A DNA stretch of 35,975 nt, from NCBI GenBank assembly GCA_001858525.1, contig LAPX01000006.1, forward strand, positions 1 through 35,975, in the 5' to 3' direction. Of the stretch, positions 1-35,975 are shown piece after piece. Positions within the stretch are counted from its first letter, which is position 1. Every line of letters starts with the position of its first letter. The position numbers and the translations under genes were made by a program. Source of the DNA: Vampirovibrio chlorellavorus (GTDB lineage: Bacteria; Cyanobacteriota; Vampirovibrionia; Vampirovibrionales; Vampirovibrionaceae). Under the pieces are notes generated by a model, which worked only from the letters and a program-made list of their open reading frames with translations, had not been told where the DNA came from and ran no database searches.

Positions 1-79
1 CACTTGTGCTAATATTTTCCAAAATCTCTACGCCAAGTGGATCTGAAAAAGGGACCCGGTCACAGCTTTTAACAGAACA

Positions 80-736
80 TTGGAAGATCCATTTTTCATA
101 GCCGTAAACTACAACGTCTATGATCTAAAACCCTATCAGTGGATCATAAAACGAAGCATTGATTTTACCGGGAGCGCCATAGGTCTATTAATGCTTCTGC
201 CATTTTTAATCGTTATTGCCACGATAATCAGCATCGAATCCGAAGGTCCTGTAATCTATAAACAAAAACGTATTGGCCTGAATGGAAAAGAATTTGAAAT
301 GTACAAATTTAGAAGCATGCGTGCAGATGCTGAAAAACTTTTACATGAGTTATTGGAGAAAAACGAAATTGGCAATGGCATGTTTAAAATGCTGAACGAT
401 CCTAGAATCACCCGAGTCGGAAAATGGTTACGCAAGTTCAGCATTGACGAACTTCCACAACTATTTAATGTTTTAAAAGGTGACATGAGCCTCGTCGGTC
501 CCCGTCCGCCGATTGAATCAGAACTACAGGATTACAAACAGTGGCATTATTTCCGATTCGCCACATTGCCTGGCCTCACAGGGTTATGGCAAGTCAGCGG
601 ACGATCCAGCATCAAGGAATTTGATGCTGTGGTAGAAATGGATTACGAGTACATACGTAATTGGAGCTTGTGGCTAGATTTTAAATTGCTCTTGAAAACA
701 GTACCTGTGGTGCTATTCGCAAAAAATACTGCCTAG
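80..736 (+). CDS. Bacterial sugar transferase (polyprenyl-phosphate glycosyl-1-phosphate transferase), possibly 5'-incomplete
   Basis: This enzyme family moves a sugar-1-phosphate from a nucleotide sugar to undecaprenyl phosphate at the inner membrane and so starts repeat-unit assembly. The sequence shows the family core: a KRSIDF start to a hydrophobic segment (about residues 24-50), then KQKRIG, YKFRSM, the DELPQL motif, SLVGPRPP and PGLTGLWQVSGRS. At 218 residues it is the short, one-membrane-helix form rather than the long WcaJ/WbaP form. The start is uncertain. The frame opens after a stop at 44-46, and the only early start is a TTG at 80 with no clear ribosome binding site. The leader resembles the linker of longer homologs, so a frameshift or a lost N-terminus is possible. 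It is convergent with the minus-strand polysaccharide operon and its stop overlaps that operon's last gene by 4 bases. Family assignment is firm; the donor sugar is unknown. Confidence 0.85.
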   Translation: MEDPFFIAVNYNVYDLKPYQWIIKRSIDFTGSAIGLLMLLPFLIVIATIISIESEGPVIYKQKRIGLNGKEFEMYKFRSMRADAEKLLHELLEKNEIGNGMFKMLNDPRITRVGKWLRKFSIDELPQLFNVLKGDMSLVGPRPPIESELQDYKQWHYFRFATLPGLTGLWQVSGRSSIKEFDAVVEMDYEYIRNWSLWLDFKLLLKTVPVVLFAKNTA

Positions 737-1995
737 AAATCAGGGTGAACACAGCTGGCTAACGCATAAAACATCCAGGCCTGACCCCAACGAATATAGG
801 GAATTTTATTCCAGTCCCGAGATCGTTTTTGATAATAAAAATACCCTCGCTCGTCTTGAAACTTTGCGACCAGCTCAATCAATGTTTTTTCGATAAGGAG
901 TCTTCGAGATGCTTTACCGGGATATGCTCTTTGACGGAGTAAGTTCAAAATGATAATAGACTCAGCCAAAACATGCACATCAATGGGATAAAGATGATCT
1001 CTATAATACTTAGGCAAACCCACGTCATCAAACAGATGATCCAAATAATACTCAATCACTTGATTGAGTACCATCGTATAGTCATCAATCTGTAAACAAT
1101 CTTGAATGCTATATAGACTTTCGATATTAAAGCCCGTATGAAAATTATCCACCCAGCGATGAAAAGGAAGCGTCCCATATGGCCAGGAGCCGTCTGGGTT
1201 GATATCAGCGGTAGAAAACCGAATCGATTTCAATATCTTTTCACGAATTACTTGCTGTCTACTGCCAGAAAAAAAGCATAGTGTCTCTGCCAAATAAGAT
1301 GCGGCAAGCAAGTTGGCGTTATGCACTTCCGTATCCTCAGCTGGAATATAACGAAAACAAAGAAAATAATCATCTTCGTGGCAAATCATTTCACTCAGGA
1401 TAAAATCAGAAACGCCCAAAGCCAGATCCAGCGCCTGCGGATCATGAAAACACTTGTAATAGGCCAATAAAGCACGTCCCACAAAAACAGAGGTCACCAA
1501 ATTCGGCGTGCCCTCAGGCACATAAAACGCCCGAGCCTGCCAATCAAAATTATAGCCCCATGCGTTGCCAACAGTTCTGCTTAAAACCTGATGCCGTAAA
1601 CGCTGGAATAGAATATAAGCCTCATTGCTATAGATCTCATCCCCAAAGGTCTGGAACAAGTGAATTAGCCCCATTAAGAAAAGAGCCCCTCCCTTGGGGT
1701 TAAATCCTCTGGAAACACCCAAAAGTGGTCGCAAGTTGACAGATGACTTCTTACAAAATTGAATTAACGCAAGCCGAAAGTAACGACTTCTATAAAACAC
1801 GGTTGATTTCAAAAACTTGCTATTCAAACCATCAAACAAATCATAACCTTCATAATTAGTGGCTTGAACGTACTTCAAGACAGACTTCACCCTGGGCAAA
1901 AGATTAGCTCTCGATAACGGGGAAAAGGTAATATCAAAAGACGTCAACTGCTCAGCCGATATTCCCATCGGATCATTCAAATTCAGTGAACTCAC
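733..1995 (-). CDS. Unknown protein of a polysaccharide locus, probably an alpha/alpha-barrel carbohydrate-active protein
   Basis: I do not recognise a named gene. The 420-residue product has no signal peptide or membrane segment. It is rich in aromatic residues and amphipathic helices, with features such as WGYNFDWQ, HNANLLAASYLAETL, DGSWPYG, FHTGFNIESL and YIRWGQAWMFYAL. Such regularly spaced Trp/Tyr-Gly helices are seen in (alpha/alpha)6-barrel proteins, for example glucuronyl hydrolases and C5-epimerase-like domains. Proteins of this kind often sit in exopolysaccharide clusters next to CapK-like enzymes. The GTG start at 1995 is preferred because AGAGG lies 9 bases upstream; an ATG nine codons later has no such site. 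The start overlaps the upstream glycosyltransferase gene by 23 bases, so translation is probably coupled. It is the last gene of the operon. A role in uronate modification or trimming of the glycan is inference only. Confidence 0.6.
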   Translation of the reverse strand: MSSLNLNDPMGISAEQLTSFDITFSPLSRANLLPRVKSVLKYVQATNYEGYDLFDGLNSKFLKSTVFYRSRYFRLALIQFCKKSSVNLRPLLGVSRGFNPKGGALFLMGLIHLFQTFGDEIYSNEAYILFQRLRHQVLSRTVGNAWGYNFDWQARAFYVPEGTPNLVTSVFVGRALLAYYKCFHDPQALDLALGVSDFILSEMICHEDDYFLCFRYIPAEDTEVHNANLLAASYLAETLCFFSGSRQQVIREKILKSIRFSTADINPDGSWPYGTLPFHRWVDNFHTGFNIESLYSIQDCLQIDDYTMVLNQVIEYYLDHLFDDVGLPKYYRDHLYPIDVHVLAESIIILNLLRQRAYPGKASRRLLIEKTLIELVAKFQDERGYFYYQKRSRDWNKIPYIRWGQAWMFYALASCVHPDF

Positions 1996-3079
1996 GATAC
2001 AACGCCTCTAATTTCTCAATAATAATGGGAAGATCAAAACGAGACTTGGCAAGCTCATAGCCTGATTGGCCCATTTGGGTCCGAATAGCAGACGATGAAC
2101 TCAATTGCTCTATACGCTCAGCCAGAACTTTGCATTGACCAGGCTGAATCAAAAAGCCATTAACACCCTCTTCCACGGCTTCTGATATCCCGCCAACGGC
2201 AGTCGATAAAACAGGCAACCCATAGGCCAATGCCTCCAACACCGAAATAGGTAACCCTTCGTTATAAGAGGGCAGTAATAAAACATCTGCCTGTCGAAAA
2301 ACCGCATCCTTGGTTTCACCGTCGATCCAGCCACACAATTTCACTTGACCTTGCAATTGGTGCTTCCGAATCAAAGCCTCCACAGGCGCCAGATCACCAT
2401 CGCCATATAGCTGGATTTCAAAATTTCGTGACTGGATGTACTGCAACGACTCCAGTATGTCGTATACCCCTTTTCGTTTTCCAATACGTCCCATAAACAA
2501 GAACTTTACGGGAGAGTTTAGATCGGAAGACTGGCTAGCAGAAAATTTGGTTCGAACAATAGTTGGATTGTAAATAACCCGAATGTCAGAATCAGGGGAA
2601 ATATTCTTCAAGTCATCCTTCCATTGACTAGATAATGCCAAGATACAGTCACATTGGCTCAAGATGGTGCGAATAAAGCGTTTAACAAGCCATCCTCCTT
2701 TTTCATAAAAAAGAATAAATTCCGCGCCATGAATGTGTAGAATGATAGATTTCCCAAACAATGCAGCGAAAACTGCCGCAATCGATTTACGTATAAAACT
2801 AAAGTAAGAGGCCGTATGAATATGAACCACACGAATAGATGGTGTGGTCATCAACACTCTGAGGTATCGACCCAGAAATGAGAGAAAAAACACACTTTTC
2901 TGCCACCGATTGCCATCCTGATACGAGGCAAGATATAGAACCTTCTGAAACAATCCTCCCTTATCATACATTCGGATCACAGAAGAAATACCCCCTCTGG
3001 AGTCAGGATCTGTGCCAATCATCAAGACTTCAGGACCACCCAGGCAGGAATTTTCAGGAATGGATGAATAACTTTTCAT
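1973..3079 (-). CDS. GT4-family glycosyltransferase
   Basis: This is a GT-B fold retaining glycosyltransferase that adds a sugar from a nucleotide donor to the growing lipid-linked repeat unit on the cytoplasmic face. At 368 residues the length is normal for the family. The N-terminal half carries a glycine-rich SRGGISSVIR acceptor-side loop and VVHIHTASY. The C-terminal half starts with the usual LFMGRIGKRKGV and ends with LLPSYNEGLPISVLEALAYGLP, including the E-x7-E donor-binding signature, followed by AVGGISEAVEEGVNGFLI. The ATG at 3079 lies next to the stop of the upstream CapK-like gene (no gap), and its own 3' end overlaps the following gene, so it is embedded in the operon. Donor and acceptor sugars cannot be told from sequence. 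Confidence 0.88.
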   Translation of the reverse strand: MKSYSSIPENSCLGGPEVLMIGTDPDSRGGISSVIRMYDKGGLFQKVLYLASYQDGNRWQKSVFFLSFLGRYLRVLMTTPSIRVVHIHTASYFSFIRKSIAAVFAALFGKSIILHIHGAEFILFYEKGGWLVKRFIRTILSQCDCILALSSQWKDDLKNISPDSDIRVIYNPTIVRTKFSASQSSDLNSPVKFLFMGRIGKRKGVYDILESLQYIQSRNFEIQLYGDGDLAPVEALIRKHQLQGQVKLCGWIDGETKDAVFRQADVLLLPSYNEGLPISVLEALAYGLPVLSTAVGGISEAVEEGVNGFLIQPGQCKVLAERIEQLSSSSAIRTQMGQSGYELAKSRFDLPIIIEKLEALYREFTEFE

Positions 3080-4420
3080 TCAATTTAACGATTCCATCTT
3101 ATTGATAATATTAATAAACTTCCCGTTTGGCCCCCGTGGAATGTCATCCACTTCCTGCACAGACACCTTCATAAACGGTGACGTATGCTTCAAAGTGTTT
3201 AAAACCAAACGCTCACGATCGACATCTGTAAACCGCCCATTGGTTAATACTTTCAAGGTCACTTCACCAATTTTTTCCTGATAAAACTGGGCCTCGATAA
3301 CATTGTCCACACCAACTGGAATGTGTGCAGTAATGGCAATGTGATAACCCTCAGGCGTTAACAAATAACCATATGAACGCCCTAATATACGCTCAACAGA
3401 CCTGAAATAGGAGCCACATTCACAAGCCGTGGCTGGGGTATTCTGGGAGTTTGAGTAAATATAGTCACAAGTACGATAACGCAGCAAAGGCATGACATAA
3501 TTACAAAGTTGAGTTCCCACCAATTCATAACAGTTCTGCTCTGCCACAGGCAAAAATTCGACAATCGAATAATCTTCCTGTATGTGATAACGACGACAGA
3601 TACTGTTTTCCCCAATCGCCACAACACGCTCCGCTTGACCGTACCAGTCATATATCGGGCACTGAAAAACACTTTCTATGTATGAACGAACATCCGTCTC
3701 CAAAGACTCGGAAGAAGTGAAAATGGCATCGAATTGGTAGTCTACTTGATGATACTTAAAAAACTTGGCCAACACATGCCCCATGGACGGCCCACAGTAT
3801 AAAATTTTAGGCTGAAACTCCAGTATTTTATCAATATAATGCACACTATTATCCCGAGAAAGGTGGTAACTAGACATCTGAAGTTCAAGATTCGCCGAAT
3901 TATAATTCCAGAACGGCGGATGTGTTTGAGCTGCAGGCACAATAATCTCACCACGAAGTGAAATTCGCCGCTTACCGGAATCCCCGGCTTTCTGCCAATG
4001 ACGCCATACCACAGCGTGTTCAAAATTAATGCCATCATAATCGCGAATAAATCGACCCGGCATCCCGGTACTACCACTAGTCGTTCCCATACTACATAAA
4101 AAGTTGTGATGTTTTTTGGAAATAAGCTTATCGTAATTTTCCTGAACCGTCTTTTTGTCTAATAGCGGAAGTTTTTGTAGATCTGCACCCGTTTGAATAT
4201 CATTGGGTGATAATTTTAAAGCCCGAAATAAGTCCTGATAATATGGGATATTCCGATAGCAATGATACACCATTTTCTGAAGCGCTTGATCCTGATAGAT
4301 CTGTAACTCCGTTGGCGTATAAAACTGAGTTCGTTTCAATATTTTCAGATATTTTTGGAAACGAGGCCCACGACGATAAAATCGCTTCAGCCAGCATTGA
4401 ACCTTAAATGGGCCTTTCAT
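3080..4420 (-). CDS. CapK-like adenylate-forming enzyme (phenylacetate-CoA ligase family), copy 2
   Basis: CapK/PaaK-like proteins belong to the ANL superfamily of adenylate-forming enzymes. Members in polysaccharide loci are thought to activate a carboxylic acid, perhaps for acyl decoration of the glycan, but their substrates are mostly unknown. The 446-residue sequence keeps the Ser/Thr/Gly phosphate loop (GTTSGSTGMPG), the TSSESLE segment, the aromatic YDWYGQAERV motif at the adenylate site, the RYRTCDY motif, and a C-terminal GPNGKF with the candidate catalytic lysine. A CEC-type cysteine cluster follows RYRT. It is clearly a paralog of the gene immediately upstream, with matching motifs and nearly equal length. 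The ATG directly follows the upstream TAG, and GGAGG lies 11 bases before it. Family confidence is high; the reaction is inferred. Confidence 0.82.
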   Translation of the reverse strand: MKGPFKVQCWLKRFYRRGPRFQKYLKILKRTQFYTPTELQIYQDQALQKMVYHCYRNIPYYQDLFRALKLSPNDIQTGADLQKLPLLDKKTVQENYDKLISKKHHNFLCSMGTTSGSTGMPGRFIRDYDGINFEHAVVWRHWQKAGDSGKRRISLRGEIIVPAAQTHPPFWNYNSANLELQMSSYHLSRDNSVHYIDKILEFQPKILYCGPSMGHVLAKFFKYHQVDYQFDAIFTSSESLETDVRSYIESVFQCPIYDWYGQAERVVAIGENSICRRYHIQEDYSIVEFLPVAEQNCYELVGTQLCNYVMPLLRYRTCDYIYSNSQNTPATACECGSYFRSVERILGRSYGYLLTPEGYHIAITAHIPVGVDNVIEAQFYQEKIGEVTLKVLTNGRFTDVDRERLVLNTLKHTSPFMKVSVQEVDDIPRGPNGKFINIINKMESLN

Positions 4421-5737
4421 CTAGTTCATCGCCTCCAGCTTGTTGATAATGCTAATAAACTTGCCGTTTGGACCTCTGGGAATACCATCAACCTCTTTAA
4501 CAATCACGCGCATTTTTGGAGAAGTGTGAGCCAACGTATTTTGTACCAAGCGGCGGCGATCCTGCTCTGAAAAATGCCCGTTGCTGAGTACATTAATAAT
4601 CAATTCCCCATGTTTTTCCTGATAGAACTGCGTTTCCAAAAGATTATCAACCCCACGAGGAATATGGTTCATAATGGAAATTCGATATCCTTCCGGGGTC
4701 AAAATATAGCCATAGTTCCGACCAAGAATTTTATCAACCGTTCGGAAAGCCGATCCACAAGAACAGCCCCCTGAAAAGGAGGTCACGTAATCATTGGTTC
4801 GATATCGCAATAGTGGCATAACAAAGTTATACAAATGTGTGCCCACTAATTCATCCCCATAAGGAGTATTCATTAATTCAACAATAGAATAATCCTCCTG
4901 AATATGGTATTGACCGTCCCGGCACTGTGCAATAGCAGCAACGCGCTCAGCCTGACCATACCAATCATAAATCCGTGACCCAAAAGTATCCTCAATAAAA
5001 CTACGAATATCGGGTTCTAAAGACTCCGAGGATGTAAAAATGGAATCAAAACAATACTGCTGGGCTTCATGTCGAAAAAATTTGGCCAACAAATATGCCG
5101 TTGAAGGATAACAATATAAAACTTGAGGTTTAAATTTCAGAAGTGCATCGATATAAAGTGCTCCATTGCCCAACGACAAGTGGTACCCGGACATTAATAA
5201 TTCCCGATTAGCAGAATTATACTTCCAAAAAGGAGGTTCGGTTTGCTGGGCAGGAACAACCATTTCGCCCCGCAGCGTCACCCGTTTTTTTCCAAAATCA
5301 CCCGCCTGGCGCCAATGACGCCACACCGAGGCATTTTCAAAATTAATGGACCCATAGTCACGAAAAAAAGTAGCCGGTGTGCCAGTGCTGCCGCTGGTGC
5401 TTCCCAGTCGGCAAAGTATATTTTTTCGCTTCCAGGCCACTAGTTTGTCATAATTATCAGCCACCGTGTTCTTGTCTATGACAGGAATTTTTTGCAAGTC
5501 ATCTACCGTTTGGAAAGACTGAGGTGTCAACCTCAATGTCCGAAACAAATCCCGATAATAGGGAATATTCAGATAACAATGATGGATGATTTTCTGGAGT
5601 TGCAGATTTTGCAAGCGGCATAGCCGTTCTGGGTTATAATTTGCGGAACGTTCCAAATGCCTCAAGTACTGAGAAAACAAAGGCCCCTGTCGATACACTT
5701 TCTTCATCCAACCCTGAAACTCAAAAAGAGGAGCCAT
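4421..5737 (-). CDS. CapK-like adenylate-forming enzyme (phenylacetate-CoA ligase family), copy 1
   Basis: This 438-residue ANL-superfamily protein is the first of a tandem pair. Visible motifs are the phosphate loop STSGSTGTP (residues 113-121), FTSSESLEPD, YDWYGQAERV (257-266), RYRTNDY (311-317), a GCSCGS cysteine cluster and GPNGKF near the end (422-427). I chose the ATG at 5737, not a GTG nine codons upstream. A strong AGGAGGT site sits 7 bases or so before this ATG, and its N-terminus (MAPLFEFQGW) aligns with that of the next copy (MKGPFKVQCW). The start lies inside the 3' end of the upstream glycosyltransferase gene (17-base overlap). The likely role is activation of an acyl group used in glycan modification; this is inferred from gene context, and the substrate is unknown. 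Confidence 0.84.
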   Translation of the reverse strand: MAPLFEFQGWMKKVYRQGPLFSQYLRHLERSANYNPERLCRLQNLQLQKIIHHCYLNIPYYRDLFRTLRLTPQSFQTVDDLQKIPVIDKNTVADNYDKLVAWKRKNILCRLGSTSGSTGTPATFFRDYGSINFENASVWRHWRQAGDFGKKRVTLRGEMVVPAQQTEPPFWKYNSANRELLMSGYHLSLGNGALYIDALLKFKPQVLYCYPSTAYLLAKFFRHEAQQYCFDSIFTSSESLEPDIRSFIEDTFGSRIYDWYGQAERVAAIAQCRDGQYHIQEDYSIVELMNTPYGDELVGTHLYNFVMPLLRYRTNDYVTSFSGGCSCGSAFRTVDKILGRNYGYILTPEGYRISIMNHIPRGVDNLLETQFYQEKHGELIINVLSNGHFSEQDRRRLVQNTLAHTSPKMRVIVKEVDGIPRGPNGKFISIINKLEAMN

Positions 5738-6911
5738 GAGTGACCTCCTGCAATGCGCAAACACTAAGAAAATTCTTTTTAAACAGCATTTGATGATAAA
5801 GCTGAAAATACTGTTGTCGCATAACGCTTATATCAAACTGTTTTACAAAATTCAAAGCTTTAGCGGCAAAACCATCCGCAATTTCAGGATAGGCGTACAC
5901 CTTGCAAATGGCCTGAACCAAAGAGTCCACACTATCGCTTTCAAACAACAAACCATTTTCCTCATGACACACCAACTCCGCAGGGCCATCGATATTACTC
6001 ACAATAACTGGAACACCGGCAGCCATGGATTCCAGTACAACCAGGCCCAAGCCCTCGAACCGAGAGGGTAAAACAAACAAATCAGCCTCTCTCAAAACTG
6101 AAGCGACGTTGGTTTTATTCACCACAAACGCAATCTCATCTTGTAGATTTAATTCGGCCACTAAATCTTTGAGCGCTTGATATGAATGCTCGCTATAGGG
6201 ATGAACACTACCCATGAATGTTCCATGGACAGCCAATCCCGCTTGCTTACACTGGGCAATGGCCCGAATTAAAAGATCTTGCCCCTTCTTGGGATAGTAA
6301 AAACGACCGATTTGTACAATACGCAAAGGCCTGTGATGATATGCAATGGCTTGCAGCCGTTCGACCAATGTGTGTCGTTTCAAATTCTGATAAGCATCAA
6401 TATCGATTCCATTATAGATTTGACGAACAGGCACAAATCCTTCTCGCTCACAAAGCCGTTCAACCGATTTGGAAACAGCAATGTAGTGATCTATAAAAAC
6501 ACGTTGCAGAAATTTGTGAAAAACACTCAACCAAACTGGGGCCGTATCATGAACAGTGAATATCAACTTCAGTGAGGGTTTGCATAATTTGCAAAGCATC
6601 GCCCACCATTTACTCCCCGTATTGTGGCTATGAACGATGTCAATGTCATGAACCGAGATGATTTTAAGAAGTGCTTGCAGGTACTTCCAATGCACATGCC
6701 CTTCCGGCCGTTCCAGAAAATAAGCATCACAATTCATAAGTTTTAAACGCATTTTTAATTCAGAATTAACAGCCTGATTCATGACCACCACTGTAAACTC
6801 TACCGAAGCGTCACTTTGTTTTTCATCCAGCAAATCCAGCAGTAACTTTTCAGCCCCACCCACTTCCAAGGATGAAATCAACTGCATCACCTGAATCGAT
6901 CGCTTCATCAT
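5721..6911 (-). CDS. GT4-family glycosyltransferase
   Basis: This retaining GT-B glycosyltransferase most likely adds one sugar of the repeat unit at the inner membrane. The 396-residue protein begins with the classic ISSLEVGGAEKLLLDLL acceptor-side loop, continues with DIVHSHNTGSKWW and the HYIAVSKSV segment, and has IVQIGRFYYPKKGQDLLI at the start of the donor-binding domain. The C-terminal signature is LFVLPSRFEGLGLVVLESMAAGVPVI, including the E-x7-E pair. The start codon is only one base after the flippase stop (TAG at 6913-6915). GGGG precedes the first ATG; a second ATG one codon later is equally possible. It overlaps the start of the first CapK-like gene by 17 bases, showing tight operon packing. 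Sugar specificity is unknown. Confidence 0.9.
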   Translation of the reverse strand: MMKRSIQVMQLISSLEVGGAEKLLLDLLDEKQSDASVEFTVVVMNQAVNSELKMRLKLMNCDAYFLERPEGHVHWKYLQALLKIISVHDIDIVHSHNTGSKWWAMLCKLCKPSLKLIFTVHDTAPVWLSVFHKFLQRVFIDHYIAVSKSVERLCEREGFVPVRQIYNGIDIDAYQNLKRHTLVERLQAIAYHHRPLRIVQIGRFYYPKKGQDLLIRAIAQCKQAGLAVHGTFMGSVHPYSEHSYQALKDLVAELNLQDEIAFVVNKTNVASVLREADLFVLPSRFEGLGLVVLESMAAGVPVIVSNIDGPAELVCHEENGLLFESDSVDSLVQAICKVYAYPEIADGFAAKALNFVKQFDISVMRQQYFQLYHQMLFKKNFLSVCALQEVTHGSSF

Positions 6912-6912
6912 A

Positions 6913-8223
6913 CTAAGTCCCCACTACCCATTGAGGCTCTGTCTTTTCAGACACAGACTTTTGATACCGTAAGTAATGAACCCGAACCTGCAAGAGGTAC
7001 AGTAAGCGGCCCACAAAAGTACCCACCGCCGCGCCGTAAAGCCCCCAAAGGGGAATCATAATGATATTCAGTAAAAGAATAATAGCCAATTGCCAATAGC
7101 GAGAGGTGCATAATACATCAGGCTTGCCCAAAGAATATAAAGTTTGCTCAAAAGGCATACTCATCAATCCGGCGGCATACGCCATCACCAGAATCTGAAA
7201 AACCCCAATGGAGGCTTGATACTGTTTTCCAAACAAAATAGGAATCACAAACGGACTCATCGGAATCAAGGTCAAAGCCGCCAAAACCAGAATGAGTGTG
7301 TACTGAATAATTTTTTCAGAAACCTGAAACACCTGCGTTTCACTTAAACCAGACAGTGTTGGTAATAGAACTTTCCCCAACACCAAAGGTAAAAACGCAA
7401 TGATTGCACACAGCTGAACCGCTGCATTATAGAGCCCCAGCTGCGCATAACTCACCCACAACCCAAGCATCAAAAAATCGAGACGACTCAGCAGATTATT
7501 GGCAACTGAGTAAACCAGCATCCACTTTTGGTAGCCTGTAATCTCAGTCATCAAAGATGTGGGTAAATGAGACTTCCAAAAAGCACTCAAAAATTGCACA
7601 TACTGTTTTGAAAACAGCAAAGAAAATAGAAGAGGAATCCAGTAAACATAGAGTACCCAATGCAACTGCAACTGATTGTAAAAAATGAGTATTCCGATAA
7701 ACAAAAAGCAAATCGAAAATCGGACAATATTTAAAATCGCCCGCAACTGAAACCACTGATTGGCCTGGCAATAAGTATCGTTGACAAAAAATAGGGATTC
7801 GCCCAATAAACCCACAATCAAAAACGGCAAAAACACGATTAGTTCAGATTTGTTCAATATCTGAAAAAGCCAACCCTGAGTCAAAATCAAGAATAAAATA
7901 ACCACACCCAAAATCCCCAGTTTAAGGGAGAGATAAAGCCCGAAAATCGGATACTTCTCAGACTTGTCTCTGGCCGAAAAACGAACTGCTGTATTCTCCA
8001 TGCCAAAGTCAAATAGTGCACTCAACAAGGTGACTGCCACAAAAATAAAGGAATACTTTCCATAATCAGCAGGTCCTAAAGTTCGGGTGAGCGCTAGGAT
8101 CATGAAAAAATTCAACCCCTTGGTAACAACGGCCTCAAAAAAAGTGAGACCCAAGTTACGAACCAACAGGCTGGGCTTTTTAGCCGAATCAAACACGGCG
8201 CTTGCTTGGAACATCTTGGACAT
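6913..8223 (-). CDS. Wzx-like polysaccharide flippase (MOP superfamily)
   Basis: The product is a 436-residue, highly hydrophobic protein with about 12 predicted membrane helices. Its N-terminus, LTRTLGPADYGKYSF, is the hallmark of RfbX/Wzx-type flippases, which move the undecaprenyl-linked repeat unit across the inner membrane. The rest is membrane segments joined by short charged loops, for example RLDFLMLGLWVSYAQLGLYNAA in the middle, again typical of the family. The ATG at 8223 lies inside the 3' end of the preceding polymerase gene (35-base overlap), so translation is likely coupled; no strong ribosome binding site is visible. An in-frame ATG three codons later is an alternative. Position between polymerase and glycosyltransferases supports a Wzx/Wzy-dependent assembly route. 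Confidence 0.88.
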   Translation of the reverse strand: MSKMFQASAVFDSAKKPSLLVRNLGLTFFEAVVTKGLNFFMILALTRTLGPADYGKYSFIFVAVTLLSALFDFGMENTAVRFSARDKSEKYPIFGLYLSLKLGILGVVILFLILTQGWLFQILNKSELIVFLPFLIVGLLGESLFFVNDTYCQANQWFQLRAILNIVRFSICFLFIGILIFYNQLQLHWVLYVYWIPLLFSLLFSKQYVQFLSAFWKSHLPTSLMTEITGYQKWMLVYSVANNLLSRLDFLMLGLWVSYAQLGLYNAAVQLCAIIAFLPLVLGKVLLPTLSGLSETQVFQVSEKIIQYTLILVLAALTLIPMSPFVIPILFGKQYQASIGVFQILVMAYAAGLMSMPFEQTLYSLGKPDVLCTSRYWQLAIILLLNIIMIPLWGLYGAAVGTFVGRLLYLLQVRVHYLRYQKSVSEKTEPQWVVGT

Positions 8224-9580
8224 ATAACAAACTCAGCAAAACAAAAATGAATACTTTGTAATGAGGCGAGGCAAAGGTGTGATCAAAAATGCTGACAAAA
8301 AACACACCCACCATGGCCGAACTGATCAAAATGGCGTAAGTCTTATGCCCTCCCCGAGAATGCCGGTACTGACTCCAGGAATTCAGCCACAGAAACAACA
8401 GGAAACTAAACAGAATGAATGCACCAATCATCCCGGATTCCATGACCGTTAACAGATAAAAATTATGGGCAAACCAGTTGTGATACTGAGACAAAGGAAC
8501 AAACGCCGGAATATAAGGCCAGGCGGCTAGAGAGTAGGAATTCAGTCCAGAGCCAAACCAGAACGCCTTGCTACTGGCGGTAATGGCTGCCAACGGCACT
8601 TGCCAGATAATCAAGCGTTCGTTGTAACTTACCGTTTCGACATACGAAGAGTTAGACAAAGAGGAAACCAGAGGAAAAATAACCAGCAAGAGAAAAGCAC
8701 CCACCATGTACAGTGAACGTTTCCAGTTAGGCTGACTGACGGCCAGATAGAACAGCAGCCCCGCAATCAAGCCCAGCAAGGTTCCTCTGGAGTAAGTGGT
8801 AATAATACCCAAGAGAATAATCCCTGCCCAAAGCAACGCTATTTTTCTGCGTCGAATATGTCGAAAAAAGAGGGGCACAAAAATCAGAAGACTAATCACC
8901 AAAAAATTACCCAGGGTGTTGAAGTGCCAGGTGGTTCCCTTACCGTGCCAAACCATGTTGGACCCCAGCCCAAGATATCCCAGATACCCCCGATTGGATC
9001 GAAAATCCGAACCAATGCCAGTCACCGACTGAAAAAGGCCTATTAGCGCCTGAAACAAGGCCGTGGCCAAAATCACCTTGAGCACATCAGCTCGAGTAAT
9101 CTGCCGAGTACGCAACAGGTAAATACCGATATAAAACATGGCAAAGGCTTCCACAATTTTGAAAAAGCCCAGCATGCCGGTATGACTGATGGAAAATAAA
9201 CCGCATCCTAAAAATAAAAGGGTCAGTAAAACAATCCATCCGTCCAGCGATGTTCGAAGGGACACCTTGGGAGCAGTCAGCAAGCCATTCAAAAGGCAAC
9301 TTCCCAAGGCAAAGAGAATGACCACCTCATTGATGGAAAAGCTAATGGGTAACACCCGAATCCGCTCGGTAAAAGGAATGGTGAAAATGGCCAGAAAAAA
9401 TGTCTTGTCCGGATTTAAAGCCAGATAGATCAAACCCGCTACACCCAATAATGCCAAGGCGATCCAGTATACGGGAATAATCAGACTCAAGGCCCCGATC
9501 AGGGCGGAGATGAATACGAAAAGCCACATCCATCTCCGTGCCTGTAGGGAATCTGTCATTGTGATCAAGCGACTAGTCAT
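8189..9580 (-). CDS. Wzy-like O-antigen polymerase/ligase family membrane protein
   Basis: This 463-residue protein has about 10-12 membrane segments and the features of the O-antigen ligase/polymerase (Wzy_C) family: TYSRGTLLGLIAGL in the middle, then a large periplasmic loop containing the glycine-rich GSGLNSY and YHNWFAHNFYLLTVMESGMIGAF. The histidine-rich HNW/HNFYL stretch is the usual signature of this group. It probably polymerises flipped repeat units on the periplasmic side. A ligase role cannot be excluded by sequence, but the Wzx, Wzz and Wza partners around it favour a polymerase. The ATG at 9580 overlaps the upstream gene's stop by 8 bases, implying coupled translation; a second ATG at residue 8 is an alternative start. 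Confidence 0.85.
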   Translation of the reverse strand: MTSRLITMTDSLQARRWMWLFVFISALIGALSLIIPVYWIALALLGVAGLIYLALNPDKTFFLAIFTIPFTERIRVLPISFSINEVVILFALGSCLLNGLLTAPKVSLRTSLDGWIVLLTLLFLGCGLFSISHTGMLGFFKIVEAFAMFYIGIYLLRTRQITRADVLKVILATALFQALIGLFQSVTGIGSDFRSNRGYLGYLGLGSNMVWHGKGTTWHFNTLGNFLVISLLIFVPLFFRHIRRRKIALLWAGIILLGIITTYSRGTLLGLIAGLLFYLAVSQPNWKRSLYMVGAFLLLVIFPLVSSLSNSSYVETVSYNERLIIWQVPLAAITASSKAFWFGSGLNSYSLAAWPYIPAFVPLSQYHNWFAHNFYLLTVMESGMIGAFILFSFLLFLWLNSWSQYRHSRGGHKTYAILISSAMVGVFFVSIFDHTFASPHYKVFIFVLLSLLYVQDVPSKRRV

Positions 9581-12539
9581 GAACCACTGCCAACTGCCGA
9601 GAAACGGCCTTGCCTGCCAACATCACACCGAACTCCGCATTGGTCAGCAGATAGCGTTTCCACATGCGACGGGGCTCCTGAATCAGCCGATAAAACCATT
9701 CCAGGCCATATTGCTGCATCCATTCAGGGGCACGTTTGACCTTCCCGGCCACCACGTCGAAGCTCCCCCCCACCCCCATCACAAAGGGAATATTGAGTTC
9801 ATTTTTGTACTGATTAATAAACGTTTCTTTTTTCGGACTACTGATAGCCACCAGTAAAACATCGGGCTGAGCCTGACGAATTTTACGAGCTACCTGCGTT
9901 TCTTCTTCTTTGCTGAAATATCCATTGCGATAACCGCATATATTGAGCTTTGGATATTGCTGCTGATAGTGAGCCACCACATCCTGCACCACCGACTGAG
10001 CGGCCCCCAGGAAATAGACGCGATATCCTTTTTGATTGGCCACCGCAAGCAGGTTTTCCATCAAATCAATACCGGTCACTCGCTCGGGAATTTGAACACC
10101 CAGCAGTTTGGCACCCAGAACCACACCCGCCCCATCGGCGCTAATCAACTCACAGCCATTCACAATTTCACGCAGTTTTTTATCGTGACGCATGGCCACC
10201 AGTTTAGCCACATTCACCACCACGTGCTGCATGGGCTGTCGCTGATCAATACTGTGCACAATGCGATCCACGGTTTCAGACATGGTCAGGGCATCCACAT
10301 AGGCCCCCATGACTTCGACCCGCCTCGCGTTGGTGCGAGGGGAACCGCCTACAGTCACGGTCAGCCCGCCGCCTCCTCTGGGATTCTGCCAATCCGCATA
10401 AATGGATTGCTCATATTCCAGCTGTCGGTTTTCCTCCCGCACGATGGAGCCCAGCAAAGGCACATCAGCAGCACGGACCTTATCGGTAATCGATTTAAGC
10501 GCTTTGAATGTAGCCTCCCGATCCACGAATAGAACCACACCATCGGAAATATGGGCGATGGCCATAAATTCCGGTGCGATGGCTCCAGCCGGGGTATCAA
10601 TAAAGACCCAGTCAAATTCCCCTTTGAGTACGTTTAAAATATGACGGAAACCTCTACTAGCGAAATAATCGTAGGCGTTTTGCAAGGGACGGCGATTCAG
10701 GGCCAGATAAACCCCGTTGACATCCTGCCCCAAGGCCCGCATCACTTCATCCGGGTATACCGGCTGACCGCTACGTAATTTTAAATCGGTGGCCAGAATC
10801 AAATCACTGAGGTCATGAAAATCAGTGGGCTCCTCCAGAAATCGAGCCAACCCGGAGGGGCGGCAACCCGCATCAATAAAAGCCACCGTTTGCCCCAGTC
10901 GACTCATACACTGGGCCAGGTGATAAGCCCCACCCGCTTGCGGTTTCTCCAGTGCCGAAGAGGTAAAGGCAATGGCGTTGGCCCCGGTTTGACTGGTATG
11001 AATCCGCAAGTTTCCAATAATATGTTTGCAAGCCATATCATTCAAGGCGAACATGGATTGCTCCTGTCCACCTCGCTGCTCCGGCGGCTCTTCCAGCCAG
11101 GGAATAACCCCCAGGATTTTACCCTGAGTAACAGCGGACACCGCATCCGCCCCCTCACAACGATCCTCTACATTCGTTTTGAAGACGGAAAGCCCAGCGC
11201 CCACGCCCAAGCCCATCAGCATGGATAGCACAATCAGATGGGTACCCGTGGGAAACGACTGCTTCAGGGGAACACTGGGAGTATCCACCACAAAGACGTT
11301 ACTCGGTGTTTCCGCCTCTTTGATCTGGGTTTCAATCTGCATTTTGCGCAGCTCATCGTAAGCCAGAGCCAAGGCTTGTTCCTCTTCTTTCAAACCGGTT
11401 AACACATAACGGTTTTGAGGAATTTCCCTAAGGGCAGCATCCACTTGCTGAATGGCTGAAACCAGACTGTCCGCTTCAGAGTTCAGCCCAACCGAACGGG
11501 CACTGGAAGCGGCTAAATCCTGTACCAACTGACTGCGCACAGAGTCAAAAATCAAAGGCCCATTCACCGAAGATCTACCCGTCGTCTGCTGAATCTCACG
11601 ACGCACCTGAGTTTCCAAGGCCTGAATTTGCGCCCGGGCGGCCTGCATCGTAGGATTAGTCACGGCCAGCTTGATGCCATCCTTGGCATACTGCTGCTTC
11701 AAGAGAGCCAGATCGGTTCGCATTTTTACCAGATTTTCATTGCCCGAACCCAAGGCCACCGCCCGTAGGGCCTGACCTGGGTTCATGGCCAAGTGACGCT
11801 GCAAGGCAGAGGCATTGCCCATGCTGTTGCGGCGAGCGGCTTGAACCGATGCCAACTGAGCGGTCAACTGTGATTTCAAACGGACCAGCTCCTGGGTCTG
11901 GGCATCAATATCCACAGTCATATTGCCAGCCTGAAACTGCTTAATGCGTTCCCGCACGGCCAGCAAACTTTTAACAATACCTTTTAACTGCTGGTCCACA
12001 TACTCTCTTTTTTGAGTATAAATTTGGCGATTGAAAACCAGGTTGGTTTCATCCAGCTTTCTGAGAGCCGCTTGCAGCATTTCCCGTGCTAACTGAGGGT
12101 TATTCCATTTCAGGGAAACCTGTAGCACATCGGTATTGGGCTCGGTTTTCACCTCGATCAATTCCCAGGTATTGGGTCGTCCATTCAGGGTTTTGCCCCA
12201 CTGAGACTTGAGCTGATGCTGGGCCACAAAGTGAGATAAGTAAGCGGCCATCTCCTTGGACTTTAAAATCTCGGCCTGAGTCATCAACGGATTGCCCGCC
12301 TGGGTCAGCGGACTCAGGTAACCCGGCTGATTCCCGGACTCGGACAAGTAACTGCGGGTGGTGGTGTCTTTAATCCACACCTTGGCTTCCGATTCATAAG
12401 CGGGCTTATAAATGGTCAGTACATAGAGCACTGAAAAGACCGTCATTACCCCAGCGGATGCCCCAATCAACCATCGATCCCGAATCAGGTTCCGGGCAAA
12501 CCGGTTCTGCTGAAATGCCTCGATTTTCATACGTGTCAC
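9573..12539 (-). CDS. Three-part fusion: Wzz co-polymerase, degenerate BY-kinase-like domain, WecG/TagA/CpsF (GT26) glycosyltransferase
   Basis: This single 988-residue frame joins three modules. Residues 1-455 form a Wzz-type chain-length regulator: membrane helix at 22-43, long coiled-coil-prone periplasmic region, PxxP-like VDTPSVPLKQSFPTG and second membrane helix at 433-453. Residues 495-715 resemble a bacterial tyrosine kinase (BY-kinase): Walker A' AFIDAGCRPSG (553-563) and Walker B FDWVFIDTP (642-650) remain. The Walker A stretch (525-541, TSSALEKPQAGGAYHLA) lacks the GK[S/T] core, so ATP binding is doubtful. After a glycine-rich linker (721-735), residues 740-980 are a GT26 transferase: ADGAGVV (801-807, candidate catalytic Asp802), RVTGIDL, SPKKE, GVGGSFDVVAGKVKRAPEW and LEWFYRLIQEP. 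GT26 enzymes transfer ManNAc or ManNAcA to a lipid-linked GlcNAc. The neighbouring WecC-like dehydrogenase fits ManNAcA. The frame is continuous, with no sign of an artefactual join. Confidence 0.9.
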   Translation of the reverse strand: MTRMKIEAFQQNRFARNLIRDRWLIGASAGVMTVFSVLYVLTIYKPAYESEAKVWIKDTTTRSYLSESGNQPGYLSPLTQAGNPLMTQAEILKSKEMAAYLSHFVAQHQLKSQWGKTLNGRPNTWELIEVKTEPNTDVLQVSLKWNNPQLAREMLQAALRKLDETNLVFNRQIYTQKREYVDQQLKGIVKSLLAVRERIKQFQAGNMTVDIDAQTQELVRLKSQLTAQLASVQAARRNSMGNASALQRHLAMNPGQALRAVALGSGNENLVKMRTDLALLKQQYAKDGIKLAVTNPTMQAARAQIQALETQVRREIQQTTGRSSVNGPLIFDSVRSQLVQDLAASSARSVGLNSEADSLVSAIQQVDAALREIPQNRYVLTGLKEEEQALALAYDELRKMQIETQIKEAETPSNVFVVDTPSVPLKQSFPTGTHLIVLSMLMGLGVGAGLSVFKTNVEDRCEGADAVSAVTQGKILGVIPWLEEPPEQRGGQEQSMFALNDMACKHIIGNLRIHTSQTGANAIAFTSSALEKPQAGGAYHLAQCMSRLGQTVAFIDAGCRPSGLARFLEEPTDFHDLSDLILATDLKLRSGQPVYPDEVMRALGQDVNGVYLALNRRPLQNAYDYFASRGFRHILNVLKGEFDWVFIDTPAGAIAPEFMAIAHISDGVVLFVDREATFKALKSITDKVRAADVPLLGSIVREENRQLEYEQSIYADWQNPRGGGGLTVTVGGSPRTNARRVEVMGAYVDALTMSETVDRIVHSIDQRQPMQHVVVNVAKLVAMRHDKKLREIVNGCELISADGAGVVLGAKLLGVQIPERVTGIDLMENLLAVANQKGYRVYFLGAAQSVVQDVVAHYQQQYPKLNICGYRNGYFSKEEETQVARKIRQAQPDVLLVAISSPKKETFINQYKNELNIPFVMGVGGSFDVVAGKVKRAPEWMQQYGLEWFYRLIQEPRRMWKRYLLTNAEFGVMLAGKAVSRQLAVVHD

Positions 12540-12582
12540 GTCCCTCTATCTCATCCCTACAAAATTGGTGATAAACCCAGAA

Positions 12583-13818
12583 TTAACGGGTATTTACATT
12601 CACATTGAAGCGCCTTGGATCAAACAACAGCGCCCAGTTGTTAGCCCCAGCGGCCATGGAGGCAATGGGCATAACGATACGAGTCACGTAATCGAAGGCC
12701 TTGCCCACCCGTGGGGTAATTTTATTGGGCACATACACCACATCGTTGGGGCGCAGGCTCATGTCATCATGCCGTGGATCCACGGTAGTGGTGGTGAGAT
12801 GACCATTTTTATCCACCCGACTGACATACACCTTGGTCGGGGCGTAGGAGGCCTCTGTGGCTAAATAGCCGCCCGCCTGTCCAATGGCCGAATTCAAATT
12901 GGCGGACTGTGCCCCATCCAGCATGTACACACCGGGCTTATTCACATAGCCAACCACTTTCACTGGTATATCCTTCTGGAAAAAAGAGGCCCCCAGCATG
13001 GATTGATAGTGCTTGTCATTCACGGCATACGGGGTGGGCAATGCGGGCACCTCCACCGAGTCTCCTGCCACCAGGAACAAATCCTGCTCGGTATTGCCAT
13101 TCTGCACCAAATCCAGCAGGTTAATTTCAAAGGTCGAACCATCAAAGCGATTGCGCACTTTGACGTGCTCAAAATCAGCGTCGTAACGCAGCCCACCAGC
13201 AGCCACCAGCACATTGGAAAGCAGCGGCAATTTGCGCTCCATCAACACCCCGGGAAACCCCAGATTGTTGACCATCTGAATGCGGGACACATCCGTCACC
13301 ATTTCATAAGCACCCGGTCGTAAAACCCCACCGGTTACATACACCTGAAAAGGCTTGGTGCGTTCCAGTTTAACGGTGACCTTGGGCTGGTTCAGGTAAT
13401 ATTTCAGCCGATCCGAAATTTCTCGCTGCAATTCATCAATGGTCAGCCCGGCCACATCCAGGGAGCCAAAGGGGGCAATGGTAATATTGCCATCCGGCTG
13501 CACCAGCAAATCTTTCTGAGAAAACTCCGGTGAGTCGTATACCGCCACGGTCAGGACATCATTGGGTCCCAACCGATACTTGCGACCGGTAAAGTTGGCC
13601 ACAATTTTGGCGTTGATTTGGGTATTGGAGACCTGTTCAAAAGAAGGCTCCCCGATGGAAATAAATTTACGCTCCGCCGGTGCCGGTGTCACAAGCTGTT
13701 GGCTGTCCTGGCAATAAGCCGTGGAGGAAAAAGCCAGTAAGGATGCCAGTGCCACGGAACCCATTTGTTGGTATGGCTTGGCTCGATCAAAACAATTTTT
13801 AAAGCAATCTTTCAACAT
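12583..13818 (-). CDS. Wza-like polysaccharide export protein
   Basis: The protein is an outer-membrane polysaccharide export family member, which forms the exit channel for the polymer. The 411-residue product has an N-terminal export signal (hydrophobic VALASLLAFSSTAYC, cleavage probably near residue 35; no clear lipobox). A Poly_export domain follows (YRLGPNDVLTVAVYDSPEFS, LVQPDGNITIAPFGSLDVAGLTIDELQREI), then SLBB-type beta-grasp repeats (FQVYVTGGVLRPGAYE; VKVVGYVNKPGVYMLDG) and a terminal LRPNDVVYVPNK. I chose the ATG at 13818: the GTG four codons upstream lies inside the G-rich AGGATGAGGGG stretch that would serve as binding site. It is followed 43 bases later by the Wzz-kinase-GT26 fusion, its expected partner. 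It probably leads the main operon. Confidence 0.88.
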   Translation of the reverse strand: MLKDCFKNCFDRAKPYQQMGSVALASLLAFSSTAYCQDSQQLVTPAPAERKFISIGEPSFEQVSNTQINAKIVANFTGRKYRLGPNDVLTVAVYDSPEFSQKDLLVQPDGNITIAPFGSLDVAGLTIDELQREISDRLKYYLNQPKVTVKLERTKPFQVYVTGGVLRPGAYEMVTDVSRIQMVNNLGFPGVLMERKLPLLSNVLVAAGGLRYDADFEHVKVRNRFDGSTFEINLLDLVQNGNTEQDLFLVAGDSVEVPALPTPYAVNDKHYQSMLGASFFQKDIPVKVVGYVNKPGVYMLDGAQSANLNSAIGQAGGYLATEASYAPTKVYVSRVDKNGHLTTTTVDPRHDDMSLRPNDVVYVPNKITPRVGKAFDYVTRIVMPIASMAAGANNWALLFDPRRFNVNVNTR

Positions 13819-13962
13819 TGGTAAGCCCACCCCTCATCCTATTTGTTGTGTTACGAGAACCCCAACATTAACCGTTTAAATGAAGCTCAACTCAATTACA
13901 CAGACTGCTATTGATTTGCCCCCTGAACGCCCCCCCACACAAGCAAAATCCCTAGCCGAATG

Positions 13963-13979
13963 TTTAATTAACAATTAAA
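13963..13979. promoter_or_regulatory. A+T-rich perfect dyad upstream of the export operon
   Basis: The 277-base gap between the wza-like gene and wecC holds no gene. It contains a perfect inverted repeat, TTTAATT-AAC-AATTAAA, about 145 bases upstream of the wza-like start. Such a dyad could be an operator or part of a promoter region, but no convincing -35/-10 pair can be fixed next to it. Confidence 0.3.
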
Positions 13980-14030
13980 ATCAATTGCCCACTTGAGCCG
14001 ATCCCGCTCATCGTTTATCCCCACAACACC

Positions 14031-14064
14031 CATCAGGCGCCACCCACAAAGATGACGCCTGATG
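14031..14064 (-). terminator. Stem-loop downstream of wecC (weak terminator candidate)
   Basis: A perfect 9-bp inverted repeat, CATCAGGCG (14031-14039) and CGCCTGATG (14056-14064), encloses a 16-base loop. It lies 44 bases beyond the wecC stop on the minus strand. No T-run follows on either strand, so it may be an RNA-stabilising hairpin or a protein site rather than an intrinsic terminator. Confidence 0.35.
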
Positions 14065-14107
14065 ATCAGAATATGAAAATAAGCTTCGTCCAACCGGAAG
14101 GCCTGAC

Positions 14108-15427
14108 CTAATGCACGGCCAAAAACTGGGCCTCCAGGCTGGCCAGCGGATCTCTGAGCTTTAGCGATGCCCCATCCCGACCCAGCAAGCGATACTGAAA
14201 ACCGGCCTCTTCCCAGTCTTTTTGGTTCAAGGCGTTCCGGGTATCAATAATGTTTTGATGGCGAACCAGCGTGCCCACCTGCCGAGGATTAATATAGCGA
14301 AACTCGGCATGATCCACAGCCAGCAGAATACAGTCAGAATCTTTAAAAGCACTCTCCAAACCGCACAGTTCATAATCGGCTTGTTTCACATGCGGATCAT
14401 AAATGGTCAGTTCAATCTGCGGATTCTTTCGAATCATCTCTGCAATCTTTAAGGAAGGGGCTTCCCGCACATCATCCACATCGGCCTTGTAGGTCAGCCC
14501 CAACAAGGTCACTTTGGGATTGGGAATATGCTGAATGGTATCCAGTAGCAGTTGATAGGTGTATTCGGGCATACCGTCATTGATGGTTCGAGCCTGATGA
14601 ATGATGCGGGCAGCCTGCGGAAATTTCTCCACCAAAAACCATGGGTCCACCGAAATACAATGCCCGCCTACGCCCGGCCCCGGTGTGTGCAAATTCACTC
14701 GAGGATGCAGGTTGGCATAGCGGATCACCTCCCAGGCATTGATGTTGAGATTGGGAGCAATGGCCGCCAACTCGTTGGCCAAAGCGATATTCACATCCCG
14801 GAAGGTGTTTTCCATAATTTTCACCATCTCGGCCGTGGTGGCGTCCGTCAGGTGAATTTCCCCTTCCACAAAGCTGGTGTAAATCTGCCGGGCCAGTTCA
14901 GCGGATTGAGCATTAATCCCCCCGATGATTCGGGTATTCTGAATGAGCTCCTTGATAATTTTTCCGGGAAGGACTCGCTCCGGGCAGTGGGCCACAAATA
15001 ACTCTGTCCCAAGCGCCAACCCGGACTCGGCCAGAATGGCGCACAGGAAATCCCGAGTGGTGCCGGGCGGCGAGGTAGACTCCAGAATGACCAGATCCCC
15101 GCATTTTAGCAGGGGCACAATGGATCGGGCCGCCGAACCCACATAGGAGAGATCGGCCTGTTTGGCCTCCGTAATGGGCGTGGGTACTGCCAAAATATAA
15201 ACGTCCGCCCGCTGAGACTGAGTAAAGGCCTTTAAGTTACCGGAATGCACAGCCGCCTGAACCAGCGTTTTCAGGCCGGGTTCCTCAATATGAACCCCAC
15301 CCTGGTTCACGATATCCACCACCCGCTGCACCGGGTCCACTCCATGAACCTGAAACCCGTTGGCCGCCAAAATACTGGCCGTGGGCAAGCCGATATAACC
15401 AAGCCCTAATACTGAAATCTGTTTCAC
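14108..15427 (-). CDS. wecC: UDP-N-acetyl-D-mannosamine dehydrogenase (WecC-like nucleotide-sugar dehydrogenase)
   Basis: This family oxidises UDP-ManNAc (or a close UDP-sugar) twice with NAD+ to the uronic acid, in the cytoplasm. The 439-residue product has the N-terminal Rossmann motif VLGLGYIGLPTA (6-17), ESTSPPGTT (116-124) and AHCPERVLPGK (146-156), the last typical of the WecC branch rather than UDP-glucose dehydrogenase. Lys203 lies in EMVKIMENTFRDVNIA, and the catalytic cysteine, Cys257, in GPGVGGHCISVDPWF. The C-terminal domain has LGLTYKADVDDVREAPS. The start is GTG, with AAGGGG 7 bases upstream. It has its own promoter candidate and is separated from the export operon by 277 bases. 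The GT26 domain encoded just downstream is of the WecG type that uses UDP-ManNAcA, which supports this substrate; other UDP-hexosaminuronates remain possible. Confidence 0.88.
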   Translation of the reverse strand: MKQISVLGLGYIGLPTASILAANGFQVHGVDPVQRVVDIVNQGGVHIEEPGLKTLVQAAVHSGNLKAFTQSQRADVYILAVPTPITEAKQADLSYVGSAARSIVPLLKCGDLVILESTSPPGTTRDFLCAILAESGLALGTELFVAHCPERVLPGKIIKELIQNTRIIGGINAQSAELARQIYTSFVEGEIHLTDATTAEMVKIMENTFRDVNIALANELAAIAPNLNINAWEVIRYANLHPRVNLHTPGPGVGGHCISVDPWFLVEKFPQAARIIHQARTINDGMPEYTYQLLLDTIQHIPNPKVTLLGLTYKADVDDVREAPSLKIAEMIRKNPQIELTIYDPHVKQADYELCGLESAFKDSDCILLAVDHAEFRYINPRQVGTLVRHQNIIDTRNALNQKDWEEAGFQYRLLGRDGASLKLRDPLASLEAQFLAVH

Positions 15428-15447
15428 AATACACCCCTTTCACTTGA

Positions 15448-15461
15448 ATGCAAACCAAGCC
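15448..15461 (-). promoter_or_regulatory. Short perfect hairpin in the wecC leader
   Basis: AGCCCA-TT-TGGGCT forms a perfect 6-bp stem with a 2-base centre, about 20 bases upstream of the wecC GTG and inside its predicted untranslated leader. It could be an operator dyad or a small translation-control hairpin; the sequence alone does not decide. Confidence 0.3.
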
Positions 15462-15498
15462 CATTTGGGCTGTCCCTATTAGCGATGAGCCTCCGGGC

Positions 15499-15528
15499 AT
15501 TATGTGACTTTTCCAAAACGGTTGTAAA
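15499..15528 (-). promoter_or_regulatory. Sigma70-like promoter for wecC
   Basis: On the minus strand TTTACA (complement of 15523-15528) is followed after 18 bases by CATAAT (complement of 15499-15504). Both boxes match the housekeeping consensus at four to five positions. The predicted transcript would start near 15492, giving a leader of about 65 bases that includes the AGCCCA/TGGGCT hairpin. Confidence 0.5.
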
Positions 15529-15640
15529 CTAACCAGCTTGCTAGTGGGACATTGCCGAATGAACTATCCGGCCATCCAGGAATCCCGGAGAAGGCATGGC
15601 AACGGCCTGTCCCCAGAAAACAGCAGAAACAGATCTATAA

Positions 15641-15671
15641 TTGACCGCCCGCCAAAACTGTATAACAATAA
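15641..15671 (+). promoter_or_regulatory. Promoter candidate for the tRNA gene
   Basis: TTGACC (15641-15646) lies upstream of TATAAC (15661-15666), but the spacing is only 14; TAACAA at 15663-15668 gives 16. The position, about 25-50 bases before the tRNA, is right. Another TATAAT at 15636-15641 has no good -35. Assignment is tentative. Confidence 0.35.
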
Positions 15672-15691
15672 AGGTTCGGACGCTGGATGAT

Positions 15692-15771
15692 GGAAGGGGT
15701 CCGGGTGGTGAGGACGCCGCCTTGAAAGCGGTTGCCCGCAAGGGTTGCAGGTTCGAATCCTGTCCCTTCCG
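15692..15771 (+). tRNA. tRNA-Ser (anticodon UGA)
   Basis: The 80-base sequence folds as a class II tRNA. The acceptor stem is GGAAGGG (15692-15698) with CCCTTCC (15764-15770) and discriminator G15771, as expected for serine. The D stem is TCC/GGA around GGGTGGTGA. The anticodon stem is GCCGC/GCGGT around the loop CTTGAAA, with anticodon TGA at 15723-15725. The long variable arm has a CCC-GCAA-GGG hairpin, and the T arm is GCAGG-TTCGAAT-CCTGT. CCA is not encoded. Only one base (G) separates acceptor and D stems, so the usual U8 seems missing; the molecule is shorter than most serine tRNAs, mainly through a compact variable arm. It decodes UCA and other UCN codons. Confidence 0.93.
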
Positions 15772-15868
15772 TTTCCAGCGACCCAACCACTCCCCAATTA
15801 CCCCTGTGGTTGGCATTCCCGTATGGTCATACTCAAGGTCAATGAGAGAGAGAAGAGAGCGAGAAACT

Positions 15869-16054
15869 ATGGAAGATCGTGTGAGCAAAGAGCAGAAACT
15901 ATTTGCCGCCAAGGACATTGTGGCCAGCTATTTAAAAGGTGAAGGTGGAAAACACGTTTCCCCGGACCAGATTGGCCAGGTTTTTTCACAGGTGTTTAAC
16001 GCCATTGATCAAACCCTTCCAGATCCGGAAAAACGCCGGGTGGGTCTTGGTTAA
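15869..16054 (+). CDS. Small protein of unknown function (61 residues)
   Basis: I do not recognise this protein. The ATG at 15869 is preceded by a purine-rich AGAGAG/AAGAGAG stretch that can act as a ribosome binding site. The product is charged and soluble with no membrane segment. A predicted helix (LFAAKDIVASYLKG) is followed by VSPDQIGQVFSQVFNAIDQTL, another probable helix, and a basic PEKRR tail. The two-helix pattern is faintly like the N-terminus of MucR/Ros-type proteins, but no zinc-finger part is present, so this is only a resemblance. It sits 97 bases after the tRNA and ends 33 bases before a strong terminator, so it may share the tRNA transcript. The terminator and binding site favour a real gene. 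Confidence 0.6.
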   Translation: MEDRVSKEQKLFAAKDIVASYLKGEGGKHVSPDQIGQVFSQVFNAIDQTLPDPEKRRVGLG

Positions 16055-16087
16055 ACGTATCCATCACCGCTCCAGTCACAGTCTAGT

Positions 16088-16116
16088 AAAAACGCCGGGA
16101 TTCTTCCGGTGTTTTT
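16088..16116 (+). terminator. Intrinsic terminator
   Basis: AAAAACGCCGG (16088-16098) pairs with CCGGTGTTTTT (16106-16116) over 11 bp with one G-U pair and a 7-base loop. The T-run is built into the 3' arm. It closes the transcript of the 61-residue protein and lies 27 bases before the next gene. The A-run on the other arm would also allow use on the minus strand. Confidence 0.85.
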
Positions 16117-16142
16117 GCGTTTAACCCCGCAGGTGTCATTTC

Positions 16143-18011
16143 ATGTCTCAGCCGCTTCCCCCGTCTTCTCCAGACTCAGAGTCCCTCAACCCATCAAACC
16201 ATGTGGAACCGTCTTCCGCTCAGCCACCGGGATCAGTCTGGTCGCGGTTTTGCAAAGTGCCCTCTCTCAAAACAGCCCACAAAATTTATGCGCTGCTGGC
16301 CATACTGGTGCTGGGGTTCATCACTTGCCTGTACGTCCAATCCATTGATACTGAAAACATGGGCTTTACCCATGATGACGGAGTGTACGCCATTGTGGGC
16401 AAATCCCTGGCGCTGGGTAAGGGGTTTAAGCTATTGCACGTCATCGGGCAGCCGGGGCAAATCAAATACCCCTTTATTTATCCGCTAATTCTCTCGGTGG
16501 TTTGGTTTTTCAGTCCTCACTTCCCGGAAAATCTTCCGGCCTTACTGTATATGACCATTGCCTTTACCATCGCCTCCTGCTGGCTGATGTTTATCTGGAT
16601 GAAGGATTGCCAGAAAATGCCGGGCTGGCTGGTGCTAACCCTGGCCGTAATCATTCCCACCAACTTTTACTTTATCTACTTTTTCAGCATGGTTATGTCG
16701 GAAGCCCCATACCTCTTTTTTACCCTGCTCATTCTGTGGTATTTCCACCGAATTACCCAAACCGCTCAGCCCCTCCAGAAAAAAGACCTGTTCTGGCTGG
16801 TCACCTTATCCTCCCTGTGCTTTTTAACCCGGGTACTCGGTTTGGCCATGATGGCAGGCATCGGGATATGGCTACTACTAAACCGGCAATGGAAAAACGC
16901 CCTGATTTATGGACTGGGCTGTCTGTTTACCGGCATTTTGCCCTGGGTATTCTGGGTAAAGTTTAACACCCCGCCAGTCAACGATTTTAACTACCCGTTG
17001 GTCCACGCTTACAGCAACTACGGGCTTGAGTTTTTCCACAACCTGACCACCGCCAACTACCTCAACGGACTGGGCGTCTCTGTATTAACCATGATCCTGA
17101 AACTACAGGAAGTCATGTTCCCCCTGATTCCCAACTTTTTCAAAATCTACCCCAAGCTAAAAGCCAATCAGGATCTGGTGCACTGGTTCAGCCTGATTGC
17201 CATGATTATGGCCTATGTGGTTTTTGGCTATTTCTTGCTGCAAGGAATCAGTACCCTGAGAAAAAGCTGGAGCAACGGGAAGTTCAAAGCCGATCAGTTC
17301 ACCTTACCCGGCCTGTACCTGCTTTTTTATATCCTGATTATTACCTTCTGGAATTATGACGATCAGATGGCCCGGTTCCTGTCGCCGGTCTTGCCCATGA
17401 TCTGGTTGTACTTCTTCAAGCCCTTTATGAATTTCCTGCCGGACTTGGGCCGCCCATTGGCCGGTTCACGAAAGAAGGTGATTCTGGCCAGTGTGTTTAC
17501 CATACTCGCCCTGACCACCGCCCTGTGGAACGTCAGCGGTTCTTACCGGACCATTGTCGTTTCCCGTACTCAGCACTGGGTGGAATCCGGGAAATACCGC
17601 TGGTTGTGGGACGAGTACAAAGAGTCCTTCAAATGGATTCGGGAGAATCTACCTCAGGATGCCCGGCTGTCCGTGGCTTCTGATGTGGTGTTTTACCTGA
17701 ACACGGACCGGGCCACCTTTTACACCTTTTATGCCAGTATGCACCGTAAAAACGGCAAATTCACAGAGGATTCCATCCCGCTGCTGATGAAGAGCCTGGA
17801 TTATCACAAGGTCAACTACCTGGTAGCCGAACCCCATATGCAGTTTCGCACCTTGCTGGCGCCGGTAAACTGGGTGGCCCAGCAATTAATGGAACAGTAC
17901 CCGAAGCGCTTTGTGCATCTGTACGGAACCCCCAAGGGCACCATCCACGTGTTCAAAATTTTGCCACCAGAGACGCCCAAGCAAGTCTCCAGTGCCCCGC
18001 AGGGCCAGTAA
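16143..18011 (+). CDS. GT39-like integral membrane glycosyltransferase (GT-C fold)
   Basis: The 622-residue product has a proline/serine-rich cytoplasmic N-terminus (1-45), about ten membrane helices between residues 48 and 470, and a soluble periplasmic C-terminal domain. The first periplasmic loop carries GFTHDDGVYAIVGKSLALGKG, where the acidic pair DD matches the catalytic/metal motif of GT-C enzymes of the PMT/ArnT (GT39) family. These take a polyprenyl-phosphate-linked sugar and transfer it to protein or lipid in the periplasm. The acceptor here is unknown. The C-terminal part, with LPQDARLSVASDVVFYLNTDRATFYTF, resembles the periplasmic tails of other uncharacterised members. The gene stands alone between terminator-like structures, and its stop codon lies in a 20-base tandem duplication. 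It could add sugars to cell-surface components alongside the nearby polysaccharide locus, but the link is only proximity. Confidence 0.8.
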   Translation: MSQPLPPSSPDSESLNPSNHVEPSSAQPPGSVWSRFCKVPSLKTAHKIYALLAILVLGFITCLYVQSIDTENMGFTHDDGVYAIVGKSLALGKGFKLLHVIGQPGQIKYPFIYPLILSVVWFFSPHFPENLPALLYMTIAFTIASCWLMFIWMKDCQKMPGWLVLTLAVIIPTNFYFIYFFSMVMSEAPYLFFTLLILWYFHRITQTAQPLQKKDLFWLVTLSSLCFLTRVLGLAMMAGIGIWLLLNRQWKNALIYGLGCLFTGILPWVFWVKFNTPPVNDFNYPLVHAYSNYGLEFFHNLTTANYLNGLGVSVLTMILKLQEVMFPLIPNFFKIYPKLKANQDLVHWFSLIAMIMAYVVFGYFLLQGISTLRKSWSNGKFKADQFTLPGLYLLFYILIITFWNYDDQMARFLSPVLPMIWLYFFKPFMNFLPDLGRPLAGSRKKVILASVFTILALTTALWNVSGSYRTIVVSRTQHWVESGKYRWLWDEYKESFKWIRENLPQDARLSVASDVVFYLNTDRATFYTFYASMHRKNGKFTEDSIPLLMKSLDYHKVNYLVAEPHMQFRTLLAPVNWVAQQLMEQYPKRFVHLYGTPKGTIHVFKILPPETPKQVSSAPQGQ

Positions 18012-18033
18012 AATTCCCGCAGGGCCAGTAAAA
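17996..18033. repeat. Two-copy tandem repeat spanning a stop codon
   Basis: The 18-base unit CCCGCAGGGCCAGTAAAA occurs at 17996-18013 and is repeated, with its last base less certain, at 18016-18033, a period of 20 bases. The first copy contains the last codons and the TAA stop of the GT39-like gene; the second lies just after it. Confidence 0.9.
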
Positions 18034-18078
18034 CCGGGGATTCTTGCGGCAAAAGACGTTTTTAACAGTTTGAATACA

Positions 18079-18123
18079 GCCTATTAAACAATAGGCCTCA
18101 GAGCCTGGCTTTCAGGAGGGCTC
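18079..18123. other. Two adjacent stem-loops between convergent genes
   Basis: GCCTATT-AAAC-AATAGGC (18079-18096) is a perfect 7-bp hairpin. Immediately after it, GAGCC (18101-18105) can pair with GGCTC (18119-18123). They lie between the 3' ends of the GT39-like and PHP genes, where terminators are expected, but neither has a T-run. Confidence 0.4.
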
Positions 18124-18199
18124 CGGCGCGCCTCAACGAAACACCATTGTAGAAACGGCAGCATAAGAAACAACCCCAAATAACGCCTGAAGCAGCAAA

Positions 18200-19051
18200 T
18201 TAAGAGGCTTTAAACGCTGAAAGCTGACGGCGCTTGCGCTCGGCATGCAGTTCCCGGTAAACGGCAGACGGCATGTGCAAGCGATCCAGCGATTTTTTGT
18301 AGAGATCCACGGTGCCGTGGAAGTCGGTCCCACCGGTGACAATCAGGCCTAACTTTTCGGCCAGGGAGCAGTGGAACTCAATCAAGGCGGGAGAATGACT
18401 ACGGTGATAGGCTTCTAGTCCCCGCAGCCCGTAATTCATCAGGTCTTCCGCCAGCTCTTCAATCATTTCCATATCTCCCGGGTGGGCCACCACGGCGATG
18501 CCACCACTTTCGTGAATGGCTTCCACGGCCTCGTGCGGAGAAACGGTTTGCCGACGGACGTAAGTCTCACAGCGTGGGTTCAGGAACTTGTTAAAGGCCT
18601 GGGAAATATTGGCAGCGCCGCCCTTGGCGATAATGGCCTTGGCCACATGCGGACGCCCAATGGTGCCAATGTCACTGGCTTCCTTCACAATATCCTCGAA
18701 GGAAATATTCAGGCGGGCCTTGGCCTTGAGGCGCTGGGCCATTTCCTGAATCTGGACCACCCGGGAGTTGCGGTGATTTTCAATGACCGCTTGCAGGGCG
18801 TCATCCTCGGGATCGATGTAGTAGCCCAGAATATGGACTTCTTTCTCTTTCCAAACCGTATTCACTTCAATACCCGGAATGATTTCCAGCGGCAGACCTT
18901 CGGCGGCCTTTTGGGCGTGGGCCAAGGACTCAGTGGTATCGTGATCGGTAATGGCGATGGCTTCCAACTGGTTTTCCACGGCCAATTGCACCAGATCTTC
19001 CGGGCGCACCGAACCATCCGAGAAAATGGTATGCATATGCAGATCAATCAT
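18200..19051 (-). CDS. PHP-domain phosphoesterase (RNase AM / nucleoside 3',5'-bisphosphate phosphatase-like)
   Basis: PHP proteins are metal-dependent phosphoesterases. The closest characterised group (TrpH/YciV, RNase AM) removes 5' nucleotides from short RNA or 3'-phosphate from nucleoside 3',5'-bisphosphates in the cytoplasm. The 283-residue length fits this group. Metal-binding motifs are all present: DLHMHTIFSDGS at residues 3-14, AITDHDT around 33-39, PGIEVN, HILGYYI, the insert IGRPHVAKA, AVVAHPGD and TGGTDFHG near the C-terminus. The ATG at 19051 has AAGGA about 9 bases upstream. It is a single-gene unit, convergent with the GT39-like gene. Exact substrate is inferred from family only. 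Confidence 0.88.
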   Translation of the reverse strand: MIDLHMHTIFSDGSVRPEDLVQLAVENQLEAIAITDHDTTESLAHAQKAAEGLPLEIIPGIEVNTVWKEKEVHILGYYIDPEDDALQAVIENHRNSRVVQIQEMAQRLKAKARLNISFEDIVKEASDIGTIGRPHVAKAIIAKGGAANISQAFNKFLNPRCETYVRRQTVSPHEAVEAIHESGGIAVVAHPGDMEMIEELAEDLMNYGLRGLEAYHRSHSPALIEFHCSLAEKLGLIVTGGTDFHGTVDLYKKSLDRLHMPSAVYRELHAERKRRQLSAFKAS

Positions 19052-19141
19052 GACAAGTCGTCCTTGTTCATTGCTAAAAAAGTCTGTGGCTCAGGAAGCA
19101 AGGCCAACGTCAGCAGCACTCTTGGCGGATTTGCACAGCGA

Positions 19142-19333
19142 TATAATTCAAAGGCAAGCCCGAATGCGGGTTACCCACTGCGCAAGAGTCTAACGCTTGT
19201 CAGGAACGGGATTTTATGGCTTTTAAAGCAGTCATGGCAAAATGGCTCTGTTACTTCCTAATGGATAGCATAGCGCATTCCTGAAGCGGTTTCCAGAGGG
19301 CAATCCTGCAATCACTCACGCAAATGAGTTTTT
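19142..19333 (+). ncRNA. Possible small structured RNA in the 354-base gap upstream of the PHP gene
   Basis: The gap 19052-19405 has no convincing gene. On the plus strand a perfect TATAAT (19142-19147) is followed by CCCG-AATG-CGGG (19159-19170), then a second hairpin with arms CTG/CAG and CAAG/CTTG (19178-19203). About 180 bases downstream lies ACTCA-CGCAAA-TGAGT plus a T-run (19314-19333). This arrangement could be a promoter, a structured RNA and a weak terminator. No -35 box at the ideal spacing is clear (TTGGCG lies 14 bases away), the terminator stem is only 5 bp, and I do not recognise an RNA family. The minus strand of the same gap should hold the PHP promoter. Confidence 0.25.
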
Positions 19334-19405
19334 AGCTAACACCCATCTCCCTCCCGAATACGGGCCGGGTCATGCCACACCCAGCCCAGTCAGTGGATAA
19401 TCCGT

Positions 19406-19819
19406 TTATTTTTTGGGAGTATTGGCCACAATAAAGTCCAGTAACGCTTGCGGATCCTGAATCAGGCGCACACTGGAAACATAGTCATCCAGATGCCAAA
19501 CCCCTTTGGGGTCCCGATGATTTTTATAAATATCGTAGCCCAGCAACTCGGTCTCGTTTAAGGTCTGTCGAGAACGCAAAATATACTCAAAGTGAGTTTC
19601 TCCCTCGGTACGCTCATTCCAGACATCCTCCAGATAAAGCTCAAAGTCTGGATAATGCGCGTTTACCCAATCCCTCAGGGCATTGAGCTGCACATAAATA
19701 TCGGGAGAGCTGGCGAGACAGGCCAGCATGGCCGCATGGGCCACTTTAGGTTCAGGATGGGTGCTCTCAGTCATACAGGTCATCATATTACGAAAACCGA
19801 TCGCCATGGCAGTCTCCAT
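19406..19819 (-). CDS. Conserved-looking protein of unknown function (137 residues)
   Basis: I do not recognise this protein. The ATG at 19819 has a good ribosome binding site, AAGAGG, 6 bases upstream, and the frame is fully open with normal codon use. The product is soluble and acidic, with a predicted alpha-helical N-terminal half (HAAMLACLASSPDIYVQLNALRDW). Aromatic and charged segments follow, such as HYPDFELYLEDVWNERTEGETHFEY and RDPKGVWHLDDYVSSVRLI. There are no cysteine pairs, membrane helices or known catalytic motif. It is a single gene divergent from the folE2 operon. The tail NTPKK ends in a lysine-rich stretch. The start and open frame make it likely to be real; its role is unknown. 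Confidence 0.65.
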   Translation of the reverse strand: METAMAIGFRNMMTCMTESTHPEPKVAHAAMLACLASSPDIYVQLNALRDWVNAHYPDFELYLEDVWNERTEGETHFEYILRSRQTLNETELLGYDIYKNHRDPKGVWHLDDYVSSVRLIQDPQALLDFIVANTPKK

Positions 19820-20003
19820 GATAAGCCTCTTTAGATGAGTCTTCTTTTTGCGAAGCTGTGGTTTTAAATCCGTGGAAAGTAAGGTAGTATTAGTATACCA
19901 ATCGGTAGGATGCTCAAAAATACCAAAAGCTTCTATAGATCGTGTTAAAATTCAAACTCCTCTTTTAAATTACAATTCAGGCGATAATCTTCCCGAAGCG
20001 TGA

Positions 20004-20031
20004 TTGAATTTCCCCTCAACTGCCTTATAAG
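20004..20031 (+). promoter_or_regulatory. Sigma70-like promoter for the folE2 operon
   Basis: TTGAAT (20004-20009) and TATAAG (20026-20031) are separated by 16 bases. The predicted start near 20038 gives a leader of about 40-55 bases before folE2. The rest of the 260-base gap back to 19820 shows no recognisable riboswitch. Confidence 0.5.
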
Positions 20032-20080
20032 CGTATGAATTCCTGTTTACCTCCCCGATATTGCCCTCACCCTGCAAGCG

Positions 20081-20941
20081 ATGGAAACCATTACCATGAG
20101 CCAATCCAACTCCAGTGACAAGCAAACCACCACGTTGTTAGATGTGCAAGGACTCGCCGATCAGCGTGGGGTCACCCTGAACCAGGTCGGTGTCAAAAAC
20201 GTTGAAATTCCCATGCAGGTACTGCAAAAAAACGGGCAAACCCAGCACGTTCAAACCGTCGCTACCATGAGCGTGGGCCTGCCAGCGGAATTCAAGGGCA
20301 CCCACATGTCCCGCTTTGTCATCCAGCTAAACGAATGGAGCCAAAACCGCACCTTTAGTCTGGATCTGAAAGAGTTTTTGGTTGAGGCCAAGCAACGCCT
20401 GGAAGCCCCATCTGCCTTTATTGAACTGAAGTTCCGTTATTTTATGGACAAGCCCGCTCCCGTCAGCGACATGAGCGCCCCCATGGCCTACGAGTGCATC
20501 CTGAAGGGCAGTCTGGATGAGCAAGACCACTACCGCCTGATTTTATCGGTAATGGTGCCTTGCGCCACCCTATGCCCTTGCAGCAAAGCCATTTCCGATT
20601 ACGGCGCCCACAACCAGCGGGCCGAAATCCGGGCCGACATCATCATTGATACCAGTGCCGAGCATCGCATGGTGTGGATTGAAGATGTGGTCGCAGGATT
20701 TGAAGCGGCTTCCTCTTGCCCGGTTTACCCGCTGATTAAGCGCATTGACGAGAAGTTTATTACCGAAAAAGCCTACGACAACCCAAAATTCGTGGAAGAT
20801 GTCATTCGGGAATGCACCCTGTTCCTGCGGGACTACAAAGGCGTCAGCGGATTCAACCTCTCCGTGGAGGCCCTGGAAAGCATTCACGCCCACAACGCCT
20901 GGGCCACCCACGCCGAAAACTTCCTGCACGAAAACTATTAA
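20081..20941 (+). CDS. folE2: GTP cyclohydrolase FolE2 (type IB)
   Basis: FolE2 converts GTP to 7,8-dihydroneopterin triphosphate, the first step of folate, biopterin-type and 7-deazaguanine synthesis. The 286-residue product shows the family signature VPCATLCPCSKAISDYGAHNQR at about 159-180, with a cysteine-rich active site (Cys161, Cys165, Cys167) and His177. The later SSCPVYPLIKRIDEK and SIHAHNAWA motifs carry further metal and catalytic residues. Unlike zinc-only FolE, FolE2 enzymes work with several divalent metals and are often used when zinc is scarce. The first ATG is at 20081; another ATG at 20096 (MSQSNSS) is also reasonable and neither has a strong binding site. It heads an operon with two PTPS-family genes that act on its product. 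Confidence 0.93.
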   Translation: METITMSQSNSSDKQTTTLLDVQGLADQRGVTLNQVGVKNVEIPMQVLQKNGQTQHVQTVATMSVGLPAEFKGTHMSRFVIQLNEWSQNRTFSLDLKEFLVEAKQRLEAPSAFIELKFRYFMDKPAPVSDMSAPMAYECILKGSLDEQDHYRLILSVMVPCATLCPCSKAISDYGAHNQRAEIRADIIIDTSAEHRMVWIEDVVAGFEAASSCPVYPLIKRIDEKFITEKAYDNPKFVEDVIRECTLFLRDYKGVSGFNLSVEALESIHAHNAWATHAENFLHENY

Positions 20942-20991
20942 CGGCCCCTCAAAAACTCCGTATCGTGCCCGTAGAAGGGTATAATCCTGTC

Positions 20992-21438
20992 ATGAACGCA
21001 ACACCCAACACTGTCACTGTGATCCGTAAGGCCAAATTCGCGGCGGCCCACTTCCTCCGTCTGCCGGAAATATCAGACGAGGAAAATTTTCAGCGCTTTG
21101 GCCCCAGCAGCAATCCGCTGGCCCACGGACACAATTACGAGATTGAGGTCAGCGTTCAAGGACCAGTCAGACCGGAAACAGGCATGGTGATGAACCTGAA
21201 GGACCTGAAGGTCATCCTAAATGAAGAGGTGGTAGGCCCTTTAGACTTTAAAAACCTGAACCTGCAAGTAGAATACTTCCAGAACCGGCTGACCACCCTG
21301 GAAAATATTTCCCAACTGTTGTGGGATCGCCTGCATCCCCGCATGGCCGGACTGGGCCTGACCCTCACCGGACTCAAGGTACTGGAAAGCGATGACTTAT
21401 TCGTTGAATATTACGGCGGAACGGACCAATTGCCATGA
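20992..21438 (+). CDS. PTPS/QueD-family paralog with altered catalytic triad
   Basis: This 148-residue protein belongs to the 6-pyruvoyl-tetrahydropterin synthase (PTPS)/QueD family, which acts on dihydroneopterin triphosphate. Zinc ligands are kept: His20 (FAAAHFL), His45 and His47 (AHGHNYE). The substrate-anchoring glutamate Glu132 (VLESDD) is also present. The catalytic Cys-Asp-His triad is not: comparison with its neighbour places Ser39 at the cysteine position, Asp85 is kept, and Phe86 replaces the histidine (PLDFKNLN). It could be a pterin-binding pseudoenzyme, a partner subunit, or an enzyme with another reaction. The ATG at 20992 gives an N-terminus matching the neighbour; a longer open frame upstream overlaps folE2 and is unlikely. 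Its stop overlaps the next start by 4 bases (ATGA), so the two are translationally coupled. Confidence 0.88.
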   Translation: MNATPNTVTVIRKAKFAAAHFLRLPEISDEENFQRFGPSSNPLAHGHNYEIEVSVQGPVRPETGMVMNLKDLKVILNEEVVGPLDFKNLNLQVEYFQNRLTTLENISQLLWDRLHPRMAGLGLTLTGLKVLESDDLFVEYYGGTDQLP

Positions 21439-21863
21439 CTTCAAAGCCAAACTGGATGTTTTTAACCCGCAAGTACGAATTCCCGGCCAGCCATCGCCTG
21501 TTCAATCCAGACTGGAGCGATGAGGAAAACGCCCGGGTGTTTCGTCAATGCAACAACCCCAATGGGCACGGGCACAACTATGACCTGGAAGTGACGGTCA
21601 AAGGCCAGCCCGATCCCCAATTGGGTATGGTGGTGGACATTTACGAGCTGGATGTCATCGTCAAGCGGGTCATTCTGGACCGGGTTGACCATAAGAACCT
21701 GAATCTGGATGTGGACTTCATGCAGGGCTTAATTCCCACGGCCGAGAATATCGTATGGGCCTTCTGGCAGGAATTGGCCCCGAAAATTCCCGCCCCAGCG
21801 CAATTAGCCCGCTTACGGGTGGTGGAAACCCGCAACAACTTTGCTGAATACCGGGGCGAATAA
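21435..21863 (+). CDS. 6-pyruvoyl-tetrahydropterin synthase (PTPS-II-like)
   Basis: PTPS turns dihydroneopterin triphosphate into 6-pyruvoyl-tetrahydropterin, the precursor of tetrahydrobiopterin-like cofactors. The 142-residue product has all family residues: zinc ligands His20 (FPASHRL), His45 and His47 (NGHGHNYD), the catalytic Cys39 in QCNNPNGHGH (the C-x5-HGH spacing of the PTPS-II branch, as in animal enzymes), Asp85-His86 (VDHKNLN) and Glu131 (VVETRNN). It resembles animal PTPS along its whole length, for example SDEENARVF and the EYRGE tail. QueD-type activity (6-carboxytetrahydropterin for queuosine) is the main alternative, but the C-x5-HGH motif and the FolE2 neighbour favour a pterin cofactor. 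No sepiapterin reductase is seen in the window. Confidence 0.88.
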   Translation: MTSKPNWMFLTRKYEFPASHRLFNPDWSDEENARVFRQCNNPNGHGHNYDLEVTVKGQPDPQLGMVVDIYELDVIVKRVILDRVDHKNLNLDVDFMQGLIPTAENIVWAFWQELAPKIPAPAQLARLRVVETRNNFAEYRGE

Positions 21864-21910
21864 TTACCCTTCGCCTACTTTCACTGGATTTTAGCCCTCC
21901 GATTATTAAC

Positions 21911-21962
21911 CATCCGAAGGGTTCAAAACAACGATAAAACACTCTACAGTCGGATGTTTTTA
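21911..21962 (+). terminator. Terminator candidate after the folE2-PTPS operon
   Basis: CATCCGA (21911-21917) is complementary to TCGGATG (21950-21956), which is followed by five T. The 7-bp stem is good but the loop is long (32 bases). Just downstream CTGTTTTT/AAAAACAG (21965-21987) forms a second perfect 8-bp hairpin with a 7-base loop that could assist. Confidence 0.45.
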
Positions 21963-22003
21963 TTCTGTTTTTATGGTTCAAAAACAGGTACGCCACACCG
22001 ATT

Positions 22004-22032
22004 TTGGCCAGACTTTGTTTTTTTAGTATAAA
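22004..22032 (+). promoter_or_regulatory. Sigma70-like promoter upstream of the four-winged-helix regulator
   Basis: TTGGCC (22004-22009) and TATAAA (22027-22032) are spaced by exactly 17 bases. The predicted start near 22040 leaves a leader of about 330 bases before the regulator. A second, weaker candidate (TATAAA with GGACAA 16 bases before it, ending near 22338) is much closer to the gene. Confidence 0.5.
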
Positions 22033-22039
22033 GTGCTTG

Positions 22040-22369
22040 CAAGCCGAAATGGTTTTATTTACACTAACGTTCTGTTTAATTGTTTAAGAGTTCCACCTTC
22101 TACGGCTCAATTCATATTCTTTCGATATTGTTTCAAAGCACAAGGATGGTTTTGACCATTGGGTTTACATACTGTTCTGATTCCGGGTTTACGAATCAAA
22201 GTCACTGCAAACAATTTTGCTGGAAAACGATGTTCTCTAGCAACAAACCCAAACCCACTGTTTTAATATAAAAAAGAATTGAACTTGGGACACTGTGGAC
22301 ACAATAACGGGACAATTTCGGCTTCTTCGATTATAAATTTGACACCATTAGGGGAGGACACAGATACTT
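22040..22369 (+). other. Long gene-free leader with repeated GGACA motifs
   Basis: Within the 506-base gap 21864-22369, the part after the promoter has no convincing gene. Its last 90 bases contain GGGACAC, TGGACAC, GGGACAA and AGGACAC, a cluster that could be operator sites. AGGGGAGG, 12 bases before the ATG at 22370, probably serves as the ribosome binding site. I see no known riboswitch. Confidence 0.35.
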
Positions 22370-23671
22370 ATGGTCGTATCTCACACCGGTATTCACCCTG
22401 TCACCAATCACCCTGGGACTGCGGAAATCACTCACGAACTTCCAGAAAACGGCCTTGAAATGGGTCTGGATGAAGCCATGAGCTACACCGAGCTGGAGAA
22501 CGTGAGTAAGGCCGCTCTGGTGCGTATTGAGGTCAGTCAACTTCCCCGCGAAATCCCTGATTTTCAGGCTCCTGGCGCCACCAAGGACACCTTGATCGCC
22601 GACTGGCTGAAAAACTGGATCGTCTCCTCCTTGCAGGCCAACACCATTACCGAAAATCACCTGCTGCCCAAAAAGGCCGAAATCGCCAATTACCTGGGCG
22701 TCAGCGTAGGTACGGTGCAAAACGCCATTCGTTACATTGAGGACGAAGGGCATGTAGAATCCAAACAGCGCATCGGCACTCTGGTGCGAAACGCCGATAA
22801 ATCCGGCCAGCGGATGCGCAAGCAAACCTCCAAGCGCGATCAGGCCGTGGTGGCCATCAAGCATTTCATCGTGGAAAACGGTTACCAGCCGGGGCAAACC
22901 CTGCCTTCCGCCCGTGAAATCGCCAAAACCATCCAGTCAGCTCCCAACACCACCCGGCTGGCCCTGGAATTTCTCTCCGGCATTGGCACCCTGAAAAGCC
23001 TGGGCAACCGGGGCAACAAAGCCAACTGGGCCCTTCGGATCATCCCGGAAATTGAGGCTGAAAACCGCTGCGCCATTGAATCTGAAACGCTGATCGATCA
23101 ACTGGAACGGGATTTAAAAACCCTGATTGCCGATAAATTTGAAGTCAACGACAAATTGCCCTCTCACCTGGAGTTGTCGGATCTCTTCAAGGTCAGTATC
23201 AAAACCGTGCATGACGCTATGCGTCGCCTGGCCGAGCAAGGGATTCTGCGTTCCAAGCGGGGTCGTTACGGCACCTACGTGGTGCGCAAGCCGGATGCCG
23301 CCAAACTGGCTCCCATCGATACCAGCATTTTCGTGCCTGCCGAAGAAGTCAGCTTCTACAACTACGAAAAAGTGGAGCAGCATCTTAAAACGCTGATCCG
23401 CACCACCTACAAAGTGGGCGACAAGCTCCCCGCTATGGGCGTCTTGTCCAAGGATCTGGATGTCAGCAGCAACACCATTCGCAAGGCCTTGCAAAATCTG
23501 GCCAAGGAAAAAATGGTCAGCTTCTCCCGCGGGCGCTACGGTGGCACTTATGTGACCCGTATTCCTGAAATCCGGGAAGAAGAACCGGGCAAAGCCTTCA
23601 CCTGGGTCTCTATCAACCCGGATACGGTGAAGACCTACCGGGCCGGAAAAGCTCCGGTGGCCCACAACTAG
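22370..23671 (+). CDS. Regulator with four GntR-type winged-helix domains and no effector domain
   Basis: The 433-residue protein contains four successive segments with the GntR DNA-binding pattern (LP-x-x-x-x-[IL]-[SA] ... VS-x-x-T-[VI] ... A-x-x-x-L ... G-x-[GY]): about 72-141 (LLPKKAEIANYLGVSVGTVQNAI), 154-224 (TLPSAREIAKTI), 240-307 (KLPSHLELSDLFKVSIKTVHDAM, ending GRYGTYVVRKP) and 331-398 (KLPAMGVLSKDLDVSSNTIRKAL, ending GRYGGTYVTRIP). Repeat 2 is the most diverged, keeping APNTTRLALEFL. Ordinary GntR regulators have one such domain plus a ligand-binding domain; here none follows, only a 35-residue tail. The N-terminal 70 residues are acidic and probably flexible. It may bind several half-sites or bridge DNA. 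Targets are unknown; the upstream GGACA cluster could be one. A strong hairpin closes the transcript. Confidence 0.85.
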   Translation: MVVSHTGIHPVTNHPGTAEITHELPENGLEMGLDEAMSYTELENVSKAALVRIEVSQLPREIPDFQAPGATKDTLIADWLKNWIVSSLQANTITENHLLPKKAEIANYLGVSVGTVQNAIRYIEDEGHVESKQRIGTLVRNADKSGQRMRKQTSKRDQAVVAIKHFIVENGYQPGQTLPSAREIAKTIQSAPNTTRLALEFLSGIGTLKSLGNRGNKANWALRIIPEIEAENRCAIESETLIDQLERDLKTLIADKFEVNDKLPSHLELSDLFKVSIKTVHDAMRRLAEQGILRSKRGRYGTYVVRKPDAAKLAPIDTSIFVPAEEVSFYNYEKVEQHLKTLIRTTYKVGDKLPAMGVLSKDLDVSSNTIRKALQNLAKEKMVSFSRGRYGGTYVTRIPEIREEEPGKAFTWVSINPDTVKTYRAGKAPVAHN

Positions 23672-23694
23672 CCCAAACTGGCCCTAAAAACTTT

Positions 23695-23726
23695 CAAAAG
23701 CCTCTTGGTCAATCAAGGGGCTTTTG
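23695..23726. terminator. Bidirectional intrinsic terminator between convergent genes
   Basis: CAAAAGCCTCTTG (23695-23707) pairs with CAAGGGGCTTTTG (23714-23726) over 13 positions with one G-U pair and a 6-base loop. The A- and T-runs inside the arms let it act on both strands. It contains the stop region of the convergent membrane-protein gene. Confidence 0.8.
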
Positions 23727-24354
23727 AATTGCGGGCAGTGTCTTGAACGGATTTAGAAACTCTTAAATCAGAAGGAAGATCTGTACTGAAATAGACATAA
23801 TAATAATGTCCAAACAATTTTGTTGCCTTATAGCCCATGTCATGAGCGTTTTCCTGAAAAAGCCTGTGAGCAGCTCGACTCCATGTCGTAGAGCGATGGG
23901 TGCGATCTTTTACAATTTGATCGGCTGAGTCATAAACAATCGCCTCAGTCACAACCGCGTGCCAGAGATCGTAGCTTTTTCGATCACAAATCCCAATTAC
24001 ACCGCCATCTGATATCGGAATTGCGTTTTTTATACACTCTGAAAAGATTTGAGGCCTGAGCATAATCTTAATGCCTTGCATCAGCAATGAAGTCTGCATT
24101 CTGATATCTTGCCAGAAAAAAACCAGCACAAAGGCACTCACTACGGCTAGCCAATGAGTTTCAGTCTCGGATTTAAAGGACTTTATAGTCGCCAGAATGA
24201 AAAGAACAAAGAAGCTCAAAAACACAATTAAGATGTAAATATAGAACGCTCCGTGTTCGTAAAAAACATCAAATATCGCTTCAATCAGGTAAAAAAGGAC
24301 ATAGGCTAAAGGGAAAAGCCATAGTTTTGATTTAAAGAGCTGTGTAAAAATCAT
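23713..24354 (-). CDS. Membrane protein of unknown function
   Basis: I do not recognise this 213-residue protein. The N-terminal half has three or four hydrophobic segments: about residues 11-31 (LWLFPLAYVLFYLIEAIFDVF), 37-58 and 66-82. The C-terminal half is soluble, with a short ICDRKSYDLWHAVVTEAIVYDSADQIVKDRTHRSTTWSRAA stretch and a Tyr-rich GHYYYVYFSTD segment that suggests a beta strand. No catalytic motif is evident. The gene is visibly richer in A+T than its flanks (the folE2/GntR region and proBA) and its stop lies inside the terminator of the convergent regulator, both compatible with acquisition by transfer. The ATG at 24354 is the only good start. It may be a single-gene unit; no promoter could be fixed. 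Confidence 0.6.
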   Translation of the reverse strand: MIFTQLFKSKLWLFPLAYVLFYLIEAIFDVFYEHGAFYIYILIVFLSFFVLFILATIKSFKSETETHWLAVVSAFVLVFFWQDIRMQTSLLMQGIKIMLRPQIFSECIKNAIPISDGGVIGICDRKSYDLWHAVVTEAIVYDSADQIVKDRTHRSTTWSRAAHRLFQENAHDMGYKATKLFGHYYYVYFSTDLPSDLRVSKSVQDTARNSKAP

Positions 24355-24401
24355 TCGGATTTTACTACCAGTAAAGAAGTAGGCTCAAATTTTCTAAAAG
24401 T

Positions 24402-25706
24402 TTACATTTTCCGATGCAGGAAGGGCTTGGCCTCAACGCCCACATAGTCGGCCACGATCTGCCCTTGGCCGCGCAGTTTGTACTTATAAATCACCAGCCC
24501 TTCCAGACCCACCGGGCCACGGGCATGGGTTTTGGCGGTGCTAATGCCAATTTCGGCCCCCAGGCCAAAGCGGAAGCCATCGGCAAAGCGGGTGGAAGCA
24601 TTGGCAAACACACAGGCGGAATCGATGCCATTCAAAAAGCGCTCCAACACCTCAGCATCTTGAGCCACGATGGCATCCGTATGATGCGAGCCGTATTGGT
24701 TGATATGGGCCATGGCCGCTTCCAGACCAGGAACAATTTTGACGGCCAGGGTTAAATCCCCGTACTCAGCTCGCCAGTCGGCGTCGGTGGCAGGCTCAAT
24801 CGTGGGCAAAATGCCCTGCGTAGCCTTACAGCCCTTCAAAGTAATGTCCGCCTTTTCCGCCGCTTGGGCAAACTGGGGCAAAAATTGCGAGGCAATGGCC
24901 TCATCCACCAGCAAGGTTTCCAGGGCGTTACAGGCCGCCGGGTACTGAGTTTTGGCATCGATGGCCAAAGCCACCGCTTGGGCGACATGGGCGCTGGGGT
25001 GCACGTACAAATGACACACCCCATCGGCATGGCCCAACACCGGAATTTTGGTGGCGGCCATAATGGACTGCACCAACTGATTGGAGCCACGGGGAATGAT
25101 CAAATCCACGTACTGTGGGTAATTCAGCATTTCCTGCACGGCTTCCCGGCTGTCCAGAAGGATCGCCCAGTGAGCCGGTAAAAAGGGACAGCGCGAATTC
25201 AGCTGATCCACCAGCTTCATGAAAGCAGCGTTGGAGCGAAGGGCTTCCCGGCCGCCTTTGAGCACCACGGCGTTTCCGCTTTTTAAAATCAGAGACAAAA
25301 TCTGTGGAATCACATCCGGGCGAGACTCAAAAATAATGCCAATCACGCCCAAGGGGACGGTCAGCTTCTCCAGCACCAAGCCTTCATCCAGCAAGGTCTG
25401 ACTTAAAACCTGTCCAGCCGGATCGGGCAACTGAATCAAATCTCGCAGGCCTTGGGCCAACTGCTTGATTTTCCCGGCATCCAGCTTCAGGCGCTGATAC
25501 AAACTGGGGGTCAAGCCATCTTGCTCGGCTTGCGCGATATCTTTCTGATTCTCACTCAATAGAAAATCAGAATTTTCTTCGATAATGGCCGCAAACTGGG
25601 CCAGGGCTTCATTTTTTTGAACCGTGGGTAGGGTGGACATGGCCAGAAAGGCGGCTTTACTCCGCTTCAGAGAGTCTTCCAAGGGATTGATTGATTGGGT
25701 GACCAT
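24402..25706 (-). CDS. proA: Gamma-glutamyl phosphate reductase (ProA)
   Basis: ProA reduces gamma-glutamyl phosphate to glutamate-5-semialdehyde with NADPH, the second step of proline synthesis. The 434-residue length is slightly above the usual 415-420. Family motifs are VPLGVIGIIFESRPDV (about 117-132), GNAVVLKGGREALRSN, the LIIPRGSNQLV segment, HADGVCHLYVH, the catalytic-cysteine region TQYPAACNALETLLVDE, and DSACVFANASTRFADGFRFGLGAEIGISTAK near the end. The gene follows proB by 12 bases on the same strand, a classic proBA operon; the two enzymes channel the unstable phosphate between them. No oddities are seen. Confidence 0.96.
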   Translation of the reverse strand: MVTQSINPLEDSLKRSKAAFLAMSTLPTVQKNEALAQFAAIIEENSDFLLSENQKDIAQAEQDGLTPSLYQRLKLDAGKIKQLAQGLRDLIQLPDPAGQVLSQTLLDEGLVLEKLTVPLGVIGIIFESRPDVIPQILSLILKSGNAVVLKGGREALRSNAAFMKLVDQLNSRCPFLPAHWAILLDSREAVQEMLNYPQYVDLIIPRGSNQLVQSIMAATKIPVLGHADGVCHLYVHPSAHVAQAVALAIDAKTQYPAACNALETLLVDEAIASQFLPQFAQAAEKADITLKGCKATQGILPTIEPATDADWRAEYGDLTLAVKIVPGLEAAMAHINQYGSHHTDAIVAQDAEVLERFLNGIDSACVFANASTRFADGFRFGLGAEIGISTAKTHARGPVGLEGLVIYKYKLRGQGQIVADYVGVEAKPFLHRKM

Positions 25707-25718
25707 GCCAGTCGCTCC

Positions 25719-26915
25719 TTAAACGCCATATTCTTCAAAAATAACCAGATTATCCCGGTGAATCACTTCCTCGTGCTCACAGGCCTTACCCATGGCATCA
25801 AACCCAAGCCGTGCGGCAATTTGATCGCTAGGCAAGCCCTTAATGCGCTCAATCTCATCGGAAGAAAAGTGCGTCAGTCCTCGGCCCAGTTCCACACCGG
25901 CTTCATCCTGAATGCGCACCACCTGTTGGGCCAGGAAATCGCCTGTCACAGCCACTATGCCGATGGACAGCAAGCTGGCCTGCTTTTCCACCAGCGCTCT
26001 GCGGGCGCCTGCATTGACCACAATGGCCCCGTGGTAGCCAGAAGCCATGCCAATCCAGCGTTTTTTGCCGCTGAGATTGGCCTGCGGCAATACCAAGGTC
26101 CCCACGGTGGGTGGTTGTATTTCCAGGAGAGGGCTGAGCGGCCCGGTTTGCAAGCCTGAGGTAATAAAGGTATGCACCCCACTGAGAGAAGCCATGCGAG
26201 CGGCTTCCAGCTTGGAGGACATGCCCCCCCGTCCCAACAGGGACTGCCCGGAAGCGTCAATACGTTGCAAATCGTCCTGAAAATTTTCAATCAGGGCGAT
26301 GCGCTGAGCCTTGGGGTTGGTCAGCGGGTTATCCGTATAAATCCCATCCACGTTGGTCAGAATCACCAATAAGTCAGCGTCCAGCTTACTGGCCACCAGT
26401 GCCGACAACATATCGTTGTCCCCAAAGCCCTTGGTGTAGCTCTCTTCCTGCAACTCCATGGTGGAAGTGGTGTCGTTCTCATTGATGATGGGAATGGCCT
26501 TCAGCTTGAGCAAGGTTTCCAGCGTTTGCTGCAAATTGAGATAGTGCTTGCGATCGGCGAAATCGGTGGCGGTTAGCAGCACTTGCGCCGGGGTTAAGCC
26601 GGACTCGGCAAATAAGGCCCGATAGGCATCCATCAACAGGCTTTGCCCCACAGCGGCGCAGGCCTGCTTTTCGTTCAAGGTCAGGCTACCAGAGAGTTTC
26701 AAGGCCATCCGGCCCAAGCCCACAGCCCCGGAAGAGACCAGAATAATTTCCTTACCCTCGGCCACCAGTTGGGCACATTGGGCAGTCAGCCCGGCCAGAC
26801 GCTCAGCAGCAAAGCGACCCTGTTGATCCGCTCCCAACTCAATGACCACCTGCGTGCCCAGCTTAATGACCACGCGTTTGGCTTGGCGTAACGGTTGGTA
26901 GGGAGTGGCGGACAT
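25719..26915 (-). CDS. proB: Glutamate 5-kinase (ProB) with C-terminal PUA domain
   Basis: ProB phosphorylates glutamate with ATP, the first and usually proline-inhibited step of proline synthesis. The kinase domain (about 10-260) shows VVIKLGTQVV, ILVSSGAVGLGRMAL, QACAAVGQSLLMDAY, PIINENDTTS, FGDNDMLSALVASKLDADLLVILTNVDGIYT and GRGGMSSKLEAA. The rest is a PUA domain (KKRWIGMASGYHGAIVVNAGARRAL ... EEVIHRDNLVIF), giving 398 residues, at the long end for the family. I prefer the ATG at 26915 to an in-frame TTG five codons upstream; neither has a strong binding site. A promoter lies about 50 bases upstream. It is followed by proA. Confidence 0.95.
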   Translation of the reverse strand: MSATPYQPLRQAKRVVIKLGTQVVIELGADQQGRFAAERLAGLTAQCAQLVAEGKEIILVSSGAVGLGRMALKLSGSLTLNEKQACAAVGQSLLMDAYRALFAESGLTPAQVLLTATDFADRKHYLNLQQTLETLLKLKAIPIINENDTTSTMELQEESYTKGFGDNDMLSALVASKLDADLLVILTNVDGIYTDNPLTNPKAQRIALIENFQDDLQRIDASGQSLLGRGGMSSKLEAARMASLSGVHTFITSGLQTGPLSPLLEIQPPTVGTLVLPQANLSGKKRWIGMASGYHGAIVVNAGARRALVEKQASLLSIGIVAVTGDFLAQQVVRIQDEAGVELGRGLTHFSSDEIERIKGLPSDQIAARLGFDAMGKACEHEEVIHRDNLVIFEEYGV

Positions 26916-26966
26916 GCGGGGGGATTCCAATCAAATTCGGTTCATCAAGTATTTAGGCTGACCCTC

Positions 26967-26996
26967 ATTGTATGCCAGCCCCGGCCCTCGGGTAAA
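26967..26996 (-). promoter_or_regulatory. Sigma70-like promoter for proBA
   Basis: On the minus strand TTTACC (complement of 26991-26996) and TACAAT (complement of 26967-26972) are separated by 18 bases. Transcription would start near 26960, about 45 bases before proB. Confidence 0.6.
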
Positions 26997-27059
26997 GCGG
27001 AGTAAACCGACAAGTCAGCGATGGAGAGGCATCATCCAGACGAGGTTTCAAAACACGAA

Positions 27060-28160
27060 TTAGGCCTGAAGCATCTTGGGCTGCGCCATCAAGAACTGGC
27101 CTTTGCGGGGGATCAGGCCAAAGTCAAACACCTGCCCCTGATCCGAAATGACCTGATACTGCAAGCCTGCCGCCGTATTTTCAAACAACATGAAATGATT
27201 TTTCTTAATCAGTCCCGCTTGCGCAGGCAGCCCTTTCATCGGGGAATCCAGCTTACCACCGGCCCCACTGACCGCATAGCGCACCCCGTTCAAGTTTTTG
27301 GGCGCTTCATAATGATGCTCGTGCCCAGCCAGATACAGATCCACCCCGTATTGTTCCAGAATGGGGGCCAATTTTTGAGCCAAGACCTGCTGCCAGAACA
27401 GACGCTTTGCTTTGGCGGCGGCCCCTAATGAAAACAACGGGTAATGTCCCATCACCACCTTCATGGAAGCGGTGCTCTGGGCCAAAGCCTGCCTCAGCCA
27501 AGCCGCCTGATTCTCAGCCCGTTTTCGGCTCTGGGGCGAGACATCTCCGCCCAGATAGCCCGGCACCATCACCGTGGAATCCAGGGCAAACACTTCCACG
27601 TCCTGACCGGGTGGGCCGAACTTAAAATTGTAGTAAGCCGGGACACCCCAGTAAGCCAATTGCCGATCCCCGAATCCGGCTTTGACATCGTGGTTTCCCA
27701 ACACCGGAAAAAAGCGAACCCCTTGTCGCCACAGTGCCTGATAGGGCTTGGCGATACAGGCTTCAAACAACCGGGGATCCCCGCTGGGATAGACATTGTC
27801 TCCCAGAACCAGCACTTTATTAAACGGAAGTCGTTGGCCCCATTGAGCCATCTGATCGGCGATTCGGGCCTGAGCCGTGTCGGCGGTTCCCGCATCCCCA
27901 ATCACGGCAAAGCGGTCCCCATAAACAGACACGGGTACAGACGCGCGCAAAAGAAAACGGTCCGCTGCGTTTCCGCTCAGCGAACCGGCATGTTCACCTT
28001 CCGTTTGGGATCTCTCACTGACTGTTTTTGGGGTAGGCAAAACCGCCCCAAAATTCAACCGAATTCCGGCAGGCCAGCGCACTGGCGGATTGATAAAACC
28101 ACACTTGAATGAAACTGAATTCACGATTTGAAACGACTTCTGTTTTTTTACGAGGAACAA
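27060..28160 (-). CDS. Metallophosphoesterase (purple acid phosphatase/TRAP-like), ambiguous 5' end
   Basis: This is a calcineurin-like two-metal phosphatase. Its core shows the five metal/active-site blocks in order: FAVIGDAG, LVLGDNVYPSG, PVLGNHDVK, VVMGHYPLFS and LYLAGHEHHYE, as in tartrate-resistant acid phosphatases. GGDVSPQSRKRAENQAAWL and VRYAVSGAGGK also fit that group. The C-terminal 70 residues form a beta-rich tail. The N-terminus is doubtful: this frame can only start at the TTG (28160) and shows no signal peptide. An ATG at 28173 lies in another frame and would join this one if a 7-base A-run (28143-28149 on the other strand) were one base shorter, so a frameshift or sequencing error is possible. 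The probable site of action (periplasm) is a family-based inference. Confidence 0.82.
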   Translation of the reverse strand: MFLVKKQKSFQIVNSVSFKCGFINPPVRWPAGIRLNFGAVLPTPKTVSERSQTEGEHAGSLSGNAADRFLLRASVPVSVYGDRFAVIGDAGTADTAQARIADQMAQWGQRLPFNKVLVLGDNVYPSGDPRLFEACIAKPYQALWRQGVRFFPVLGNHDVKAGFGDRQLAYWGVPAYYNFKFGPPGQDVEVFALDSTVMVPGYLGGDVSPQSRKRAENQAAWLRQALAQSTASMKVVMGHYPLFSLGAAAKAKRLFWQQVLAQKLAPILEQYGVDLYLAGHEHHYEAPKNLNGVRYAVSGAGGKLDSPMKGLPAQAGLIKKNHFMLFENTAAGLQYQVISDQGQVFDFGLIPRKGQFLMAQPKMLQA

Positions 28161-28297
28161 GCAGTCGCTTCATGGTTATTATTGGCCAATTTAATGACCG
28201 CAGAATGACAGGAAGCGATACTTCTATAAAGTAAAACGCAAAGCCACTGGCATGCGGATCATTTTTTCAATTTTGTTCATCCGATCCTTTGCAAAAA

Positions 28298-28462
28298 ATC
28301 CTGGTAAGGCTGCCCTCACAACAGGTTTGTAACTGTTTGAGCAGAGCGAGTTCAAAAAATGCCTGACACACTTGCCAGAGGCGCTCTCTATTTGTTTGGG
28401 CTGAACTTGTTTTTTAAACAGGCTGTTTTACAAACGGGTTGTGAGGGCAGCCTCACCAGGAT
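28298..28462. repeat. 165-bp element with 25-nt near-perfect inverted ends
   Basis: The arms 28298-28322 and 28438-28462 are reverse complements at 24 of 25 positions (beginning ATCCTGGT). Inside, further matching blocks continue the pairing: GTTTGTAA (28325-28332)/TTACAAAC (28428-28435), CTGTTT (28333-28338)/AAACAG (28416-28421) and AGTTCA (28349-28354)/TGAACT (28402-28407). The whole element can therefore form one long hairpin. It holds no gene of its own and no clear target-site duplication. It lies between the divergent metallophosphoesterase gene and the TPP riboswitch. It could be a MITE-like remnant, a REP-type repeat or a structured RNA. Confidence 0.8.
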
Positions 28463-28545
28463 CATTGGCGAACCATTTGCCAAGCCATGCAAGTTCTCGT
28501 ATGATAAACCTGTTCGCAAATTCATTGTGGGCACACAATTTATAT

Positions 28546-28646
28546 CATCTATCGGGGTGTTGGCTCATGGGCCGACTGAGATCATCGCCAATTCGATGAA
28601 ACCCGCTTAACCTGATCTGGGTAATGCCAGCGGAGGGAAGTAGAAT
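28546..28646 (+). promoter_or_regulatory. TPP riboswitch (THI element)
   Basis: The conserved TPP-sensing sequence is present: CGGGGTGTTGG (28553-28563), the pyrimidine-binding GACTGAGATCAT (28574-28585) and ACCCGCTTAACCTGATCTGG (28601-28620). TAATGCCAGCGGAGGGAAG (28622-28640) contains the second J-region consensus. The closing helix can form between TCTA (28548-28551) and TAGA (28641-28644). It controls the following thiC-thiO-thiS-thiG-thiDE operon by thiamin pyrophosphate. No strong promoter was identified; TATATC at 28541 is a possible -10. Confidence 0.93.
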
Positions 28647-28670
28647 GTTTCATTTTTATAGCAGGCAGCC

Positions 28671-31791
<3,121 letters not shown>

Positions 31792-31908
31792 CGCCGTGTG
31801 TACTTTTGAATTTAAAACCGCACCCCTTGACGTTCAACAACCCCTATAGCATCCAACACCCCAATAACAACTAACACACCCATAGCATTCAAAAAAGGTA
31901 CAATCACA
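31792..31908 (+). repeat. Short degenerate direct repeat in the thiO-thiS gap
   Basis: The 117-base gap holds two related blocks, ACCCCTATAGCATCCAA and ACACCCATAGCATTCAA, about 38 bases apart, and is strikingly rich in C and A. No promoter or terminator is clear, and the genes on each side belong to one operon. AAAAAAGG precedes thiS. Confidence 0.35.
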
Positions 31909-32112
31909 ATGATGCAACTGTTTGTGAATGGTGAGCCCCAGCAAGTGCCCGCAGCCGCCAGCGTTCAGGATCTCCTGAATCAACTGGGTTATGAACCCAA
32001 ATCCATCGCCGTGGCCGTGGATGGCGATTTCGTACCCAAGCATCAATACCAAACCCTGGCCCTGCGGCCAGCCCAATCCGTAGAAGTGTTGTCGCCCATG
32101 CAAGGGGGTTAA
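31909..32112 (+). CDS. thiS: Sulfur-carrier protein ThiS
   Basis: ThiS is a small ubiquitin-fold carrier whose C-terminal glycine is adenylated and then turned into thiocarboxylate, giving sulfur to the thiazole ring. The 67-residue product starts [14 protein letters not shown], has [23 protein letters not shown] and the required Gly-Gly C-terminus (SPMQGG). Length and order of elements match the family. An AAAGG lies about 7 bases before the ATG. It is followed after 2 bases by thiG. The enzyme that activates it is most likely the MoeB/ThiF-rhodanese protein encoded convergently at the right end. Confidence 0.94.
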
Positions 32113-32114
32113 GC

Positions 32115-32942
32115 ATGAGTCAATTACCGGAAACAACGGCTTGGCACTTGGGCGGAGAAACAGTCAACAGCCGCCTGCTGGTCGGGACCGCCCTGTACCC
32201 TTCCCCCGCCATTATGCTGGATGCCATTCACGCATCCGGCACCGAGGTGGTGACCGTTTCCCTGCGGCGACAATCCCCGGGCAGCAACGGGGGAGAGTCT
32301 TTCTGGGAAATGCTGAAAGACAAACACCTGAAAGTTTTGCCCAACACCGCCGGATGCCGTAGCGCCAAAGAGGCCATTACCACCGCCCACATGGCCCGGG
32401 AAATTTTCAACACCCACTGGATCAAACTGGAAGTGATTGGCGATGATTTTACCCTGCAACCCGATCCCTTTGGGCTGATGGAAGCGGCCAAAGCGCTAAT
32501 TCAGGAGGGCTTTGAGGTCTTTCCCTACATGACGGAAGACTTTATTGTGGCCCAAAAGCTGGTGGATGCCGGTTGCCGCATCCTGATGCCATGGGCTGCC
32601 CCCATCGGTACCGGAAAAGGCCCCATCAATTTATATGCGCTCAAACTATTGAGAGCCCGGCTCCCTCAGGTACAACTGATCGCCGACGCCGGGATTGGGC
32701 TGCCCTCTCATGCCGCTCAAATCATGGAAATCGGCTTTGACGGGGTCTTGCTCAACTCGGCCATCGCTTTGGCCGAACATCCACCCCAAATGGCCCAGGC
32801 CTTCGCCAAAGCCGTGGAAGCCGGTCGATTAGCCTATCAGGCAGGCCCCATGCCCCAGCGAGACATGGCCCAGCCCAGCACCCCCATTTTGGGAACCCCC
32901 TTTTGGCATCAAACCGCTCAGAAAGCAGGACAGTCCGTATGA
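32115..32942 (+). CDS. thiG: Thiazole synthase (ThiG)
   Basis: ThiG condenses 1-deoxyxylulose-5-phosphate, dehydroglycine and ThiS-thiocarboxylate into the thiazole phosphate. The 275-residue (beta/alpha)8 barrel shows [12 protein letters not shown] (19-30), [11 protein letters not shown] (43-53), [13 protein letters not shown], and the Schiff-base lysine Lys104 in [28 protein letters not shown] and [29 protein letters not shown] bind the phosphate. Length is slightly above the normal 255-260. It follows thiS after 2 bases and overlaps thiDE by 4 bases (ATGA), so its translation is coupled. No oddity. Confidence 0.96.
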
Positions 32943-34501
32943 ACCAGCCCGTATCCACTGTTTCACCTTCCTCTTCCTCCTCTTTGTTTTCCGCCAGTGC
33001 TCCAACCGCCGCCAGACCCATCGTGTGGACCATCGCCGGTTCCGATTCCGGGGGTGGCGCAGGCATACAAGCCGATCTCAAGACCATGAATGCCCTGGGC
33101 ACGCACGCGTGTTCTGTCATCACCGCCCTGACCGCCCAAAACACCCAAACAGTCAGCGCCATTGAAATTCCTTCTTCCGGCATGTTACAAGCCCAACTGG
33201 AGGCCTTGCGCGCCGATCTGCCGCCCGTGGCCCTGAAATTGGGCATGTTGGGCGACGCTCAAGGGATTGGCATCATCGCCAACGCCCTACAGGATTTGAA
33301 GGCCCTGATTGTCTGCGACCCGGTCATGGTGTCCACCAGCGGGCACGATCTCCGTCAGGCTGATGCCTTACAGGCTTTAAAAAGCCAGTTGCTGCCTTTG
33401 GTGCATTTGCTGACCCCCAACCTGCCAGAAGCGGAAATTCTGGCCGAACAAGCCATCACCAGCACCGAGGCCATGGAAAGCGCCGCTCAAAAAATCCTGC
33501 AGCTGGGCGTTCGCTCTGTGCTCATTAAGGGCGGCCACTTCGGAAGCGACTACGCCCAAGACTATTGGACCAACGGCACCCAGCAAGCCTGGCTGAACTC
33601 TGCCCGAATCCAAACTGATCACACCCATGGCACCGGCTGCACCCTGTCGGCGGCCATTACCGCCGCCCTGGGCTTAGGCTATCAGGAACTGGACGCCATT
33701 GTCATTGCCAAGGCCTATGTGAATCAGGGGTTGCGTCTGGCCCCGAGAGTCGGTCAAGGGCAAGGCCCGCTGGCCCATTTGGGATGGCCGGAAACGCAGG
33801 ACGATCTCCCGTGGATTACCCCCACCGCCCAAGCCGGTCAAGCTCGCCCTCAGTTCCCCGGTTGCGGGGAACGCCCCTTGGGGTTTTATCCCATCGTCAA
33901 CCGGGCCGAATGGCTGGAAAAATTGCTGCCCCTCGGTGTTTCCACGGTGCAGTTGCGCATTAAAGACCTGGAGGGAGAAGCACTGGAGCGGGAAATCGCC
34001 CAAGCCAGCGCTTATGCCCGCCAAATGAACTGCCGCCTGTTTATCAACGATTACTGGCAACTGGCCCTGAAATACAACGCCTACGGGGTACATCTGGGGC
34101 AGGAAGACTTGACCACTGCGGATTTAGTGGCCATTCAGGCCGCCGATTTGCGCTTGGGGGTCAGCACCCACTGCTACCGGGAAGTGGCCAGAGCGCTGGC
34201 CGTTCAGCCATCGTATATGGCCGTTGGCCCCATTTTCAACACCACCACCAAAACCATGTACTTTCAGCCGCAAGGCCTGGAAGCCTTGGCCCGATGGCGA
34301 CGCAGCCTGCTGAAATATCCGCTGGTGGCCATCGCCGGGATTTTTCTGGACAACGCCCGGGACGTGTTGGACACGGGTGTGGACAGCATCGCCGTGGTGC
34401 GGGATGTCACCCAGGCCGAAAATCTTCCCGATCGGGTGGCCCAGTGGCTGGCCCTGTTTGAGCGCCAAACGCTCACACGTCCTGCCCCTAGCAGCGTTTA
34501 A
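32939..34501 (+). CDS. thiDE: Bifunctional HMP-phosphate kinase/thiamin phosphate synthase (ThiD-ThiE fusion)
   Basis: One 520-residue protein joins two thiamin enzymes. ThiD (about 27-280) has [21 protein letters not shown] (29-49), [42 protein letters not shown] and the anion-hole [12 protein letters not shown] (229-240); it phosphorylates HMP and HMP-P. After a linker, ThiE (about 312-505) has [23 protein letters not shown] (337-343), [41 protein letters not shown] and AIAGI; it joins HMP-PP with thiazole phosphate to form thiamin phosphate. The ThiE part resembles the enteric type, with its [11 protein letters not shown] wording. The ATG at 32939 overlaps the thiG stop; the N-terminal 25 residues are Ser-rich and disordered. 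It is the last gene of the operon. Confidence 0.94.
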
Positions 34502-34521
34502 TTAATAGCATCAGTCGCTTT

Positions 34522-34551
34522 GAGAGAGGCGGGAACTGCCCCCCCACTCTC
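34522..34551 (+). terminator. Weak stem-loop after thiDE
   Basis: GAGAG (34524-34528) and CTCTC (34547-34551) can pair around a G-rich/C-rich interior (GGG with CCC). There is no T-run. It lies 20-50 bases after the thiDE stop and could end or protect the operon transcript. The rest of 34502-34640 is A+T-rich, with repeated TTGATT. Confidence 0.3.
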
Positions 34552-34645
34552 GATTGATCCATGCGACACAATCGTTGTCTTTATGCTTCAATATTTATTG
34601 ATTCAATTTTGGATTGATTGTTATTGATTATGGACTCACTTGCCC

Positions 34646-34873
34646 ATGAGCATGTCACCACCTGATCTTTACGCACCAAACACCGAGGGAGAAGCCGGGG
34701 TTGCCCAAAGTGACAGCTGGCAACAAATCGAAGCCGAACTGAAGCGGGCGCAAAACGCCCTTCAGCAGCCCATGATGGATACCTTTGTTCGCCAAAGTGA
34801 ACCGCACCGGGAACGCACGGTGATGGATCTCAAATCATTCGGGCAATCCTCAGACCCGTCATCAGACTGGTAA
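34646..34873 (+). CDS. Small acidic protein of unknown function
   Basis: A 75-residue open frame starts at the ATG at 34646; another ATG at 34652 is possible. The product is hydrophilic and acidic, with a likely helix QQIEAELKRAQNALQQPMMDTFV followed by a short charged RQSEPHRERTVMDLKS and a Ser-Asp tail. No membrane helix, cysteine or known motif. No clear ribosome binding site precedes the start. Its last 12 bases overlap the 3' end of the convergent MoeB/ThiF gene. It may be a real small gene downstream of the thiamin operon, but the evidence is only the open frame and the A+T-rich, promoter-like upstream sequence. Confidence 0.4.
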   Translation: MSMSPPDLYAPNTEGEAGVAQSDSWQQIEAELKRAQNALQQPMMDTFVRQSEPHRERTVMDLKSFGQSSDPSSDW

Positions 34874-35975
34874 AATCAAGGGTCCGTCCCAAACCGATAA
34901 ACCACCAGCCAAACTATACACCTGCTGATAGCCCAGATCCCGCATCTGTTGCAGGGCCTTTAAACTGCGCACCCCTTTTTGGCAATAAACCAAAACAGGC
35001 TGATCTCCCTTAAGATCCAGGCTAAACTGGGCCGCCAAAGTTTGTTCATTCAACTGGGGCAAAGGTAGATTGTGCGCATCAGGCAAATGCCCAGTGGCAA
35101 ACTCCTCAGCGTCCCGCACATCCAGCACAGGCCAGCCCTGGGCCAGCTTGCATTGAAACGCTTCAGGCGATAACTCAAACGCCTTCAATTCCTCCGGCAC
35201 CGCACAAGCCACAGCCATCGCCTTGGGCGCCAAAATACTGGGATTCTCCCCACACAATGGGCATTCCGGATTTTTAACAAGATGAAGCGTTTTCAGGGTT
35301 TGGGTCAAGGCATTGTAAACAAGCAATTTTCCAAGAATCGACTGACCCAGCCCGGTCAAATACTTGATGGCTTCTGTGGCCATCATCACCCCCACCGTCC
35401 CTGGTACCACGCCCAATACACCCACTTCCGCGCAAGGGGCCAAGGCGTTGGCTTGCGGCGGTTCTTCAAACACGCAACGATAACAGGCCGTTTGCTCGGG
35501 TTCACACTTTCCAGAGCCAAACAAGGCCAACTGGGCCTGATACTCAAACACCGCCCCTTGCAGGAGCGGAATTTTGGCCAAATAGCAAGCATCGGCAAGC
35601 AAGTACCGCGTGGCAAAATTATCCGACCCATCCAGCACCAAATCGTAACCTGCAATCAGCGATAACACGTTGGCTTCATCCACGGCCACCGGGTGCGCCT
35701 GATAGGTCACAGTCGGGTTAATGGCCCGCATGGCAGCAATCAAACTTTCCACTTTGGGTTGACCGATATCATCCACTCCGTGGGCAATTTGGCGCTGTAA
35801 ATTACTGCGCTCCACCTGATCAAAATCCACCACCCCAAGGGTGCCCACCCCGGCAGCGGCCAGATACAAGCCCGCCGGGCAACCCAATCCACCCGCCCCC
35901 ACCAGTAAAACTTTGGCATCTTTTAAACAAAGCTGTTTCTCCAGCCCAAAGCCCTTTAACTTGAGATGACGGCTG
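34862..35975 (-). CDS. moeB: MoeB/ThiF-type adenylyltransferase with C-terminal rhodanese domain (5' end beyond window)
   Basis: This E1-like protein adenylates the C-terminal glycine of ThiS or MoaD, after which a rhodanese domain can pass on persulfide sulfur. The visible part (about 370 residues) begins in SRHLKLKGFGLEKQ, typical of the family N-terminus, and continues to VLLVGAGGLGCPAG (ATP-binding loop), VDFDQVERSNLQRQ, KVESLIAAMRAINP and DGSDNFATRYLLADAC. CxxC pairs at CYRC and CPLC bind zinc, and the family cysteine is in CAEVGVLGVVPG. The rhodanese domain has VLDVRDAEEFATGHLPDAH, active-site VYCQKGVRS and LAGGLSVW. The frame stays open to the right edge, so the start is outside the window. 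It converges on the thiamin operon; the location points to a ThiF role, but MoeB-type dual use with MoaD is possible. Confidence 0.92.
   Translation of the reverse strand, partial: SRHLKLKGFGLEKQLCLKDAKVLLVGAGGLGCPAGLYLAAAGVGTLGVVDFDQVERSNLQRQIAHGVDDIGQPKVESLIAAMRAINPTVTYQAHPVAVDEANVLSLIAGYDLVLDGSDNFATRYLLADACYLAKIPLLQGAVFEYQAQLALFGSGKCEPEQTACYRCVFEEPPQANALAPCAEVGVLGVVPGTVGVMMATEAIKYLTGLGQSILGKLLVYNALTQTLKTLHLVKNPECPLCGENPSILAPKAMAVACAVPEELKAFELSPEAFQCKLAQGWPVLDVRDAEEFATGHLPDAHNLPLPQLNEQTLAAQFSLDLKGDQPVLVYCQKGVRSLKALQQMRDLGYQQVYSLAGGLSVWDGPLILPV

Follow-up and report, generated by a model that had tools for sequence, protein, structure and literature searches.

A co-polymerase with a degenerate kinase-like domain and a GT26 glycosyltransferase domain are encoded in one conserved Vampirovibrio gene

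In co-polymerases (PCPs) of the PCP-2a type, such as VpsO and Wzc, the Wzz and GNVR domains and a cytoplasmic BY-kinase fold are found in a single chain. A scaffold role for PCPs has also been proposed for BY pseudokinases, as in the EcpK-EpsV pair of Myxococcus and the HfsB-HfsA pair of Caulobacter, where EcpK and HfsB retain the BY-kinase fold without the catalytic motifs or the Tyr tail (PMC12004946). Among the GT26 glycosyltransferases, TagA has been proposed to use D65 as its catalytic base, with roles given for further residues, and to switch between an inactive dimer and an active membrane-bound monomer (PMC6493773); WecG of Shigella associates with the membrane via a C-terminal helix, and it reportedly showed no interaction with WzyE (PMC12212991). 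WecG catalyzes the committing step of ECA synthesis, in which the lipid carrier becomes sequestered when late steps are blocked and feedback control is said to be absent (PMC11813082).

The window analyzed here, a 35,975-nucleotide stretch of Vampirovibrio chlorellavorus (contig LAPX01000006.1), encodes a protein that resembles VpsO and Wzc in uniting Wzz, GNVR and a BY-kinase fold; however, it is without the Walker A Lys and Ser, has a degenerate Walker A' and no Tyr-rich tail, and carries approximately 250 added residues that constitute a GT26 enzyme. Compared to EcpK and HfsB, its catalytic motifs likewise appear to be lost, as judged by sequence, but those scaffolds are separate proteins without a transferase, whereas the putative Vampirovibrio pseudokinase is linked to its PCP covalently, in cis, and largely retains Walker B. 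No fusion of a PCP with a glycosyltransferase was found in the open-access literature searched. The first-pass annotation of this DNA had known of no described example of the arrangement; as far as searched, this holds for the GT26 fusion, which is new, but not for pseudokinase PCPs, which are already known from EcpK and HfsB.

A conserved reading frame of three modules

The fused gene is located on the minus strand at 9573..12539, and its frame runs from a GTG start at 12539 to a stop codon at 9573-9575, encoding 988 residues without an internal stop; the plus-strand reading of the same interval is full of stops. One continuous 988-residue frame with three modules had been claimed in the first-pass annotation, and the ORF and the Pfam and NCBIfam scans agree with that claim. 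The co-polymerase part comprises residues 1-455 (11175..12539), as defined by Pfam, hydropathy and a profile-profile match to canonical Wzc, and is followed by a degenerate BY-kinase-like domain at residues 456-706 (10422..11174), which was recognized by profile matches to VpsO, CapAB, Etk and Wzc. A junction with the anticipated Gly-rich linker, here bounded at residues 707-738 (10326..10421), replaces the Tyr-rich tail, and the GT26 domain with its C-terminal appendage, delimited by TagA alignment and Foldseek, occupies residues 739-988 (9576..10325). The 3' end of the gene overlaps the start of the Wzy gene by 8 bp (9573..9580, minus strand), and this overlap is identical in all five species.

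Orthologues of the fusion were found in all five Vampirovibrio genomes, including that of the window; the other four are 85, 85, 59 and 59 % identical to the window copy, one of the orthologues is truncated by a contig end, and the relatives show an identical Pfam domain set. The gene order around the fusion is the same in all five genomes, and the assemblies bearing it include contigs of 364 kb and 156 kb. For every part of the protein, dN/dS was approximately 0.06-0.12 (Nei-Gojobori; closer pairs G000-G004, G000-G002 and G004-G002, where G000 is the genome of the window), indicating purifying selection on all three parts. A stop or frameshift was looked for near 10,330-10,400, and none was present; this region is the linker, which is open in all five species. 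Because the junction is open in five assemblies of different species, a frameshift or chimera at this point is, for all practical purposes, ruled out, and nothing was found in favor of the idea that the fusion is a sequencing or assembly chimera or a two-gene read-through, which we regard as hardly credible. These data confirm that the fusion is a genuine, conserved, genus-wide feature. Release of a free GT26 product by an internal restart is not supported by the sequence: around residues 728-753, the Shine-Dalgarno matches of ATG and GTG codons in frame reach at most 5/6 and arise partly from Gly codons, and the match of the conserved ATG at 744 varies among species and is not itself conserved.

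Within the co-polymerase part, Pfam places a Wzz domain at residues 16-98 (3e-7, above cut-off) and GNVR at residues 383-454 (4e-6; 27.3 bits against a cut-off of 27.7, and therefore just below it). Hydropathy indicates two membrane segments, at about 23-44 and 432-454, that flank a helical periplasmic domain, and from these two segments the kinase-like and GT26 parts (residues 456-988) would both be cytoplasmic. Residues 18-715 align with canonical Wzc proteins (profile-profile, hhalign, E 3.5e-37), and the protein has the features by which PCP-2a/Wzc proteins are recognized, i.e., Wzz and GNVR, two membrane helices, and a BY-kinase fold after the second helix. Between distant species, identity is 54-69 % in the flanking domains but only 27-34 % in the linker region; as the sequence of this region is variable, its frame open and its length kept to within 2 residues, it looks as a genuine flexible linker joining functional domains should.

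The kinase-like and GT26 domains

A profile of residues 456-725 matched VpsO (6u1q) best among solved structures (E 4e-7) and also matched the structures of CapAB, Etk and Wzc. The NCBIfam tyrosine-autokinase models TIGR01007, TIGR03018 and EpsG match residues 513-703 weakly, all below cut-off. In Foldseek, the model predicted for this domain matches the kinase domain of Wzc, a supporting result only, given that the model is of low confidence (the AlphaFold models were poor, with pLDDT 48-50 from an alignment of only four sequences). At the Walker A position, residues 525-541 (10917..10967), the window copy reads FTSSALEKPQAGGAYHL in place of TSxxPGEGKS in an alignment with four canonical controls. 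All of these controls have GKS; GK[S/T], including its Lys, is missing from all five orthologues, as had been claimed for the window copy, and each of the five reads FTS(S/T)xLxKPxxGGAYHLAQC with G-G-A-Y-H invariant. Walker A' and Walker B had both been thought to be kept. In the window copy this is true for Walker B (WVFIDTP, residues 644-650, 10590..10610), which reads WVF(I/V)DTP in four orthologues and WVFVNTP, with Asp replaced by Asn, in the fifth (G001); Walker A' is degenerate in the window copy (AFIDAGCR, residues 553-560, 10860..10883), where the second Asp is Gly, and reads FIDAD in the other four orthologues. The Tyr-rich tail is absent as well, since the 42 junction residues contain one or two Tyr and the chain continues into GT26.

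Other PCP proteins of the order are also degenerate at the kinase motifs. In the genome of the window, nothing scored above the TIGR01007 cut-off, so that no intact BY-kinase was detected there by this model; the remaining P-loop matches are MinD-, Mrp- and CpaE-like by sequence, and the other PCPs examined are without GK[S/T] or without a kinase domain. The comparison with controls revealed no intact nucleotide-binding site, and there is good sequence support for the earlier suggestion that the kinase-like domain is a pseudokinase, which would be expected to have no kinase activity.

The domain scan gave a strong, full-length match to GT26 (Glyco_tran_WecG, PF03808, residues 797-963, E=1e-66, 224 bits against a cut-off of 27.4, model positions 2-168 of 168), and strong NCBIfam matches to GT26 begin near residue 736. 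Residues 739-988 align end to end with TagA, and the fusion resembles WecG, TagA and the proteobacterial vps-type GT26 enzymes in having the full domain, the catalytic Asp and the appendage Arg residues: TagA D65, N39 and R83 correspond to D802, N776 and R820, and appendage residues R214, R221 and R224 correspond to R951, R958 and R962, all of which are kept. TagA T37 and Q167 are replaced by V774 and K904, with identical replacements in the proteobacterial relatives, and the donor and acceptor may therefore differ from those of TagA. The predicted GT26 model, built from a shallow alignment, matched TagA 7mpk in Foldseek with a TM-score of 0.86 by target length and an rmsd of 2.8. Altogether, the GT26 domain is likely to be catalytically competent. 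The locus encodes a WecC-type UDP-ManNAc dehydrogenase (14108..15427, minus strand; 441.8 bits, below the equivalog cut-off of 459), and a WecB-type epimerase is encoded in another part of the genome; together they make UDP-ManNAcA a reasonable donor and the GT26 part a probable ManNAcA transferase. The acceptor could be made by the Bac_transf initiating enzyme of the locus or by either of two PF00953 (WecA/MraY-superfamily) proteins encoded in the genome.

Locus content, distribution and origin

Directly upstream of the fusion is an outer-membrane export protein (Poly_export, SLBB; 12583..13830), and downstream are a Wzy-like polymerase (Wzy_C; 8189..9580) and a Wzx-like flippase (6913..8223), all assigned by Pfam and encoded on the minus strand. 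The minus strand also carries two GT4 glycosyltransferases identified by Pfam (5721..6911 and 1973..3079), the latter homologous to a Vibrio gene located two positions ahead of that for GT26, and a 420-residue protein (733..1995) that yielded no Pfam, NCBIfam or PDB match; its homologues (35-36 % identical) are encoded near the stand-alone GT26 gene in clusters of Vibrio, Burkholderia and Pseudoalteromonas, and we guess that it may be a polysaccharide-modifying enzyme. On the plus strand at 80..736 lies the initiating phosphoglycosyltransferase (Bac_transf by Pfam; TIGR03025 above cut-off). We take the locus to be vps-like, a naming that follows the record annotation and the VpsO structure match; the literature searched yielded nothing on VpsK/VpsO.

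Two PaaK/CapK-like adenylate-forming proteins are tandem-duplicated at 3080-5764 (minus strand; 4421..5764, identified by Pfam, and 3080..4420, by homology); a single copy, homologous to the former, is found in the proteobacterial vps-type clusters. A tRNA gene (15692-15771, Rfam) adjoins the polysaccharide locus and could mark an integration site. The GC content is 41-43 % in the glycosyltransferase half of the locus (1-8000) versus 47-59 % over the remainder of the window, a difference suggestive of acquired DNA. Farther along the window, a TPP riboswitch (28543-28656, Rfam, above gathering score) is located upstream of an apparent thiamine gene cluster (28543-35902), which includes a ThiD-ThiE fusion (Phos_pyr_kin and TMP-TENI) at 32903-34501. 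The genome of the window also encodes several further Wzz/GNVR-type co-polymerases, on contigs C3, C14, C24 and C1 (loci L026, L027, L025, L031 and L064), none of which was seen to have a Walker A GK[S/T]. One type of approximately 900 residues (L026:5130-7826), with relatives in G001-G004 and G006, has a long, apparently disordered, Pro/Gln-rich cytoplasmic tail instead of a kinase.

The same domain order was sought in other genomes and, among the matches listed, was found in all five Vampirovibrio genomes and nowhere else: the matches listed for 146 class genomes and for 292 genomes sampled across the phylum included no further PCP-GT26 fusion, and none was found in the plasmids or phages searched, which were the sole sampling of other phyla. 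The fusion is restricted to Vampirovibrio in the phylum as sampled, a statement that does not extend to all bacteria. The contig search with two co-polymerase peptides can recover only close relatives and does not bear on fusions that arose independently. Three kinds of candidate were rejected: the frames of 1038-1047 residues in G177 and G186 are two adjacent genes with stops between them, the 1246-residue frame in G174 is without GT26, and the sole plasmid place covering >80 % has separate genes. Elsewhere in the class, the GT26 proteins among the matches listed are stand-alone proteins of 230-340 residues, in contrast to the fused domain of Vampirovibrio; among approximately 150 class matches listed, fusion aside, all are 233-342 residues long. 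Other GT26 fusions were observed, in the form of a pyruvyl transferase-GT26 protein in one class genome (G305) and GT4-GT26 proteins in two phylum genomes (G157 and G148), at loci L041:2930-4735, L043:1016-2908 and L044:2267-4168. These share the C-terminal placement of GT26 in a larger protein; however, their partners are soluble glycan enzymes, whereas the partner in the fusion is a membrane co-polymerase. PCP and GT26 genes are also found as unfused direct neighbors at L039:2035-5154 and L040:2527-5619 in cyanobacteria and at L025:4150-7289 in the window's own genome, and their genomic link therefore recurs.

The GT26 relatives closest to the fusion are stand-alone genes on plasmids of Vibrio, Burkholderia, Pseudoalteromonas and Paraburkholderia (51-54 % identity), and the four other GT26 proteins in the genome of the window are less close to the fusion than these. 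The clusters of all four genera hold the ingredients of the window's locus with GT26 as a separate gene. In a maximum-likelihood tree, the five fusion GT26 domains are monophyletic (100/98) and group with four proteobacterial plasmid sequences with moderate support (85/92). The Vibrio and Pseudoalteromonas loci carry homologues of the window's WecC, PaaK-like protein, GT4 and 420-residue protein, and the WecC proteins encoded in the proteobacterial clusters share 43-47 % identity with that of the window. The gene for the homologue of the 420-residue protein is immediately followed by the GT26 gene in Vibrio and Burkholderia, and in Pseudoalteromonas one acyltransferase gene lies between them; in Vampirovibrio, this place is empty and the 420-residue protein gene stands tail to tail with the initiating transferase gene. 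The simplest reading is that a vps-like locus was acquired or shared and that GT26 then moved onto the PCP.

A possible role at the polymerization site

With moderate confidence, we favor the interpretation that the fusion is a phosphorylation-independent PCP-2 pseudokinase scaffold of a vps-like Wzx/Wzy exopolysaccharide locus that holds a probable ManNAcA transferase at the polymerization site. The kinase domain would have become a pseudokinase, and a flexible linker and an active GT26 would have taken the place of the C-terminal Tyr tail. PCPs form complexes with Wzy; this one would oligomerize within the inner membrane, either surrounding Wzy or next to it, and touch the outer-membrane exporter, with the pseudokinase ring as a structural base, as proposed for EcpK and HfsB. 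As many as eight GT26 domains would be present per octamer, each also binding the membrane through its own appendage, and the tethered GT26 would transfer ManNAcA or a closely related residue, as an early sugar in the repeat unit, onto the lipid-linked acceptor near the flippase and polymerase. The benefit would lie in a local and stoichiometric supply of the repeat unit, with the lipid carrier committed only where the polymerization machinery is present. Tethering of GT26 to the polymerization complex would follow from the anatomy of the protein; the oligomeric state, the GT26 activity and its donor, and a benefit of tethering are what we infer beyond it. Tethering may add little, because GT26 enzymes bind the membrane unaided.

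The fusion could instead be neutral or act at the level of expression, if a GT26 gene, following horizontal acquisition, came to lie in frame downstream of the PCP gene, leaving the domains independent and fixing only a 1:1 ratio. The unconstrained linker sequence, the unfused neighboring PCP and GT26 genes in G186 and G177, on a Nostoc plasmid and on contig C24 of the same genome, and the fusion of GT26 to other partners (GT4 and pyruvyl transferase) all fit this explanation; yet the fusion has been retained through divergence to 59 % identity, with synonymous sites saturated, and the linker has kept its length to within 2 residues, and we consider a neutral origin possible but rather unlikely. 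More doubtful is a closed-loop machine, in which the oligomeric state of the PCP would control the tethered GT26 so that commitment of the repeat unit is on only while the polymerization complex is assembled; the proposed dimer-monomer switch of TagA makes control of this kind conceivable. It is improbable that the kinase-like domain is alive, with GGAYH serving in place of GKS in an unusual nucleotide site of a nucleotide-regulated co-polymerase. The strict conservation of GGAYH, the Walker B motif kept in four of the five orthologues and the purifying selection on the domain could mean that an unusual nucleotide-binding function remains, but the Walker A Lys and Ser are gone from every orthologue, the window copy is missing the second Walker A' Asp and G001 the Asp of Walker B, no Tyr cluster remains, and degeneration is also seen in further PCPs of the order.

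The type species of Vampirovibrio attaches to Chlorella through a pad (PMC4451040), and one may speculate that the locus contributes to this structure. As a pseudokinase scaffold with a tethered transferase, the fusion would extend the phosphorylation-independent co-polymerases to a genome with several PCPs and without a recognizable intact BY-kinase. The finding touches on how cytoplasmic repeat-unit synthesis is matched to periplasmic polymerization in Wzx/Wzy pathways, and the fusion of a PCP to a possible committing transferase makes such coordination directly testable, since the linker can be cut. If the closed-loop reading were true, chain-length control would feed back directly on precursor synthesis, a form of control that Wzx/Wzy pathways are said to lack.
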